Below, piece by piece: positions 1 to 64,000 of a DNA stretch of 64,000 nucleotides. Below the pieces are notes generated by a model, which did no database searches, had not been told where the DNA came from, and was given only the letters and a program-made list of their open reading frames with translations. This DNA is from Actinopolyspora biskrensis (lineage in GTDB: Bacteria > Actinomycetota > Actinomycetes > Mycobacteriales > Pseudonocardiaceae), in NCBI RefSeq assembly GCF_013408175.1, contig NZ_JACBYW010000006.1, positions 62,001 to 126,000 of the forward strand, written 5' to 3'. Numbering within the stretch: position 1 is the first letter of the stretch; the number at the start of each line of letters is the position of its first letter. The position numbers and the translations under genes were made by a program.

Positions 1-1
1 C

Positions 2-394
2 ACGGAAAGCGAGAGGCGCGGGCTGGGGGTGCCGGGTGTCCGCCTGCTGGCCCGGGAAACCAGCGGTGCGGATCCCAACCGGCTCGGGCTGGCTGCCGTT
101 CCCGCCATGCGCTCCGCGTTGGGGGCCACTGGCCGCGCCCCCGATGTGGTCGAGTTCACCGAGGCGTTCGCCGGGCAGGTGCTGGCCTGCACGGACGCCG
201 TGGGGATCGACGAACGGGCGGTGAGTCCCGACGGAGGGGCGATCGCCCTCGGGCACCCGTGGGGAGCTTCCGGGGCGGTACTGCTCGTCCGGCTGTTCCA
301 CCGGATGACGACCCACGGGCACCGGGTGGGAATGGCCGCGTTGTCCTCGGGAGGCGGGATCGGGGTCGCCACCGTGTGGGAGCTGGTCCCTTGA
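2..394 (+). CDS. Thiolase family protein, C-terminal part (5' end outside window)
   Basis: The reading frame is open from the left edge and covers only the C-terminal thiolase domain (about 130 residues). The histidine motif GHPWGASGA and the glycine-rich end SGGGIG are visible. In the family the first gives the catalytic His, and the second normally carries the proton-shuttling Cys (CIGGG). Here that Cys is Ser (LSSGGG), and the usual NEAFA motif reads TEAFA. Two active-site positions therefore differ from classical acetyl-CoA acetyltransferases. This may be a thiolase-like protein with altered chemistry rather than a normal beta-ketothiolase. It lies about 90 bases before bioM. The N-terminal nucleophile Cys cannot be checked because it lies outside the window. 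Confidence 0.8.
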   Translation, partial: TESERRGLGVPGVRLLARETSGADPNRLGLAAVPAMRSALGATGRAPDVVEFTEAFAGQVLACTDAVGIDERAVSPDGGAIALGHPWGASGAVLLVRLFHRMTTHGHRVGMAALSSGGGIGVATVWELVP

Positions 395-486
395 ACGCCT
401 CCACCGAGAACGACGACCGCGCCGGAAGCGCGCGCGGCCCGCGCACCGGACGTCTCCGCTTCCGCGCGTCCCGATGGGAGAAACGA

Positions 487-1161
487 TTGATCGAGTTCGA
501 CGGAGTGGGACACACCTACGGCGAGCACACGGTGCTTTCCGGGATCGATTTGCGGATCACGGAGCGCAGGGTGGCTTTCGTCGGCGCCAACGGCTCCGGC
601 AAGTCCACGCTGGCCCGCATGATCAACGGGCTGGTGCACCCCACGCGGGGCAGGGTGCTGGTGGACGGCCTCGACCCGGTGCGGGACGGCAAGCGCGTCC
701 GCTCGCGGGTCGGTTTCGTGTTCACCAACCCGGACTCCCAGATCGTCATGCCGACGGCCGGTGAGGACGTAGCCTTCTCGCTGCGCCGCAAAGGACTGTC
801 CAAGAAGGAGCGGGAGGACCGGGCTGCCGCCGCGCTGGCCGAACACGGCCTGGAGGGGTACGCGGACCACCCGGCGCAGCAGCTCTCCGGTGGGCAGAAA
901 CAGCTGCTCGCGCTGTGCTCCATGCTGGTGCTCGACCCCGAGGTGCTGGTCTGCGACGAACCGACCACGCTGCTCGACCTGCGCAACAAGCGGCTCCTCG
1001 TCGAACGGCTGCAGGCTCTGGAGCAGCGCGTCGTGCTGGTCACGCACGATCTGGAGCTGTTGGACGACTTCGAGCGCGTCGTGGTCCTCGACCGGGGAGG
1101 AATCGTCGCCGACGACGAACCCGGCCGCGCGCTGCGCCACTACAGGGAGCTGGTGACGTGA
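487..1161 (+). CDS. bioM: Energy-coupling factor ATPase, BioM type
   Basis: This is a 224-residue ABC ATPase of the CbiO/EcfA family that would power vitamin uptake at the inner face of the membrane. Walker A (GANGSGKST), a Q-loop region reading TNPDSQIVMPT, the signature LSGGQ, Walker B (LVCDEPTT) and the switch His (THD) are all present. The NPDxQIVMPT form is typical of BioM, so biotin is the likely substrate. The start is taken as TTG at 487, preceded by GGGAGA; longer in-frame starts would add residues unlike the family. The stop overlaps the GTG start of bioN. No bioY substrate-binding gene is visible in the window; it may lie upstream. Confidence 0.85.
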   Translation: MIEFDGVGHTYGEHTVLSGIDLRITERRVAFVGANGSGKSTLARMINGLVHPTRGRVLVDGLDPVRDGKRVRSRVGFVFTNPDSQIVMPTAGEDVAFSLRRKGLSKKEREDRAAAALAEHGLEGYADHPAQQLSGGQKQLLALCSMLVLDPEVLVCDEPTTLLDLRNKRLLVERLQALEQRVVLVTHDLELLDDFERVVVLDRGGIVADDEPGRALRHYRELVT

Positions 1162-1820
1162 GTTCCCCGCTCGGTCTCTACCAACCCGGCGACAGCCCGC
1201 TGCACCGGACTCCGGCCGGGTGGAAGTTCCTCGGCCTGATCGCCTTCGCCACCGTGATCGTCGTCTTCGACGAACCCGTTCCGCTCGCCCTGGGGGGCGT
1301 GGCGGTGCTGGTCGGATTCGTCACGGCACGCATCGGGCCGGGCAGGGTGTTCCGGATGATGCGGCTGCTGCTCGTGCTGCTCGCGGCCGTGTTCGCCTTG
1401 CAGTGGTGGTTGATCGGCCCGGAGAGCGCGACCGTGGTGTGCCTGCGGCTGCTCGTCGCGATCAGCGCGGCCAACCTGTTCACCCTCACCACCAGGATCG
1501 GTGATCTCGTCTCCGCGATCGAGCGCGGGCTGTCCCCCACCCGCGGGCTGGGGGTCCGTCCGGAGCTTCTCGGGCTGCTGGTCGGGCTGACCGTGCAGGC
1601 CGTGGGGGCGTTGTCGACCATCGCCGAGCAGACCCGGCAGGCCCAGCGGGCGCGGAACGCGACCCGCTCGGTTTCGGCGTTCGCCGTACCGTTCCTGGTG
1701 CGCACGCTGCGCCACGCCGACGAGCTCGGGGAGGCGCTGGCCGCGCGCGGAGTGGGCGACACCGCCCCGGAGGAACCGGAGCGCTCCGAACACGCCCCGC
1801 CCGAACGCGGGGACGACTGA
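1158..1820 (+). CDS. bioN: Energy-coupling factor transmembrane protein, BioN/CbiQ type
   Basis: This 220-residue CbiQ-family membrane protein is the T component of an ECF transporter and partner of the preceding ATPase. About five hydrophobic segments are seen. Near residues 160-195 are the coupling-helix signatures AQRARN and ALAARGVG, which correspond to the Ala-Arg-Gly motifs that dock on the ATPases. The GTG start overlaps the bioM stop (GTGA), so the pair is translationally coupled. The C-terminus is short, acidic and proline-rich. Assignment to biotin rests on the BioM-like partner; the T component itself does not define the substrate. Confidence 0.85.
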   Translation: MSSPLGLYQPGDSPLHRTPAGWKFLGLIAFATVIVVFDEPVPLALGGVAVLVGFVTARIGPGRVFRMMRLLLVLLAAVFALQWWLIGPESATVVCLRLLVAISAANLFTLTTRIGDLVSAIERGLSPTRGLGVRPELLGLLVGLTVQAVGALSTIAEQTRQAQRARNATRSVSAFAVPFLVRTLRHADELGEALAARGVGDTAPEEPERSEHAPPERGDD

Positions 1821-1885
1821 ATTCGGGCCTCCTCGCGGGCCGGTGTCGCGACGACGTCCTGCTCACGAGCGCGGCCGCGGTCGGC

Positions 1886-2902
1886 TCACTCGCCGGTGGG
1901 CAGCGGAACGTCCTCCGAGACCAGCTTCTCCTCGCGCAGTGTCCGCCAGAACTGCCCGGGGATCGGCGCGCGCAGCAGTTCGAGGTTCTGGCTCACGCGT
2001 TCGGGCCGGGACATTCCCGGGATCGTGGCGGCCACGGCCGGGTGCGCCAGCGGGAACTGCAGCGCGGCCGCCTTGAGATCCACCCCGTGGTCCTGCGCGA
2101 CACCGCGCAGCCGCTCGACCTGCTCGAGCACCTCCGCGGAGGCCTCCTGGTACTCGAAGTGCCTGCCGCCCGCCAGCACGCCGGAGTTGAAGGGGCCGCC
2201 TGCGACGAGGTCGACGCCGCGCTCGAGGCAGGTGGGCAGCAAGCGCTGCACGGCGTGCGCGTGGTCGAACAGGGTGTAGCGCCCGGCCAGCAGGAATCCG
2301 TCGGGCTCCGGCTCGTCCAGCCCCAGGATCAGTTCGCACGGCTCGACCGTGTTCACGCCCAGTCCCCAGGCGCCTATGACGCCCTGATCCCGCAGACTCG
2401 TCAGCGCCCGGAACGCGCCGGTCCGCGCGGTGGCGAAGGCGTCGATCCAGTCGTCGCCGTGGAAGTCGGGGGACACGTCGTGCACCCACGCGACGTCGAT
2501 GTGGTCGGTGCGCAACCGCTCCAGGCTCTGCTCGATCGCACGCACGGTGCCGTCGTAGGTGTAGTCGTCCCGGACCTTGTTCCTGCGTCCGTGCTCGAAC
2601 AGCCCGCCCTTGTCCCCCAGGTCCCGCTCGGTCGGCTCCTCGATCTCGTCCTCGACCGTCCGGCCGACCTTCGTGCTGAGCACGTACTCGGAGCGGGGGT
2701 ACCGGGCCAGCACCTGCCCGAGCCGGATCTCGGAGAGGCCGGCTCCGTAGATCGGCGCCGTGTCGTAGTAGCGGATGCCCTCGTTCCACGCCGTCTCGAC
2801 CGTGGCCAGTGCGTCCTCCTCGGACACCGCGCGGAACATGTTGCCCAGCGGGGCCGCCCCGAATCCGAGTGCCCTGTCGGTCAGTAACGACCGGATGCTC
2901 AT
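1886..2902 (-). CDS. Aldo/keto reductase
   Basis: This 338-residue NAD(P)H-dependent oxidoreductase has the AKR (beta/alpha)8 barrel. The N-terminal part carries the YDTAPIYG motif with the catalytic Asp and Tyr. The STKVGR segment supplies the Lys, and VAWVHDV supplies the His-containing strand. It resembles the pyridoxal 4-dehydrogenase/L-fucose dehydrogenase-like AKR branch, but the substrate cannot be told. The ATG start has GAGGAG upstream. It is divergent from the LysR gene at 3127, and repeated AGACTCGA boxes lie between them, so that regulator probably controls it. Confidence 0.85.
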   Translation of the reverse strand: MSIRSLLTDRALGFGAAPLGNMFRAVSEEDALATVETAWNEGIRYYDTAPIYGAGLSEIRLGQVLARYPRSEYVLSTKVGRTVEDEIEEPTERDLGDKGGLFEHGRRNKVRDDYTYDGTVRAIEQSLERLRTDHIDVAWVHDVSPDFHGDDWIDAFATARTGAFRALTSLRDQGVIGAWGLGVNTVEPCELILGLDEPEPDGFLLAGRYTLFDHAHAVQRLLPTCLERGVDLVAGGPFNSGVLAGGRHFEYQEASAEVLEQVERLRGVAQDHGVDLKAAALQFPLAHPAVAATIPGMSRPERVSQNLELLRAPIPGQFWRTLREEKLVSEDVPLPTGE

Positions 2903-2965
2903 GTGTGCTCCTCGTTGTCAGCGTGAGGACGGCTCAGCCACCCCCGTGCCTTCCACTACGACGCT

Positions 2966-2997
2966 AGACTCGACCCGTATGACTGTCTAAGACTCGA
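2966..2997. promoter_or_regulatory. Candidate LysR operator in divergent promoter
   Basis: Two direct copies of AGACTCGA (2966-2973 and 2990-2997) lie 24 bases apart. The short dyad GTCTAAGAC and a nearby CTCG-N5-CGAG sit in the intergenic space between the aldo/keto reductase and the LysR gene. Position and repeat structure suit a LysR-type binding site; binding is inferred. Confidence 0.4.
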
Positions 2998-3126
2998 TAA
3001 GCGAGACTTGATTCCGCGAAGGTCTTGGATGGCGGACCCACGACGCCCCCGGTGTCGAGCACCCGCTCACGGGACAGCTGGAGGTTCCGCCTCCGCCGAA
3101 CGAACCGAAACGGGAAACTCCGACGA

Positions 3127-4035
3127 ATGCTGGACCTGCGTCAACTGCACTACTTCGTCACGGTCGCCGAGACCGAGCACGTGGGGCGTGCGGCCGAAGC
3201 GCTGCACATCTCGCAGTCCCCGTTGAGCCGCCGGATCGCCGAACTGGAAAAGCGCCTCGGCTGCGTGCTGTTCGAACGCGGACGGCAACGCATCCGGCTC
3301 ACCGCCGACGGCGAGGTGTTCCTCGGCGAGGCGCGGGCGCTGCTGCGGCACGCCGAAAGGCTCGAATCACTCGGCCAACGGCTCGGACGGGGCGAAACGG
3401 GCGGACTGTGCCTCGGTTACGTGGGGCACGCCCTGCACGCCGGTGTGCTCCCCCGCGCGCTGCGCTCGATCCGCCGGGACCGGCCGGACGTGCACATCGC
3501 GCTGTACGACCAGTCGGCCGCGGACCAGCTGGAGGGACTGCGCCGGCGCAGCCTCGACATGGCTCTGGTGGACGCGCCACCGGAGGACGAGGACCCTCTT
3601 CTGGAATCGGCACTGGTGCTCGAGGACCCGCTCATGCTGGCCGTGCCGGCTCAGCACCCGCTGGCCGAGCGCGAGGACGTCCTTCCGGCCGATGTGGACG
3701 GGCAGTCCTGGATCACCGTGGCCGACGGCGGTCCCGCGGGCAACGACTCCGACAAGTTCCTGGCCTCGTGCGTGGAAGCCGGATTCACCCCCACCGTCCG
3801 CACGAGCGCCCCCGAACCGCTGGCCGCGTTGGGACTGGTCGCCTCCGGGCTGGGACTGGCGCTGATCCAGCGCAGCATGCGCGACAGCACCCCCTCCGAG
3901 GTCACGCTGCGCGAAATCCCCTGGTTCCCCTCCTCGGTGCGCCTGTGGGCGGCCTGGCACCACGTCGACCTGCGGCCCCTGGTCACCGAGTTCCGGCGGA
4001 CACTGCTCGGCTCCTCCGTCCCCGGCAGTCGGTAG
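3127..4035 (+). CDS. LysR-family transcriptional regulator
   Basis: This is a 302-residue LysR regulator. The first 60 residues form the winged helix-turn-helix (LDLRQLHYFVTVAE, HISQSPLSRRIAELE), followed by a periplasmic-binding-protein-like effector domain starting near residue 90. Length is normal for the family. The ATG at 3127 is chosen because the HTH starts immediately after it; in-frame codons upstream would add an unrelated tail. It is transcribed away from the aldo/keto reductase at 1886-2902, the usual LysR arrangement with a regulated target. The effector is unknown. Confidence 0.88.
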   Translation: MLDLRQLHYFVTVAETEHVGRAAEALHISQSPLSRRIAELEKRLGCVLFERGRQRIRLTADGEVFLGEARALLRHAERLESLGQRLGRGETGGLCLGYVGHALHAGVLPRALRSIRRDRPDVHIALYDQSAADQLEGLRRRSLDMALVDAPPEDEDPLLESALVLEDPLMLAVPAQHPLAEREDVLPADVDGQSWITVADGGPAGNDSDKFLASCVEAGFTPTVRTSAPEPLAALGLVASGLGLALIQRSMRDSTPSEVTLREIPWFPSSVRLWAAWHHVDLRPLVTEFRRTLLGSSVPGSR

Positions 4036-4211
4036 GTTCGAGCGCACATCGACGCGGCGAACCGGCCTTCCGCACGGGTGCGGGCGCCGCCGAGCAGTCG
4101 GTCGCAACAAGGCCCCCAACGGCGTCACGTTCGCGTCAGCACCGTGTCAGCGCTGCTCACTAGCTTCGCGGAGAGCAACGAAGGAATCGCTCGCGCGAAC
4201 GGAGGCAACAG

Positions 4212-5012
4212 GTGACCGGCAGATTCGAGGACAGGACCGCACTCGTGGTGGGCGCCTCGCGGGGGATCGGCTTCGCCGCGGCCAGGAGCATCGCCGAGGA
4301 GGGCGGCGCGGTGGCGATCACGGGCCGGGACGAGCACAGCCTCTCCGAGGCGGCCCGGAACATCTCGGCCGCCAGCGGTGCGACAGTGACACCGATACCT
4401 GGACACGCCAGAAGAGCCGAACAGCGCCGGAGCACGGTCGAGCGGGCCGTGGAATCCCTCGGGCGGCTGGACGTGCTCGTCTACGCGGCGGCCTCCAACA
4501 TCTCGAAGAACACTTCCGTCCTGGAGCTCGATCCGGAGCTCCTGCACAAGGATTTCGACCTGAACGTCGTGGCGGCGCTCGAGTACACGAAGCTGGCCTA
4601 CGAGCGGGGAATGGCCGACGGCGGCGGATCGGTGGTACTGCTCAGCTCGCTCGCCGCCCACACCAACGTCCGCCTGCCCGCCTATTCGATGACCAAGAGC
4701 GCCCTGGAGTCGCTGTGCCGCGGCATGGCCGACCAACTCGCGCCGGATGTCCGGGTCAACAGCGTCGCACCGGCCTTCGTGGAAACGAGCTTCTCCGGAA
4801 CGATTCAAGATCTTCCGAAGGAGCGGATCAATGCCTCCTACCCCATGGGACACGAAGGAACCCCTGAAGAAGTAGCGGCAGCCATAACTTTCCTGGCCTC
4901 GGACGAGGCGAGATGGATCACCGGAACCACCGTGTTCGTGGACGGCGGCAAGTCCGCACAACCCGCCCGCCACGACACACCACACCCCAGGATCGGAGAT
5001 CCCATTCACTGA
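4212..5012 (+). CDS. Short-chain dehydrogenase/reductase
   Basis: This 266-residue classical SDR has an N-terminal Rossmann fold with the cofactor motif GASRGIG. The NAG-like motif appears as YAAASN. The catalytic Ser lies in LLSSLAA, followed by YSMTK with the Tyr and Lys. The C-terminus has the usual FVDGG end followed by a short His/Pro-rich tail. GTG at 4212 follows GGAGGCAACAG. The gene ends tail to tail with the PTH2 gene and overlaps it by 7 bases. The substrate is not predictable; SDRs that keep the GHAR-like segment after the second strand often act on 3-oxoacyl compounds. Confidence 0.82.
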   Translation: MTGRFEDRTALVVGASRGIGFAAARSIAEEGGAVAITGRDEHSLSEAARNISAASGATVTPIPGHARRAEQRRSTVERAVESLGRLDVLVYAAASNISKNTSVLELDPELLHKDFDLNVVAALEYTKLAYERGMADGGGSVVLLSSLAAHTNVRLPAYSMTKSALESLCRGMADQLAPDVRVNSVAPAFVETSFSGTIQDLPKERINASYPMGHEGTPEEVAAAITFLASDEARWITGTTVFVDGGKSAQPARHDTPHPRIGDPIH

Positions 5013-5872
5013 TAACCGGGAGTGGGGACCACCACCGGGGAGCGGTGGCCCCTCCCCTCAAAATCGCCCCACTGGGCCAGCACGGTGACGGTGCCCGGGT
5101 CGATCTCGGTGAATCCCGCGTCCCGGACGGCCGCGATCCCCCGCTCCCGCCACGCACCGGCCGGATCCCGCCCGGGAAGCAGCTCGTTCCACCGCGCCAC
5201 CCCGGGAGTGCGCACGGCACAGCGGAAGCCGTGCCCCTTCCAGTCGCGGAGGTGCCGCTCGGCCGTGGCTCCCCGCTCGCCTCCGGAGCACGCGTCCCCG
5301 TGCAGCAGGGCCGCCAGGATCATCGTCGCGTGCCCCACCTGGGCGGCCGCCTTCCCGGCGCTCATGTCGACCTCGGGATTCAGCCACAGCACGGGAGCAC
5401 CGGAGGGAGCGGGGCCCGGCTCGTCCGGGGGAAGTTCGCTGCCGGAGATCTGCAACCTGGTCAGCTCACGCGGCATCTCGGAGAGCCGGGTGGGCAGCAG
5501 CGCACGCACCTCGGCCCCGCCGACGGAGAAGGTGACGCCCGGCAGTTCCAGCACGGCGCGCCAGTGGGAGCCGCGCGCGCGTCGGGTGACCTTGCGGATT
5601 CGTCCGCTCACCCACTCGGAAACCGCCTGGTGCCAGGGGCCTCCCGCGGAACCGCGCTCGTCCAGGCACAACGCCACCGCCGCCGAGGCGGCCGCCTCGA
5701 GCAGCTCGGTACGAGCCGGTGGTGCGCCGCGTTCGATGCGCAGCACCACCGGCATCAGCACCACGTCCTCGGGATCCTCGTCCGAGGTGTCGGCTGTCGA
5801 ATGATCCGGCAAGGACAGCCACGAGGCGTAACGATCGGTCAGCGGCCGGAGAACGGCGGCGGGATCACTCAC
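5006..5872 (-). CDS. PTH2-type peptidyl-tRNA hydrolase domain protein
   Basis: The protein is 288 residues. The C-terminal half carries the PTH2 signature KAAAQVGHAT and the strand VLWLNPEVDMSAGK. PTH2 enzymes cleave peptidyl-tRNA, but bacterial proteins with this domain are often uncharacterised. The N-terminal half (about 150 residues) is not part of the PTH2 fold as I know it, so the protein is much longer than the roughly 120-residue archaeal enzymes. GTG at 5872 is preferred; the upstream extension is proline- and glycine-rich and its ribosome site is weak. A role in ribosome rescue is inference only. Confidence 0.7.
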   Translation of the reverse strand: MSDPAAVLRPLTDRYASWLSLPDHSTADTSDEDPEDVVLMPVVLRIERGAPPARTELLEAAASAAVALCLDERGSAGGPWHQAVSEWVSGRIRKVTRRARGSHWRAVLELPGVTFSVGGAEVRALLPTRLSEMPRELTRLQISGSELPPDEPGPAPSGAPVLWLNPEVDMSAGKAAAQVGHATMILAALLHGDACSGGERGATAERHLRDWKGHGFRCAVRTPGVARWNELLPGRDPAGAWRERGIAAVRDAGFTEIDPGTVTVLAQWGDFEGRGHRSPVVVPTPGYQ

Positions 5873-6038
5873 GAGACCGATTGTCCCGCGCGCACCACGC
5901 ACACCCCACTCGGGAATGCGGGTACTCACACCCACCCTGCCCACCGGCACCCCAGGCCTCGGCCAGGAACTCCCGGCAGAAGGGCACTGTCCGAACCAGG
6001 TGCTCTGAGCCTGCGCAGTCGGCACCGCCGAACATGGA

Positions 6039-6680
6039 CTAAGCCGGAAGGGCGACCTCGGCTCGCTCCCGCACCCTGACGTTGCCCAGCCACGCGACCA
6101 GCAGCGAAACCGCGGCTACGCCCACGGCCATCGCGATCAGGTGCAACAGCACCCCGTCCACACCGCCGACCATCTCCGGCCGCAGGAAGGGGTACGGAAA
6201 CCACCCGGTCACCGCACCCCGCACCAACGCGTAGGTCACGTACACCAGCGGGACGGTCAACCACACCACCGCACGACCGTAAGCGACACGCGCACGCGGC
6301 CGGACCAGCAGCCAGTCGACCAGCATCACGAGCGGGATCACCCGGTGCATCACCGTGTTCACCCAGGGCAACGTCAGCCCGAGATCCCCGTCGTCGAGCA
6401 GCAGCGCGAACACGACCCCCGTGGTCGCCATGTAGACGGTCATGCCTCCGCGCAGCCACTCCAGAACGGCACGGCTACCTCGGCCGGGCGCGGCCCCGAG
6501 CCGGAACAACAGCAGTCCGGCGGCTATGTTGCTGAGAATCGTGAAGTAGCTGAAGAAGTTCACCGGCGAGAAGTCGGCAAGCCCCACTTCGGCGAGGAAC
6601 TGCCTTCCGATGGCGACGACCGCCAGAGTTCCGAGCAGCATCCGCGCCAGGCGCACGACCCGCGCCCCGCTGGACAGCAT
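6039..6680 (-). CDS. Pr6Pr-like integral membrane protein
   Basis: This 213-residue protein has about six hydrophobic segments and motifs typical of the Pr6Pr/FAR-17a-like membrane family: NFFSYFTILSN near residue 40, a conserved MHRVIPLVMLVDWLL segment and GWFPYPFL. These proteins are common in actinobacteria and have no proven role. It lies 12 bases downstream of serB on the same strand and may be co-transcribed with it. The C-terminus is charged (RVRERAE). Confidence 0.75.
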   Translation of the reverse strand: MLSSGARVVRLARMLLGTLAVVAIGRQFLAEVGLADFSPVNFFSYFTILSNIAAGLLLFRLGAAPGRGSRAVLEWLRGGMTVYMATTGVVFALLLDDGDLGLTLPWVNTVMHRVIPLVMLVDWLLVRPRARVAYGRAVVWLTVPLVYVTYALVRGAVTGWFPYPFLRPEMVGGVDGVLLHLIAMAVGVAAVSLLVAWLGNVRVRERAEVALPA

Positions 6681-6692
6681 GTACCAGCCACC

Positions 6693-7955
<1,263 letters not shown>

Positions 7956-8001
7956 CTACGGTCCACCCTACGGGGTTCGGAAAACAGCTTCCGAACAACA
8001 A

Positions 8002-8040
8002 GAGCCCCGGACCGGTCGGACGGCCGACCGGCCGGGGCTC
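8002..8040 (-). terminator. Terminator-like hairpin downstream of ctaD
   Basis: A GC-rich inverted repeat (GAGCCCCGG and CCGGTCGG with their complements, one bulged A and a four-base loop) lies just after the ctaD stop on the minus strand and before serB. The position is that of an intrinsic terminator, though no long U run follows. Confidence 0.75.
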
Positions 8041-8095
8041 CCCGTCGAGCGGTTTTACCGTGACACACCCGTGAAGGGGGTCGTTAGGTCGAATA

Positions 8096-9862
8096 TCACT
8101 TCTCGTCGAGCTTGCGCTCCTCGGAAACGCCGCTCTCCTGCGCGGACTCGCCGGAAGCCCCCGCGTGCGCCAGCGGCTTCCCGGAGAACCCGACGTGGTT
8201 CTCCAGCCTCATCCGGTCACTCATGTGCGGATAGTGCAACTCGAAGGCCGGACGCTCGGAGCGGATTCGCGGCAGCTCGGTGAAGTTGTGCCGCGGGGGC
8301 GGGCAGGAGGTGGCCCACTCCAGCGAGTTCCCGTAGCCCCACGGGTCGTCCACATCGGCGATCTCACCGTAGCGGTAGCTCTTGAACACGTTCCACAGGA
8401 ACGGAAGCATCGAGGCGCCGAGCAGGAACGCCCCCGCGGTGGAGATCATGTTGAGCGTGGTGAACCCGTCCGTCGGCAGGTAGTCGGCGTACCGCCGCGG
8501 CATCCCCTCGTTGCCCAGCCAGTGCTGCACCAGGAACGTGGTGTGGAAGCCGATGAAGGTCAGCCAGAAGTGCACCTTGCCCAGCCGCTCGTCCATCATC
8601 CGGCCGGTCATCTTGGGGAACCAGAAGTAGATCCCGGCGAAGGTGGCGAACACGATCGTGCCGTAGAGCACGTAGTGGAAGTGCGCCACCACGAAGTAGG
8701 TGTCCGAGACGTGGAAGTCGATCGGCGGGGCGGCGAGCAGCACCCCGGTCAGCCCGCCGAACAGGAAGGTCACCAGGAACCCGACGGAGAAGATCATCGG
8801 GGACTCGAAGGTGATCTGGCCGCGCCACATGGTGCCGATCCAGTTGAAGAACTTCATACCGGTGGGCACGGCGATCAGGAAAGTGGTGAAGGCGAAGAAC
8901 GGGAGCAGCACCGCACCGGTCGCGTACATGTGGTGGGCCCAGACCACCACCGAGAGCGCGGCGATGCCGAGGGTTGCGTAGATGAGGCCGGTGTAGCCGA
9001 ACAGCGGCTTGCGGGAGAACACCGGGAAGATCTCGGTGACGATGCCGAAGAACGGCAGCGCGACGATGTAGACCTCCGGGTGGCCGAAGAACCAGAACAG
9101 GTGCTGCCAGAGGATCACACCGCCGTTGGCCGGGTCGAAGACGTGCGCACCGAACTGCCGGTCGGCCAGCAGTCCCATCAGCGCGGCGGTGAGGATGGGG
9201 AAGGCCATCAGGATCAGCACGCTGGTGACCAGGATGTTCCAGGTGAAGATCGGCATCCGCCACATGGTCATGCCCGGCGCGCGCATGCAGACGACGGTGG
9301 TCACCATGTTGACACCGCCGAGGATCGTGCCGAGGCCGGAGACGACCAGGCCGGAGATCCACAGGTCCGCGCCGATTCCCGGGGAGTTGATCGCGTCGGA
9401 CAGCGGTGTGTAGGCGAACCAGCCGAAGTCGGCGGCGCCACCGGGAGCGAGGAATCCGCTCACCACGGTCAGCCCGCCGAACAGGTAAAGCCAGTAGGAG
9501 AACGAGTTCAACCGCGGAAAGGCCACGTCGGGGGCGCCGATCTGCAGCGGCAGGATGTAGTTGGCGAAACCGAACAGGATCGGGGTCGCGTACAGCAGCA
9601 GCATGATCGTGCCGTGCATGGTGAACAGCTGGTTGTACTGCTCCTGCGACAGGAACTGCATCCCCGGCACCGCGAGCTCACCACGGATCAGCATGGCCAT
9701 CAGACCGCCGACCAGGAAGAAACCCATCGAGGTGACTAGGTAGAGAATGCCGAGCTGCTTGGGATCGGTGGTGCGCAGCAGCCCCAGCAGTGTGGATCCC
9801 TTGGACGTCTTTCGCACCGGATAGGGGCGCGAAGTGATCGGCTCTGGCGCGACGGCCGTCAC
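8096..9862 (-). CDS. ctaD: Cytochrome c oxidase subunit I (aa3 type)
   Basis: This 588-residue integral membrane protein has the heme-copper oxidase subunit I fold (12 helices). Signatures seen are [10 protein letters not shown] with the CuB His and cross-linked Tyr, AHHMYATG with the CuB His pair, and AHFHYVLYG with heme ligands. It reduces oxygen to water while pumping protons, taking electrons from the bcc complex in actinobacteria. The C-terminal tail of about 60 residues is charged and cytoplasmic. As is usual in actinobacteria it stands alone rather than in a ctaCDE operon. The upstream leader has a small CCGGCCC hairpin. Confidence 0.96.
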
Positions 9863-10468
9863 GGTGCCTCCTGCACTGCCTCGAAGACGTTGTCGGCCCC
9901 GACCACGGGACCGCCCGGCCCGTCCGGGCCGGCTAACCCTGATGACAGCGCCGCAACCGGCGTCGGTGAGCTTGGCCTGCCGGTGCTCGGTTGGGTTACT
10001 GCCATCTGCGGATATTAGCTCTGACCCTCAACTCCGCTGCGTCCGGGCCGTAGTCACCCTATTCATCGACTTCTCCCGAAGCACCCGAGCTGAGATCCAT
10101 CCAACACACGAGGACGGCTCCGCTCCGCGTCCGCTCCGCGCGCGGGGGCGCCCCGGTCCACTTCGACCGGTGTTGCCGGAGGGCCCCGCACGGATCCGCC
10201 CGGGCTCATCCGTGCTCACTTCTCGCGCACCTTCCTCCCCTGTTCACGGGGTCGCTGTCCACCACAGCCCCCTCCGGGGCGCGGGGTGTACACGCCCGAG
10301 GGCCCACCACCTACGCGACTCGTCCCGAAAGGACCCCTTAAGCTGACGGTGGACCACCCGCGCGGGTGGAACGGAACTTCAGCGGTACGAAGGGCTCCGC
10401 AGGCGTGTCGACGTGCCCGGCACTCGGCTCGCCCGGGGTGGATCAGCATGTCCGGAGGCGAAGCTACG
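9863..10468. other. Intergenic region between ctaD and DUF305 lipoprotein gene
   Basis: No convincing gene is seen in about 600 bases. It must hold the divergent promoters of ctaD and the lipoprotein gene. A perfect hairpin (CCGGCCC, loop of four, GGGCCGG) lies at 9915-9932 in the ctaD leader. Translations across the region are short and of skewed composition. Confidence 0.5.
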
Positions 10469-11104
10469 GTGCGCAAAAGCACGATCATCGGCATCCTGGG
10501 GGCCGCTGCGGTCCTGGCACTGACCGGCTGCTCGCCGAACTACGAGCAGGCCAGCGAGCAGAAGCCCGCAGCGGGAACCCCACCGCCGGCGAGCGCGATC
10601 GCCCCCGCGGAGACTCCCGCCGAGGGTGCCGAGACGGCAAACGTCAACACTGACCTGGAGTTCGCCCAGCAGATGGTGGCCCATCACCGGGCCGAGCAGC
10701 AGCTGCTCGAGGTCGCGCTGAACAACGCCAGCCGGCAGAACGTGACGGATCTCGCCGAGCAGCTCGAACAGCAGCACGGCGAGAACGTCGAACAGCTCGA
10801 GAGCTGGCTGTCCGAGCACGGTGAGGGCGAGGTCACGGCCGAGGACCTCGAAGCGGGACAGAACTCGCAGATGCCGAGCGCCGACGTCTCCGGGGAGGTC
10901 ACCGAGCTGGAGGAGGCGCAGCGGGGCCAGTTCCCGGGGCTGTGGGTCAAGGCCATGATCGAGCACCACGAATCGGTCGTGGAGATGACCGAGACCGAAC
11001 TCGACCAGGGGTCGGACGAACAGGTGAAGTCGATCGCGCAGCGGATCCTCGACTCCAGGCAGGAGGAGCTGGACGAGTTGAAGCAGCTGCGCGAGCAGCT
11101 CTGA
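10469..11104 (+). CDS. DUF305 lipoprotein
   Basis: This 211-residue secreted lipoprotein starts with a short positively charged region and a hydrophobic stretch ending in the lipobox LTGC near residue 21, followed by a Pro/Ala/Glu-rich linker. The DUF305 domain (ferritin-like four-helix bundle) follows, with the paired His motifs AQQMVAHHRAEQ and AMIEHHESVVEM that probably bind metal. GTG at 10469 is chosen because GGAGG lies 11 bases before it; an ATG 21 bases upstream overlaps that site. A second DUF305 protein is encoded at 55539-56105. Function is not established; some family members sit near copper-handling genes. Confidence 0.85.
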   Translation: MRKSTIIGILGAAAVLALTGCSPNYEQASEQKPAAGTPPPASAIAPAETPAEGAETANVNTDLEFAQQMVAHHRAEQQLLEVALNNASRQNVTDLAEQLEQQHGENVEQLESWLSEHGEGEVTAEDLEAGQNSQMPSADVSGEVTELEEAQRGQFPGLWVKAMIEHHESVVEMTETELDQGSDEQVKSIAQRILDSRQEELDELKQLREQL

Positions 11105-11236
11105 GACGAGCCTGCCGTCTCGGCTCTCGTGAGTGGTCGCTCGGCGGAGCCTCCCGCGGGACCTCGCTCCGGGAGGCCCGACGTCGGGCGGCTGACGGGC
11201 GCCGACCTGCGCCCGCCCCGCACGGAGGTGTTCATC

Positions 11237-11268
11237 CCGGGCGGGTACCGCCTAGAGTACCCGCCCGG
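11237..11268 (+). terminator. Perfect hairpin after DUF305 lipoprotein gene
   Basis: A 12-base perfect stem (CCGGGCGGGTAC with its complement) and an 8-base loop lie 130 bases after the stop at 11104 and shortly before the HAD gene. It probably ends the lipoprotein transcript. Confidence 0.6.
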
Positions 11269-11300
11269 CAATCCTTGGACCGACCTGTTCGGGTGACACG

Positions 11301-11987
11301 ATGCGGCAGAATCTCGTCTTCGACGCCGATGACACGCTGTGGGAGAACAACGTCCTGTTCGAGCGCGCCGTGGAGTCGTTCATCGACCACCTGGCCCATC
11401 CGCGTCTTTCGCGGGAGCAGGTACGTTCCAGGCTGGACGAGGTGGAGAAGGTCAACTGCCGGATCCACGGTTACGGAGTGGACAGCTTCGAACGCAGTCT
11501 CGCCGAGTGCCTGGCCGAGCTCCGCGACGGTCGCGGCGTCACGGATTCCGACCTGGCCGAGCTGCGCAGCGCCTGCGCCCCCATCAGGGAGCAGCGGATC
11601 GAACTGATCGACGGGGTCGCGGAGACGCTCCGTGAGCTGTCCCGGCGGCACGAGCTGTACCTGCTCACCAAGGGTGATCGGACCGAGCAGACCGGCAAGA
11701 TCGAGGCCTCCGGGCTGAGCGGCCTGTTCACCGACGTCGAGATCGTCGCAGAGAAGGCCCCGGAAACGTACGAGTGGTTCGTCGCCGAACGGGCGCTGGA
11801 TCCCTCCCGCACCTGGATGATCGGAAACTCTCCCGGCTCGGACGTCTGGCCCGCGCTGAACGCGGGGCTGAACGCGGTGCTCGTCCCGCACCCGCAGACC
11901 TGGTCGTTGGAGATGCGTGATCTTCCCGGGCAGCGGGAGGACTTCCGCGAGATCGGGTTGTTCCACGAGCTCGGCGAGCACTTCTGA
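11301..11987 (+). CDS. HAD-family hydrolase
   Basis: This 228-residue protein has motif I DADDTLW at residues 8-14 (nucleophile and acid Asp), motif II LLTKGD, the motif III Lys in AEKAPE and motif IV GNSPGSD. The cap between residues 20 and 90 is helical, as in subclass I phosphatases. It lies alone between a hairpin and an SDR gene. The substrate is unknown; DADDTLW-type HAD enzymes include small phosphatases and haloacid dehalogenase-like proteins. No close functional partner is nearby. Confidence 0.82.
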   Translation: MRQNLVFDADDTLWENNVLFERAVESFIDHLAHPRLSREQVRSRLDEVEKVNCRIHGYGVDSFERSLAECLAELRDGRGVTDSDLAELRSACAPIREQRIELIDGVAETLRELSRRHELYLLTKGDRTEQTGKIEASGLSGLFTDVEIVAEKAPETYEWFVAERALDPSRTWMIGNSPGSDVWPALNAGLNAVLVPHPQTWSLEMRDLPGQREDFREIGLFHELGEHF

Positions 11988-12067
11988 TCGGCCTTCCTCC
12001 CCTCCAGCGGAACGCCGCTCTCCGCGTGGCCACGTCCCGGGCAGGCCATCCCTTCGGCTCGATCCTC

Positions 12068-12095
12068 TTTACTTTACGGCTCAGTAACCTACTAT
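12068..12095 (+). promoter_or_regulatory. Candidate promoter upstream of SDR gene
   Basis: An AT-rich spot in GC-rich DNA reads TTTACT, a 16-base spacer, then TACTAT, about 70 bases before the ATG at 12165. The repeated GTAAC words around it could bind a regulator. Inferred from sequence only. Confidence 0.38.
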
Positions 12096-12164
12096 GGGTA
12101 ACTTAGCCGGTCCGCTTTCCGACCGGCCACCGCCGTAGCCAGCTCGCCGAGCCAGGGAGGCCCC

Positions 12165-13046
12165 ATGCCCACGTCGATGTCGGGCAAAGTCGTTGCCATC
12201 ACGGGTGCCGCACGCGGAATCGGCGCCCAAACCGCGCGGGAACTCGCCCGCAGGGGCGCGCTGATCTCGCTCATCGGTCTGGAGCCCGCGGAGCTCGCCG
12301 CCGTGGCCGCCGAGCTCGGCACCGGCCACGTGTGGTTCGAAGCCGACGTGACCGACGCCGACTCGATAGGCGCCGCGCTCGACGAGACGGCACGGCAACT
12401 GGGCGGCATCGACGTCGTGGTCGCCAACGCGGGCGTCGCACCGTTCGGCACGGTCCGCCACCACGACCCCAGGGCCTTCACCAAAACCGTCGACGTGAAC
12501 CTCAACGGGGCTTTCCACACCGCACGCGCGGGACTTCCGCACCTCGTGGAACGACGCGGCTACCTGCTGGTGGTCTCCTCGCTGTCCGCCTTCGCCCCGA
12601 TAGGAGGCATGGCGGCCTACACCGCGAGCAAGGCCGGCTCCGAAGCACTGGCCAGCGCGCTGAGCTCCGAGATGGGCCACCTCGGGGTGGACGTCGGCAG
12701 CGCGCACCCCTCCTGGATCGACACCGACCTCGTCCGCGACGCCTCAGCGGACCTGCCGAGTTTCCGGGCTATGCGCGCGAAACTACCGTGGCCGATGCAC
12801 TCGACCACCACGGTGGAGGACTGCGCGCGGGCGATCACCGCGGGCATCGAACGACGCGCCCGGCGCATCTACGTGCCGAGGTCGGTCATGCTGATGCACT
12901 GGCTGCGCAACCTGCCCGCTTCCCGGCTGGTGGAACGCCTGATGAAACCCACCGTGCGCAGGCTGATGCCGCAGATGGAGTCCGAGGTGGCCGGACTGGG
13001 ACGCGGTTTCAGCACGCGGAACCAGAAACTGCAGTCCGGGGACTGA
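12165..13046 (+). CDS. Short-chain dehydrogenase/reductase
   Basis: This 293-residue SDR has cofactor motif GAARGIG at residues 14-20, NAG motif VANAGVA, a catalytic Ser in VVSSLSA and YTASK with Tyr and Lys. The C-terminal 80 residues are longer than in classical SDRs and rich in Arg (the IERRARRIYVPRS region), suggesting membrane or lipid association as in SDRs acting on long-chain substrates. ATG at 12165 follows AGGGAGG. It stands alone and runs toward the sdh genes. The specific substrate is unknown. Confidence 0.85.
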   Translation: MPTSMSGKVVAITGAARGIGAQTARELARRGALISLIGLEPAELAAVAAELGTGHVWFEADVTDADSIGAALDETARQLGGIDVVVANAGVAPFGTVRHHDPRAFTKTVDVNLNGAFHTARAGLPHLVERRGYLLVVSSLSAFAPIGGMAAYTASKAGSEALASALSSEMGHLGVDVGSAHPSWIDTDLVRDASADLPSFRAMRAKLPWPMHSTTTVEDCARAITAGIERRARRIYVPRSVMLMHWLRNLPASRLVERLMKPTVRRLMPQMESEVAGLGRGFSTRNQKLQSGD

Positions 13047-13175
13047 TCGAGGTCCTCCGGTCCCCCTGTCGTGGGCGGTCGCTGTGCGGAACCCCCGCCT
13101 GCACGTGAGGCGGATTCCCGGGTCCGGGCAGCGGTGTTCGCACGGACGGGGCGCGCTACCCGGAACACCGGGAAC

Positions 13176-13232
13176 GTCTCGCGCGAAACCGTCACTCCGG
13201 ACCCGTTCCGGAGAACACGTCTCGCGCGAGAC
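13176..13232. repeat. Paired palindrome element, copy A
   Basis: Two 14-base near-palindromes, GTCTCGCGCGAAAC at 13176-13189 and GTCTCGCGCGAGAC at 13219-13232, start exactly 43 bases apart with a TCCGGA-containing dyad between them. The same architecture and spacing recur at 60306-60362. It lies in the convergent gap between the SDR gene and sdhB. The GTxxC-N4-GAAAC layout resembles the chromosome-partition site parS (GTTTCACGTGAAAC), but with three to four mismatches. Confidence 0.6.
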
Positions 13233-13275
13233 GTTCCGAGGCAGGCGCACCCCGTCCGGAGCGCACCCGAACGGA

Positions 13276-14034
13276 TCACTCCTTCTTCCGGCGGAAGAAT
13301 CGCAGGATCGGGTCGTAGCGGCGATCGGCCACGCGCTCCTTGAGCGGAATCAGCGCGTTGTCGGTGATCCGGATGTGTTCCGGGCACACGTCGGTGCAGC
13401 ACTTCGTGATGTTGCACATCCCGAGCCCGTGCTCCCCGCGGGACTCCTCCGGGCGGTCCCCGCCCCGTTCCGCGTAGTCGTCGAGCGGGTGCATCTCGAG
13501 CTCGGCCACCCGCATCAGAAAGCGCGGACCGGAGAAGGCCTCCTTGTTCTCCGCGTGGTCCCGGATCACGTGACAGGTGTCCTGGCACAGGAAGCACTCG
13601 ATGCACTTGCGGAACTCCTGGGAGCGCTCCACGTCCCGCTGCTGCATCCGGTACTCACCTGGTTCCAGCCCCTCCGGAGGTGTGAAAGCGGGCACCTCGC
13701 GCGCCTTCACGTAGTTGTACGAGACGTCGCACACGAGGTCCTTGATCACCGGAAAGGTGCGCATCGGGGTGACGGTGACGACCTCGTCGGGGTCGAACAG
13801 CGACATCCTCGTCATGCAGGTGAGCCTGGGCCTGCCGTTCACCTCGGCGGAGCACGATCCGCACTTGCCCGCCTTGCAGTTCCACCGCACGGCGAGGTCC
13901 GGGCACCGGGTGGCCTGCAGCCGGTGCAGCAGGTCGAGGACCACTTCCCCCTCCTCCGCCTCGACCTCGTAGTCCCGCAGCTCACCCGATTCGGAGTCCC
14001 CGCGCCACACTCGCAGGCGCGCCTGGTATCCCAT
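13276..14034 (-). CDS. sdhB: Succinate dehydrogenase/fumarate reductase iron-sulfur subunit
   Basis: The 252-residue subunit passes electrons from SdhA to the membrane quinone site. The 2Fe-2S ligands lie in CKAGKCGSC near residue 60, with a fourth Cys in LTCMTR. The C-terminal ferredoxin-like part has CIECFLCQDTC and CNITKCCTDVCPE for the 4Fe-4S and 3Fe-4S clusters. The start at the inner ATG (14034) matches the family; an upstream in-frame ATG adds six residues. It is the last gene of an anchor-sdhA-sdhB operon like the mycobacterial sdh1 set. Confidence 0.94.
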   Translation of the reverse strand: MGYQARLRVWRGDSESGELRDYEVEAEEGEVVLDLLHRLQATRCPDLAVRWNCKAGKCGSCSAEVNGRPRLTCMTRMSLFDPDEVVTVTPMRTFPVIKDLVCDVSYNYVKAREVPAFTPPEGLEPGEYRMQQRDVERSQEFRKCIECFLCQDTCHVIRDHAENKEAFSGPRFLMRVAELEMHPLDDYAERGGDRPEESRGEHGLGMCNITKCCTDVCPEHIRITDNALIPLKERVADRRYDPILRFFRRKKE

Positions 14035-14094
14035 CGCCGATCCCTTCCACACAGCCGTTCACAGCGGTTTCCGCGCCGGCTCTCCCCGGCCTCG

Positions 14095-16002
14095 TCACTC
14101 CGTTCGGGAGGCCGTCTCCTCCACGGCCAGCTCCTCCGCGGTGAAGTACTTCTCCAGCTCCTCACGGGAGAACAACCGCATCAGGTCCGCGCGCATCGGC
14201 TCCTGCTCCTGCTCGGAGACCTCCACCGCGCCGTCACGCAGGACGCAGCCCAGCAACCTGCTGCGCCAGTTGGGGTCCATGCGCGGGTGGTCGTCCCGGG
14301 TGTGCCCACCCCGGCTCTCGGTCCGCCGCAGGGCCGCGGCGGCCACGCACTCGCCGACCAGCAGCATGTTGCGCACGTCCAGCACCAGGTGCCATCCGGG
14401 GTTGAACTGGCGATTGCCCTCCGGCACGGCCAGCCTTCCGGCACGCTGCCCGATCTCGGCGATCTGCTCCAGCGCCGAGCACATCTCCTCCCCGTCCCGG
14501 ATGATGCCGACCAGCCGGTTCATCACCTGCTGCAGTTCGGACTGCATCGCGTACGGGTTCTCCGCACCGCGCGCGTCGGCGACTTCGAAGGGCGCCAGCG
14601 CCGCACCGACGGCTTCGTCCACATCGGCCGGGTCCACTTCGGGGCGCCGCTCCAGCCCGGACACGTAGTCGGCGGCCCCGGCACCCGCGCGTTTCCCGAA
14701 GACCAGCAGATCGGACAGGGAGTTGCCCCCGAGCCTGTTCGACCCGTGCATCCCGCCGGCCACCTCGCCCGCGGCGAACAGCCCCGGTACCGCGGAGGCG
14801 GCCGAGTCCGGATCCACCTCGACCCCGCCCATCACGTAGTGGCAGGTGGGGCCCACTTCCATGCTCTGGGAGGTTATGTCCACATCGGCCAGCTCCTTGA
14901 ACTGGTGGTGCATGGAGGGCAGCCTGCGCATGATCTCCTCGGTGGAGAGCCTGCCCGCGACGTCCAGGTACACTCCCCCGTGCGGGCTGCCCCTGCCCTC
15001 CTTGACCTCGTTGTTGATCGCACGTGCCACCTCGTCGCGCGGCAGCAGCTCGGGGGGCCTGCGGTTGTTGTCCGGGTCCGAGTACCAGCGGTCGGCCTCC
15101 TCCGGCCCGTCCGCGTAGGACGCCTTGAACACCTCGGGCACGTAGTCGAACATGAACCGGCGTCCCGCAGAGTCCCGCAGCACTCCGCCGTCCCCGCGCA
15201 CGGACTCGGTGACCAGGATCCCCTTCACGCTGGGCGGCCAGACCATCCCAGTGGGGTGGAACTGCACGAACTCCATGTTGATCAGCCGAGCCCCCGCGCG
15301 CAGTGCCAGGGCGTGTCCGTCCCCGGTGTACTCCCACGAGTTCGAGGTGACCTTGAAGGACTTGCCTATGCCACCGGTGGCCAGCACCACGGATGGAGCC
15401 GTCAGGCGCACGAACCTCCCGTTCTCCCGCCAGTAGCCGACCGCCCCGGCCATCCGGTCACCGTCGCGGAGCAGGTCGGTGACCGTGAACTCGGCGAACA
15501 CCCGCAGTCCCGCCTCGTAGGACCCGTGCTCGGCCCGGTCCCGCTGCTGCAGCGACACGACCTTCTGCTGCAGGGTGCGGATCAGTTCCAGCCCGGTCCG
15601 GTCCCCGACGTGAGCCAGCCTCGGGTACTCGTGCCCGCCGAAGTTGCGCTGGCTGATCTTCCCCTCCGGGGTGCGGTCGAACAGCGCTCCGTAGGTCTCC
15701 AGCTCCCACACCCGCCGGGGCGCCTCGGTGGCGTGCAGCTCGGCCATCCTCCAGTTGTTCAGGAACTTGCCCCCGCGCATCGTGTCGCGGAAGTGCACCC
15801 GCCAGTCGTCCCCGGAGTTGACGTTGCCCATGGCGGCCGCGATACCGCCCTCTGCCATGACGGTGTGCGCCTTGCCGAACAGCGACTTGCACAGTATCGC
15901 CGTCCGCATTCCTCGCGAACGTGCCTCGATCGCGGCACGCAGTCCCGCCCCGCCCGCTCCGATCACGATCACGTCGTACTCGTGGGTCTCGATTTCGGCC
16001 AT
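14095..16002 (-). CDS. sdhA: Succinate dehydrogenase/fumarate reductase flavoprotein subunit
   Basis: This 635-residue FAD subunit oxidises succinate. The FAD-binding fold begins with VIVIGAGGAGLRAA. The family histidine motif is seen in the AHTVMAEGG region, the site for covalent FAD attachment, and active-site residues lie near HPTGM. HYVMGG and NRLGGNSLSD are the late FAD contacts. Length fits the SdhA/FrdA family. ATG at 16002 is chosen at the start of the flavin fold. It is separated from sdhB by 60 bases and from the membrane anchor gene by 35 bases. Confidence 0.95.
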   Translation of the reverse strand: MAEIETHEYDVIVIGAGGAGLRAAIEARSRGMRTAILCKSLFGKAHTVMAEGGIAAAMGNVNSGDDWRVHFRDTMRGGKFLNNWRMAELHATEAPRRVWELETYGALFDRTPEGKISQRNFGGHEYPRLAHVGDRTGLELIRTLQQKVVSLQQRDRAEHGSYEAGLRVFAEFTVTDLLRDGDRMAGAVGYWRENGRFVRLTAPSVVLATGGIGKSFKVTSNSWEYTGDGHALALRAGARLINMEFVQFHPTGMVWPPSVKGILVTESVRGDGGVLRDSAGRRFMFDYVPEVFKASYADGPEEADRWYSDPDNNRRPPELLPRDEVARAINNEVKEGRGSPHGGVYLDVAGRLSTEEIMRRLPSMHHQFKELADVDITSQSMEVGPTCHYVMGGVEVDPDSAASAVPGLFAAGEVAGGMHGSNRLGGNSLSDLLVFGKRAGAGAADYVSGLERRPEVDPADVDEAVGAALAPFEVADARGAENPYAMQSELQQVMNRLVGIIRDGEEMCSALEQIAEIGQRAGRLAVPEGNRQFNPGWHLVLDVRNMLLVGECVAAAALRRTESRGGHTRDDHPRMDPNWRSRLLGCVLRDGAVEVSEQEQEPMRADLMRLFSREELEKYFTAEELAVEETASRTE

Positions 16003-16037
16003 GTGCTGTGCGGTTCCTCCTCGTAACCGGCGGCGAA

Positions 16038-16832
16038 TCAGTTGATCAGGCGCGGGTCGGGGAACGCCCCGGCCGCGACGAGCATCACGTACAGGTCCAC
16101 CAGCGCCACCGAGACCAGGGACGCCCAGGCGAGTGACATGTGCCTGCCGTTCAGACCACTGACCCAGGTCCACATGCGGTACCGCACGGGATGCTTGGAG
16201 AAGTGATTGATCCGTCCACCGATCAGATGCCTGCAGGAATGGCAGGAGAGGGTGTAGGCCCAGAGCAGCACCACGTTGACCACCATGAGCAGGGTTCCGA
16301 GGCCGATGCCGAACCCTCCGTTCACGCCCTGGAAGGCGAGCACGGTGTCGTAGGTGAGCACCGCGGCGACCAGCAACGCGGTGTAGAAGAAGTAGCGGTG
16401 GGAGTTCTGCAGGATCAGCGGAAAGCGGCTCTCACCGGTGTAGCGCCGATGTGGCTCGGTCACCGCACACGCGGGAGGGGCCGCCCAGAACGCCCTGTAA
16501 TAGGCCTTGCGGTAGTAGTAGCAGGTCAGCCGGAAGCCGAGCACGAAAGGCAGCACGAACACCGGCGGCGGGACCCACGGGGCCAGATCGGGGAAGGGCG
16601 TTCCGAGGTGGCTCGCCCCCGGAACGCACGCCTCGCTGAGGCAGGGGGAGAAGAACGGGGCGAGGTAGTGCTGATCGGGAGCCCAGTACCACTGGTTCAT
16701 GAAGGTGCGCACCAGGCCGTAGATCACGAAGGCGGACAGCCCCAGGGCGGTCCCCAGGGGCGGCAACCACCACCGATCGGTTCGCAGGGTCCGGGCGCGG
16801 CGTTGACCGGATGTGGTTGTGGGAGCGGACAT
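16038..16832 (-). CDS. Succinate dehydrogenase membrane anchor subunit
   Basis: This 264-residue protein has five hydrophobic segments and conserved His residues (QNSHRYFFYT, SCHSCRHL, INHFSKH, NGRHMSL) suited to heme binding. Position directly upstream of sdhA and the fused single-anchor layout match the membrane subunit of the mycobacterial Sdh1 complex, which replaces separate SdhC and SdhD. It anchors the complex and reduces the quinone, probably menaquinone in an actinomycete. It starts with ATG at 16832. Confidence 0.85.
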   Translation of the reverse strand: MSAPTTTSGQRRARTLRTDRWWLPPLGTALGLSAFVIYGLVRTFMNQWYWAPDQHYLAPFFSPCLSEACVPGASHLGTPFPDLAPWVPPPVFVLPFVLGFRLTCYYYRKAYYRAFWAAPPACAVTEPHRRYTGESRFPLILQNSHRYFFYTALLVAAVLTYDTVLAFQGVNGGFGIGLGTLLMVVNVVLLWAYTLSCHSCRHLIGGRINHFSKHPVRYRMWTWVSGLNGRHMSLAWASLVSVALVDLYVMLVAAGAFPDPRLIN

Positions 16833-16992
16833 GCTCGACCTCTGGGGATTGCGGGTGGACTGATCGATCGGGGAGTCGTGCGCACTGGTGCTCTCGGGGC
16901 GGGTCGTTGGTCGGTTCTGGGACTTCCTCCGGCGCGGCAGCGCAGAAACACACCACCCGAGCGCCCGCGGCGGGGAGAGCGGAAAACCTCAA

Positions 16993-17337
16993 TCAGTCGT
17001 CGCGCGGTGATTGGCCCCCCACGCCCTCGTCGTCGACCCCGCGCCACCAGGAGGGGTCGTAGGGGGTGTCCGGAACCTCGACGATCTCGTTCTCGGCCTG
17101 CCCGCGCCGGCCCCCCGCGGTTCCGGGGGGAGCCGGCGACCGGGGCCCGGAACGCTGCCGTGGCGCTCCCGGGGCGGTCGTGGACAGCTCGGAAACGTCG
17201 ATCTCGAGTCTTTGGAAGTCGTTCTCGATGCGCCGCACCACGGGGATGTCCCCGTAGCGCGCGTACAGCCCGTCGACACCGGTGCGCAGCTGGGACAGCG
17301 CCCGCAACACCTCACCCAGTTCAGTCGTCGAGGACAT
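16993..17337 (-). CDS. Small hypothetical protein
   Basis: The 114-residue protein has a helical N-terminal half (heptad-like Leu/Ile pattern, residues 5-55) and a disordered Pro/Gly/Arg-rich middle. It ends in an acidic tail containing YDPSWWRGVDDEG. ATG at 17337 is preferred because GAAGGG is 9 bases upstream; the in-frame GTG at 17346 abuts that site. No known domain is recognised. It precedes the sdh genes on the same strand but is separated from the anchor gene by 160 bases. Confidence 0.55.
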   Translation of the reverse strand: MSSTTELGEVLRALSQLRTGVDGLYARYGDIPVVRRIENDFQRLEIDVSELSTTAPGAPRQRSGPRSPAPPGTAGGRRGQAENEIVEVPDTPYDPSWWRGVDDEGVGGQSPRDD

Positions 17338-17457
17338 CTCCGACACCCCTTCAGCGTTCCGGCCCGTTCACAGCACGACTCTGCACCCGACAAGCATAAG
17401 TGGCAAGAGACACATGTGATGAACGGCTCACCGCGCGCGTCCGGAACGCACGGACCC

Positions 17458-17640
17458 TCACCCCGCGAAGAGGTGCCGGACGAAGGTGACCAACGACTGG
17501 AAGACGAAGGAGACGCTGTCGAACAACACCGTCGCGCCCTGGCGAGCGATCCCGGCCGCGCCGACAGGGTCACGCACCACCAGGTAGCCGACGGCTATGC
17601 CCGCGAACGCCACCAGAATGAGCACACTCTTACGGTCCAC
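17458..17640 (-). CDS. Small membrane protein
   Basis: This 60-residue protein has one clear transmembrane segment ([18 protein letters not shown]) and a second amphipathic hydrophobic stretch near the C-terminus ([17 protein letters not shown]). GTG at 17640 follows GGAGG with 7-base spacing, which supports this start. No family is recognised, but small proteins of this shape are widespread in actinobacteria. Confidence 0.6.
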
Positions 17641-17882
17641 TCCCGACCTCCGCGTCCCGAACGGCCGCAAATCGAGGACCACCATCGCACGATCAGCCCA
17701 TACGCAGGAGGCGACAGCGCCGGAACGGCACCGATTCGTGCGACGAGCGGAACGGATCCCGGAACCGTCCGGAGCCCGTCCGCTCCCGGAAGGGACGAGC
17801 CGGCCCGCTGTTCTCGTGTTCCGGCCGGCGCGGGGGGACACTCGCGCTTGGAACGATCACGCGGCAGATGTGGAGCCTTCGA

Positions 17883-18875
<993 letters not shown>

Positions 18876-18927
18876 GCGGCACGGCTTCGCGGCCGTCGGG
18901 GCGGCGCCACCGCCCGTTCCGGACCGC

Positions 18928-18963
18928 GGTGCCGCCTCGCCCTGCCCCGCGGGAGGCGGCACC
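18928..18963 (+). terminator. Terminator-like hairpin after aldo/keto reductase
   Basis: An 11-base perfect stem (GGTGCCGCCTC with its complement) and a 14-base loop lie 53 bases after the stop at 18875. Confidence 0.6.
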
Positions 18964-19154
18964 ACGATTCCAGTGCGCTCGTCCCGCCCCGCACCGTCCT
19001 GCCGCGACGCTCCCCTCCCCGGCGGGGCGGCCGGAGACCGGTGTTGACGAGCGGGCGGGGAATTGATCGCCTTGGTCCAGGTACCCGAGTGGTGTAGAAA
19101 CGCTCCAGCGCGGGTAGGCCGGAACAGGACGTTTCCCCTTCCGGAGAGGCAACC

Positions 19155-19367
19155 ATGGCCCAGCGACACGTCGTTCCCGGAAACGGTGGTGGCGGCTGGA
19201 AGGTGGTCGGCACGGCCACCGACTCCGCCGAGTCGAGCACCAGCACCCAGGCGGACGCGATCGACGAAGCACGCAGGCAACTGGAGGACACCGACGGAGG
19301 CGAGATCCTCATCCACGGGGTGGACGGATCGGTTCGCGACCGTCGCACGATTCAAACGACCTCGTAG
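19155..19367 (+). CDS. DUF2188 domain protein
   Basis: This 70-residue protein matches the short DUF2188 pattern: HVVPGNGGGGWKVVG at the start, a helix reading QADAIDEARRQLED, and the ILIHGVDGSVRDRRT end. The fold is probably a small alpha/beta domain. Function is unknown. ATG at 19155 follows GGAGAGGCAACC. The nearest downstream gene in the same direction is the ACT-GNAT gene. Confidence 0.8.
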   Translation: MAQRHVVPGNGGGGWKVVGTATDSAESSTSTQADAIDEARRQLEDTDGGEILIHGVDGSVRDRRTIQTTS

Positions 19368-19502
19368 CGGCTCGACGCGGTGGCCCGGGCCGTTGCGGCC
19401 CGTGGCCTCCACCCACGAGTCCGCACCGCGACGGCTCGGGCGGAACGGTTCCCGAAACGCTTCGTTAGCACGCCGGTAACACCCGGCCCCCAGGATGTCC
19501 GC

Positions 19503-20894
19503 ATGAGCGGATTCCGGGAGCTCGTCTCCTACCCACGTGGACAGGCGGACGGTTCCGCGCGGGCACTCGGCCCCCTGGCAGGAGCCGCCGGGTTCGTTTC
19601 GCTGACCGGAGTGGCGCAGCTGGTGCTGCTCCACTCGGGGCTCGCCCGGTCCGGCGCCCTGACGTTCCTGATCACCGGAAGTGCGCTGCTCGTCGCCGTC
19701 GCCCTGCACGTGGCGGGCCGCGCCGTGATCGGCCCTTCACGCAGGAGGGCCGGACAGGGCCCGCCGGAGGAGCCGATCACGGTCCCGCTGGAGAGCTCCC
19801 CCGAGCGCGAGCTCTGGCGCGTCCGCGCCTCGGTGGACGACACGCCGGGCAACCTGGCGGCGCTGACGGGGCAACTCGCCCTGCTCGACGCGGACATCAG
19901 GACCATGCAGGTGCATCCGGTCTCCGACGCGGCGGTCGACGAGCTGCTGGTTCACCTGCCCGCGGGAACCGGACACGACGAACTGGTCGAGACGGTGGCC
20001 CGCGCGGGAGCCGGGAGGATCACCGCCGAGCGCACCGACCCGCACGAGCTCGACGACGTCCCGACACGGGCGCTGCGCCTGGCGGGCGACCTGGTCGAGG
20101 GCACGGTCGAGCCGACACGCGCGCTGCGCGCGCTGCTCGGAGAGGTCTCCCTGCGCAGAGCGCAGTCCCCGGAAGCGGACACCGACGAGCTCGACGGCTC
20201 CACCATGCGCCTGCTCCATCCCTCCGGTGGGGTGTTGACGCTGCACCGCACCGCCGGGGAGTTCACCCCGGCCGAGTTCGCCAGGGCCCGCTCGATGCTC
20301 CGGCTGGCGGGGAGCTGCGGGCAACGCCTCGGCCGCCCCGTGAGGGAGCTGAACGCCGAGGACGGCTCGCGGGTGACGCTGCGCCCGGCGGACCGTTCCG
20401 ACATCGCCCTGGTGCGCGCGCTCCACGAGCGCTGTTCGAGCGCGGGCATGCACCGCCGCTACTTCGTCACGGGTACGCCAACGGAGCGGCAGTTGGATCT
20501 GCTGCTCGCCCCCGCGCTCGGCAGGTCGACGGTGGCCCTGTCCGAGCGTGGGGAGCTCGTGGCCATGGGCAATCTCGGTTACGACGGCGACGACGGCGAC
20601 CTCGCGCTGCTGGTGCGCGACGACTGGCACGGGCTGGGGGTCGGTTCGGCACTCCGGGACGAACTGCTCGGTCACGCCGGGGAACTCGGGCTGAACACCG
20701 TCGGCGCGCTGACACAGCTGGACAACACCGCGATGGTCCGCACCCTGCGCTCGGCGGGCTTCAGGCACACGGGCGCGGGCGAGCCCGGGGAGTGGTCCTG
20801 GGCGCTCGACCTGCGGAACGGAACCGCGGGCTCCCGCGCCCGCGCGGGGGAGGCGGGATCCCGTCGGACGTTGGCCGAGACCAGCCCGCACTGA
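19503..20894 (+). CDS. Membrane-anchored ACT-GNAT fusion protein
   Basis: This 463-residue protein has three parts. Residues 20-85 contain two hydrophobic segments (LAGAAGFVSLTGVAQLVLL and ALTFLITGSALLVAVALHV). Residues about 105-180 form an ACT domain (WRVRASVDDTPGNLAALT), expected to bind an amino acid. The C-terminal 150 residues form a GNAT acetyltransferase with the acetyl-CoA loop region DDWHGLGVGSAL. The layout suggests acetylation under amino acid control, close to the membrane. ATG at 19503 is used; the preceding in-frame region is Arg/Pro-rich. The target is unknown. Confidence 0.75.
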   Translation: MSGFRELVSYPRGQADGSARALGPLAGAAGFVSLTGVAQLVLLHSGLARSGALTFLITGSALLVAVALHVAGRAVIGPSRRRAGQGPPEEPITVPLESSPERELWRVRASVDDTPGNLAALTGQLALLDADIRTMQVHPVSDAAVDELLVHLPAGTGHDELVETVARAGAGRITAERTDPHELDDVPTRALRLAGDLVEGTVEPTRALRALLGEVSLRRAQSPEADTDELDGSTMRLLHPSGGVLTLHRTAGEFTPAEFARARSMLRLAGSCGQRLGRPVRELNAEDGSRVTLRPADRSDIALVRALHERCSSAGMHRRYFVTGTPTERQLDLLLAPALGRSTVALSERGELVAMGNLGYDGDDGDLALLVRDDWHGLGVGSALRDELLGHAGELGLNTVGALTQLDNTAMVRTLRSAGFRHTGAGEPGEWSWALDLRNGTAGSRARAGEAGSRRTLAETSPH

Positions 20895-20921
20895 GTACTC
20901 GGCCACCGCGCGGCGGGCCCC

Positions 20922-21386
20922 TCAGGGGAGCTCGTCCGGAGTGCCCTCGAAACCGGGCAACGGGTTCCCGGCGGAATCCTCGCTGCGCTCCCGGGCTTTC
21001 ATGCGGGCCTCGTGGACGTGTCGCTGACCTCCGAGCAGCTCGTCGCGCAGCAGGCGTTCCAGCTCGCGGAAGAGCGACCAGTACCCGTCGTCGAACTCCT
21101 CCAGCGTCTGGAAGGTCCACCTCCCGGGCAGCACGTTGCGACCGAGCAGCTCGCGCTCCAACCTGTCCGCCGATCCGGTGTGCCCGCGGGAGCGCAACAG
21201 CCGAACACCCTCCGCCAGCTTCGCGTCGGCGGCCCCGATGAGCTGGTGCCACTCGTGGAGCAGTCCACGGGCCCGCTCCACCTTCTCCAGCGCCTCGGTC
21301 ACCCTGCCGACGGCCGTCGCGGTCCGCTCGTCGACGTTGCCCGGGTTCCCGTCCCGGTGTTCCCGGTGTTCGTTCCGCTCGTCCAT
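20922..21386 (-). CDS. Conserved hypothetical protein
   Basis: This 154-residue, mostly helical, highly charged protein contains DERTATAVGRVTEALEKVERARGLL, LLHEWHQLIG and ERELLGRNVLPGRWTFQ, a pattern I associate with an actinobacterial conserved family without assigned function. ATG at 21386 is chosen over an upstream in-frame ATG because the added stretch is Gly-rich and unrelated. It is convergent with the ACT-GNAT gene and downstream of the homospermidine synthase-like gene on the same strand (gap 78 bases). Confidence 0.6.
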   Translation of the reverse strand: MDERNEHREHRDGNPGNVDERTATAVGRVTEALEKVERARGLLHEWHQLIGAADAKLAEGVRLLRSRGHTGSADRLERELLGRNVLPGRWTFQTLEEFDDGYWSLFRELERLLRDELLGGQRHVHEARMKARERSEDSAGNPLPGFEGTPDELP

Positions 21387-21464
21387 GAACAGCGCGCCTC
21401 CTCCGTCCGGCACACCGCCGAGCGTGACTCCGTTGGGGGCGAACCGCACGGGGCGGGGCCCGGT

Positions 21465-22940
21465 TCACGACACCAGGACGTTCTCGAACTGCCAGGGGTC
21501 GTCTCTCCCCTCTTCCGGGTCCTCCCCGAGCGAGTCGTCCCCGTGGGCCAGCGGGGTCCACTCGCTCCTCGTGGACGGGCACTTGCCCAGGTACGGCTCG
21601 GCGGCCCCGAGCACCTCCTCGTGGTCGAGGTCGTCCGGCACGCACAGCCCCCTGCCCGGGTTCCGCAGTATCCACCGCAGCGCGCCGAGCGCGGAGGCCG
21701 CCACCTGGAGCGTCGTGGCGTTCTGGCCGGGAACCAGCGATCGCGCCTGTTCGATGTCGAGCTGACTGCCCGTCCACCACGCGTTGAGGTCGTGTCCGAG
21801 CAGCAGCGCGCCGAGCTCGTCCATCCCCTCGACGATCTCGTCGCCCATGATCCGCTGGCTCGACTGCATCCGGTAGCCCTGCATCCGGCACTCGTGCAGC
21901 GAGGCCAGTCCGGCGTCGCTCGGCAGGTAGGCGAAGTGCACCGTCGGCCGGTAGCGCACCCGTCCCTCCGGAGAACGCACGGTCAGGTGTCGTCCGATCG
22001 TGTAGGTCTCCCCGTGGCTGATCATCAGCCCCAGCATCGGCCCGGTGGAGGGCACCCAGGAGCGCACCCAGGTGCTCATCCCCGTCCGCTCGAGATAGAT
22101 CTGGTTGCCCGGACCGCTGTCGTGCGTGACGGCGCGTGGCGGGAGCTTCCGCTCGTGGGTCCCCCAGCCCAGTTCGGCCGGAGCGGTCCCCTCCTCGTAG
22201 AACCCCTTGACGGACCAGGTGTTGACGAACTCGTCCACCCGCTTCGGGAGCCGCCCCGTCTGGGTGTCCCGCTCGGAGATGTGGATCGACTTCGTCCCCG
22301 TTTCCATGGCCAGTTCCGCGTACTCGCCCTCCGCGAGGGCCGTCCGCAGCCGGTCGCGCCTACCGGGTTCCAGCCGCCGCTGCCCCAGCCGGTCCTCCTC
22401 GAGCAGCGCGCTCGCCACGTCCCGCAGCCCGCGCTTGGTGAGGTGGCTGACCAGTCCGGGGTTCGCCCCGTGCTCGACCACGGTGGTGGGACCGCTCTCG
22501 TCGAGTTCTTCCGCGAGCTCGTGGAGCCGGGCATGCCTGCGGTAGGTGGTCCGGTCCACCGTCGCCGTCGCGGGGTCCCCGTTGGAGTCCCACGTCTCGA
22601 TCGAGGTGTCCAGGTAGTGCACCCCGTGCGAGTGGCACCACTCGACCAGCTCGCAGGAGTCGATGTCCCAGGTGAGGTTGATCAGTACGTCCCCACCGGA
22701 CAGTTGCCCGCCCAGGAACTCCGCGAAGTTCTCCCGGGTGATCCGGTGTCTCAGGTAGCGCGCTCCGGCCTCCAGAGCCGGTTCGGCGCCGGAGGGCCGG
22801 TCGACGAAGTCCACGATCGTCAGCCGTCGGAAGTCCATGTCGAGGTGTCTGAGCAGCAGCGGCTGCAGGCACCGGGACACCGCCCCGCACCCGAGCAACA
22901 GCACACGTCCGGTGAATTCGACACGCCATCCGGTTTCCAT
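21465..22940 (-). CDS. Homospermidine synthase-like protein (saccharopine dehydrogenase fold)
   Basis: This 491-residue protein has an N-terminal Rossmann fold (GRVLLLGCGAVSRCLQPLLL) and motifs of the homospermidine synthase family: NLTWDIDS, YLDTSIETW, HGANPGLVSH and later WVPSTGPMLG. Homospermidine synthase makes homospermidine from putrescine and spermidine with NAD recycling. Length fits the bacterial enzyme. It lies 205 bases downstream of the monooxygenase that ends the aminobenzoate operon and on the same strand, so it might belong to that cluster, but it could equally be an independent polyamine gene. Confidence 0.75.
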   Translation of the reverse strand: METGWRVEFTGRVLLLGCGAVSRCLQPLLLRHLDMDFRRLTIVDFVDRPSGAEPALEAGARYLRHRITRENFAEFLGGQLSGGDVLINLTWDIDSCELVEWCHSHGVHYLDTSIETWDSNGDPATATVDRTTYRRHARLHELAEELDESGPTTVVEHGANPGLVSHLTKRGLRDVASALLEEDRLGQRRLEPGRRDRLRTALAEGEYAELAMETGTKSIHISERDTQTGRLPKRVDEFVNTWSVKGFYEEGTAPAELGWGTHERKLPPRAVTHDSGPGNQIYLERTGMSTWVRSWVPSTGPMLGLMISHGETYTIGRHLTVRSPEGRVRYRPTVHFAYLPSDAGLASLHECRMQGYRMQSSQRIMGDEIVEGMDELGALLLGHDLNAWWTGSQLDIEQARSLVPGQNATTLQVAASALGALRWILRNPGRGLCVPDDLDHEEVLGAAEPYLGKCPSTRSEWTPLAHGDDSLGEDPEEGRDDPWQFENVLVS

Positions 22941-23145
22941 GTTCCAACACGTACCGGTGAGAACACGGTTCGGCCACAGCACGGTGACAAGAAGGACCGA
23001 TCAGCGTAGTGCCGCGCCCGGGGCGGGGGCGGCGGTCCGGCCAGGGGCCCGGTCCGGTCCGCCGCGAGGGCCGCATCGAGCGGCTCCCCCGAAGCCCTCG
23101 TGCGCCCCTCCGATCCCGCGGAGGACTTCCGGTTCCGGATCCGAC

Positions 23146-24333
23146 TCAGGTCAGCGCCGGATCACCGACCCCGGCACCGTGCAACCAGGCCACCTCGTCG
23201 TGGAGCTGCTCCGGTGAGAGACCGCGGAGCCGCGCGTTGCGTTCCACCGCTGCTTCTCCTGCCGGGTGGTACAGCACCCGCCCCATTTCACGGGAGACGA
23301 ACTGGGCGCGCGCGGTACGGGGAGAACGACGCCCGTTGAACTCCTCGAACCGCTCCGGCACGTCCTCTGCCGAGCAGGACAGCGTCCCGCCGAGCACCAC
23401 GGCGTCCTCCAACGCCATGCACGCCCCCTGCGCCGCGTACTGCAGCATCGGATGCGCCGCGTCACCCAGCAGCAGAACCCGGCCCTCCGCCCAGCGCTCG
23501 ACCGGGTCGCGGTCGCAGAGCACCCAGGTTCTCCACTCGGACCCGAGCTCCAGCAACCGGCGGGCCCCGTGCACGAACTCGGGGAACTCCGACAACACCG
23601 GATCACGGTCCACGGGTTCGCCCACGACCTCCTCCGAGGCGTCGTCGTCCCTGGTGACCGCCAGGTTGAGCAGGTCACCACCCCCGATCGGGTAATGCAC
23701 GAAGTGGCACTTCGGCCCGGCCCACAGGGTGACCGAGTTCCAGCGGAGCTCGGCCGGCACCTCCTCCATCGGAACCACCGAGCGGTAGATGGTGTGCCCG
23801 GAGATCCGCGGTGGGCCGTCGCCCACCAGCTGAGCGCGCACGGAGGAGCGGATGCCGTCCGCTCCGATCAACGCCGAGCAGGTTATCCGCCGACCGTCCT
23901 CCAGCACGGCCACGACACCGCCGGTGCCGTGGTGTTCGTACCCGGCCACGGCGGCGCCGCTCCACAGCTCGACGGAGTCCGCGGCGCGGCAGGCCTCGAG
24001 CAGCGGGCGGTAGACGTCGATGCGGTGCACCACGGCGTAGGGGTTGCCGAACCGCTCCCGGTAGGCACCGGTCACCGGCATGCTGGCCACGTTCTCCCCC
24101 GTGGTTCCGTCCATGAAGCACAGCTCGTCTATGTGGACGGCCAGTTCCCGCACCCGGTCACCGACCCCGAGCCGATCGAGCGCGTGGAAGGCGTTGGGCC
24201 CCAGCTGTATCCCGGCACCGAGTTCGGTGAACTTCTCCCTGCGTTCCAGCACGAGCACTTCGTGCCCCTGTTCCGATGCGGCGAGAGCGGCGGCCAAGCC
24301 ACCGATTCCGCCACCGGCGACGACAATGTACAC
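23146..24333 (-). CDS. Class A flavin monooxygenase, 3-hydroxybenzoate 6-hydroxylase-like
   Basis: This 395-residue single-component FAD hydroxylase has FAD motif GGGIGGLAAA at the start, the NADPH/FAD region IGADGIRSSVR, and LLLGDAAHPMLQYAAQGACMA near residue 295. The segment GPKCHFVHYPIGGGDLLN resembles 3-hydroxybenzoate 6-hydroxylase and salicylate hydroxylases. Those enzymes hydroxylate a phenol para to its hydroxyl or with loss of carboxylate. It is the last gene of the phzC-SDR-phzD-phzE operon, so 3-hydroxyanthranilate or its amide is a likely substrate (inference). GTG at 24333 starts directly at the flavin fold. Confidence 0.85.
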   Translation of the reverse strand: MYIVVAGGGIGGLAAALAASEQGHEVLVLERREKFTELGAGIQLGPNAFHALDRLGVGDRVRELAVHIDELCFMDGTTGENVASMPVTGAYRERFGNPYAVVHRIDVYRPLLEACRAADSVELWSGAAVAGYEHHGTGGVVAVLEDGRRITCSALIGADGIRSSVRAQLVGDGPPRISGHTIYRSVVPMEEVPAELRWNSVTLWAGPKCHFVHYPIGGGDLLNLAVTRDDDASEEVVGEPVDRDPVLSEFPEFVHGARRLLELGSEWRTWVLCDRDPVERWAEGRVLLLGDAAHPMLQYAAQGACMALEDAVVLGGTLSCSAEDVPERFEEFNGRRSPRTARAQFVSREMGRVLYHPAGEAAVERNARLRGLSPEQLHDEVAWLHGAGVGDPALT

Positions 24334-24463
24334 GTCACACAGTCCTTTTCCGATTCGTCGACATCGATCGACCGGTTCGTGCGGAGGGGCTCGAAAAGCA
24401 CCTCCGAACGAACCGGGAATCACCGGGAGACCCGAAGACGGCCTCCGGAAGAGACCCGAGGGG

Positions 24464-24793
24464 TCAGGGAACGACGGCCGCGCCGCCCTGTTCGGCCAGG
24501 CCGTGGATCCCTTCCACGACGGCCTCCACGTCGAACTCGTAGCGCTCGGTCGGCGAGTAACCGATCAGCTCGGCCGCACCGGAGGGCATCGCGGCCTCGG
24601 CGGCCGCGTCCGCCGATTCCCACAGGAGCACCGCGCCCCAGCGATCGGCCCCCCGATCGGATATCCAGAACTTCAGCACCAGCCCGTGAACCCCGGAGAA
24701 GCGCCGCGCCGCTCCGTCGTTCAGGTACTCACCCAGGGAATCGATGGTCTGTTCGGAGTACCTCAGGTCCCACCAGACGACGACCGCCCGCAT
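24464..24793 (-). CDS. YdhR-like small monooxygenase-fold protein
   Basis: The 109-residue protein has the ferredoxin-like dimeric alpha/beta barrel pattern: VVVWWDLRYSE at the start, then GVHGLVLKFWISD and AVLLWESADAA. This matches the YdhR/antibiotic-biosynthesis-monooxygenase superfamily. Such cofactor-free proteins can oxidise quinol-type substrates, though YdhR itself is uncharacterised. Its ATG shares one base with the phzE stop (TGATG), so it is translationally coupled to phzE, and the flavin monooxygenase follows. Involvement in aromatic oxidation is inferred from this context. Confidence 0.65.
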   Translation of the reverse strand: MRAVVVWWDLRYSEQTIDSLGEYLNDGAARRFSGVHGLVLKFWISDRGADRWGAVLLWESADAAAEAAMPSGAAELIGYSPTERYEFDVEAVVEGIHGLAEQGGAAVVP

Positions 24794-26694
24794 CAGAGCA
24801 ACACCCCGCTCGTCATCTCGCGGATGATCCGCGGCCCGGCGACCGTCAGCAGGGACTCGGCGTGGAACTGCATCGACGCGAGTCCGGGACCGCGCAGGGC
24901 GTGCACCTCTCCGGTACCGGGGTCCCTGCTCACCTCCACCACGCCCACGCCGCGGAGCTCGATCTTGTCCTCTGCGGAGACGGCGGCGAACGTGTTGTAG
25001 AAGCCCACGCGCTCCGCCGCGCCGAACAGGTCGATCTCCCGTTGCGTCCCCTGGTTCGGGCGTTCCCGGCGAACGACCGGCAACCCCAGCAGCGAACTCA
25101 GGACCTGGTGGCTCAGGCAGACGGCGACGAAGGGCTTCCGCTCGGAGAGCAGCCGCCCGGTCGTCTCGCGCAGTTTCCCGATCTTGGGAGATCCCCCGTC
25201 GTTGGGATCACCGGGACCGGGCCCCATGACCACGAGATCGTGGTGCTCGGTCGAGTGGTTCTCGTCGAAGCGGCGCACGGTCACCTCGAGGCCGAGCGAG
25301 CGGAGCTGGTGCCCCAGCATCGCGGTGAAAGTGTCCTCGGCGTCGACGACCAGCACCCTCAACCCGGCCAGCTCGGGAGCGGACCGGGCGCGTTCCTCCT
25401 CCTCGCTCAGCCAGAACGTCGCTATCGAATCGTTGCGCCGCCGCAGAGCGCCGCGCACGCTCGGGTGCTCGTCGAACCCCCTGCCGGTCCCGGAGCGCAA
25501 CGCGGAGAGCATCCCGGCCGCCTTCGCCCTGGTCTCGGCGACCTCGGAGACCGGGTCCGAGTCGCGGACCAGCGTAGCTCCGACACCGATGCGCAACAGG
25601 CCGTCCGGGGTTATCTCCGCGGCCCGGATGAGGATGGACGAGTCCATGGTGCGTCCGCCGCGCTCGTCCCGGCCGATCAACGCCGCGACCCCGCTGTAGT
25701 ACCCGCGTCCCGCCGGTTCGTAGCGGCGAACCACCCGGGCCGCGCTTTCCAGCGGACTGCCGGTCACCGTCGGCGCGAACATCGTCTCCCGCAGGATCTC
25801 GCGCACGTCGCGAACGCTGTGCCCGTGGACGAAGTACTCGGTGTGCGCCAGCCGCGCCATCTCCTTCAGATGCGGCCCCGTCACACGGCAGTCCCTGTCG
25901 CAGACACGACTCATCATCTTGAGCTCCTCGTCGACGACCATGTACAGCTCGTCGACTTCCTTGGAGTCGTCGAGGAACTCCAGGATCCCCGCCAGGCTCG
26001 CCCCCGACTCCGGATAGCGGTAAGTGCCGCTTATGGGGTTCATGACCGCGTGCTCGTCACGCAGGCTGATGTGGCGTTCCGGCGAGGCGCCGACGAACGT
26101 GCGCTGCCCGGTGTGGATCAGGTACGTCCAGTAGGCTCCCGATTCGCGTTCCAACAACCTGCGGAAGACCGTCAACGCACGTGCGGTCGAGTAGTCCGCG
26201 ACCTCCGCGAGGAAGGAGCGCCCCAGGACGAAGTTCGCCCCCGCACCGTTGCCGATCTCGTCCTCGACGATCCGCCGCACCGTGTCCGCGTACTCCCCGT
26301 CGTCCAGGTCGAAGCGCTCGTCACGCAGGTCGATCCCGGTGTCGGGCACGCGTTCGAGGACATCCGCGGTGGACAGCCGCCGCTGTCCGCTGACGCTGAG
26401 CGCGATGAGCGGCGCCCCGTCCTGCGGGGCCTCGAACTCCTTCTCCGCGAGCTGCCGGTACGGGACCACCGTCAGCAGCTCGTGCCTGTCTCCCCCTGCC
26501 TCCTCGGTGGTGCCCGGCAGGTCCGGGACCGGCAGATCGGCCAGGTTCTCCACCGTGGTGACGGATCCGGTGAGCATTTCCACCACGTCCGCACCCGTCG
26601 TCTCCGGGCGGTGCAACAGCGCGAAGGGCCGGGGGTCGCCTTCCAGGACCGCCCCCAGCGGGTCGGCGTTGCCGGGCTCTCGTCCCTCGTTCAT
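24793..26694 (-). CDS. phzE: 2-amino-2-desoxyisochorismate synthase (PhzE-type)
   Basis: This 633-residue fusion makes ADIC from chorismate and glutamine. The N-terminal two thirds form the anthranilate synthase-type chorismate domain ([25 protein letters not shown]-like region, [15 protein letters not shown]). The C-terminal third is a class I glutamine amidotransferase with nucleophile Cys in AVCLSHQVL and HAE in MQFHAES. The fusion and length are those of PhzE rather than TrpE/TrpG. ATG at 26694 overlaps the phzD stop as ATGA, which decides the start. It is followed by a coupled YdhR-like gene. Confidence 0.93.
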
Positions 26695-27347
26695 CGCACG
26701 ACCTCCCCGACACCCAGTTCGGCCACGACCGAGGCGGTCGTGGTGACCACGGCACAGCGGCCGGCCGCGTACTCCAGCGCCATCCGGTGGTGGTCGGCGG
26801 AGAAGTCCGCCACCGCGTCGGCGACGAGGAACGGTTGGACGTCGTTGGTGAAGGCGTCCAAGGCCGTCACGAGCACACCGACGTGCGCGTAGACCCCGCA
26901 CAGGATCAGCTGGTCGCGTCCCGACTCCCTGAGCCGCGCGAGCAGGTCCGTCGCGAAGAAGGCGCTGTAGCGCCACTTGGTGAGAACCCAGTCGCTCCCG
27001 CCGGGCGACAGCCGGGCGACGAGTTCGCGGTCCCCGGGCTCGGCGCGCATCCCCCTGCCCCAGAAATCGCGGAGCAGCCCACGTTGCTCGGTCGTCATGT
27101 CACCCGGCTGCGCCGTGTAGGCCACGGGAACCCCGAGATCCGCACAACGCCGACGCAGCGCGACCGCGTTGTCGACCAGGTTCCCTCCAGGCTCCCGCTC
27201 CTCCGGGAACGGCTTGAGAAAGTACTCCTGCATGTCGTGGACCAGCAGGACCGCACGATCGGGATCGGGCTTCCACCGCGCGGTGTTCACTGGGAGCTCT
27301 TCTTCTCCGGGCATCGAATAGGGCGGCACGGACGGAATTCCCGCCAT
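26691..27347 (-). CDS. phzD: Isochorismatase PhzD
   Basis: This 218-residue enzyme hydrolyses ADIC to trans-2,3-dihydro-3-hydroxyanthranilate and pyruvate. The sequence is strongly PhzD-like throughout: [13 protein letters not shown] with the catalytic Asp, [29 protein letters not shown] with the Lys, and CGVYAHVG in place of the cysteine used by some relatives. Family length is 207-220. The stop overlaps the phzE start. Gene order phzC-SDR-phzD-phzE differs from Pseudomonas phzABCDEFG, since an SDR sits where phzF-type chemistry would be expected. Confidence 0.95.
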
Positions 27348-27465
27348 AATAACTCCCTTTTTCCCGAGAAAGGATTCTTCGAAAAATTCCCCGCGCGAAC
27401 GGAGTCCGCGCGTCTGGGCTGCACGTACCGACGAACGTGGAGCACCGGCGCTGGAGCGGCCGGGG

Positions 27466-28236
27466 TCAGGAGCCGAGCGCCGCTCCGCCGTCGACGGTCA
27501 ACGAGTGCATGGTGATGTGCGCGGCCTCGTCCCCCAGCAGGAAGGCCACGGCGTCGGCGACGTCCTCCGGGGTGGCCAGTTTCCCCAGCGGGATACCGAC
27601 CCGGTAGCGCTCGGGAACCCCGGCTATCGTGGCGTCACGCCCCCCGGAGTCCTCCCACATCGAACTGAGCATGGGGGTGTCCGTGGAACCGGGAGCCACC
27701 ACGTTGCACCGGACACCGTGCTCGGCCACCTCCAGTCCGAGCGTTTTGGTGATCATCGTCGCCGCCGCCTTCGACGCGGCATAGGCCCCCATGTCCGCCC
27801 GAGGGGTCGTAGAGGCGTTGGAGGACACCGTCACGATCGCGCCCCCGCCCCTGGAAACCATCCGGTCGGACACGGCCCTCGACACGAGGAAGACCCCCGC
27901 CGCGTTGACGGCGAAGGTCGTCGACCAGTCCTCGTCAGTGAGCCGACGAACCTCTCCCATGCGCAACACCCCGGCCGCGTTGACCAGGAAGTCGATCGGC
28001 CCGAGACGGGATTCGACCTCCTCGACCAGTCCCCGCACCTCGGTGCTCGAGGACACGTCGGCTGGGAAGAACGCGACTCCTTCCCCGGAGGCGGCGCTTT
28101 CCGCGCCGGCCCCGCTCAGTCGCCCCTCGTCCCGGTCGACAGCGGCCACACGCGCCCCCCGCGCACCGAGCTCACGGACCACCGCTCTCCCTATTCCACC
28201 CGCCGCTCCGGTGACGAGCGCTACTCTGTTCCGCAA
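27466..28236 (-). CDS. SDR, probable dihydro-3-hydroxyanthranilate dehydrogenase (DhbA-like)
   Basis: This 256-residue classical SDR has cofactor motif GAAGGIG near residue 10, VNAAGVL as NAG motif, a catalytic Ser in VTVSSNAST and YAASK. It resembles 2,3-dihydro-2,3-dihydroxybenzoate dehydrogenases (DhbA/EntA). Directly beside phzD it would oxidise the dihydro product to aromatic 3-hydroxyanthranilate, as in benzoxazole and related pathways (inference from context). The start is best placed at TTG 28236, nine bases after CGGAGG; longer forms run into phzC. The gap to phzD is 118 bases. Confidence 0.82.
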
Positions 28237-28280
28237 TTCGCACAACCTCCGTCGGACGTCTTCGCCGAGGCGGGACACGG

Positions 28281-29498
28281 TCAGCACCAGGCGGACACGA
28301 CCCGCAGGGTCTGTTCGGGATTGAGCCGGGGATCGCAGAGACTCGTGTACCCGCGCCCCGCCCGGTCCGGGGCCGAACCGTCGGTGACGCACTCGGTGAC
28401 GTCGTCCGGACTCGTTTCCAGGTGCAGGCCTCCCGCGACTCCGCCCTCCTCCTCGACCAGACGGCGGAAGCTCCGGACCTCGCTCATCACCGAGTCCACC
28501 AACCGGGTCTTCGACCCGTCCGCGCGGCTCACCGTGTTTCCGTGCATGGGGTCGCTCATCCAGATCACCGGGTGCCCCTCGGCACGCACCGCGCGGACCA
28601 GCGGCGGCAGCCCCTCCTCGATCACGCCCTCCCCCATGCGCGCGATCAGCGTGAGCCTGCCCGGGACGCGTTCCGGGTCGAGGGCCTCGCAGAGCTCCAC
28701 GACCTCCTCGACGGTCGCCTTGGGGCCGACCTTGCAGGCCACGGGATTGAACACCTGGGAAAGCAGCGCCACGTGAGCACCGTCCACCTGCCGGGTGCGC
28801 TCGCCGATCCAGGGCCAGTGCGTCGAGCCGAGCACCGGAAGCCCGGTCGGATCACGCCTGGTCAACGGCAACTCGTAGTCCAGCAGCAGTGCTTCGTGGC
28901 TGGTCCACACGGGCGGGTCTATGAGCGAGCCGGTGGTCGCCCCGGGCCAGCCGAGCAGGTTCATCACGTCCCGCGCTGCTCGGTATCCCCCGAGCATCCT
29001 CTCGGGGTCGGGCGTCCGGTCCTCTTCGGAGGGTTCGAGGGCGTTGACCATGTGCCCGCGGTAGACGGGCAGCCGCCTGCCCCCGACCACTTCGGTGGGG
29101 CTGGAGCGGGGTTTGCCGAACTGCCCCGCGATCCTGCCGACGCGGAGCACGGGTTCCCTGGTGCTCATCCGGAGAACACCCGCCATGGAGTCGAGCATCC
29201 CCGTCCTGCGTGCGACGTGCTCCGGGGTGCACTCGGCCGGGTCCTCGGCGCAGTCCCCCGCCTGCACGATCCGCATCTTGCCCGCGGCCACGTCGGCCAG
29301 CAGTCCACGCAGGATCCGGACGTCCACGGAGTCGACGAGGGCCGGTAATCGTGACAACCGCTCACCGACCCCGGAAACGTGCTCGGGGTCGGGCCAGTCC
29401 GGCTGTTGCTCAGCGGTGCGGGAAAGCACCGCCTCGACGAGGGACCCCGCACCGGTGTGCCCGGTTTCCAGGGGAGCCGATTTCGACGGGGAAACCAT
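28281..29498 (-). CDS. phzC: DAHP synthase, class II (PhzC-type)
   Basis: This 405-residue plant-like (type II) 3-deoxy-arabino-heptulosonate-7-phosphate synthase has the metal-site motif IVQAGDCAED near residue 75, then VGRIAGQFGKPRSSP, WIGERTRQ and KVGPKA, and DPMHGNT in the C-terminal part. It commits erythrose 4-phosphate and PEP to the shikimate pathway. In secondary clusters it bypasses feedback control. The inner ATG at 29498 is chosen; the in-frame stretch before it is Cys/Phe-rich and unlike the family. It is the first gene of the phzC-phzE operon, preceded by an AT-richer promoter region. Confidence 0.92.
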   Translation of the reverse strand: MVSPSKSAPLETGHTGAGSLVEAVLSRTAEQQPDWPDPEHVSGVGERLSRLPALVDSVDVRILRGLLADVAAGKMRIVQAGDCAEDPAECTPEHVARRTGMLDSMAGVLRMSTREPVLRVGRIAGQFGKPRSSPTEVVGGRRLPVYRGHMVNALEPSEEDRTPDPERMLGGYRAARDVMNLLGWPGATTGSLIDPPVWTSHEALLLDYELPLTRRDPTGLPVLGSTHWPWIGERTRQVDGAHVALLSQVFNPVACKVGPKATVEEVVELCEALDPERVPGRLTLIARMGEGVIEEGLPPLVRAVRAEGHPVIWMSDPMHGNTVSRADGSKTRLVDSVMSEVRSFRRLVEEEGGVAGGLHLETSPDDVTECVTDGSAPDRAGRGYTSLCDPRLNPEQTLRVVSAWC

Positions 29499-29584
29499 TT
29501 TCGACCACCTCGAAAAAGAACGAATCAGGAAACAACACAATCCATGATGACCGACCCGCTCCGGTTGGAACAATTCGAACCGGC

Positions 29585-29595
29585 CACTTTGTCAC
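29585..29595 (-). promoter_or_regulatory. GTGACAAAGTG motif upstream of phzC
   Basis: The 11-mer GTGACAAAGTG (minus strand) lies 87 bases upstream of phzC, inside the 305-base gap between phzC and the asparagine synthetase-like gene. The identical 11-mer lies upstream of the FAD oxidase operon at 34992-35002. It could be a -35-like element (GTGACA) or a regulator site. The gap also holds a terminator at 29707-29735 and otherwise no gene. Confidence 0.5.
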
Positions 29596-29706
29596 GTGGA
29601 ACCACGCGGAAGTCGGGAACGAAAAACAAATCCGAGCGCCCCGCGAAAAAACAGAAAAGAATCCTCGCACCACCGCGCGCGGACGGAGGGAGTCGTCGCG
29701 CCGAAA

Positions 29707-29735
29707 ATTCGACCCGCCGGCGCGGCGGGTCGAAT
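29707..29735 (-). terminator. Terminator hairpin after the asparagine synthetase-like gene
   Basis: A perfect 13-base stem (ATTCGACCCGCCG with its complement) and a three-base loop lie about 70 bases after the stop of the amidotransferase gene. It separates the upstream oxidase-SDR-AtaL-AsnB unit from the phzC unit. Confidence 0.75.
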
Positions 29736-29803
29736 CGGTTGGGGTACTACCGGTTCACGCGTCCCCGGAGCGGCGAACCCGCTCCGGAAGGACCGCGCGT
29801 CCT

Positions 29804-31657
29804 TCACAGCTCGACACGAACACCGTACTCGGAAACCCAGCGGTCGAACTCGGCCAACCGCTCCAGGACGGCGCGCGCACCCCACGGACCACCGACGCCG
29901 TAGGTGCCTACCGGCTCGTCGAGCAGCGCGCGGATTCCGGACTCGGAAACCAGGTCCAGCACGGGGGACCCCTCGGTGATCAGCCCTTCGACCCTTTCCC
30001 GCAACGCCAGCTCGTAATCGAGGTCCTGCGTGGACGGATAGGGGGTCTTCTTCCTGTCCAGCACCGAGTCGGGCAGGATCCCGCGCATCGCCTCCCGCAG
30101 CAGGCTCTTCTCCCTGCCGTCGAAGTTCTTCATCTCCCACGGCGTGTTGTAGACGTACTCCACGAGCCTGTGGTCGGTGAAGGGCACTCGGACCTCCAGC
30201 CCCGCGGCCATGCTGATTCGGTCCTTCCTGTCCAGCAGGAAGTTCTCCCAGCGGGTCAGGTTGAGGTAGGTCAGCTCGCGCATGCGCTCCCGGGTTCCCG
30301 TCTCGCCCTCCAGGCGCGGGACCTCCTCCAGCGCCTGCGCGTAGCGCTGCTTGACGTAGTCCTCCAGTCCCAGAGAGTCCCAGAGCCCGACCGCGCGCAG
30401 CGCACCGATCCCGCCCGCTTTCTCGAAGGGGTGGTGCCACGGGAAGGTGTCGGCCTCCACCGCCTCCTCGTCGTGGAACCAGGTGTAACCGCCGAACAGC
30501 TCGTCCGCCGCCTCACCGGACAGGGCCACCGTCATGCGCTTCCGCAGTTCGCGGCAGAGCACCAGCAGCGAGTACTCCATGTCCCCCGTGGAGACCGGGA
30601 GGTCCTGGGCACGCAACACCGACTCGCGCACTTCCGGATCGAGCACGTCCTGGTTGTCCAGTTCGACGACGACGTGCTCGGCCCCCACTCTCTCGGCGAC
30701 CTCGACGGCGAACGGAGTGTCGGGGTCGGCCCACTGCACGTTGGAGGTGAAGCTCTCGGAGAGCCCCTTGAAATCGACGGAGAAGGCCTCCACCGGGTGC
30801 TCGTGCCCCCGCTCGCGCAGGGCCCTCGCCGCCAGGGCGGTGACCGCGCTGGAGTCCATGCCCCCGGACAGCAGCGTGCCGACGGTGACGTCGGCCACGA
30901 GCTGGCGGTCCACTATGTCCTCCAGCAGCTCCCGCACCCTGCTGATCGTCGTCTCCAGGTCGTCGGTGTGCGGCCGAGCGCGCAGCTCCCAGTACGGTGA
31001 GGTGCGCCGGCCGTCGCGGCCGAAACGCACGACGGTGGCGGGACGCACCTCGTGCATACCGCGGAACACGGCGTGGCCCGGTGTCTTGACGATGCCGAAG
31101 ACCTCGCGCAGGCCGTCGGCGTCGACCACGGCCTCGGCCTCGGGGTGGGCGAGCACCGCCTTGGGCTCGGATCCGAAGAGGACGCCGTCCGAGGTGGGGT
31201 AGTAGTACAGCGGTTTGACACCCATCCTGTCCCGCACCAGCAGCAGTTCCTCGCTCCGCGGGTCCCAGACGGCCATCGCGTAGATCCCGTTGAGGCGTTC
31301 CGCGAACCCCTCACCCCACTCCAGGTAGGCGCGCAGCACGACTTCGGTGTCGGTCGCCGTCCGGAACTCGTGCCCGAGCTCCCGCAGCTCCTCCCACAGT
31401 TCGCGGTAGTTGTAGACCTCCCCGGTGTAACTGATCACGGGTTGCGAGTCGTCGCCCTCGACGGCGCGCATGGGCTGACTGCCGTTCTCCGGGTCGATGA
31501 TGGAGAGCCTGCGATGTCCGAGCAACGCGCGCGAGGAGATCCACGTTCCGTGCTCGTCGGGACCGCGGCACTCCATGGTCCCGGTCATCTCGGATATCGT
31601 TTCCGCTCGTCCGGTCAGGTCACGCTGATAACTCACCCATCCGGTAAGTCCGCACAT
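29804..31657 (-). CDS. Asparagine synthetase-like glutamine amidotransferase (PhzH-like role)
   Basis: This 617-residue protein has the N-terminal nucleophile Cys at position 2 (MCGLTGW), glutaminase motifs RRLSIIDPENGSQPM and YTGEVYNYREL, and the ATP-pyrophosphatase loop SGGMDSSAV near residue 270. It is a full AsnB architecture. Asparagine is one possible product, but in phenazine loci an AsnB homologue (PhzH, about 610 residues) amidates the ring carboxylate. Here too it sits beside phzC-phzE. Conversion of 3-hydroxyanthranilate or a product to a carboxamide is therefore the preferred inference. ATG at 31657 is fixed by the catalytic Cys. Confidence 0.85.
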   Translation of the reverse strand: MCGLTGWVSYQRDLTGRAETISEMTGTMECRGPDEHGTWISSRALLGHRRLSIIDPENGSQPMRAVEGDDSQPVISYTGEVYNYRELWEELRELGHEFRTATDTEVVLRAYLEWGEGFAERLNGIYAMAVWDPRSEELLLVRDRMGVKPLYYYPTSDGVLFGSEPKAVLAHPEAEAVVDADGLREVFGIVKTPGHAVFRGMHEVRPATVVRFGRDGRRTSPYWELRARPHTDDLETTISRVRELLEDIVDRQLVADVTVGTLLSGGMDSSAVTALAARALRERGHEHPVEAFSVDFKGLSESFTSNVQWADPDTPFAVEVAERVGAEHVVVELDNQDVLDPEVRESVLRAQDLPVSTGDMEYSLLVLCRELRKRMTVALSGEAADELFGGYTWFHDEEAVEADTFPWHHPFEKAGGIGALRAVGLWDSLGLEDYVKQRYAQALEEVPRLEGETGTRERMRELTYLNLTRWENFLLDRKDRISMAAGLEVRVPFTDHRLVEYVYNTPWEMKNFDGREKSLLREAMRGILPDSVLDRKKTPYPSTQDLDYELALRERVEGLITEGSPVLDLVSESGIRALLDEPVGTYGVGGPWGARAVLERLAEFDRWVSEYGVRVEL

Positions 31658-31732
31658 AGTATAGGCCTCTCACGAGTAATGAACCCGAGCCGAGCGAATC
31701 GACCTCGGAGAACGACGGCAGTGGGCACCGCC

Positions 31733-32197
31733 TCACTTCACGGTCGTGCAGTGTTCGACCGTGGCGTGCGCGATGGTCAGCAGGGACCCCGCGAACAGCG
31801 CGGACGTCTCCTCGAGGAACCCCGGCTCGCGCATCGCCTTCTTGTTTCCGCTCTCGGAGAGCGTGACTTCCAGGGTGAACAGGAAACCACTCCCCGACTC
31901 GGAGACCTGGTTCACCACGCGGGCCACGTCCAGCGGCTCGGTCACCTCGAAAACGAAGCGCCCGTTCGCCCCGTAGGTGACCCGTTCCACGACGCGTTCA
32001 CCGCTGCTGTACAGGATCTCGCGGAGAATTCCGTCCGAATAGCGCTCACGAACGTCGCAGGACGTGATGTAGGGAATGTAGGCGGCGGGGTTCTCCGCCT
32101 TGTCGCGCATGCTCGCCAGGAGTGATTCCCGGTTCAGCTCCACGTCCGTCCGGCCGTCGACGGCCTCCAACGGCACTGTCCAACTCAGTACGGTCAT
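31733..32197 (-). CDS. AtaL-like SRPBCC protein (DUF1857)
   Basis: This 154-residue protein looks like the DUF1857/AtaL-like branch of the START/SRPBCC superfamily. It begins with a strand TVLSWTVPLEAV, has a middle SCDVRERYSDGILREI, then repeated strands (FVFEVTEPLDVAR, GFLFTLEVTL) and a long C-terminal helix. This fold makes a deep hydrophobic pocket and often binds or cyclises aromatic intermediates, but AtaL-like proteins are poorly characterised. It lies between the AsnB-like gene (75 bases) and an SDR (81 bases), so it is probably co-transcribed. Confidence 0.65.
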   Translation of the reverse strand: MTVLSWTVPLEAVDGRTDVELNRESLLASMRDKAENPAAYIPYITSCDVRERYSDGILREILYSSGERVVERVTYGANGRFVFEVTEPLDVARVVNQVSESGSGFLFTLEVTLSESGNKKAMREPGFLEETSALFAGSLLTIAHATVEHCTTVK

Positions 32198-32278
32198 CGC
32201 AAACAGCCCCCGTCCCAGAGGAATCAGAGAAAAGGGCTCGGTACCCGCTCCGCGGGCGAGTACCGAGCCGGAACGAGC

Positions 32279-33040
32279 TCAGGCGCTGGCGCCGCCGTCG
32301 ACCACCATGTCGTGCCCGACGACGAAGCTGGCCTCGTCCGAGGCGAGCCAGAGCACGGCCGAGACGATCTCCCCCGGGTCCGCCAGCCTTCCCGCGGGAA
32401 TCCCGCCGGTGAGCCTGGCGGCGCGGTCCTCCTCCGACTCCCCGGGCAGGAAGGTCATCTTGGTCTCGGAGGCGCCGGGGCTGACGACGTTGATCCGGAT
32501 GCCGTCCTCGATGTGGTCCCTGGCCGCCGAACGGCTCATGTTGCTGACACCGGCCTTGGAGGCGACGTACGGGGCCACACCGCCGAACCGGGCGTGGTCG
32601 CCGATGTTGGAACCGGCGTTGACGATCGCCCCGCCACCGTTCTCCCTCATGTGCTCGATCTCGTACTTCATGCACAGCGCCACACCGGTGAGGTTGATGG
32701 CGATCACCGAGTGCCAGGTCTTCTCGTCCGTGTCCCCGAACGCCCCCGGCATCGGGAAGATGCCGGCGTTGTTGTGCGCGATGTCCAGGGAACCGTGCCG
32801 CTGCACCGCGGTGGCGACGCCGTTCTTCACCGACTCGGAGTCGGTGACGTCGACGTCTACCGCGCTGGCTTTCCCACCTTTTTCCTCGATCAGCTTGACG
32901 GTCTGCGCCGCTGTCTCGGCGTTGTGGTCGGCGACGACCACCGTGGCTCCCTCGGCGGCGAAGGCCAGCGCGCTCCTGCGGCCGATCCCGGACCCCGCGC
33001 CCGTGACGAAGGCGACTTTCCCATCAAAACGTGCGGTCAT
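32279..33040 (-). CDS. Short-chain dehydrogenase/reductase
   Basis: This 253-residue classical SDR has GAGSGIG cofactor motif at residues 13-19, HNNAGIF as NAG motif, a catalytic Ser in NAGSNIG and YVASK. A conserved Asp after the second strand (VVADHNAET) points to NAD rather than NADP. It is the second SDR of the locus and lies between the oxidase and the AtaL-like gene. It may oxidise or reduce a ring alcohol or quinone intermediate; the role cannot be fixed from sequence. Confidence 0.82.
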   Translation of the reverse strand: MTARFDGKVAFVTGAGSGIGRRSALAFAAEGATVVVADHNAETAAQTVKLIEEKGGKASAVDVDVTDSESVKNGVATAVQRHGSLDIAHNNAGIFPMPGAFGDTDEKTWHSVIAINLTGVALCMKYEIEHMRENGGGAIVNAGSNIGDHARFGGVAPYVASKAGVSNMSRSAARDHIEDGIRINVVSPGASETKMTFLPGESEEDRAARLTGGIPAGRLADPGEIVSAVLWLASDEASFVVGHDMVVDGGASA

Positions 33041-33144
33041 CGTTTGCTCTCCTGCTTCGTTTCGGTGACACGCTCACCTGTGGACACCGCCCGGACCACT
33101 TCCGTGACCGGCCCGGGCGGCCTTACCGCACTCGGATCCGCCCG

Positions 33145-34827
33145 CTAGGCGGAAGGCAGTCCGATCGACTGCGAGTGGCGGAAGAAATTGTTCGGATCGT
33201 ATTTCTTCTTGATCCGCTGCAACTCGGGGTAGTTCTGCTTGTAGTAGAGCTCGTGCCAGGGGATTCCCGACCCGTTGTAAGTGGGATCGGTTATGTCCAT
33301 GTCGGGGTAGTTTATGTAGCACCCGTCCGTCTGGGAGTTCGGAACCGGATATCCCCCGCTGTCCGCGAACACACCGTTGTACAGGGCCCTGCACCAGTCC
33401 ACGTTGGCCGAGTCCTCGGCCGCGTCGGACCAGAAGCTCTCGACCAGCATCTTGAACGCGGAATCACGCTGCGCCGAAGCCGTGGACTCCCGGGGAACGG
33501 AGTTTATCCGCCCACCGTAGGAGAGCAGCACCATTATGGAGGCCGGGTTGGTGTGATCGGACCGGGTCAGCTGTTCGTACATGGTCGCGATCTGGGCATC
33601 GGAGAACCCATTCTTGAGATACCCGGACTTGTACTCCCCACGCATGGTCGGATCGTTCAACGTCGGGTTGTTGGTGCCGAGCAGCCGGGCGGCGCGGTAC
33701 CAGGGCAAGCGCATCGGCTGGTAGAGCTCCGGAGCGGGGCTCATCTCCCCGACCGGTTCGGACATGGGCCGGGTCTGCACGCTCGTTCCGTCGAACAGCT
33801 TCGACAGGTAGTCCCGCAGCAGGGCATCGGCGTCGGGGTCCGTCCCGTCGACCACGGTCAGCAGCCCGGCACTTCCGTTGGCCTTGTGATTGACCATCAG
33901 AAAACTGGACAGCGAGGTACCCGCCGCGTCGGGCGAGCTGTTGTTCGCGAACCAGGTTCCGTAGTTGCGCACCATGCGCGTGAAGCTCGCCTCGTCCAGC
34001 TCCGACCAGGAAACGGACACCGCGTTCACCAGCAGGGTCTCCGGGGGGCGGGGGAGCAGTGCCCCCGGATCGGTGCCCGCGGCACCGGGTGATCTGAACC
34101 AGTAGCGGGTGATCACGCCGAAGTTTCCGCCACCACCACCGGTGTGGGCCCACCACAGGTCACGGTTCGGGTCGTCCGCATCCCTGGTGGCGACGACGGG
34201 TTTCGCCTTTCCGCTCGCGTCCACGGTGACCACCTCCACCGCGTGGAGGTGATCGACCACCAGCCCGTGCTTCCTGGACAGGAGTCCGTAACCACCACCG
34301 CTGACGTGTCCGCCGACGCCGACGGAGAAGCACATCCCTCCCGGAACGGTGACGCCCCAGATCTTGAACAGGGTCTCGTACAGCTCCAGCAGGGTGGCTC
34401 CCGCCTCCACCGCGAACGCCGACCGCTGCTGATCGAAGTGGACGTTCTTCATCTCGCTGAGGTTGATCACGACGTCGACGTCGGGGTTGTGCACGAAATC
34501 GGCGTAGCAGTGCCCCCCGCCCTGGACCGTGACGCGTTTGTTCGCGTTCACGGCCTCCTGGACGGCGCCGACCACCTGGTCGGTGGTCGCGGCCATGCGG
34601 ACGTGTTCGGGCTTGCTCCTCCAGCGCTGGTTCATCCCCCTGGTCAGGTCCGGGTAGCGCAGGTCGTCCGGGCCGATTTTGACCGGATCGAACGGTGGGG
34701 ACGCCACGCCCGCTTCGGCTGCCGCCGCGCTTTTCGAACCGGCCGTCCCCGCCGTGGCGGCGATCCCGGTCGCCGTCAGGGCACCCGCCGCTCCGGCGAG
34801 CACTCTTCTCCGATTTAAACCACTCAT
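33145..34827 (-). CDS. Secreted berberine-bridge-type FAD oxidase with Tat signal
   Basis: This 560-residue flavoprotein has a twin-arginine signal peptide (NRRRVLAG, then an Ala/Gly-rich hydrophobic stretch), so it is exported folded. The FAD-binding PCMH domain has GGGHCYADF, with the His for covalent FAD, and GGMCFSVGVGGHVSGGGYG, with the Cys for the second flavin bond. The C-terminal BBE motif reads KKKYDPNNFF. Bicovalent BBE oxidases use oxygen to oxidise phenols, amines or sugars. Location outside the cell suggests the last oxidation happens after export. ATG at 34827 follows GAGGG; it opens the oxidase-SDR-AtaL-AsnB operon. Confidence 0.88.
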   Translation of the reverse strand: MSGLNRRRVLAGAAGALTATGIAATAGTAGSKSAAAAEAGVASPPFDPVKIGPDDLRYPDLTRGMNQRWRSKPEHVRMAATTDQVVGAVQEAVNANKRVTVQGGGHCYADFVHNPDVDVVINLSEMKNVHFDQQRSAFAVEAGATLLELYETLFKIWGVTVPGGMCFSVGVGGHVSGGGYGLLSRKHGLVVDHLHAVEVVTVDASGKAKPVVATRDADDPNRDLWWAHTGGGGGNFGVITRYWFRSPGAAGTDPGALLPRPPETLLVNAVSVSWSELDEASFTRMVRNYGTWFANNSSPDAAGTSLSSFLMVNHKANGSAGLLTVVDGTDPDADALLRDYLSKLFDGTSVQTRPMSEPVGEMSPAPELYQPMRLPWYRAARLLGTNNPTLNDPTMRGEYKSGYLKNGFSDAQIATMYEQLTRSDHTNPASIMVLLSYGGRINSVPRESTASAQRDSAFKMLVESFWSDAAEDSANVDWCRALYNGVFADSGGYPVPNSQTDGCYINYPDMDITDPTYNGSGIPWHELYYKQNYPELQRIKKKYDPNNFFRHSQSIGLPSA

Positions 34828-34991
34828 CCGAATACCCTCACCCGCTAAGAACCAGATTCGACAGAAAGAATGTGGAGCTCTTCGCGCTCCCCTCATTCCC
34901 CCAGAGGCAAGTCGCCGGCGGATCCGTCGTTCCCCCGGAGATCCGACACACATCATGCGAACCCGGCTCACGTCTCGACAACCGGAGCTCC

Positions 34992-35002
34992 GCACTTTGT
35001 CA
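34992..35002 (-). promoter_or_regulatory. GTGACAAAGTG motif upstream of the FAD oxidase operon
   Basis: A second exact copy of the 11-mer found upstream of phzC lies in the 290-base divergent region between the FAD oxidase and the MFS exporter, 165 bases before the oxidase start. In both copies the motif is preceded by A(C/T). Confidence 0.5.
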
Positions 35003-35117
35003 CATCGGCGGATCGGCGGAGCGGACCTGACGAAATTGTGCGTCCTCGTTGCCGCGGCCACCAGAGTTGCGCACACTCCTCCCGGAAATCAATCGTCCGG
35101 AATTGTCGAGGTGTTCG

Positions 35118-36569
35118 ATGGCTGTGGAGTCCCGAGACGCCACCGCGTCCGAGAGGGAAGGGCGGCACGAAGCCCCGCCACGTACCAGAGCGGCCTTTTC
35201 ACTGCTGGCCACCGTGCAGATCGTGCTCATCATGGCGATCACCATGCTCTCGGTGGCCCTGCCGAGGATCGAAGCCGAGCTCGGCCTCTCGACGAGCCGG
35301 TTGACCCTGGTCAACGCCGCCTACGGCCTGTCCTTCAGTGGCCTGCTGCTGCTCGGTGGTCGCGCCGCGGACCTGTACGGACGGCGTCGGCTGTTCACCG
35401 TGGGAGTCGCTGTCTTCGGCGCGGCCTCGCTGGCCGCGGGAATCGCTCCCGGGTTCCGGACGCTGCTGGTCTCCCGCTTTCTGCAGGGAGCGGGGGCCGC
35501 GCTGGCGGCCCCGGCGGCCATGGCACTCGTCGGATCCGTCTTCCCCGAGCCGAACCGCCGTTCCCGTGCCATGGCGGTGTGGGGTGGGCTGTCCCCCATG
35601 GGCGCGGCGGTCGGCACCCTGGCCTCGGGGGCCGTGTCCACCTGGTTCTCCTGGCGCTGGACGTTCGCCATCCCCGCGGTCGTGGCGGTCGTCGCGCTGG
35701 CCCTGACCCGCGCGCTGCTTCCGGAGGGCTCGGCGGACACTCGTTCACGCCTCGACGTCAAGGGAGCGGTACTGGCGACAGCGGGTTTGACCGCGCTCAG
35801 CTACGGTCTGGTCCACGCGGCGGAGAGTCCCTGGGGTTCCCCGCCGGTGCTCGGCCCGGTCCTCCTCGGCGTGCTGCTGCTGGCACTGTTCGTCGTCCTG
35901 GAACTGCGGACTCCGGACCCGCTGCTGCCGATGGACTTCCTCCGCTCGGCCCACCGCGCTGCGGGACTGTGGGTGATCCTGGCCGGAGCGACCGGGATAT
36001 CGACCATGTTCATGCTGATGTCGCTGTACTTTCAACAGGTCGCCGGAATGTCCCCGCTGCTCACCGCGGCCGCTTTCCTGCCCTTCAGCGTTACCCTGGC
36101 CGTCGTCGGAACGACCGCGGCCCACCTGGTCAGGTGGTTCGGCGCGCGCAACGTCGTGGTCGCCGGATCGTTGCTGGCCGCGTCCGGACTCTGGCTGCTC
36201 GGCCGTGCCGAGGCCGACAGCCCCTACGCCGGTGCTCTGCTGGCCGGCCTCCTTGTGCTGCCCGTGGGGATCAGCATGATGTTCTCCGGGGGCACGGTGA
36301 CGGTCTTCTCCCGCACACGCGACGATCGTGCGGGACTCGCGGGCAGCATGGTCAACACCGCGATGGAAACGGGCCCCACGGCCGGTTTGGCGCTGCTCGT
36401 GTCCCTGGCCACCGCGCACACCAACTCGTTGGCGCTCGGAGGCGCAGGACAACGGGCGGCCGAGACGGCCGGGTACGCCTTCGCCTTCGACGTCGGTGCG
36501 GTGGCCCTGGCCTGCACGGCCGCGCTGGCGCTGTGGCTGCTCCGGGAGCCGCGGCGGCGAGACGGGTGA
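35118..36569 (+). CDS. MFS drug exporter, DHA2 type
   Basis: This 483-residue protein has about 14 hydrophobic segments, fitting the 14-helix DHA2 branch. The loop 2-3 motif GGRAADLYGRRR (motif A), LPRIEAELGLS in helix 1, and GAGAALAAPAA, which resembles motif C of antiporters, are present. It would export a small molecule in exchange for protons. Divergent position next to the secreted oxidase makes it the likely exporter for the cluster product. ATG at 35118 (after CGAGGTG) is chosen at the start of a hydrophilic leader of about 30 residues before helix 1. Confidence 0.85.
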   Translation: MAVESRDATASEREGRHEAPPRTRAAFSLLATVQIVLIMAITMLSVALPRIEAELGLSTSRLTLVNAAYGLSFSGLLLLGGRAADLYGRRRLFTVGVAVFGAASLAAGIAPGFRTLLVSRFLQGAGAALAAPAAMALVGSVFPEPNRRSRAMAVWGGLSPMGAAVGTLASGAVSTWFSWRWTFAIPAVVAVVALALTRALLPEGSADTRSRLDVKGAVLATAGLTALSYGLVHAAESPWGSPPVLGPVLLGVLLLALFVVLELRTPDPLLPMDFLRSAHRAAGLWVILAGATGISTMFMLMSLYFQQVAGMSPLLTAAAFLPFSVTLAVVGTTAAHLVRWFGARNVVVAGSLLAASGLWLLGRAEADSPYAGALLAGLLVLPVGISMMFSGGTVTVFSRTRDDRAGLAGSMVNTAMETGPTAGLALLVSLATAHTNSLALGGAGQRAAETAGYAFAFDVGAVALACTAALALWLLREPRRRDG

Positions 36570-36754
36570 GGACACGACTCCGGTTCCGGAGCGCGGTACC
36601 GGACCCACCGCAACTGACATCACGCGACGTTGTCCGAAACCGGGGAAGAAAATTGTCCGCAGCTTTCCGGAGCAGGAATCGAGCGCGAGAACACCCCGGG
36701 AGGACGCCGAACGAGAACAGCGGGGAGATCACGGCCGAATTCGTCCTCCGGGAC

Positions 36755-36783
36755 TTGACGAAGACAAAAAAGCGTCTTAACGG
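36755..36783 (+). promoter_or_regulatory. Candidate promoter upstream of transaldolase-like gene
   Basis: TTGACG at 36755-36760, a 17-base AT-rich spacer containing an A run, then TAACGG lie about 30 bases before the ATG at 36814. An inverted repeat AAGAC-N8-GTCTT overlaps it. Sequence inference only. Confidence 0.38.
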
Positions 36784-36813
36784 CCTTCGGGGACCCGCCT
36801 ATCATCGGCTCGT

Positions 36814-37803
36814 ATGATCACCGGCCCGGAGAACGCGCTTCTCGACCGTCTCGCAGCCGAGGGGGTGGCCCCCTGGCTGACCACCGATGACCGCGGGAAT
36901 CCCTCGCCGGAGTGGGCAGGGTCCCTCTCCGGCGAGCATTCCTGGTTCGGCTTCCTCCTCCCCGACCACACCGAGCCGTTGCCGGTCGCGCGCGAGGCGT
37001 GTGACGCGATGCGCTCCGTCTACGACAGCAGCGGAGGCCGCGACGGTTACGTCTCCGTTCCCGTGGACCAGCGGCTGACGCACGACCCGGACGCGCTGGT
37101 CGAAGCCGCGAGGACGGTACACGCCGAAGTGTGCCGGCCGAACCTGCTGGTCCGGATACCGGCGACGGACGCGGGGATCCACGCCTACAGGGACTGCCTG
37201 GCCGAAGGCGTGGGGGTGCACGGCACCGCGATTCTCTCCCTGGAGCGGTACCGGAGGGTGCTCGACGCGCACATCGCCGGAGCCGAACGCGCCATGGAAT
37301 CGGGTATACGTTTACTCGAGATCACCGGTATCACTTCCTTCCCCGTGGGGCTGTTCGACAAGGAGATCAACCGGCGGTTGGGCGCCCTTCCCGGCCACAC
37401 CGCGGCGGCGCACCGGAATCGGGCCGGTACCGCACTGGCGCGGCTCGCCTATCGCACGCGGGAGACCCACCTGGAGGGCTGGTGGTGGCGCGTGCTGCGA
37501 GCCGCGGGCGCCCGCCCTCCCCGGTTGCTCTGGACCGGTGTCAGGCCCTGGCACGTTCCCGAACTGATCGGCTGGAACACCGCGCAGGCCCTGACTAGGT
37601 CCACACTGGAGAGCGCCGCCGGGCGCCATCCCCTGCGGGGGGACAACATGCTGAACACCCACCCGCAGGCGCACCGGGTCCTGGAGAACCTGCGGGGGCT
37701 CGGTGTGGATCCGGCCGCCGTCATCCACGAACTGGAAAACGACTTCTCCCTGCTCCCCCAGGACCCGGTTTCCCCGGATCTCCCGGAAAACCCGGCCGGG
37801 TGA
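36814..37803 (+). CDS. Transaldolase-like protein lacking catalytic residues
   Basis: The 329-residue protein aligns by eye with actinobacterial transaldolases: VPVDQRLTHDPDALVEAAR, then PNLLVRIPATDAG, ILSLERYRRVLDAHIAG and ITSFPVGLFDKEINRRL. Transaldolase uses a Schiff-base Lys in NLFIKIPAT; here that position is Arg (LVRIPAT). The Glu of VSIEVD is Pro (VSVPVD), the VTTNPS Asn segment is missing, and VNVTL reads VHGTA. It is about 40 residues shorter than normal. Normal aldol transfer is therefore unlikely. It sits beside a DAHP synthase cluster that needs erythrose 4-phosphate, so it could be a regulator, a repurposed enzyme or a decaying copy. Confidence 0.8.
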   Translation: MITGPENALLDRLAAEGVAPWLTTDDRGNPSPEWAGSLSGEHSWFGFLLPDHTEPLPVAREACDAMRSVYDSSGGRDGYVSVPVDQRLTHDPDALVEAARTVHAEVCRPNLLVRIPATDAGIHAYRDCLAEGVGVHGTAILSLERYRRVLDAHIAGAERAMESGIRLLEITGITSFPVGLFDKEINRRLGALPGHTAAAHRNRAGTALARLAYRTRETHLEGWWWRVLRAAGARPPRLLWTGVRPWHVPELIGWNTAQALTRSTLESAAGRHPLRGDNMLNTHPQAHRVLENLRGLGVDPAAVIHELENDFSLLPQDPVSPDLPENPAG

Positions 37804-37845
37804 CTCCGTGACGGAGGTTCCCGCCCCCGGAGCACGGCACGTGGT

Positions 37846-38589
37846 TCACCGCGCGGTGGCCATCTCCCCTCCCACGCGGTCGCTCACCGGCAGCACCTCC
37901 AACAGCAGGTGTCGAACGGGGTCCGCTCCGTACTCGCTTTCGAGCAGTTCGACGGTGGTCACCGTCCGCAGCAGCCGGCCGGTCCGTCGAGCCAGGTTTT
38001 CGAGTTCACCGTGGTCACCACGACTGCTGAAGTGCAGCAACGCGGTTCCGCCCTCGCTCAGCCACAACGGGGCCTGCTCGAGGAAAGCGCGGTGCGCGCG
38101 GTAACCGGCATCGACGTAGGCGCGTTCGTGCAAGGAGCGGTATTCGTAGTCGCACGGCCCGTACACGTAGTTGGAACTCCAGAATATCGTGTCGAATCGC
38201 TCGTCGTGGTCGATCCCGGAGAACATGTCGCAGTGCACGGCCTCCACTCTGTCCGCCACCCCGTGGCGTGCGGCGTTCAAAGCGGCGTTGCGCACCGCGT
38301 GCGGATTGACGTCGGAGGCGACCACCCTCCGGCACCCGTACTTCGCGGCCAGCACGGCCAACAATCCGGCTCCGCAACCGACTTCGAGAAGCGAACCGCC
38401 AAAAGGCACACGACGTTGCTCCAAAAAGTCCAGTCCCACCTCGGTCGAAGGCGAATAAACCGGTGCGAACACCTCCTCCAACAGATCCCACTCGAATCCG
38501 CGCATGGTAAACACGCGCGGCCGGTCCTTCCGAGTCCTGGAAATCCTGCTGCGTTCCAAAGAGCGGACATAGCTCCTGACTTCGGTCAT
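37846..38589 (-). CDS. Class I SAM-dependent methyltransferase
   Basis: This 247-residue protein has motif I LLEVGCGAGLLAVLA near residue 65, the ribose-binding acidic end of strand 2 (VVASDVNPHA) and motif II around AVHCDMFSG. The post-II segment reads IFWSSNYVYGP in place of the NPPY of N-methyltransferases. The C-terminal half (ALLHFSSRGDH) completes the Rossmann-like fold. It faces the transaldolase-like gene tail to tail (42-base gap) and is divergent from the GAF regulator. A product-modifying role in the cluster is possible but unproven. ATG at 38589 follows GGGGAACGG. Confidence 0.78.
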   Translation of the reverse strand: MTEVRSYVRSLERSRISRTRKDRPRVFTMRGFEWDLLEEVFAPVYSPSTEVGLDFLEQRRVPFGGSLLEVGCGAGLLAVLAAKYGCRRVVASDVNPHAVRNAALNAARHGVADRVEAVHCDMFSGIDHDERFDTIFWSSNYVYGPCDYEYRSLHERAYVDAGYRAHRAFLEQAPLWLSEGGTALLHFSSRGDHGELENLARRTGRLLRTVTTVELLESEYGADPVRHLLLEVLPVSDRVGGEMATAR

Positions 38590-38840
38590 CCGTTCCCCAC
38601 AGGTTCGAAGTGATGTAGTGCCCCCCAAAAAGATCCCGATGAACAGGATTCCGCAGCGCACAGGGCCACGGAAGGTGACGGGGCTACATTTCTCCCTCCC
38701 CGGTGAGGTGCCGGGCCCCTCACTCGCCCGCGCAAAAACCGGTTCTGTGTCAGGTCGCCGAGTCACTGCGGTCCGGTTCGTCCGAATCGGTTGCTAATCT
38801 TGGTGCTCCACACGGCACGAGACGAGGAGGAACGACACCG

Positions 38841-40799
38841 GTGGCGAAACAAGATGCCGTTCCTGGTGACGAGCTGCTCGAAGTCCTCGAACTGTTGGCC
38901 GGGGAAGCCTCACCCGTCCAATTGGATCAGTGGTCTCAACGGCTGCACCGCGAAAACACGGACTCGAGGCTCCTCGAACGCGTGGACAAGGCCAAGGAGC
39001 TGGCTCTACGAATACGCGGCTCCTCGACCCGCCCCCAGCAACGTGCCGCGGGAATGGCCGCCCTGGTCGACATGGCCCGCGAACTCACGCGGCCGCACGA
39101 GCTCGAGACCCTGCTGAAACTGGCCACCAGAAGAGCACGACTTCTGCTGAATCTCGACATGTCGTGGATTGCTTTTCACTCGCCCGAGGAAAATTGCTCG
39201 TACGTCCGCGCGGCCGACGGGCACGCTTCGACCATCACCGTGGGTTTCAGGGTCCCCTCCGACGGCGGAGTGGGCAACGAGGCCACCCGCCACTCGGCCC
39301 CCTTCTGGTCCTCCGAGTACCTCACCGACGAGAGGTTCGAGCACTCCGAGGTCATAGACGAGGTGGTCCGGGCCGAGAACCTGTGCTCCATCCTCGCGGT
39401 CCCGCTGCGGGACGACAGCAGCTCGCTCGGCTCGCTCTACGTGGCCAGCAGGGAACGCCGGCTCTTCCACACCGACGAGATCACCCTGCTTTCCTCGCTC
39501 GGGGAGCTGGTCACCGTGGCGATCGAGAAGACGCGGCTGCTCGACCGCACCAGGGCCGAGGTGACCGAACTCAGGATGGACACCTCGGAGGCGGTGAGCT
39601 CCTCGCAGGCGGCACGGCGACTGCACGCCGCGCACAGCAGACTGCTCGATCACGTGCTGCGCGGGAAGGGCCTGGACGCGCTGGCCGCGGACGCCGCCCG
39701 CGAACTGGACGGAACGGTGCTGGTCTACGACACCGTCGGCAACAAGCTGGCCGCCACGGGTGAGATCCCGGAACTGGCCGACATCGAGTACCGGTGGATC
39801 TCCGCCGACGTGTCGGATCAGCACGAACCGTTCCAGCCCCTGGAGTGCGTCTGGTCCTGCCCGGCCGCGGCGGGGTCCGAACAGTTCGGCACGCTGGTAC
39901 TGCGGCCTCGGGGGCAACCGACCGAGCACGACCTGCACCTGTTCCACCTCGTCGCCCAGAGCGTCGCCATCTCGTTGCTCATCCAGCGCAGCACCGCCGT
40001 GGCCGAGGGGCAGCTGCGTGAGGAACTGTTCGAGGACCTGCTCAGTTCCTCCTGGCTGTCGCCGCAGCAGCACGCCGAACGTGCCCGCCGCCTGTCGATC
40101 AACCTGAACGAACCGCACGTCGTCGTGGTGGCCCGCCCCGAGGGGAAGGGACACGGCAGAGCCGCGGGTTGGGCCTCCTCCTACGCCGCGCGTTGGTCCG
40201 GGTTGAAAAGCGTCCGCGGCGACCACGTGGTGCTGCTGTTACCGGGCACCGACGCGGGAACCGCGGCCAGGTCCATCTCCGAGGAGCTCTCCGCGCTGCT
40301 CGGGCATCCGGTCACCGTCGGAGCCGCGGGCCCCTTCTCCGAACCGTCCGCGCTGATCAACGTCCACCAGGAGGCGATGCGCTGTCTCGACGCGCTCACC
40401 GCGCTCGGAAACACCGGGTGCGCGGCGGCGGCCCGCGAGCTCGGCTTCGTCGGGATGCTGCTGTCCGACGACCACGACGTGGACGGTTTCATCCGTTCGA
40501 CCATCGGCCCGGTGCTGGACTACGACACGGCCCAGGCGACCGAGCTGGTTCCCACGCTGCGCGCCTACTTCGACTCGGGGAACAGCCCGACCAACGCCGC
40601 CGAGACGCTGCACGTGCACCCCAACACGGTTTCGCGCAGGTTGGAGCGCGTCACCACCCTGCTCGGCCCGGAGTGGCAGCACCCCGAGCGGATCCTGGAG
40701 ATCCAGCTCGCCCTGCGCCTGCAACGCACCAGGCACACGCTCCAGAAGAACGACGGGCCGTCCCCGCTGGCGGGTCACACTGGCAACGGCGGCACCTGA
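38841..40799 (+). CDS. GAF and PucR-type HTH transcriptional regulator
   Basis: The protein is 652 residues. The N-terminal 100 residues are helical. A GAF domain spans about 105-240 (LETLLKLATRRARLLL, SILAVPLRDDSSSLGSLYVAS), followed by a coiled linker and a sensory region. The C-terminal PucR/CdaR helix-turn-helix lies near 590-640 (LRAYFDSGNSPTNAAETLHVHPNTVSRRLERV). Such regulators sense small molecules and activate adjacent catabolic or antibiotic genes. It starts with GTG at 38841 after GAGGAGG. Its 3' end overlaps the convergent transposase-like gene by 25 bases. It is the only regulator inside the cluster. Confidence 0.85.
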   Translation: MAKQDAVPGDELLEVLELLAGEASPVQLDQWSQRLHRENTDSRLLERVDKAKELALRIRGSSTRPQQRAAGMAALVDMARELTRPHELETLLKLATRRARLLLNLDMSWIAFHSPEENCSYVRAADGHASTITVGFRVPSDGGVGNEATRHSAPFWSSEYLTDERFEHSEVIDEVVRAENLCSILAVPLRDDSSSLGSLYVASRERRLFHTDEITLLSSLGELVTVAIEKTRLLDRTRAEVTELRMDTSEAVSSSQAARRLHAAHSRLLDHVLRGKGLDALAADAARELDGTVLVYDTVGNKLAATGEIPELADIEYRWISADVSDQHEPFQPLECVWSCPAAAGSEQFGTLVLRPRGQPTEHDLHLFHLVAQSVAISLLIQRSTAVAEGQLREELFEDLLSSSWLSPQQHAERARRLSINLNEPHVVVVARPEGKGHGRAAGWASSYAARWSGLKSVRGDHVVLLLPGTDAGTAARSISEELSALLGHPVTVGAAGPFSEPSALINVHQEAMRCLDALTALGNTGCAAAARELGFVGMLLSDDHDVDGFIRSTIGPVLDYDTAQATELVPTLRAYFDSGNSPTNAAETLHVHPNTVSRRLERVTTLLGPEWQHPERILEIQLALRLQRTRHTLQKNDGPSPLAGHTGNGGT

Positions 40800-41935
40800 T
40801 CCGGTTCCCCCGCGCGGTCGCGCGAGAGCACCCGCGCCGCGTGGGCGATCGACACGAGCGTGATGTGCCGGTGCCACCCGGGGAAGGAACGTCCCTCGAA
40901 GTCACGCATCCCCACCTCGTCGCCGACCGCACGGGCGTCCCCGGACGCCCGTCCCGCCAACTTGGTACTGCGCAGCAACGTCTCCACGGGCGGTGTGGGC
41001 GCGTTCGTCAGCCACATGTGCGCCGGAGGCCGCTGCGGATCGGCCCACTCACCGAGGAGCCGGAGCGGGCGTCCGGTGCTGCCCGGGCTGTACGTGCCCC
41101 TCCGCTCGTGCAGGGAACCGACCCGCACTGCCGCCGACTGGGTCGTCGAGGACTCCCCCGTGAGTGGATCGGTCCATCCGACCGCTCTGCGCAACCCGCG
41201 CACCGAGTCGAGCAGCCGTTGGGCGGGCAGGGTCCCCGAGCCGTAGCCGGGAAGCGACGGATCGGCCACGGAGAACCGGGCCGACCGCGGCACACGGAGC
41301 AGGTAGGGGAATTCGGCGGTGGCCAGACCACTGCCGGGCAAATCGATCTCGGCTTCCGCGTTGTCGAAGATCACCGGGGCACCGAGCGTCCCCCAGGCGC
41401 GTACCGCTTCGAGCACCACGTTCGCGGCGCACTGCCCCGACGTCTCGTTTCCCAGGCCGGGGGGTATACCGGCTTTGCCCCTCCTGCTCCGGTCGTCCGT
41501 CCACTCGGGAGACAGGAACAACCGCCAGTTGACCGGCACGGCGAAGTCCTCGGTGACCATCCAGAGCCCGAAGGCCCGCTGGCTGCTCGACGTCGTGCTC
41601 ACCCCGACCGAGTGGTCCCCGGCCTTGGGGATGGACAGCGGACTCACCACCCAGGCGAGCGGGCGCACGCGTTCGCGCAGGTAGCGGACGAGCAGGTTCC
41701 GCACCGCCATCCAGTCCCAGGTGGAGCCGTGCACGAAGTGGTGCAGCCGCTGCGCCGCGGCCGCCCCACCGATGCCGGTGGCCATGTTGCGGATCGAGCG
41801 TCGTCCGGTCGTGGACAACAGCCCCAGCACGTACTCCTGCCCCCGTCTTCGCTGATCGCTTCTGCTCAGTGCGGAGAACACGTTCGCGCACAGCTCGTCG
41901 ACGACTTCCTCGGCACGGACCGCTACCACGTTCAT
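40775..41935 (-). CDS. IS701-family transposase-like protein, probably domesticated
   Basis: This 386-residue protein resembles IS701-type DDE transposases. RRGQEYVLGLLSTTGRRSIRNMA near residue 30, AGDHSVGVSTTSS, and VPVNWRLFLSPEWTDD followed by KAGIP are typical. The first catalytic position, normally DDTGF, reads SPLSIP, so the first acid is missing. The second region, normally VVADAGYG, reads IFDNAEAE. No terminal inverted repeats or target duplications are seen around it. Such genes recur next to antibiotic clusters, where a DNA-binding or regulatory role is suspected. ATG at 41935; the gene overlaps the regulator's end. Confidence 0.75.
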   Translation of the reverse strand: MNVVAVRAEEVVDELCANVFSALSRSDQRRRGQEYVLGLLSTTGRRSIRNMATGIGGAAAAQRLHHFVHGSTWDWMAVRNLLVRYLRERVRPLAWVVSPLSIPKAGDHSVGVSTTSSSQRAFGLWMVTEDFAVPVNWRLFLSPEWTDDRSRRGKAGIPPGLGNETSGQCAANVVLEAVRAWGTLGAPVIFDNAEAEIDLPGSGLATAEFPYLLRVPRSARFSVADPSLPGYGSGTLPAQRLLDSVRGLRRAVGWTDPLTGESSTTQSAAVRVGSLHERRGTYSPGSTGRPLRLLGEWADPQRPPAHMWLTNAPTPPVETLLRSTKLAGRASGDARAVGDEVGMRDFEGRSFPGWHRHITLVSIAHAARVLSRDRAGEPDQVPPLPV

Positions 41936-42196
41936 CTGCCGGCACCCCTGACGAAAAACGTTCCTTCGAACGTCCTTCACAGTGCTCGAATTCCCCGGTG
42001 ACAACGAGAGGTCGCGAGCACACGAATCACGCCGTGCGCTGTGCCTCGGCCACCCTTCGGCACCCGTGGGGCCGCCGTGGCGGCCAACGTGCCGGTGCGG
42101 GGGTGGTGCCGCGGGCACCACCCCCGCCCGCACGGGGCCGCACCGGGCGGTTCCGCCAAACGGCCACCCACGGCGGGTGGGAACGGAAAACCCCGG

Positions 42197-43090
42197 TCAG
42201 ACCGCGGGGGAGCGCGTGGTGACGATGTCCAGGAAGGACCCGAGCACGGGCTGCGCGGTCCCGCCGCGCCACGCGATCGCGGTCTGCGCCTGCTCCGAGA
42301 CGTCGCTCAGCGGGAGGAAGGCCGCACCGGCACGCTGCAGCCTGCGCACCGAGTCCGGAACGACGGAGACCCCCATCCCCCCGGCGACCAGCCCCACGAT
42401 CGTCTGCATCAGCCAGACGTCGCGCTGCACCACCCGCGGTGAGAAGCCCGCTCGTTCACAGGCATCCACCACTATCGCGTACAGCCCGGGCATGTTCCCG
42501 TGCCGAGCGGGAAGGATGAACGGTTCCTCCGCCACCTCGGCCAGCTCCACCCGCTCGCGCCGGGCCAGGCGATGCGTGGCGGGCACGGCCAGCACGAGGG
42601 ACTCCTCGGCCACCGAGCGCACGTGCAACGCGGGGTCCTCGAAGGGCAGGTAGAACAGCCCCGCGTCTATCCTGCGGTCGTGCAGCCGGTCCACGATCTC
42701 GTTCGGCCGCATCTCCTGCAGGTGCAGCGTCACGTCGGGGTACTCGGCCTTGAACTGGCGCAGGATCGGCGGCAGCACCGCGTTCGAGGCCGATGGGATG
42801 AACCCGAGAGCGAGCCTGCCCACCAGACCGCTGCCCACCTCGCGCGTCATCCGGGCCGCCTGGTCCACCTCGTGCAGGATGCGCCGGGCCTCCTCCAGCA
42901 GCACCCTTCCCGGCTCGGTGAGCTGGGCGCCGCGCGCGGTCCGCTGGACGAGGGTGGTGCCGAGTTCCGCCTCGAGCTTGCGCAGCTGCGCACTGAGCGG
43001 CGGCTGCGCCATGTGCAGCCGAGCCGCGGCGCGCGTGAGGCTCTGCTCCTCGGCGATGGTCACGAAGTACCGCAGGTGTCGTAGTTCCAA
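42197..43090 (-). CDS. LysR-family transcriptional regulator (aromatic catabolism type)
   Basis: This 297-residue regulator has an N-terminal HTH (LELRHLRYFVTIAEEQSLTRAAARLHMAQPPLSAQLRKLE) and an effector domain from residue 90. The first residues resemble BenM/CatM-like regulators, which respond to benzoate or muconate. TTG at 43090 follows GAGGGCGGGA. It is divergent from an aromatic-acid/proton symporter gene, with inverted repeats between them, so an aromatic acid is the likely inducer. Confidence 0.88.
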   Translation of the reverse strand: MELRHLRYFVTIAEEQSLTRAAARLHMAQPPLSAQLRKLEAELGTTLVQRTARGAQLTEPGRVLLEEARRILHEVDQAARMTREVGSGLVGRLALGFIPSASNAVLPPILRQFKAEYPDVTLHLQEMRPNEIVDRLHDRRIDAGLFYLPFEDPALHVRSVAEESLVLAVPATHRLARRERVELAEVAEEPFILPARHGNMPGLYAIVVDACERAGFSPRVVQRDVWLMQTIVGLVAGGMGVSVVPDSVRRLQRAGAAFLPLSDVSEQAQTAIAWRGGTAQPVLGSFLDIVTTRSPAV

Positions 43091-43116
43091 TCCCGCCCTC
43101 GTCGCTGCACACGAAT

Positions 43117-43181
43117 GGTCCATATCTCACAGGTATGGCTACCGCCACGAGATGGTATTGGACATATGACCTTTGTCAAAG
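43117..43181. promoter_or_regulatory. Candidate LysR operators between regulator and importer
   Basis: GGTCCATAT (43117-43125) faces ATATGACC (43164-43171) as an interrupted inverted repeat, followed by the near-palindrome CTTTGTCAAAG (43171-43181). The region is AT-richer than its surroundings and lies between the divergent LysR and importer genes. Confidence 0.42.
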
Positions 43182-43335
43182 CCACTCTTACTGGCCGACG
43201 GTCGCGACCTCGAAAAACGCCGGGAAACACGCGGTGTGATCGGCTGCGGACACTGCTCGCCCGATTCCGCCGTCGGCGACCACCACACGACCGTCCGCGA
43301 CTTCGAACCACGTCCAATTCAGCGAGGAGAGTGCT

Positions 43336-44634
43336 GTGCCGGGTGTTGAAACGACGAGCCGCGCGGGAGTCGGATGGGTGCTGCCGCTGTGCTGGGCGGC
43401 GGTGCTCCTCGACGGCTTCGACCTCGTGGTGCTCGGAACGGTTCTGCCGGTCATGCTCGAGAACGAAGTGTGGGGACTGGACCCGGCGAGCGCCTCGGTG
43501 GTCTCCACGGTGGGGCTGATCGGCATGATGGTCGGCGCGCTGACGATCGGAACCATCACCGACCTCATAGGCCGCCGCAAGGTGCTGCTGGTGGCGGTGA
43601 CCACGTTCTCCCTGTTCACCCTGCTGTGCGCGGTCGCCCCCTCGGTCCTCGTGTTCGGGCTGCTGCGCTTCCTCGCGGGCCTGGGGCTCGGCGGGTGCCT
43701 GCCGACCGCGATCACGCTGACCACGGAGTACGCCCGCGGCAGCAGGAGCGGCACGGCGACCACCACGATCATGACCGGCTACCACGTCGGCGCCGTGCTC
43801 ACCGCGCTGCTCGGTATCGGGTTGATCCCGAGCTTCGGCTGGCAGGCCATGTTCGTCGCCGGGGCCGCCCCCGCACTGGTGCTGGTGCCGCTGATGGTGC
43901 GCCACCTGCCGGAGTCCGAGGTGTTCCGCGACCGGGCCGAACGCAAGCGGGAGCAGTCGAACGGGGCCTCGGTCCGCGAGAGCATCACACTGCTGTTCCG
44001 CGGCGGCATGGCACGCTCGACCGTGGCCTTCTGGGTGACCTCGTTCCTCGGACTCATCCTCGTCTACGGTCTGAACACCTGGCTGCCCGAGATCATGCGC
44101 AGCGCGAACTACCCGCTGGACACCTCGCTCAGCCTGCTGCTGACCCTGAACGTGGGTGCCGTGCTCGGACTGATCGTGGCCGGAATCGTCTCGGACCGGG
44201 CCGGGGTCAAGTTCTCCACCGTGCTGTGGTTCGCGGCCGCCGCCGTGATGCTGGCGCTGCTCAGCATCAGGCTGCCCTTCCTCGGGCTCTACCTGGCGGT
44301 GCTGCTGGCCGGTTTCTTCGTGTTCAGCGCCCAGGTGCTGGTGTACGCCTTCGTCGGGCGCAGCTACCCGGTGGACAGCAGGGCCACCGGTCTGGGCTGG
44401 ACCACCGGGGTCGGGCGCATCGGCGCGATCAGTGGCCCGTTGATCGGGGGTGCGTTGCTCACCGCGGGCATCGCCTACCCGTGGGGCTTCTACGTCTTCG
44501 CGGTCATCGGCGCGCTCGCGGCGGTGGCGATGGGGGTGGCCGCCCGCCCCGGGCAGCACACCGGAGGGCCGACAGGGGACGCCGCCGCGGAGCACGCCGG
44601 ATCGAACGAGTCCGCGGTCAAGTCCACCGGCTGA
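43336..44634 (+). CDS. MFS aromatic acid/proton symporter (AAHS, PcaK/BenK-like)
   Basis: This 432-residue permease has 12 hydrophobic segments. Helix 1 carries DGFDLVVLGTVLP, matching the DGxD motif of the aromatic acid:H+ symporter family. Loop 2-3 has DLIGRRKVLL, and loop 8-9 has SDRAGVK. It should import benzoate-type acids. GTG at 43336 follows GAGGAGAG. The gene downstream is a methyltransferase (142-base gap). No ring-cleavage genes are nearby except a carboxymuconolactone decarboxylase-like gene at 46465, so the imported acid could be a precursor or degradation substrate. Confidence 0.88.
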   Translation: MPGVETTSRAGVGWVLPLCWAAVLLDGFDLVVLGTVLPVMLENEVWGLDPASASVVSTVGLIGMMVGALTIGTITDLIGRRKVLLVAVTTFSLFTLLCAVAPSVLVFGLLRFLAGLGLGGCLPTAITLTTEYARGSRSGTATTTIMTGYHVGAVLTALLGIGLIPSFGWQAMFVAGAAPALVLVPLMVRHLPESEVFRDRAERKREQSNGASVRESITLLFRGGMARSTVAFWVTSFLGLILVYGLNTWLPEIMRSANYPLDTSLSLLLTLNVGAVLGLIVAGIVSDRAGVKFSTVLWFAAAAVMLALLSIRLPFLGLYLAVLLAGFFVFSAQVLVYAFVGRSYPVDSRATGLGWTTGVGRIGAISGPLIGGALLTAGIAYPWGFYVFAVIGALAAVAMGVAARPGQHTGGPTGDAAAEHAGSNESAVKSTG

Positions 44635-44775
44635 GGAAGTGGGGGGTTTCGCCGTAGCATCGAAAGCGGCGACCTCTCCCCCGAGCGCTCGCGCGGGTTG
44701 GGCGAGCACTCGCTCGGCTGGACCGGTCGTCGGGCAAAACGGCGGAACCGCTTGCAACCACCCCTTGGAGCCGAC

Positions 44776-45417
44776 ATGGATGCGGACGGCGTGCTGGACC
44801 CGGCCGAGGTGTTCGACGAGCTCGGCGCCGACTACGAGGCGGCGTTCCACGAGGCACCGCTGGTGTGGGAGGGGCTGCACGACCTGCTGGCGCGGCTGCG
44901 TCCCGGTGACGAGGTGCTGGACCTGGGCAGCGGCACCGGCCGGCCGGTCGCGGAGCGGTTGGTCGGCGCCGGGTGCGCGGTGACGGGCCTGGACGTCTCC
45001 ACCACCATGATCGAGCTGGCCCGGAAGCGGGTGCCGGGGGCTCGGTTCGAGCTCACCGACATCCGCGACCGGGACTTCCCACCGGAGTCGTTTCAGGCGG
45101 TGGGGGCGTTCTTCGCCTTCCTGACGCTCTCGCGTGCGGAGATCCGCACGATGTTGGAACGGGTGCGGCAGTGGCTCGCCCCTGGAGGAACGCTCGCGCT
45201 GCTGACGGTTCCGGGCGACATCGAACAGCTCGTGGTGCCCTTCCTCGGCTACCCGCTCCGGGTCACGAGTTTCGCCGCCGAGCAGTGGCCGGAGCTGCTG
45301 GAACAGGCCGGTTTGGAAGTGCTGAGCACCCGCTCGGAACCGTTCGTCCCCACTGGGCGCGGAAGCGCCGACACCGAGCGGCACCTGCTGCTGTCGGCGC
45401 GGAAACCGACGAGCTGA
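44776..45417 (+). CDS. Class I SAM-dependent methyltransferase
   Basis: This 213-residue protein has motif I VLDLGSGTGRPVAERL near residue 50, the acidic loop GLDVSTTMIELAR and motif II region ELTDIRDRDFP. It ends in ERHLLLSARKP. The N-terminus FDELGADYEAAF is that of small UbiE/YjhP-like methyltransferases. The substrate is unknown. ATG at 44776 follows TTGGAG; a longer in-frame start adds an Arg-rich tail with no ribosome site. Confidence 0.8.
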   Translation: MDADGVLDPAEVFDELGADYEAAFHEAPLVWEGLHDLLARLRPGDEVLDLGSGTGRPVAERLVGAGCAVTGLDVSTTMIELARKRVPGARFELTDIRDRDFPPESFQAVGAFFAFLTLSRAEIRTMLERVRQWLAPGGTLALLTVPGDIEQLVVPFLGYPLRVTSFAAEQWPELLEQAGLEVLSTRSEPFVPTGRGSADTERHLLLSARKPTS

Positions 45418-45624
45418 CGGTTCCGCCCCGGCGGACCGCCCCGTGACCGCCCGGGCACGGGCGCCGTGGCCTCCTCGTAGCAGTCAGTTCGAGGCGGACG
45501 CGGAACAGCTGGGTACCACCCGAACCCCGGGCCGCGACGGCAACGCCGGTCGGCGGAACGGGTTCACTTCCCGTACCGCTCATCGGCGTGTTCGCCTGCT
45601 CCCCGCACCGCTCCCGAGGAAAGC

Positions 45625-46284
45625 TCAGCCGCCGGACCGCTCGTCTCCGCGGAGCTCGTCCGGATCCGCGCCGAGAGCCCGGAGCCGGGAACGAAGCTCC
45701 GAGTTCTCGGACTCCAGACGGGACAGTCGCTCACGGGTCGGGGCGAGCTCACGTTCGGTGTAGCGGCGCGGTATGTGCTTGGGGCAGTTCCAGTCGAACC
45801 CCTCGACCCGGATGAGCACGACCCGCTCGACCCTTCCTTCCGTACGCACCCGGCAAACCGAGTCGGTCAGTTCCGGATCGTCCTCCGGCCAGCGCGTTTC
45901 CGTGCGACCGAAAAGTTTGAGCCTGCTACGCCTGGAGTAGTCCATGAAGAACAACGCCGCCCTGCCGTCCGTGCGCAGGTTGCCGTTGGTGATGTACTCC
46001 CTGTTGCCGCGAACGTCGGCGTATCCGAGCGTGTGCTCGTCGAGGACGTGGACGAATCCTTCCGGACCACCGCGGAACTGCACGTACGGCCAGCCGGTTT
46101 CCCCGACAGTGGCGAGGTAGAACCCGTCCCGCTCCCCGATGAACTCACTCTCGCGCTCTCCCAGCGGATCGGGGTCGAGCCCCACCGCCGCACCGAGATC
46201 TCCGTGATTCCGGGGCCGCGTTCCCTCTTGCTGTTGAACCCGGCGCACAGTGTCGGTGAACGCCAGGCGTGCGAATCGGCTCAT
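45625..46284 (-). CDS. Pyridoxamine 5'-phosphate oxidase-like FMN split-barrel protein
   Basis: This 219-residue protein has the FMN-binding split barrel: DGFYLATVGETGWPYVQFRGG near residue 55, the YADVRGNREY strand, and LFFMDYSRRSRLKLFGR. It is not PdxH; PdxH substrate residues are not evident. The last 50 residues form a coiled coil (RYTERELAPTRERLSRLESE). Such proteins reduce cofactors or nitro compounds, or bind F420 or heme. It is the last gene of a five-gene minus-strand row with nitronate monooxygenase. ATG at 46284 follows GGGAGGG. Confidence 0.8.
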   Translation of the reverse strand: MSRFARLAFTDTVRRVQQQEGTRPRNHGDLGAAVGLDPDPLGERESEFIGERDGFYLATVGETGWPYVQFRGGPEGFVHVLDEHTLGYADVRGNREYITNGNLRTDGRAALFFMDYSRRSRLKLFGRTETRWPEDDPELTDSVCRVRTEGRVERVVLIRVEGFDWNCPKHIPRRYTERELAPTRERLSRLESENSELRSRLRALGADPDELRGDERSGG

Positions 46285-46464
46285 CGAATTCCCTCCCGTC
46301 CCGTTCGAACGAGTGCTCGCGCCGTCGGTGACACGCGGGGACGGCTTCGCTTCGAGGCATCCGCGTTTCGCGAGGTCGCCACCGGTCATCGACGCACACG
46401 GATCGCGGTGGCACCGCACCGGCGGCCGAACACGGTGCCACCGCCCGCTCCCGTGGGGGCCGGT

Positions 46465-46869
46465 TCATCCGCCGCGTCCGTTCCCCCCTTCGGAGTCCCC
46501 CTCGAACGCGTCGGCTTCCTCCCTGATCAGCCTCATGGTGTCGATACCCACCGGAACTCCCGCGTAGACGGCGCTCTGCAGGGCCACCTCGGCCAGCTCC
46601 TCGACGGTGCAACCGTTGCGCAACGCACCACCGATGTGCAGACGCAGTTCGGCGGGCCGGTTGAGCGCGGCCAGCATGGCGACGTTGAGCAGGCTCCTGG
46701 TCCTGCGATCCACCCCTTCCCTGGACCAAACGGTTCCCCAGGAGAACTCGGTGATCATTTCGAGCAGGGGGCGGGCGGGCTCCCAGCCGCGGAGCATGGT
46801 GTTGACGTACTGATCGCCCAGTACTTCTCGGCGGATCCGATCTCCCGTGGCGAAACGGTCCTCGGACAT
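46465..46869 (-). CDS. Carboxymuconolactone decarboxylase family protein
   Basis: This 134-residue AhpD/CMD-fold protein contains WGTVWSREGVDRRTRSLLNVAMLAAL and LRLHIGGALRNGCTVEELAEVALQ, the typical PcaC pattern with a conserved His. It lacks the CxxC of AhpD, so it is PcaC-like rather than a peroxidase. PcaC decarboxylates 4-carboxymuconolactone, but many paralogues have other roles. It starts 30 bases after the large flavoprotein gene, so it is co-transcribed with it. Confidence 0.85.
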   Translation of the reverse strand: MSEDRFATGDRIRREVLGDQYVNTMLRGWEPARPLLEMITEFSWGTVWSREGVDRRTRSLLNVAMLAALNRPAELRLHIGGALRNGCTVEELAEVALQSAVYAGVPVGIDTMRLIREEADAFEGDSEGGNGRGG

Positions 46870-46899
46870 GTTCTCCCTCTCGTTCTCACTGTCCCGATT

Positions 46900-48846
46900 T
46901 CAGTGCACAGGCGCGGGCCGCGGGCGGGCACCGGCCGGGGAGCGCTCCCGCGCATCCGTCCCGGTGTCGTCGATGCCCAGCACGGAACGGGCGATCGCGT
47001 CCGCGTCGCCGAGGATCACCGAGTCCAGTCCCGGCCGGACCCCGGCCGCGGTGGCCCAGTGCACGCCTTCGGTCGGCACTCCGAACGCGTGCAGACCGGG
47101 GTTCGGTTCTCCGGAGGAGTCCACCAACCGGTAGGGACGCTCCGTGACCTCGAGCCCACCGGTGGTGTGCTCGACACCTCCCGTGTTCAGGACGTGCCGT
47201 CTTCCGGTTCCGGTGTCCAGCAGATATCGGACCAGCGGATCGTCGGATCCGACCACACCGGGATCGGGCAACCTGGCGTCGATCAGCACGTCGCCGGTGT
47301 ACTCCGATCCGCGCACCGCGGAAGCGGATCCGCTGAAGCACCCGCGGGAGTCGGCCGCGGCGCTGAACCCGGGACCGGCGACGGTCACCGTTCCCGACTC
47401 GATCAACGCGATCAGTTCCTCGACGCGGCGGGGCGGCGGACCGATCGAGACGAACGCGTTGAGCGGCGTGTAGAACCGCGCCAAGTGATCGCGGTGGGAA
47501 AGCGCCCGCACTTGACCGTGGTCGACCACCTGGCGCACCTCGTTGCGCAGGTCCCGCATGGCGTCCAGCGCCGCCTTGAGCGGGTTGTCCACATTGCCGT
47601 CGTACGCGTTGTCCAGGTCCTCGCGGAGATGGTCCAGCAGGGCGCACGTGAAGTCATCGGGGGACTCGAAGCTCCGCTCCCCCAGCGGACGCGAGATGCG
47701 TTCCCAGGACCACTCGTCCTCCGCCCCGATGCCGTGCGCACGCAGGAACGGGCGTAATCGGTCCTGCCGGTGCCGCAGCACCGTCTCCAGTCCGCAGGCG
47801 AACACCTCGTGGTCGGCGTGCGGGAACCTCTTGCGCAGCAGCGCGCGGTAGTGGACGAACGCGACCTCGTTGGTGATCAGCGGCCACACCTCCGCTCCGA
47901 AGTCCAGGCCTCCGAGCTCGCGCGCCCGCGAACGCAGCCTCGTGATCGTCTCGGAGGTGAGGAACCGCGGGGTGTGCCTGCCGACCACGCCCTTCTGGTT
48001 CTTGCCCCGCGCGTGGTACGGCACCCCTCGGCGGGAACCGGCCACGATGGTGGGCTCCGCGCCGGACGGGTGGTAGACCAGCCCTTCCCCGGTTCGTTCG
48101 AAACTCCCGCCGCGCCCGCTGGTGAGCAGACTCAGGTAGTCGAAGAAGTTGAGCCCGAGGCCGTTCATCAGCACGGTCTGCTCGGGCCCCACCCGGTCCA
48201 GCCGGACGTCGGCCGGGTTGGCTGGCGGAACGTAGGTCAGCCCGTAGGTGGTCGCGAACGCCTGCAAGTTCCGCTCGCGCTCCCCCAGCCCACCCGGCAG
48301 GTGCCCCAGCGCGAGGACGATCCTGTCCACGGTGACCGCCCTGCCGCGTTGCGCCGGGACGACCACGTACCTGCCGGACTCCACGACCGCCGTGGCCTGA
48401 ACGCGGTCGGTGTAGGTGCGCAATCGGACGTTGCTCGGCAGTCCCGATCGGATACGGTCGAGCACCCAGTGCAGGTACCTGCCGTAGAGGGCACGGCTCG
48501 GGTACTCGTCCGGGGCCAGCCCGGACGCCTCGGCGCGCAGCTCCTCGTCATCGATCTCGACGCTCGCGCCCCGGCTGATCCAGTCGTACAGACTGGGCCC
48601 CGGCACGATCGGACCGTCGCAGCGAACGCTCGGATCGGTGAACAGGGTGATCTGCGAGGCGACCGTGTTCATCAGGAGTCGCCGTGATTGGCTCGGCCGC
48701 CAAACCGAGCCGGCCCCGGGCGACTCAGAGTCGAAAGCGTGCACGACGACCCGCAAGTCGTCCCGGTGGCGGGAATTCTCGGCGATCCTTTCCAGTACGG
48801 ACAGTCCGCGCGGCCCGAGGCCGACGATGGCGATTTCTCTGATCAT
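46900..48846 (-). CDS. Large FAD/NAD(P)-binding protein
   Basis: This 648-residue protein has the FAD-binding fold at the start (IAIVGLGPRGLSVLERIA). Its FAD/NAD(P) pattern resembles lysine/ornithine N-monooxygenase relatives and the NAD_binding_9 family: NTVASQITLFTDPS, VLALGHLPG, and late motifs VLNTGGVEHTTGG and AFGVPTEGVHWATA. The long middle (residues 230-450) is helical. The reaction is unknown. Its neighbours are a nitronate monooxygenase and a CMD-fold protein, which hints at N-oxygenated or nitro substrates (inference). ATG at 48846 follows AGGAGAGG. Confidence 0.75.
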   Translation of the reverse strand: MIREIAIVGLGPRGLSVLERIAENSRHRDDLRVVVHAFDSESPGAGSVWRPSQSRRLLMNTVASQITLFTDPSVRCDGPIVPGPSLYDWISRGASVEIDDEELRAEASGLAPDEYPSRALYGRYLHWVLDRIRSGLPSNVRLRTYTDRVQATAVVESGRYVVVPAQRGRAVTVDRIVLALGHLPGGLGERERNLQAFATTYGLTYVPPANPADVRLDRVGPEQTVLMNGLGLNFFDYLSLLTSGRGGSFERTGEGLVYHPSGAEPTIVAGSRRGVPYHARGKNQKGVVGRHTPRFLTSETITRLRSRARELGGLDFGAEVWPLITNEVAFVHYRALLRKRFPHADHEVFACGLETVLRHRQDRLRPFLRAHGIGAEDEWSWERISRPLGERSFESPDDFTCALLDHLREDLDNAYDGNVDNPLKAALDAMRDLRNEVRQVVDHGQVRALSHRDHLARFYTPLNAFVSIGPPPRRVEELIALIESGTVTVAGPGFSAAADSRGCFSGSASAVRGSEYTGDVLIDARLPDPGVVGSDDPLVRYLLDTGTGRRHVLNTGGVEHTTGGLEVTERPYRLVDSSGEPNPGLHAFGVPTEGVHWATAAGVRPGLDSVILGDADAIARSVLGIDDTGTDARERSPAGARPRPAPVH

Positions 48847-49044
48847 GGTTCCTCTCCTCGCGATGAGGATTCCTCGGACAGATCGTCTGAGCGGGTTTCA
48901 CCGGCACGGCACGGCTGTGCCCGGTTCGGAGACTCGTCGAATTCGTCGGTCGCCGGGAACGAACACTTCGCGGGGGCACGGATTCCCGGCACCGGGGCTC
49001 GGAGGGCGGCGTCCGGGAACGAAGTTCCCGCAGCGGCACGGGAA

Positions 49045-50082
49045 TCACCGCATTTCCCGACGCGCCTCCTCCCACAGACCGGTGACGATGTGCGCGGCAG
49101 GTTCGGAACTCGCGGAGCGGTAACCGGTGCCCGCCCACAGCGCCAGTCCGTCCTGATCGGCCTGCGCCGCCGCTCCGGCACGCAGCGGTTTGGTGAGCTG
49201 GTTGACCCCCGGGTAGGCGGCAGGTGCGGTGGCGTCGTGCTCGTCGATGAACCGGTTGCGCAGCCCCCGGGCGTTCCGGCCGGAGAAGGCGCGGGTCACC
49301 GCCGTCTCGGTGAAGCGCGGGTCGGCCAGCGCGTCCTTGTGCGGCTGTGCGGCACCGGACTCGGGACAGCGCAGGAAGGCGGTCCCGAGCTGGACCGCCG
49401 TGGCCCCCGCGCGCAGGGCGCGCGCCACGTCCGCTCCGCCGTGACAACCGCCCGCGGCGATCAGCGGGAGAGCGATGTGCGCACGGACCCGCTCCAGCAG
49501 CTCGAACGTGCTCACCCCGTCGTCGGGGGCCTCCACGTCGTAGGTGGCGCGGTGACCACCGGCCTCGCTGCCCTGCACGGCCAACACGTCCACGCCGCGC
49601 CGCTCGGCGATCCGAGCCTCCTCGAGAGTGGTCACGCTGGCCACGACGAGGGTGTTCACCCCGTGCAGCCTGGAGACGACCTCCTCCGGAGGAGGGCCGA
49701 AGGTGAAGGACACCATCGCGACCGGATCGCGTTCCAGCAGGTCCACCTTCTCCTCGAAGCGGTCGCGGTCGGCCGGATCCGTCTCGGGCGTCGTCGCCCC
49801 GTAGCGTTCGGCCTCACCTTCGAGCTCGGCCCGGTAGGCGGCAACCGCGTCCGGTTTGTCCTGCGGCTTGCTCGGCACGAACAGGTTCACCCCGAAGTTC
49901 GTCACCCGCTGCGCTCGAACCTCGGCGAACTGCTTCTCCAAGGCCTCCGGAGTCTTGTAACCGGCGGCGAGAAAGCCGGTGCCGCCTGCTCCGGCCACGG
50001 CAGCCACGAGGGCTGGAGTGGAGGGGCCGCCCGCCATCGGGGCGGCGATGACGGGGACTTCCAGTTCGGAAAGGGTGAACAC
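49045..50082 (-). CDS. Nitronate monooxygenase family protein
   Basis: This 345-residue FMN TIM-barrel protein has APMAGGPSTPALVAAVAGAGG at the start, VNLFVPS, then FTFGPPP and VQGSEAGGHRA, which carries the class I catalytic His. The FMN phosphate loop AAGGCHGGADVARAL follows. Class I nitronate monooxygenases oxidise alkyl nitronates to carbonyls and nitrite, protecting against propionate 3-nitronate. It starts 36 bases after the MFS gene on the same strand. Confidence 0.88.
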   Translation of the reverse strand: MFTLSELEVPVIAAPMAGGPSTPALVAAVAGAGGTGFLAAGYKTPEALEKQFAEVRAQRVTNFGVNLFVPSKPQDKPDAVAAYRAELEGEAERYGATTPETDPADRDRFEEKVDLLERDPVAMVSFTFGPPPEEVVSRLHGVNTLVVASVTTLEEARIAERRGVDVLAVQGSEAGGHRATYDVEAPDDGVSTFELLERVRAHIALPLIAAGGCHGGADVARALRAGATAVQLGTAFLRCPESGAAQPHKDALADPRFTETAVTRAFSGRNARGLRNRFIDEHDATAPAAYPGVNQLTKPLRAGAAAQADQDGLALWAGTGYRSASSEPAAHIVTGLWEEARREMR

Positions 50083-50118
50083 CGCGCGAACTCCTGTTCG
50101 TCTGTCGGGGTCGTCGTT

Positions 50119-51351
50119 TCAGCTGTCCCGGACGCTGCCCGGGGTCGTTCCGGGGCGTGTTTCCCAGGACGTCAATCGCAGCGCCAGCACCACCAGCGCG
50201 CCGCCGAGCAGCACCGCACCGCCGATGAGCAGCGCGGGCCGGTAACCGGCCGCCAGAGTCGGTTGCACGGCCAGCGGTCCCGCGATCTGCCCGAGACCGT
50301 AGGCCGAGGTGAGGGCCGCCGCCGCTCGCGGCACGCGCAGCGCGGCTCCGGAGGCCAGTGCCAGGGTCGTGATCCCCATGAAGGTGCCGCCGAAGACGAC
50401 GGCCGCGAGGATCACCGCCACGGGGTTTCCGGTGAGCCCCGGCAACGCGACCGCGACGGTCTGCAGCAGCAGGGCGGCCACGAGCAGCGTCGGCGTGGAG
50501 AACCCCCTGGAGAGTCGTGACCACAGCACGCAGGAGGGGACGGCGGCCAGCCCGACCAGCACCCACGCGCCGTTGCCCAGCCAGCTCAGGTCGGCGTCGG
50601 CGAGCGCGGCCACCAGGAAGGTCGCCGCGATGATGTATCCGACCCCTTCGAGGAAGTAGCCGAGCAGCAGCAGCCCGAACGCTCTGGCACGGCCCGGGAC
50701 GACGTCCTCCGATGCTTCTGCCGTGCTCGAAGGCGGCGTGGCCCTGTCCAGCAACGTCCACACCGGGGCACCGAGCAGAGCGGCCAGCACCGCGCACACC
50801 AGCCAGGAGACGCCCCACGAGGAGGTCGACCCGAGCAACAGCACGGCTCCCCCGGAAAGCGTGATGCCCAGGCCCACACCTCCGTAAGCCCACCCGGAGA
50901 GGTGCGGATTGCGTCGCAACGTGCGCAGTACCGCCTGGGCCGAGACGACGAAGATGACGGCGCTGGCCACACCGGCGAGGAACCGCAGCACCATCCAAAC
51001 CGGAGGATCGGTGCTCAGCGGCATCGCCGCGATGGAAGCGACGAGCACCAGGAGCCAACACCTGAGGAATCCCCCGGAAAGAGCCAGCGCCGGGAACACG
51101 ATGAGCAGCAGAGCGCCCACGAGGTAACCAACGTAGTTGGCCGTGGCGATCCAGGCCCCCGCGTCGGCGGTCAGGCTCGCCTGCCGTTCCATGAGCGGCA
51201 GGATCGGGGTGTACGCGAAGCGCCCCACTCCCATGGCCGCCGCGAGAGCCAGCGCGCCGCGCCACAGGATTCCGCGCTCGTCCGCCAAAACGGACGAACC
51301 GGATGCGGTCGAACCGGAAACGGTCATGGACGGCATTCTTCCAGGAGCCAC
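50119..51351 (-). CDS. MFS transporter, YbfB/YjiJ-like
   Basis: This 410-residue permease has 12 hydrophobic segments. Helix 1 contains AAAMGVGRFAYTPILPLM, which is typical of the YbfB/YjiJ family. A loop 2-3 acidic/Arg motif is not prominent. The substrate is unknown. As first gene of the nitronate monooxygenase row it may export or import the compound those enzymes handle. ATG at 51351 is preceded by GGAAGAATG-like sequence, so its ribosome site is modest. Confidence 0.82.
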   Translation of the reverse strand: MAPGRMPSMTVSGSTASGSSVLADERGILWRGALALAAAMGVGRFAYTPILPLMERQASLTADAGAWIATANYVGYLVGALLLIVFPALALSGGFLRCWLLVLVASIAAMPLSTDPPVWMVLRFLAGVASAVIFVVSAQAVLRTLRRNPHLSGWAYGGVGLGITLSGGAVLLLGSTSSWGVSWLVCAVLAALLGAPVWTLLDRATPPSSTAEASEDVVPGRARAFGLLLLGYFLEGVGYIIAATFLVAALADADLSWLGNGAWVLVGLAAVPSCVLWSRLSRGFSTPTLLVAALLLQTVAVALPGLTGNPVAVILAAVVFGGTFMGITTLALASGAALRVPRAAAALTSAYGLGQIAGPLAVQPTLAAGYRPALLIGGAVLLGGALVVLALRLTSWETRPGTTPGSVRDS

Positions 51352-52196
51352 ATGAAACTCCCGATCCTCGACAAGTGATTTACACGTCCCGCTGCAGCCG
51401 CGACCGACGAACGATTTTCATCCGGACGATCACGGCAGGATCAACCCTCACAAAGCCCCCATCCCCACGCAACAGGAACAGGAATGATGTGCAGCACACG
51501 AATCGATCCCGAATCAACACGGCGGTGGTCAGCACCAGGACCACCGAACCACGCCCGAATCAATTGACGAAAAATTCACCCCGAATAAAGGACGTGTACA
51601 CCACTCGCGGACTCGCCTCGCACACGGACACGAAACGCACACGGAAAGCACGGCGCCGCGCTACGCCGATCGAGTGTAAACCGTTCTTCCTGCCGCGGAA
51701 GAGCGAGAGGCGGACCCGGCGGCACGATCTCAGGAGGTTTTCTCTGGCTCGGCGCGGTTTCGGTCTTCGCGCTTTCCCGGACGCTCGGGACAATCGGCGC
51801 ACCGCCGGCGGTGCCCCTCGACGGATCCTGGTTCATCAGCGTCATCACCAGCACCCAGCCCCTCTCCCGTGAACCGGTTCCGTTTCTCGCACCGCGAGGA
51901 GGTGATCTCGCCCGGCTGGCGAACGGCCGAGGCCACCTCGGGGGTCCGGTTCCGAAGCGGGGGTTCTCACGCTGACCGTCCAGGGTCCACTTCGGTAGCC
52001 CCCTCCTCAGCACTCCACCCGTGGACATCCCCACCACGTGTGCGCTGTCGATCCCCAACGCATCCAGCACGGCCACGCTGCCACGTCCACAGTGTTGGAA
52101 CGTGCGACGGCAGCGAAGCGCGGAACCCCCGCTCAGCTCGTACGATCCGAGGAGCAGCCCAGTGCGAAGCCGGCACCGCCGTCGGAGGGAGCTGGT
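51352..52196. other. Gene-poor region with lower GC
   Basis: About 845 bases without a supported gene. GC is lower than its surroundings between 51400 and 51600 (runs such as GAAAAATTC). Translations are Arg-rich and have no known domain. A short alpha/beta hydrolase-like stretch is found near 52000-52085 on the minus strand. The end of the region carries the ribosome site of the sugar porter gene. Confidence 0.5.
52003..52083 (-). pseudogene. Alpha/beta hydrolase remnant (nucleophile-elbow fragment)
   Basis: On the minus strand the sequence reads VAVLDALGIDSAHVVGMSTGG, the nucleophile-elbow helix and strand of alpha/beta hydrolases (VGxSxGG). It is not followed by the usual downstream domain; the next residues are unrelated. 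This looks like the decayed remnant of a hydrolase gene next to the low-GC region. It could be a chance match, as only one motif is seen. Confidence 0.35.
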
Positions 52197-53603
52197 ATGA
52201 CGAGTGGCACCGCACGCGAGAGCAGCGACCTCCGACGCACCCGCGGAAGTGGTCTCGTCATCGGCGCGTCGATCATCGCGGCGTTCGGCGGGTTGCTGTT
52301 CGGCTACGACACCGGCGTCATCTCCGCTGCCATCCTCTACATCCGGCCGGAATTCGGGTTCGGCGACTCCACGCAGGAGGTCGTGGTCTCCTCGCTGCTC
52401 GTCGGCGCGGTCGCCGGTGTGATCGTCGGCGGCCCCGTGTCCGACCGCGCGGGCCGCCGCAACACACTCATCGCCGTGACCGTGCTGTTCGCGCTGGCCA
52501 CGTTGGGCTGCGCGCTGACGCCGAACGTGGGGGTACTGGTTCTCGCCCGTGGTCTCCTCGGAGTGGCGATCGGGGTCTCCTCGCTCGTCGTTCCCGGCTA
52601 CATCGCCGAGATGGCACCTCCGCACCGGCGCGGCACGCTCGTGTCCCTGCACCAGTTCATGGTCACCGTCGGCATCCTCGTCTCGTACCTCGTCGGCTAC
52701 GGCCTGTCCTCCACAGGAGCGTGGCGATGGATGCTCGGCGTGGCCGTGCTGCCCGCCGCGGTCATGTTCCTCGGGTTGCTGCGACTGCCGGAGAGCCCGC
52801 GCTGGCTGCTCACCCACGGCCGCCACGAGGAGGCCCGCCACGTGCTCTCCCGCACCCGGCCGCCGGAGCACGTCGACTCCGAACTCGCCGAGATCCGCGA
52901 CACGGTGCGGGCCGAAGGGCACATCACCTACCGCGAACTGCTCGGACCGCGCTATCGCCGGTGGATCTCCGTCGGTGTCGTGGCCGCGGGCAGCAGCCAG
53001 CTCGTCGGGGTGAACGCGATCATCTACTACGCGCCCACGATCCTCACCGACGCCGGATTCGGCGACTCCGGTGCGATCCTGGCCTCGGTCGGCATCGGCA
53101 CGCTCAACGTGCTGTTCACGGTATTCGCGCTGGTGTTCATCGACCGCCTCGGACGGCGCCCGCTCATCCTCGGCGGCACGGTCGTGATCATCGCGGCCCT
53201 GGCCTTCATCGGGCTGCTTTTCACCCAACCGGTGCAGGGCACGGTCTCCGTGCTGCTCATAGCCGCCCTGATCGTCTACCAGTCGGCGTTCGCCTGCAGC
53301 CTCGGCATCGCGATCTGGCTGGTCAACAGCGAGATCTTCCCGAACAGCGTGCGCGGCAAGGCGGGCTCGTTCGGCATCGTCTCGCACTGGGCGCTGAACT
53401 TCCTCGTGTCCGTCTCGGTGCTGACCCTCATCGGCCTGTTCGGCGGTCCCTCCGGTGTCTTCTGGCTCTACGGCGTGCTCGGCCTGTTCGGGTTGATCTA
53501 CCTCTACCGCTGGCTGCCGGAGACCAAGAACCGCACTCTCGAGGACATCGAAGCCGAGCTCACCAGCCGCACCGAGCGGCGGCGAACCCGCCGCGAGATG
53601 TGA
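52197..53603 (+). CDS. Sugar porter family MFS transporter
   Basis: This 468-residue permease has 12 hydrophobic segments and sugar porter signatures. Helix 1 carries FGYDTGVIS, the loop 2-3 motif is SDRAGRRN, PESPRWLL follows helix 6, and RLGRRP lies in loop 8-9. The end PETKNRTLEDIEAEL is typical of the XylE/GLUT-type family. It should import a hexose or pentose with protons. ATG at 52197 follows GGAGGGAGCTGGT. No sugar catabolic gene lies beside it. Confidence 0.9.
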   Translation: MTSGTARESSDLRRTRGSGLVIGASIIAAFGGLLFGYDTGVISAAILYIRPEFGFGDSTQEVVVSSLLVGAVAGVIVGGPVSDRAGRRNTLIAVTVLFALATLGCALTPNVGVLVLARGLLGVAIGVSSLVVPGYIAEMAPPHRRGTLVSLHQFMVTVGILVSYLVGYGLSSTGAWRWMLGVAVLPAAVMFLGLLRLPESPRWLLTHGRHEEARHVLSRTRPPEHVDSELAEIRDTVRAEGHITYRELLGPRYRRWISVGVVAAGSSQLVGVNAIIYYAPTILTDAGFGDSGAILASVGIGTLNVLFTVFALVFIDRLGRRPLILGGTVVIIAALAFIGLLFTQPVQGTVSVLLIAALIVYQSAFACSLGIAIWLVNSEIFPNSVRGKAGSFGIVSHWALNFLVSVSVLTLIGLFGGPSGVFWLYGVLGLFGLIYLYRWLPETKNRTLEDIEAELTSRTERRRTRREM

Positions 53604-54557
53604 CACGGCGGCTGCGCTCCTCCCCTCCCGGGCGCCGAGCAGGGCCGCACCCAGCGGCGAGCCGGGGGAGCAGGAGGAGTGCGCAATCAGGTGTCCGCGG
53701 AGATCCTTCCGCAGCGCTCTGGCGGAGGGACGGTAGCAGCTTCGGCATCAGCTGCCGACAAAAGCGGAATCCACTGCCGAAAACACTTCTGCGCCGGGTG
53801 GAACCGAAACGGGACCCCGAGGCACCGAAGAAGTTCTCGCGGCCTCAGCCGACAAAGCTCCTGCGCTACGGCGCGCTCGGATCGGAATGCTCCACCATCG
53901 CGGATCCGCCCCTGCGCGCGGGGGCGCGGTTGAAGACCACTCTCAACCGAAACCCGCTCGAACATGAATTCGCGTCTTGGCCCGTGGAGACTGCGATCAG
54001 GTGGTACGGCCAATAGAACAAGCGCCATCAACGCGCGGCTGCCTCGAATGTCGACCGCCGAGACGGCCACTGACAGCAGGAGGCCGGAGAGCTCGGTGGT
54101 GCCGTGGATGTCCGGATCAGCCCTCCCCGGACCAATCGGGGTCGACCCGGTCAGCACTCCCCTTCCGGACACGAGCGGCGACCACTTTTCGGTCGGCCAA
54201 CGTCACCTTCTTCCCGACTCGGGAAACTCGAACATATATCAAAATTATCGCCACCGACTCCACGAGCCCTCATGACGACCTCACCGGAATCAACACCCCA
54301 TCTCACGCTCAGGTGTTACCTCGAACGCCGAAGCACTGCGCAGCGAAAACAATAAAAAGCGGACACCGAAACCCGGCCGTTCCAGCCATGCCGAACAGCA
54401 GAAATCCGAATACTACTCAAAGTGATCCAAAAAGGGACACCATCGCCGCACCCCTGTCACTCGGAACCAGTATGGCCCAGCCGAAAAAATCCGAATACAT
54501 TGGACCACGGAGTTCCTCCACGCAGAAAAACCCAAAACGAACAAGGAGCACGAAGAG
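53604..54557. other. Intergenic region, gene-poor and partly lower GC
   Basis: About 950 bases without a recognisable gene. Both strands give only Arg/Ser-rich translations lacking known domains. From about 54200 on, composition drops towards AT-rich (runs such as GAAAACAATAAAAAG), leading into the atypical gene at 54558. Confidence 0.5.
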
Positions 54558-54944
54558 TTGCCGTACCCCACCGTCAGAACCGGAAAAATCGTATTCGAGC
54601 GCCACAAGGGCGGAGTGAACAAGGAATCCGCTACCATAAAGTTCGACAACAAAATAATAAGCGCCGCGACTTTTATCCAAGGAGTCGACGTAAAGTTCGT
54701 CGAAGAGGACGGAAGAAAGAAGGAGCGCCCGTTCCACCGCCTGCACTACAAAATAGCGAAAACAGAGATCTCATCGAGCGAAGGAGGTGGAGGCTGGGTA
54801 CCCGACAAACTGTCGAGAGAAGTGACCGTGACAGCCGAACTCGGTCTTCGCGACGCCTCTCTGGACTGGGACGACTACTACGAAGGAACAATTTACGTCG
54901 CGGTCCTCGCTCTGGAACATCCGACGAGAGACGGCTACGAGTAA
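54558..54944 (+). CDS. Orphan hypothetical protein in a low-GC stretch
   Basis: This 128-residue protein starts with TTG, nine bases after AAGGAG. It is rich in beta-strand-like alternation (TGKIVFERHKGG, TIKFDNKIISAATFIQGVDVKFVEEDG, LHYKIAKTEIS, TVTAELGL, GTIYVAVLALEH) with Lys and Glu, unlike the Arg/Ala-rich proteins around it. Codon third positions hold many A and T. No signal peptide is seen. I do not recognise the family; a beta-sandwich is likely. The base composition suggests recent transfer. Confidence 0.6.
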   Translation: MPYPTVRTGKIVFERHKGGVNKESATIKFDNKIISAATFIQGVDVKFVEEDGRKKERPFHRLHYKIAKTEISSSEGGGGWVPDKLSREVTVTAELGLRDASLDWDDYYEGTIYVAVLALEHPTRDGYE

Positions 54945-55264
54945 CTCGCGCATCGCACGTGAGTCGAGTTCATACCTGACTCGATCCGATCCGGTCAAAT
55001 CATAAACATGGCCGTGAATCCCCGTAGTGGTGGCGTGCGGGACACGCCATCGTGCCCCGCACGCTGCCACACGGCAGAGGACGGCTGGTCCCGTCCTGAT
55101 CAGAGGCTCGGCCCTGACCCGGGTCCCGGTGACGCCCGACGAAGGTCCGGTCAGTGCCTGCTCCACGACCTCCCCGTGCGAACGAACGCCACCCGACCAC
55201 CGGTCGCTGACTGCGGAGCACTGGATCCGAGACGACGGACGCCGCGCTCAAACCGAGTGCGAGG
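54945..55264. other. Intergenic region before tRNA-Ala copy 1
   Basis: About 320 bases with no gene seen. GC returns to the normal level. Translations are short and without known domains. The terminator and tRNA follow. Confidence 0.45.
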
Positions 55265-55306
55265 CTCGAAAAAGCAGCGGGCTCACCCGACAAGGTGAAC
55301 CCGCTG
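55265..55306 (-). terminator. Intrinsic terminator of tRNA-Ala copy 1
   Basis: A 13-base stem (CAGCGGGTTCACC with its complement, one G-U pair) and a six-base loop are followed in the minus direction by CTTTTTCGAG. This lies just after the tRNA. Confidence 0.85.
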
Positions 55307-55317
55307 ATCGTCGAGGG

Positions 55318-55390
55318 TGGAGCTGACGGGACTCGAACCCGTGACCCCCTGACTGCCAGTCAGGTGCGCTACCAACTGCGCCACAGCCCC
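55318..55390 (-). tRNA. tRNA-Ala, anticodon GGC (copy 1)
   Basis: 73 bases on the minus strand fold as a cloverleaf. The acceptor GGGGCTG pairs with CAGCTCC including the G3-U70 alanine identity pair. The anticodon loop CTGGCAG gives GGC, and the T arm is GTTCGAGTC. No CCA is encoded. Identical to the copy at 58015-58087. A terminator with a T run follows. Confidence 0.97.
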
Positions 55391-55538
55391 GTTTTCCCTT
55401 GGCCCGGGACGCTCGGCTCGCCGTCACCGCTCATCCCTCGCGTGAACACGATACACAGCCCGCGCGCGAGCCGTTCGGGGGGCCCGCCCAAGCGGATGCC
55501 CGGGCCGCCGGTGGCGACCCGGGCACGGCGCGCTCACA

Positions 55539-56105
55539 TCACGCGGACTCGCGCATGTCGCGCATGATCGCGAGCTGGGCCTTCTGGGTCGACATCATGT
55601 CCTGGGACATCTGGTTCAGCTCCTGGTCGCTGCCGTTGAGGATCACGTCCCGCAACATCGCGACCGCACCGTCGTGGTGCGGGATCATCAGGTCCAGGAA
55701 CGTCCGGTCGAACTCGGCCCCGGAGAGCGTCGCGAGCCGGTCCATCTCCTCCCGGGTGGCCATGCCCATCCGCTCGAGCACGTCGGGTTTGGTGAGCAGG
55801 TCCTGGTAGGCGGTCTCCGGATCGGTCACCGGCAGGCCGTTGCGGCCCTGCCAGCCCCGCATCATCAGGATTTCCAGGTCCTGCTCGGTGCCGATGCGCT
55901 CGGCCAGCGACTTCAGCTCGGGATCCGCCGCGCGGTCCGGAGCCAGTTCGGACATGACGATCGCCTGGTAGTGGTGCGGGATCATCATGCGGGTGAACTC
56001 GGCGTCGACGTCGTTGTACGCCTGGGTGCCCGCACTCGCGGTCCCGGTGGCGCCGAGCAGACCTGCCAGCAGAACCACCAGCAGGGAGAGCTTCCGCAGG
56101 AACAT
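55539..56105 (-). CDS. Secreted DUF305 protein
   Basis: This 188-residue protein has a signal peptide of about 25 residues (KLSLLVVLLAGLLGATGTASAG) and a DUF305 domain with two FTRMMIPHH/FLDLMIPHHDGAVAML motifs. The His and Met pairs probably bind metal. A second DUF305 protein (lipoprotein) is encoded at 10469-11104. It lies 65 bases downstream of the LVIVD gene on the same strand, so the two are probably an operon; function is unknown. ATG at 56105 follows GGAAGGGAG. Confidence 0.88.
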   Translation of the reverse strand: MFLRKLSLLVVLLAGLLGATGTASAGTQAYNDVDAEFTRMMIPHHYQAIVMSELAPDRAADPELKSLAERIGTEQDLEILMMRGWQGRNGLPVTDPETAYQDLLTKPDVLERMGMATREEMDRLATLSGAEFDRTFLDLMIPHHDGAVAMLRDVILNGSDQELNQMSQDMMSTQKAQLAIMRDMRESA

Positions 56106-56170
56106 CGCCTGCTCCCTTCCGAACGGCCTGCGCCGGGCCCGGTGGCGACCGGGCCCGGCGGCAGGACGGA

Positions 56171-57577
<1,407 letters not shown>

Positions 57578-57942
57578 TCGGTCAACCTCCCTGAAATCCC
57601 CAACTCGGGACTCGCCGGGCGAGCCGGAAAATCCCGGATTCTCCGGCGAAGATCGTTACACGCCGAAAGAGGTTCAGACAGGGCGTAGCCGGCTGTTTAC
57701 GCCTTGCGCAGCAAGCATAACGGCCGTGTGCCGCAATGCTCGCTGGGCCGTGTGGAGCACTGAACCGGGGAACAGAGGCATGCCTGGGCAGCTCAGCCTT
57801 CGGGCACGTGGCGGAACCCGCGAGTCGCACCGCGCCGCGCGTGCCGGTTCGAGGACCGCGGGACGATCGCGGACGCTTCCCGGCGATCCATCTCCGGCCC
57901 GGAGCCCGGAGTCAACACCGCTACCGGCCCACCGCCCCGCAA
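57578..57942. other. Intergenic region upstream of LVIVD gene
   Basis: About 365 bases with no gene. It must hold the promoter of the LVIVD-DUF305 pair. An interrupted inverted repeat GGCGTA-N10-TACGCC at 57682-57703 and TTGC-N3-GCAA next to it are possible operators. Confidence 0.45.
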
Positions 57943-57980
57943 CAAAAAAGGTCGCTCCCGCCTGAACAGCGGAAACGACC
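57943..57980 (-). terminator. Intrinsic terminator of tRNA-Ala copy 2
   Basis: In the minus direction a 12-base stem (GGTCGTTTCCGC and partner, two G-U pairs) is followed by TTTTTT. It lies 34 bases after the tRNA. Confidence 0.85.
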
Positions 57981-58014
57981 TCGAAATCAGCGATTCACAC
58001 GATGAATGATCGGG

Positions 58015-58087
58015 TGGAGCTGACGGGACTCGAACCCGTGACCCCCTGACTGCCAGTCAGGTGCGCTACCAACTGCGCCACAGCCCC
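58015..58087 (-). tRNA. tRNA-Ala, anticodon GGC (copy 2)
   Basis: Identical in all 73 bases to the copy at 55318-55390, with three further identical bases (GGG on the plus strand) beyond its 3' end. The cloverleaf has the G3-U70 pair and anticodon GGC. No CCA encoded. Confidence 0.97.
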
Positions 58088-58339
58088 TCTGCTCTTTTCC
58101 AGCACTGCGGTTTCTCCGTCCCGCCTGCTGTTCTGACAATACTTTACAACAGGATCGATCGGGCTTTCACAGGGGGTCCCCCCGTGAGGCCGGAAGCCGC
58201 CCGAGCGGAGAGAGCTCACCCTGCTGGCGAACCCGTGCCCGGGAGGATCTTCTCACCGAGCCGAGCACCACCCGTCCGTCCCGGTTCACCGGGGTCCGGC
58301 CTCCGCCACGGACTCCGAGCGCGGCCCGCGCGAAGCGGG

Positions 58340-58573
58340 TCAGGCGCCCTGCCCGGCGGTTCGCGCGCCCTCCCTCGTCCGGCGCGGATCCACCTCCCGT
58401 TCGGGGTGCCTGCGCAGGTACTCCCGCTCCAGTTCGAAAGTCCGGCGCGTGTGCTCCTCGAGCGCGTCCGAGGAGCCGTGCAGGAAGGTCTCGTTGCGCG
58501 TCTCGTGCAGGTGTCGCAGCTCCCGTCGCAGCGCGTCCTCGGACAGCTCGGCGGCCTCGATTCCGGTTTCCAT
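58340..58573 (-). CDS. DUF6158-like small protein
   Basis: The 77-residue helical, charged protein contains LSEDALRRELRHLHETRNETFLHGSSDALEEHTRRTFELE, a pattern widespread in actinobacteria (DUF6158). Function is unknown. ATG at 58573 follows GGGGAG. It lies just downstream of the MFS gene (77 bases). Confidence 0.78.
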   Translation of the reverse strand: METGIEAAELSEDALRRELRHLHETRNETFLHGSSDALEEHTRRTFELEREYLRRHPEREVDPRRTREGARTAGQGA

Positions 58574-58650
58574 CGACACGCACTCCCCTCGCCCACCGGT
58601 TTCCCGGTGTCTACCCGTTCGGAAGCGGTTCCACACCGGGGAGCGCGGTT

Positions 58651-59967
58651 TCAGCCGGCCGCGCCGCGCTCGGCCGGCTCGGTCCCGGTCGACTCGACGG
58701 ACTCGGACCGCTCGGAGGGGGCGTTGCGCCCCAGCGTCTCGGGCGAGAACAGCCACATCACCAGCGCCACCACTGCCACGCACCCGGTGAGCAGGAAGGC
58801 CATGCCGTAGGACAGCCCCTCCGCCAGCGCCCCGGCCAGCGGCGGCCCGAGGATGGTGCCCACATCGGCCGACATCTGGAACGTGGCCAGCACCGGCCCG
58901 CCCTTGGCCTTCGGGCCGACTATGTCGGCCACGGCCGCGCTCTGCGCCGGGGTGAACAGCCCCATGCCGATGCCGCCCAGCAACGAGGCACCCAGCAACC
59001 AGGGCACCGACTCGCTGAAACCGATCGCGGCACTGCCCACCGCCGCGATCGCCAACCCGCTCACCAGCATCGGTTTGCGACCACGCGAGTCGGCCAGCCT
59101 GCCCGCGGGGAGCAGCACGGCCGCGTTGCCCGCCGCGAACACCGACAGGGCGATACCGGTCATGGCGTCGGGAAGCCTCATGGCCTCGACGATGAACAGC
59201 GGTATCAGCGCGATCCGCACGCCCTGCGCGGTCCAGCCCTTGCTGAAGTTCGCGAGCAGCGAGGCGCGGTAGCTGGGATCGCGCAGCGCGGTGGTCACCT
59301 TGAGGTCGGGGGCCGCCGCGTTCCGCTGCGGATCGGCGAGCGTGGAGTTGCGCAGCAGGAACCAGCCGACGAAGGCTGCGATGTACAGCGCGACGCCGTA
59401 GATCAGGAAGGGCAGCCGGAGGGAGAACCCGATCAGCAGTCCGCCGAGCACCGGTCCGGAGATGCTGCCGAGCAGAAAGCTGGTGGCCCACAGTCCGGAG
59501 GCCCTGGCCCGCAGGTGGGCCGGGGCGAGCCGCACCAGCAGCGCCAGCGCCGAGACGGTGAACATGGTGGAACCGATGCCGCCGAGCCCGCGGAACACCA
59601 GCAGCTGCCAGTAGGACTGCGCGAAGGCGCAGGCGGTGGAGCTGATGCCGACGATGACGATGCCGAGCACGTAGTTCGGGCGCTCACCGAACAGCGAGAC
59701 CAGCTTCCCGCTGGCCGGGGCGAAGACCAGCCGCATCAGCGCGAAGGCGCTGACGATGAACGCAGCCGCCGTCACGCCGACGTTGAAGCTGGTCGCGAAG
59801 GTGGGCAGCGCGGGCGAGACGATGCCCATCCCGATGGCCACGATGAAACCGCCACTGATCAGGACCCATATCTCGCGGGGCAGCTCGGCGAGGGTGCTCC
59901 TGCCCGCCTTCGTCCCGCCCCGCGGGGAATCCGGTGAATCCTCGGTGGTCGATTGCGTCTCGGGCAC
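58651..59967 (-). CDS. MFS efflux transporter
   Basis: This 438-residue permease has 12 hydrophobic segments. Motifs: helix 1 IGMGIVSPALPTFA, loop 2-3 GKLVSLFGERPNYVLG (motif A variant), and GLGGIGSTMFTVSALAL in helix 4. It resembles drug:proton antiporters of the DHA1 type. GTG at 59967 follows AAGGAGG with 7-base spacing, which decides the start; about 25 charged residues precede helix 1. The substrate is unknown. Confidence 0.85.
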   Translation of the reverse strand: MPETQSTTEDSPDSPRGGTKAGRSTLAELPREIWVLISGGFIVAIGMGIVSPALPTFATSFNVGVTAAAFIVSAFALMRLVFAPASGKLVSLFGERPNYVLGIVIVGISSTACAFAQSYWQLLVFRGLGGIGSTMFTVSALALLVRLAPAHLRARASGLWATSFLLGSISGPVLGGLLIGFSLRLPFLIYGVALYIAAFVGWFLLRNSTLADPQRNAAAPDLKVTTALRDPSYRASLLANFSKGWTAQGVRIALIPLFIVEAMRLPDAMTGIALSVFAAGNAAVLLPAGRLADSRGRKPMLVSGLAIAAVGSAAIGFSESVPWLLGASLLGGIGMGLFTPAQSAAVADIVGPKAKGGPVLATFQMSADVGTILGPPLAGALAEGLSYGMAFLLTGCVAVVALVMWLFSPETLGRNAPSERSESVESTGTEPAERGAAG

Positions 59968-60476
59968 TGTGCCTCCTTCGCATCCGGAAGGCACAAGTCC
60001 ACGTGCGGGTGAAATATTCCCGGGCTCGCGGGCGTCCGGGTGCCCGACCAACCGGTGGTGAGCGAGCCCACGCGGGGTGCCCGTGGTCCCACCGGTGGCT
60101 TCGCCCGCCACCGCCCGTGCCGCGTTCGTGCCGGTGTCCGACTCGACTCGGGCGGACAGGCGAGCGCCCTGCGCCCACTCCGGATCACCGGTGTTCTCCG
60201 GTCGAGCTGTTGCCGAGCTGTGGCTTGGGGCGGGGACTCGGCGCGGCAGCACCGAAACGACCACCGAGGAGGCGGGGGAACCCATCCGAGCTCCGCACCG
60301 GAAACGTTCCGCGCGAAACCGTCACCCTGGAACCGCTCCGGAAAGAACGTTCCGCGCGAAACGTCCCGAAGCCGCGCGCTCGGTCCTTCGGCGCCCACGA
60401 CGCCGGAACCACCACCCGAGCGAGAGGTTCCGCCGGACGAGCACCCACGACGAGCCGGACAGGAAGCCTCGATCAA
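59968..60476. other. Intergenic region with repeat copy B
   Basis: About 510 bases between the MFS start and the GNAT stop. No gene is supported. It contains the paired palindrome element at 60306-60362 and the promoter of the MFS gene. Confidence 0.5.
60306..60362. repeat. Paired palindrome element, copy B
   Basis: GTTCCGCGCGAAAC occurs at 60306-60319 and 60349-60362, starts 43 bases apart, with an intervening TCCGGA dyad. The same layout as 13176-13232, with much of the spacer conserved (CGAAACCGTCAC at the left side of both). Confidence 0.6.
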
Positions 60477-61322
60477 TCAGTCGAACAGCTCGTCCACGCC
60501 CCTGGTGTAGGCGGTGACCTCGTAAGCCGTGGCGAAACCGCAGGCCTCCGCGAAGCGCTGCGCGCTCCCCCCGTCCTCGGCGTGGGTGGCCACCAGCCGC
60601 GCCCCCGCCCGCGCGGCCGCGTCCACGGCACTGCCCACGAGGGCCCTTCCCCGGCCACGCCCTCGCCTCCCCGGCCGCACGGCGATGTGCTCGATCAGTC
60701 CGACCTCGGACTCGACGAACCCGAGCACGAAGCCCGCGGGCCGGTCCACCTCGGTGTCGGCGATCACGTGCAGCAGGCAGCGCGGGTCGTCCAGCCGCTG
60801 CGCGAGGTTGCGCGGCAGTCTGCGCTCCGCGCCCTCCGAGAGGTCCAGTTCGTCCGAGAGCAGCCCGGCGATCGGTTCGAGGTCGTCCTCGGCGGCCTGG
60901 CGGACCGGGTACGTCCCGGGCGGCTCGGCGTCCGCCCGGTCGAGGCGGTGCACCAGTGCCACGTTCTCCGCGACCGCGTGCCAGCCCGAGTCGTCGGCGA
61001 TCCCCTCGATGTCGGCGACGGTCGTCGGGGAGGCGTGCACCACCGCTTCGGGACGCCCCGCGTCGGCGAAGACGCGTTCCAGCCGGAACAGGGTGGTGGC
61101 CACCTCCGCGGAGGTGCCCCACAGTCCGCAGGCGCGGTTCCCGAGTGCCAGCGGGTTGCCCGCGTTGAGCACCACATCGGCGACGCCGACCTTGCCGGTC
61201 CGCCCGTCGCGGACGGCTCCGGAGGCCAGTTGAGCACGTTCGACCAGCGCGGCCAGTTCGCGGGCCTGCTCCGGGGAGAGCAGCTCTTCGTCGTCGGGGT
61301 CGTGCAGCGGGTCCACCCCCAC
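60477..61322 (-). CDS. GNAT-family N-acetyltransferase
   Basis: This 281-residue protein has its GNAT domain in the C-terminal half: VGLIEHIAVRPGRRGRGRGRALV carries the acetyl-CoA loop (R/Q-x-x-G-x-G type), then FAEACGFATAYEVTAY. The N-terminal 130 residues are a divergent second GNAT-like lobe. The substrate cannot be inferred. A repeat element lies downstream. Confidence 0.82.
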   Translation of the reverse strand: MGVDPLHDPDDEELLSPEQARELAALVERAQLASGAVRDGRTGKVGVADVVLNAGNPLALGNRACGLWGTSAEVATTLFRLERVFADAGRPEAVVHASPTTVADIEGIADDSGWHAVAENVALVHRLDRADAEPPGTYPVRQAAEDDLEPIAGLLSDELDLSEGAERRLPRNLAQRLDDPRCLLHVIADTEVDRPAGFVLGFVESEVGLIEHIAVRPGRRGRGRGRALVGSAVDAAARAGARLVATHAEDGGSAQRFAEACGFATAYEVTAYTRGVDELFD

Positions 61323-61405
61323 ATTGTGGCTGCCATCGGCACGTCCTCGGCCCGTGGTCGGGGCGGTTCCGGACGGGTGGCTGCTTCACGAACACGGAGC
61401 GGCGA

Positions 61406-61780
61406 TCAGGACACCCGGGCCTCGCGGCGGCGCAGATCGTGGAAGGCGTCGGCCTGCGCCGTGAGCACGCGCACGCCCTCGACGTTGATCCGGCTGTCCT
61501 CGACGTGGATGGTGAACACCTCGTCACCGCTCCACACGAGGTAGCTCTCCCGCAGGTAGTAGCCCGGATCGCCCTCGGCCAGCCAGGTGCCGAACTCCGC
61601 GACGTAGAGCCCGAACTCGCACCGCCTCCGGGTCAGCTCCTCGACGGCCCAGGAGTGCAGCCCTTCCCGGAGCTCCTCCCAGCCGTCGTGGACGTCGAGC
61701 TCCCGGCTCGCCACGTGCACGTCCCGGCCCGGACTCACACCGGGGGCCGGAGCCTCCTCGAGGGTGTATCCCAAACGCAC
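61406..61780 (-). CDS. Hypothetical protein divergent from XRE regulator
   Basis: This 124-residue alpha/beta protein has the pattern GWEELREGLHSWAVEELTRRRCEFGLYVAEFGTW and YYLRESYLVWSGDEVFTIHVEDSRINVEGVRVL. No family is recognised. GTG at 61780 is used because AGGGGAG lies 8 bases upstream; other in-frame GTGs overlap that site. The gene is divergent from the XRE/DUF397 pair with a 16-base palindrome between them. Confidence 0.6.
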   Translation of the reverse strand: MRLGYTLEEAPAPGVSPGRDVHVASRELDVHDGWEELREGLHSWAVEELTRRRCEFGLYVAEFGTWLAEGDPGYYLRESYLVWSGDEVFTIHVEDSRINVEGVRVLTAQADAFHDLRRREARVS

Positions 61781-61855
61781 CGCGATCACTCCCCTACTGC
61801 CTGGATACACTGATCAGCCGCAGTGCACCCCGTGTTCTGTGACACACTCAAACTA

Positions 61856-61871
61856 ACTGACAATTGTCAGT
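61856..61871. promoter_or_regulatory. Perfect 16-base palindrome, candidate XRE operator
   Basis: ACTGACAATTGTCAGT is a perfect palindrome, AT-rich for this DNA, 33 bases before the XRE start and between divergent genes. A probable binding site for the adjacent XRE regulator. Confidence 0.6.
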
Positions 61872-61903
61872 GGCACATGTCCCCGAATGGATGATCTCGC
61901 GAG

Positions 61904-62779
61904 ATGGGTAAACCAAGGGCCACGCTGGAACGCCGCCAGCTCGGTGCCGAGCTGCGCAGGCTCCGGGAAACAGCGGGCAAGCAGCAGAAGGAAGCCGCTG
62001 CCGCGATCGAGTGCGACGTCAGCCAGATCAGCCGTGTGGAACGCGGAGAACGCGCCTTCAAGGTGCTGGAGATCGAGGCACTGCTGGACTTCTACGGCGC
62101 GCCGAAGGAGTCACGTGCTCAGATCAACGAGCTCGCCCAGATCGCCCGGCAACGGCAACCGCGTCGCATGTACTCCGACACGTTGCCGGGAGCTTTTCGC
62201 AGGCTCAGCGACCACGAGCAGGACGCCACCGAGATCTACTACGCCGAAGGCGAACTCATTCCCGGGCTGCTCCAAACCGAGGACTACGCCCGCGTCCTGA
62301 TACGCATAGCTCGTTCGGCTAGCGTCGAGAGCACACCGGACGACATCGAACCTCGCGTTCAGTTCCGCATGGACAGACAAGAGCTTCTGACACGGGCGAA
62401 GCCTCCACGGATGTGGTTCGTCATCGGTGAGGCAGCCCTGCGTCGTCCCATGGGGAACAGGGACATCCTTCGTGAGCAGCTCCTCCACCTGCTCGAGGTC
62501 ATCGAACAACACCCGCACGTAGTGATCCAGGTGGCTCCCCTGTCCATCGTGGACCACCCGTTGCTCGGAAGTTCTTTGGAGATCCTTCGCTTCGGCTCCC
62601 AAGCACCGGATATCGTGCACCAGCCCACCTTCATCGGCGGCGGTGTCTACGCCGTCGAGGACGACGACATAGCCGAGTGCACGCGCGCCTTCGACAAGCT
62701 GCGCGCCGTGGCACTTGGGCCGGAAGAGTCACGCGCGTCCATCGCGCGGCGCGTGGAGGAGATCGATTATGAGCACTGA
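61904..62779 (+). CDS. XRE-family regulator with DUF5753 domain
   Basis: This 291-residue regulator has an N-terminal helix-turn-helix (ELRRLRETAGKQQKEAAAAIECDVSQISRVERGER) and the DUF5753 sensory part from residue 100 (YYAEGELIPGLLQTEDYAR and IQVAPLSIVDHP). This type is abundant in streptomycetes and relatives and partners a DUF397 protein; several control development or antibiotic production. The start at ATG 61904 and the overlap of its end with the DUF397 start are firm. Confidence 0.92.
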   Translation: MGKPRATLERRQLGAELRRLRETAGKQQKEAAAAIECDVSQISRVERGERAFKVLEIEALLDFYGAPKESRAQINELAQIARQRQPRRMYSDTLPGAFRRLSDHEQDATEIYYAEGELIPGLLQTEDYARVLIRIARSASVESTPDDIEPRVQFRMDRQELLTRAKPPRMWFVIGEAALRRPMGNRDILREQLLHLLEVIEQHPHVVIQVAPLSIVDHPLLGSSLEILRFGSQAPDIVHQPTFIGGGVYAVEDDDIAECTRAFDKLRAVALGPEESRASIARRVEEIDYEH

Positions 62780-62963
62780 CCGTCCGCTAACCTCCTGGAT
62801 CAAGAGCAGCTACAGCGGCGGCAACAACAACAGCTGCGTCGAGGCCCGCTTCACCGCACGGGGCATCGACGTCCGCGACTCCAAGAATCCCAGGCAGGGC
62901 CACCTCAGCTTCACCACCACCCAGTGGACCGACTTCCTCGCCGACCTCCACACCCAACGATGA
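62769..62963 (+). CDS. DUF397 protein
   Basis: This 64-residue protein has the DUF397 pattern (WIKSSYSGGNNNSCVEAR, VRDSKNPRQGHLSF). It overlaps the XRE gene by 11 bases, so it is translationally coupled. DUF397 proteins act as antagonists or partners of the adjacent XRE regulator. Confidence 0.93.
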   Translation: MSTDRPLTSWIKSSYSGGNNNSCVEARFTARGIDVRDSKNPRQGHLSFTTTQWTDFLADLHTQR

Positions 62964-63047
62964 CCCGCTGACCCCCCGGGAATACTCTCCCCGCCTCGGA
63001 CGCTCGTCGACACGGGGAGGAAACCAGCCGTCTCGAAGGGGTGCGCC

Positions 63048-64000
63048 GTGCCGGAACCCGAGGTCCTGCGCCACCGGGTGGACGTGGTCGTCATCGGAGG
63101 CGGACAGGCCGGGCTGGCCGCGGGCTACTTCCTGCGGCGCGCGGGCCTGGACTTCGCGATCCTGGACGACCGGCAGGAGCCGGGCGGTTCCTGGCAGCGC
63201 GTGTGGCCCTCGCTGCGATTGTTCTCGCCCGCGCGGCACAACCCGCTGCCCGGCTGGCCGATGCCCCCGCAACCGGGCGTCGACTTCCCGGACGCGGAGC
63301 ACACCGTCGACTACCTGCGCCGGTACGAACGGCGTTACGAACTCCCCGTGCTCCGGCCGGTGCGCGTGACCGGTGTCCACGAGTCGGACGACGGCTTCCT
63401 CGTCGACGCCCCGCAGGGGCAGTGGCACGCGCACGCCGTGATCAGCGCCACCGGGACCTGGCAGTCCCCGTACGTTCCGAGCTATCCGGGGATGCGGGAC
63501 TTCGCGGGCCGGCAGCTGCACACGGCCTCGTACCCCGGTCCCGAACCGTTCGAGGGCGAACGCGTGCTCGTGGTCGGCGGGGGGAACTCCGCGGCGCAGG
63601 TCCTGGCCGAGCTGTCCACCGTCGCCGAGACCACCTGGGTGACCCGCAGGCCACCGCGCTTCATGCCCGACGACGTGGACGGCCGGGTGCTGTTCGACGT
63701 GGCCACCCGGCAACGTGCCGAGCGGGAGGCCGGCGTGGAGGACTCGGGCGGTGTCGCGGCGCTCGGCGACATCGTGGTGGTCGAGAGCGTGCGCGCGGCA
63801 CGGGAGCGGGGAGCGCTGCACGCCCACCCGATGTTCACCGGGCTCACCCGGAACGGCGCGGTCTGGCCCGACGGCTCCGCGCGGAGTTACGACACCGTCG
63901 TGTGGTGCACCGGCTTCCGGCCCGCCCTACGACACCTGCGCCCGCTGCGGCTGCGCCGCGAATCCGGCGAGATCCCCACCGAGGGAACGCGCAGCCTCGA
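63048..64000 (+). CDS. Flavin-containing monooxygenase (3' end outside window)
   Basis: This flavoprotein has the FAD motif VVVIGGGQAGLAAGYFLRR near residue 12, a NADPH motif VLVVGGGNSAAQVLAEL near residue 170 and the ATGTW motif region AVISATGTWQSPY. FMO-type enzymes oxidise soft heteroatoms or ketones using NADPH and oxygen. The window ends after about 317 residues, so the C-terminus is missing. GTG at 63048 follows GAAGGG. Confidence 0.85.
   Translation, partial: MPEPEVLRHRVDVVVIGGGQAGLAAGYFLRRAGLDFAILDDRQEPGGSWQRVWPSLRLFSPARHNPLPGWPMPPQPGVDFPDAEHTVDYLRRYERRYELPVLRPVRVTGVHESDDGFLVDAPQGQWHAHAVISATGTWQSPYVPSYPGMRDFAGRQLHTASYPGPEPFEGERVLVVGGGNSAAQVLAELSTVAETTWVTRRPPRFMPDDVDGRVLFDVATRQRAEREAGVEDSGGVAALGDIVVVESVRAARERGALHAHPMFTGLTRNGAVWPDGSARSYDTVVWCTGFRPALRHLRPLRLRRESGEIPTEGTRSL

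Follow-up and report, generated by a model that had tools for sequence, protein, structure and literature searches.

Ring A of paulomycin offers the nearest described counterpart to the locus reported here. It is attributed to pau17-pau21 of Streptomyces paulus (plm14-plm18 in S. albus J1074), and its authors propose that an amino-quinone-like ring is built from chorismate and report that the phzE gene is needed for paulomycin production (PMC4425429). The words "asparagine," "amidotransferase," and "amide" do not appear in the main text of that paper. The four-enzyme set that makes up the core of the present locus, PhzC, PhzE, PhzD, and a DhbA-type short-chain dehydrogenase/reductase (SDR), is also found in published accounts of limazepine (Lim3-6) and tilivalline (AroX, DhbX, IcmX, and AdsX). 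Those accounts show that Lim6 and Lim5 make ADIC and DHHA and that the homologous four-gene set feeds 3-hydroxyanthranilate into tilivalline.

Sarubicin A is an amino-quinone carboxamide, and the enaminomycins, KT 8110, and LL-C10037alpha are small amino- or acylamino-substituted epoxyquinols and epoxyquinones. Our literature search found no published gene cluster for any of these compounds.

Gene content and limits of the cluster

The window analyzed here, a stretch of 64,000 nucleotides from Actinopolyspora biskrensis, carries a biosynthetic cluster of about 18 to 19 kb at about 23.1 to 42 kb. Two gene sets lie on the minus strand, an operon in the order phzC-dhbA-phzD-phzE-ydhR-3HB6H and a second set consisting of genes for a BBE-type FAD oxidase, a second SDR (SDR2), an AtaL-family protein, and an AsnB-like amidotransferase; they are adjoined by genes for an exporter, a transaldolase-like protein, a PucR/GAF regulator, and an annotated "IS701 transposase." The original prediction had listed the four core genes and the four genes of the second set, and all are present as described, the core genes being supported by their frames and by profile and PDB matches. 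It did not mention the NosA/YdhR-like, transaldolase-like, PucR, and transposase-like genes. Start and stop bases overlap at phzD/phzE and at phzE/ydhR, indicating that these are coupled genes and not chance open reading frames, and all ten biosynthetic frames in the window are open. A promoter and terminator scan of the interval between phzC and asnB gave nothing above chance.

A blastn comparison of the window with the corresponding locus of a sister species (G003) showed that the latter lacks just positions 23012 to 41894. Because G003 has lost exactly that stretch, we take these positions as the natural bounds of the cluster; the extent originally given, 23146 to 35118, was too short, since the deletion places the right edge at about 41.9 kb. 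Genes for a saccharopine dehydrogenase-like protein (21465 to 22982), a GNAT protein (19380 to 20894), and a LysR protein (42197 to 43123) were rejected as cluster members, as all are still present in G003; the first has also shifted its position relative to the cluster between species.

A predicted route from chorismate to an amino-quinone carboxamide

The class II DAHP synthase encoded by phzC (28281 to 29498, minus strand; PF01474, 422.6 bits) would feed the shikimate pathway; it falls below the TIGR01358 equivalog cutoff (400.8 of 614.7). ADIC would be made from chorismate by the product of phzE (24793 to 26694, minus strand), which has chorismate-binding and glutamine amidotransferase parts, matches its profiles, and has phenazine PhzE (3r74; E = 9.2e-220) as its sole PDB relative at E <= 1e-30. 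The isochorismatase-type product of phzD (26691 to 27347, minus strand), likewise recognized by profile and best matched in the PDB by phenazine PhzD (1nf9; E = 4.7e-93), would then release pyruvate from ADIC to give DHHA. The alignments of both proteins with the active phenazine enzymes cover their whole length. Finally, the DhbA-type SDR (27466 to 28278, minus strand, with the start at 28278 or 28245), which scores 336.8 bits against NCBIfam dhbA_paeA (TIGR04316; cutoff, 300), is predicted to aromatize DHHA to 3-hydroxyanthranilate. PhzE-, PhzD-, and DhbA-type genes thus occur together, and this observed gene content upholds the 3-hydroxyanthranilate branch originally proposed, with the activities themselves predicted from tested homologues.

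The absence of phenazine-forming genes had been claimed for the window. For phzA/B it holds genome-wide: no match was found in the A. biskrensis genome by a search that was positive in two of ten genomes of the genus (G006 and G008). PhzF-family genes, however, do exist, two of them, on other contigs. The original prediction had named a phzF/phzG set elsewhere in the genome under the same control as evidence that would tell against it, but relatives of the window genes are lacking within 20 kb around either PhzF-family gene. Because phzA/B are missing from the genome and the two PhzF-family genes have no phz neighbors, we conclude from gene content that this is not a phenazine cluster. The presence of phzC, phzD, and phzE, together with the PhzF-family genes, might still suggest a phenazine pathway with its remaining genes dispersed, but this is extremely improbable, as the DhbA-type SDR would in addition draw DHHA into the 3-hydroxyanthranilate branch.

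The most telling gene of the cluster is 3HB6H (23146 to 24333, minus strand; the open frame reaches 24423, and the start was chosen from relatives). It encodes a 3-hydroxybenzoate 6-monooxygenase-type FAD enzyme that passes a curated equivalog model (NCBIfam NF006021, 475.9 bits; cutoff, 459), so that one of the "oxidases" correctly but loosely claimed at first can be specified; its best PDB match is 4bjy, a "probable salicylate monooxygenase" (E = 6e-65). Hydroxylation para to the phenol would give 3,6-dihydroxyanthranilate, a hydroquinone. The PDB relatives also include a decarboxylative vanillate 1-hydroxylase and a protein named 4-hydroxybenzoate decarboxylase, and a decarboxylating enzyme would instead yield a carboxyl-free aminohydroquinone and leave AsnB to act on another acid. 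LL-C10037alpha-type epoxyquinols are made via such a carboxyl-free aminohydroquinone. Nevertheless, we consider decarboxylation improbable here, since the model passed is that of the nondecarboxylating enzyme, the gene set points to no alternative carboxylic acid substrate, and Pau17 is drawn by its authors, as a proposal, as a simple hydroxylase (PMC4425429).

AsnB (29804 to 31657, minus strand) would convert the retained carboxyl group to a primary amide. The protein scores 494.2 bits against TIGR01536 (cutoff, 267.1) and begins with MCG, placing a Cys nucleophile at the N terminus. At E <= 1e-100 the PDB contains a single relative, the "hydroxyamidotransferase" 7ylz (E = 2.7e-175); this makes the amide less than certain and raises the alternative of a hydroxamate product, possibly a metal chelator. 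Such a product seems distinctly unlikely, as the model passed is that of plain AsnB and the annotated cluster genes include no recognized amine N-hydroxylase or hydroxylamine supplier.

The 109-amino-acid YdhR-like protein (24464 to 24793, minus strand; PF08803 below cutoff) has a predicted dimeric ferredoxin-like fold, and NosA of the nosiheptide pathway (4za1) is both its only PDB sequence relative (E = 2.7e-18) and the first match by fold search (model pLDDT, 74). In nosiheptide biosynthesis, NosA cuts a dehydroalanine and thereby leaves a terminal amide. Here, in contrast, the gene follows phzE, as it also does in a true phenazine operon, and its role therefore need not be amide formation. 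Its candidacy as an obligatory quinone-forming oxygenase is weakened by this occurrence, by its likeness to NosA, and by its absence from four related sets (G002, G009, G014, and G015).

For oxidation of the aminohydroquinone carboxamide to the quinone, the cluster offers candidate enzymes, none of them a proven quinone former. SDR2 (32279 to 33040, minus strand; profile matches), which is 90.5% identical in G002 and G009, and the AtaL-family protein (31733 to 32197, minus strand; PF08982, 46.4 bits; cutoff, 27), to which a fold search with its model (pLDDT, 86.2) assigns an SRPBCC/aromatase-cyclase fold, may make further changes to the quinone. The major facilitator superfamily (MFS) protein (35118 to 36569, plus strand; PF07690), 74 to 78% identical in G002 and G009 and 56 to 57% in G012 and G013, would export the product. 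The final step may take place outside the membrane, so that the most reactive form would stay out of the cell, and may fall to the BBE oxidase (33145 to 34827, minus strand), which carries a twin-arginine-like leader and is placed by profile and PDB matches nearest to TamL, AknOx, 2wdw, CrmK, and GilR. The His and Cys columns are kept in its alignment with TamL (2y08), and we take these to be the anchors of the doubly attached (bicovalent) flavin.

Recurrence, condition, and possible control of the cluster

Whole-locus comparison, as called for in the original prediction, showed that the combination of asnB, AtaL-like, SDR, and BBE genes with the phz core recurs in other actinomycetes. Synteny is repeated in two more Actinopolyspora genomes (G002 and G009) and in Streptomyces; in G002 and G009, nine of the ten biosynthetic genes have relatives at 69 to 91% identity, and ydhR is absent. 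AsnB orthologues (69 to 79% identity) were found in 16 of 392 Streptomyces genomes; in 11 of these the stretch read also contains phzE, and in the other 5 it does not. The orthologue stands alongside phzE in all six named Streptomyces. In G045, G051, and G063, the orthologue occurs with no phz gene in the fetched stretch.

3HB6H is absent from the stretch read in 5 of the 11 phzE-bearing Streptomyces sets, where asnB accompanies phzCDE-dhbA, and AsnB may therefore have a substrate other than a quinone precursor. The product could then arise by coupling of 3-hydroxyanthranilamide, for example as a phenoxazinone-type dimer, while 3HB6H would act at a later step or on another substrate; a relative of the cluster in G010 does carry tyrosinase and multicopper oxidase genes. 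We judge this unlikely for the present locus, as its annotated genes include no phenol-coupling copper enzyme and 3HB6H is kept in six of six window-like sets.

Overall, an amidated and oxidized aminophenol or aminoquinone remains the best reading of these gene families and their pau-like order, and we put at roughly 55% the probability that the cluster directs synthesis of an amino-quinone or amino-hydroquinone carboxamide. This reading draws on the curated cutoffs passed by the DhbA-type SDR, 3HB6H, and AsnB; on core enzymes closest to those of phenazine synthesis in a genome that nevertheless lacks phzA/B; on the gene order of paulomycin ring A and the action of the limazepine and tilivalline enzymes on the same route, as published; on the association of AsnB orthologues with phzE in Streptomyces; on the relatives of the exported oxidase; and on the sister-species deletion that bounds the gene set.

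The transaldolase-like protein (36814 to 37803, plus strand; PF00923) has Arg at the column that we take to be the Schiff-base Lys; G002 and G009 have Gln there, and four of four aligned Streptomyces copies have Lys. Its loss in three Actinopolyspora copies weakens the idea of a transaldolase supplying erythrose 4-phosphate. Together with cluster remnants in G004 and G005, the deletion in G003, and an in-frame stop codon that interrupts the transposase-like gene in four species, it could also be taken to mean that the cluster is decaying or silent and makes nothing any more. We regard this as very improbable in view of the intact biosynthetic frames of the window, the conservation of nine genes in G002 and G009, and the end-to-end alignment of PhzE and PhzD with active enzymes.

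Expression may be controlled by the GAF/PucR-type regulator (38841 to 40799, plus strand, open frame to 38703; PF13556, PF17853, and PF13185), perhaps with the convergent transposase-like protein (40775 to 42133, minus strand, start uncertain; PF13546). Like IS701 transposases, the latter passes the curated model NF033540 (260 bits; cutoff, 150), and its putative control role may have been missed in annotation for that reason. Unlike them, it has Ser at the column of the first catalytic Asp of the DDE triad; that Asp is absent from all 14 aligned copies and all 19 further copies, and the gene is usually paired with a PucR gene (tail to tail in 23 of the 24 copies within 400 bp of one). The pair is not exclusive to the phz pathway, because in 9 of the 19 regions found via the transposase relative the stretch read is free of phz core genes (G019, G030, G040, G053, G056, G061, G066, G090, and G156, with G061 and G090 read over 11.6 and 20 kb only). 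We tentatively suggest, as a possibility somewhat short of even odds, that a domesticated, catalytically dead IS701-like transposase and a convergent PucR/GAF protein form a two-gene control module for secondary metabolism that accompanies a family of amino-quinone-carboxamide clusters lacking an assigned product in the literature found. Literature listings on transposase-derived regulators contained nothing on point. The conserved relative beside PucR makes it testable whether transposases became regulators of antibiotic clusters.

Comparison with described pathways

The suggestion that the combination may be undescribed stands in part. Its core is known from paulomycin, and only the addition of AsnB, AtaL-like, SDR, and BBE proteins appears new, no product for the full combination having been found in our literature search; the product given here is predicted. 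Literature on sarubicin, enaminomycin, LL-C10037, aminobenzoquinone carboxamides, and aminophenoxazinones, and on 3-hydroxyanthranilate clusters and 3HB6H with AsnB, yielded no matching cluster beyond that of paulomycin. If correct, our reading would make this family a compact pathway to amino-quinone carboxamides, whose ring type has no published cluster in the literature we searched, and would allow direct tests of how their amide forms; an AsnB orthologue adjoining phzE would serve as a simple genome-mining marker. Sarubicin also bears a C-linked sugar, and no sugar genes are annotated here.

Benzoxazoles and LL-C10037alpha, the comparisons first proposed, give way to paulomycin ring A, whose gene set and gene order agree with those of the core found here: by the published gene table, pau17-pau21 runs 3HB6H-phzE-phzD-dhbA-phzC (PMC4425429). 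Relative to that set as published, the present locus has a NosA-like gene within the order and adds AsnB, the AtaL-like protein, SDR2, and the exported BBE oxidase, whereas no relative of Pau27 (the second ring hydroxylase), C-glycosyltransferase, or sugar genes are annotated in the cluster. In the limazepine and tilivalline pathways, as described, the acid goes into a nonribosomal peptide synthetase; here none is annotated, and a hydroxylase and AsnB follow instead.

Gene content and the phenazine alternative

The cluster is real and coherent, and gene calling, translation and Pfam/NCBIfam scans recovered every gene named in the original prediction. On the minus strand, in order of transcription, lie an exported FAD oxidase (BBE; 34827-33145), a second SDR (SDR2; 33040-32279), an AtaL-like gene (32197-31733), asnB (31657-29804), phzC (29498-28281), a DhbA-type SDR (start at 28278 or 28245, end at 27466), phzD (27347-26691), phzE (26694-24793), a gene for a 109-aa NosA-like protein (24793-24464) and a 3-hydroxybenzoate 6-monooxygenase-type FAD enzyme (3HB6H; 24333-23146). 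Gene calling and scans place an MFS gene (35118-36569) and a transaldolase-like gene (36814-37803) on the plus strand. The phzE start falls within the phzD stop and the start of the 109-aa gene in the phzE stop, implying that these genes are coupled. In the gap separating phzC from asnB, pattern scanning gave no promoter-like site and a terminator-like count not above expectation (1 seen versus 1.3), which leaves the division into two operons unproved. The window lies on contig C6 of a genome assembled in 15 contigs (4.95 Mb); it also carries two tRNA genes 2.7 kb apart (55318-55390 and 58015-58087) with equal Rfam scores of 70.5 bits.

Phenazine PhzE is the sole PDB relative of PhzE at E<=1e-30, and phenazine PhzD is the top relative of PhzD. 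Scores exceed the curated NCBIfam cut-offs for the DhbA-type SDR, AsnB and 3HB6H; PhzC matches PF01474 (422.6 bits) and falls below the class-II DAHP synthase equivalog cut-off (400.8 versus 614.7). The nearest solved relative of AsnB is 7ylz, a "hydroxyamidotransferase". The BBE oxidase, with a twin-arginine-like leader, is nearest to TamL, AknOx, 2wdw, CrmK and GilR, and alignment with TamL shows that it keeps the His and Cys columns that we take to be the flavin anchors. NosA is the only PDB sequence relative of the 109-aa protein (E 2.7e-18) and ranks first in a fold search with its model (pLDDT 74.3); SnoaB, a cofactor-independent oxygenase, ranks tenth. No significant PDB relative of the AtaL-like protein was found by sequence; its model (pLDDT 86.2, built with five sequences) has an SRPBCC fold, with PR10-like PA1206 as top match; the other matches include numerous PYR/PYL receptors from plants as well as the aromatase/cyclases BexL, StfQ and ZhuI. 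In the transaldolase-like protein, the Schiff-base Lys column holds Arg in the window, Gln in the Actinopolyspora genomes G002 and G009, and Lys in 4/4 aligned Streptomyces copies.

The alternative reading of phzC, phzD and phzE as a phenazine cluster is rejected on the evidence of phzA/B and phzF. The lack of phzA/B noted for the window extends to the whole genome, in a search that was positive in two other genomes of the genus (G006 and G008). Two PhzF-family genes do occur elsewhere in the genome, but neither has a relative of any window gene within 20 kb. A second PhzE-like gene (contig C1, 52%) likewise has no window relative around it; the five of 11 called genes scanned there comprised GH31, glyoxalase, luciferase-like and methyltransferase genes and the gene itself. 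In G006 (stretch L017), phzA/B, phzD, phzE, a NosA-like gene and phzF lie in a row, and G008 (stretch L018) has phzD, phzE, the NosA-like gene and phzA/B. The NosA-like gene is directly 3' of phzE at 24464-24793 in the window, L017:11168-11512 and L018:10950-11294, and so a different Actinopolyspora has it inside a genuine phenazine operon.

Natural bounds and distribution

A PhzE relative (E<=1e-60) occurs in 7/10 genus genomes, and the complete cluster occupies the window's site in three (our own, G002 and G009), in a site comparison that covers our own genome, G002-G006 and G009. At the G006 site, MFS2, LysR, a saccharopine-dehydrogenase-like gene (sacDH), IS701, PucR and transaldolase genes are present without any biosynthetic gene, and in G004 and G005 only SDR2, MFS, one IS701-like gene and the flanks remain. 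The sister species (G003) lacks window 23012-41894 between flanks 91.6-93.1% identical, a natural deletion that marks the cluster bounds and leaves sacDH (21465-22982), GNAT and LysR outside; in place of the 18.9-kb cluster is ~0.83 kb of other sequence (L140:4270-5104).

Querying GTDB contigs with AsnB gave ten loci: six in Streptomyces (S. aurantiogriseus, NRRL F-5135, S. cyaneofuscatus, CB00316, S. griseoruber and S. longispororuber; 74-77%), one in A. xinjiangensis (87%) and three others (39-52%). All six named Streptomyces carry a phzE of 61-66% on the same contig, at most ~35 kb away; in S. cyaneofuscatus an EPSP synthase gene (L038:16791-18320) lies between the NosA-like gene and 3HB6H. 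Among 392 Streptomyces genomes, 16 (three overlapping with the six) have AsnB at 69-79% (E<=1e-270). Within stretches of 16-60 kb, 11 of the 16 also have phzE, six of these with 3HB6H; the five that lack phzE there are G045, G051, G063, G085 and G147, with 3HB6H near AsnB in G085 and G147. In G147, AsnB and 3HB6H (C1:960169-962019) and a phzC-dhbA-phzD-phzE set with a transposase relative (near 3.34 Mb) lie ~2.4 Mb apart on the same chromosome contig, possibly a split cluster.

Window-like sets (AsnB, AtaL, SDR2, MFS, 3HB6H and phz core) occur in six genomes: our own, G002, G009, G012, G013 and G332, the last without a BBE on its 16-kb contig. The core is accompanied by 3HB6H, NosA-like, SDR2, BBE, MFS, transaldolase-like, PucR and IS701-like genes in three others (G024, G029 and G106), where neither AsnB nor AtaL was found in the stretch read; AsnB together with AtaL therefore looks like an extension of a pathway to an amino-quinone acid. 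The Streptomyces G010 (L058-L060) combines phz core, AsnB and 3HB6H with DeoC/DHQS-II, aspartokinase, tyrosinase, multicopper oxidase and other genes in a larger cluster, most of which G011 (L061-L063) shares; both likely encode a two-aminophenol pathway.

The transposase relative and its PucR neighbour

The IS701-like gene (42133-40775, minus strand), an IS701 transposase according to NCBIfam, overlaps the tail of the GAF/PucR regulator gene (38841-40799, plus strand). Only the first catalytic acid was assessed, against the Asp of the LDETG motif in a transposase remnant of the same genome: by alignment, this column is S, R, Q, E or H in 14/14 cluster-linked copies and R, Q, H or K in 19/19 further Streptomyces copies from regions taken from the best matches of a 150-genome search. 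In that search 93/150 genomes match at E<=1e-30; weaker matches near 33-37%, often several per genome and outside the alignment, may be true transposases. Within the genus, the copies of G001, G004, G005 and G007 each carry one in-frame TGA, and that of G003 retains only about its first 63 residues.

A PucR relative lies within 400 bp of the IS701-like copy in 24/32 regions, within 6 kb in 28 and nowhere in four, and the close pairs are oriented tail to tail in 23 cases out of 24, rates that are not unbiased because the regions were selected via AsnB or likeness to the IS701-like protein. The window's tail-to-tail pair, its IS701-like member without the first catalytic Asp, recurs in Streptomyces, sometimes adjoining other phz-type clusters and sometimes not. 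Of 19 regions selected by the transposase relative, ten have at least one phz core gene in the stretch read and nine none; in one of the latter (G019), the ten neighbours scanned are ordinary genes together with a BTAD-type regulator and a member of the anthrone-oxygenase family.

Proposed pathway and known systems

Directly established for the pathway are gene content, order, co-occurrence and bounds. Published work gives precedents: mutants in homologous tilivalline genes were rescued by 3-hydroxyanthranilate (PMC5698749), and in limazepine biosynthesis Lim6 forms ADIC and Lim5 DHHA (PMC5958127). In our cluster, 3HB6H would then yield 3,6-dihydroxyanthranilate and AsnB a carboxamide or, less probably, a hydroxamate, with amidation and hydroxylation in either order; oxidation would form the quinone, and SDR2, the AtaL-like protein and the exported oxidase may complete the product.

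The combination with AsnB, AtaL-like, SDR and BBE genes recurs in other genomes, and no product for it was found in the open-licence literature searched. The suggestion that the combination may be undescribed stays unproved because this literature lacks most subscription journals. The core is known from paulomycin: paulomycins were lost in a pau18 knockout, ring hydroxylation by Pau17 and Pau27 is put forward as a proposal (PMC4425429), and the same gene set is listed as plm14-18 (PMC4802897).
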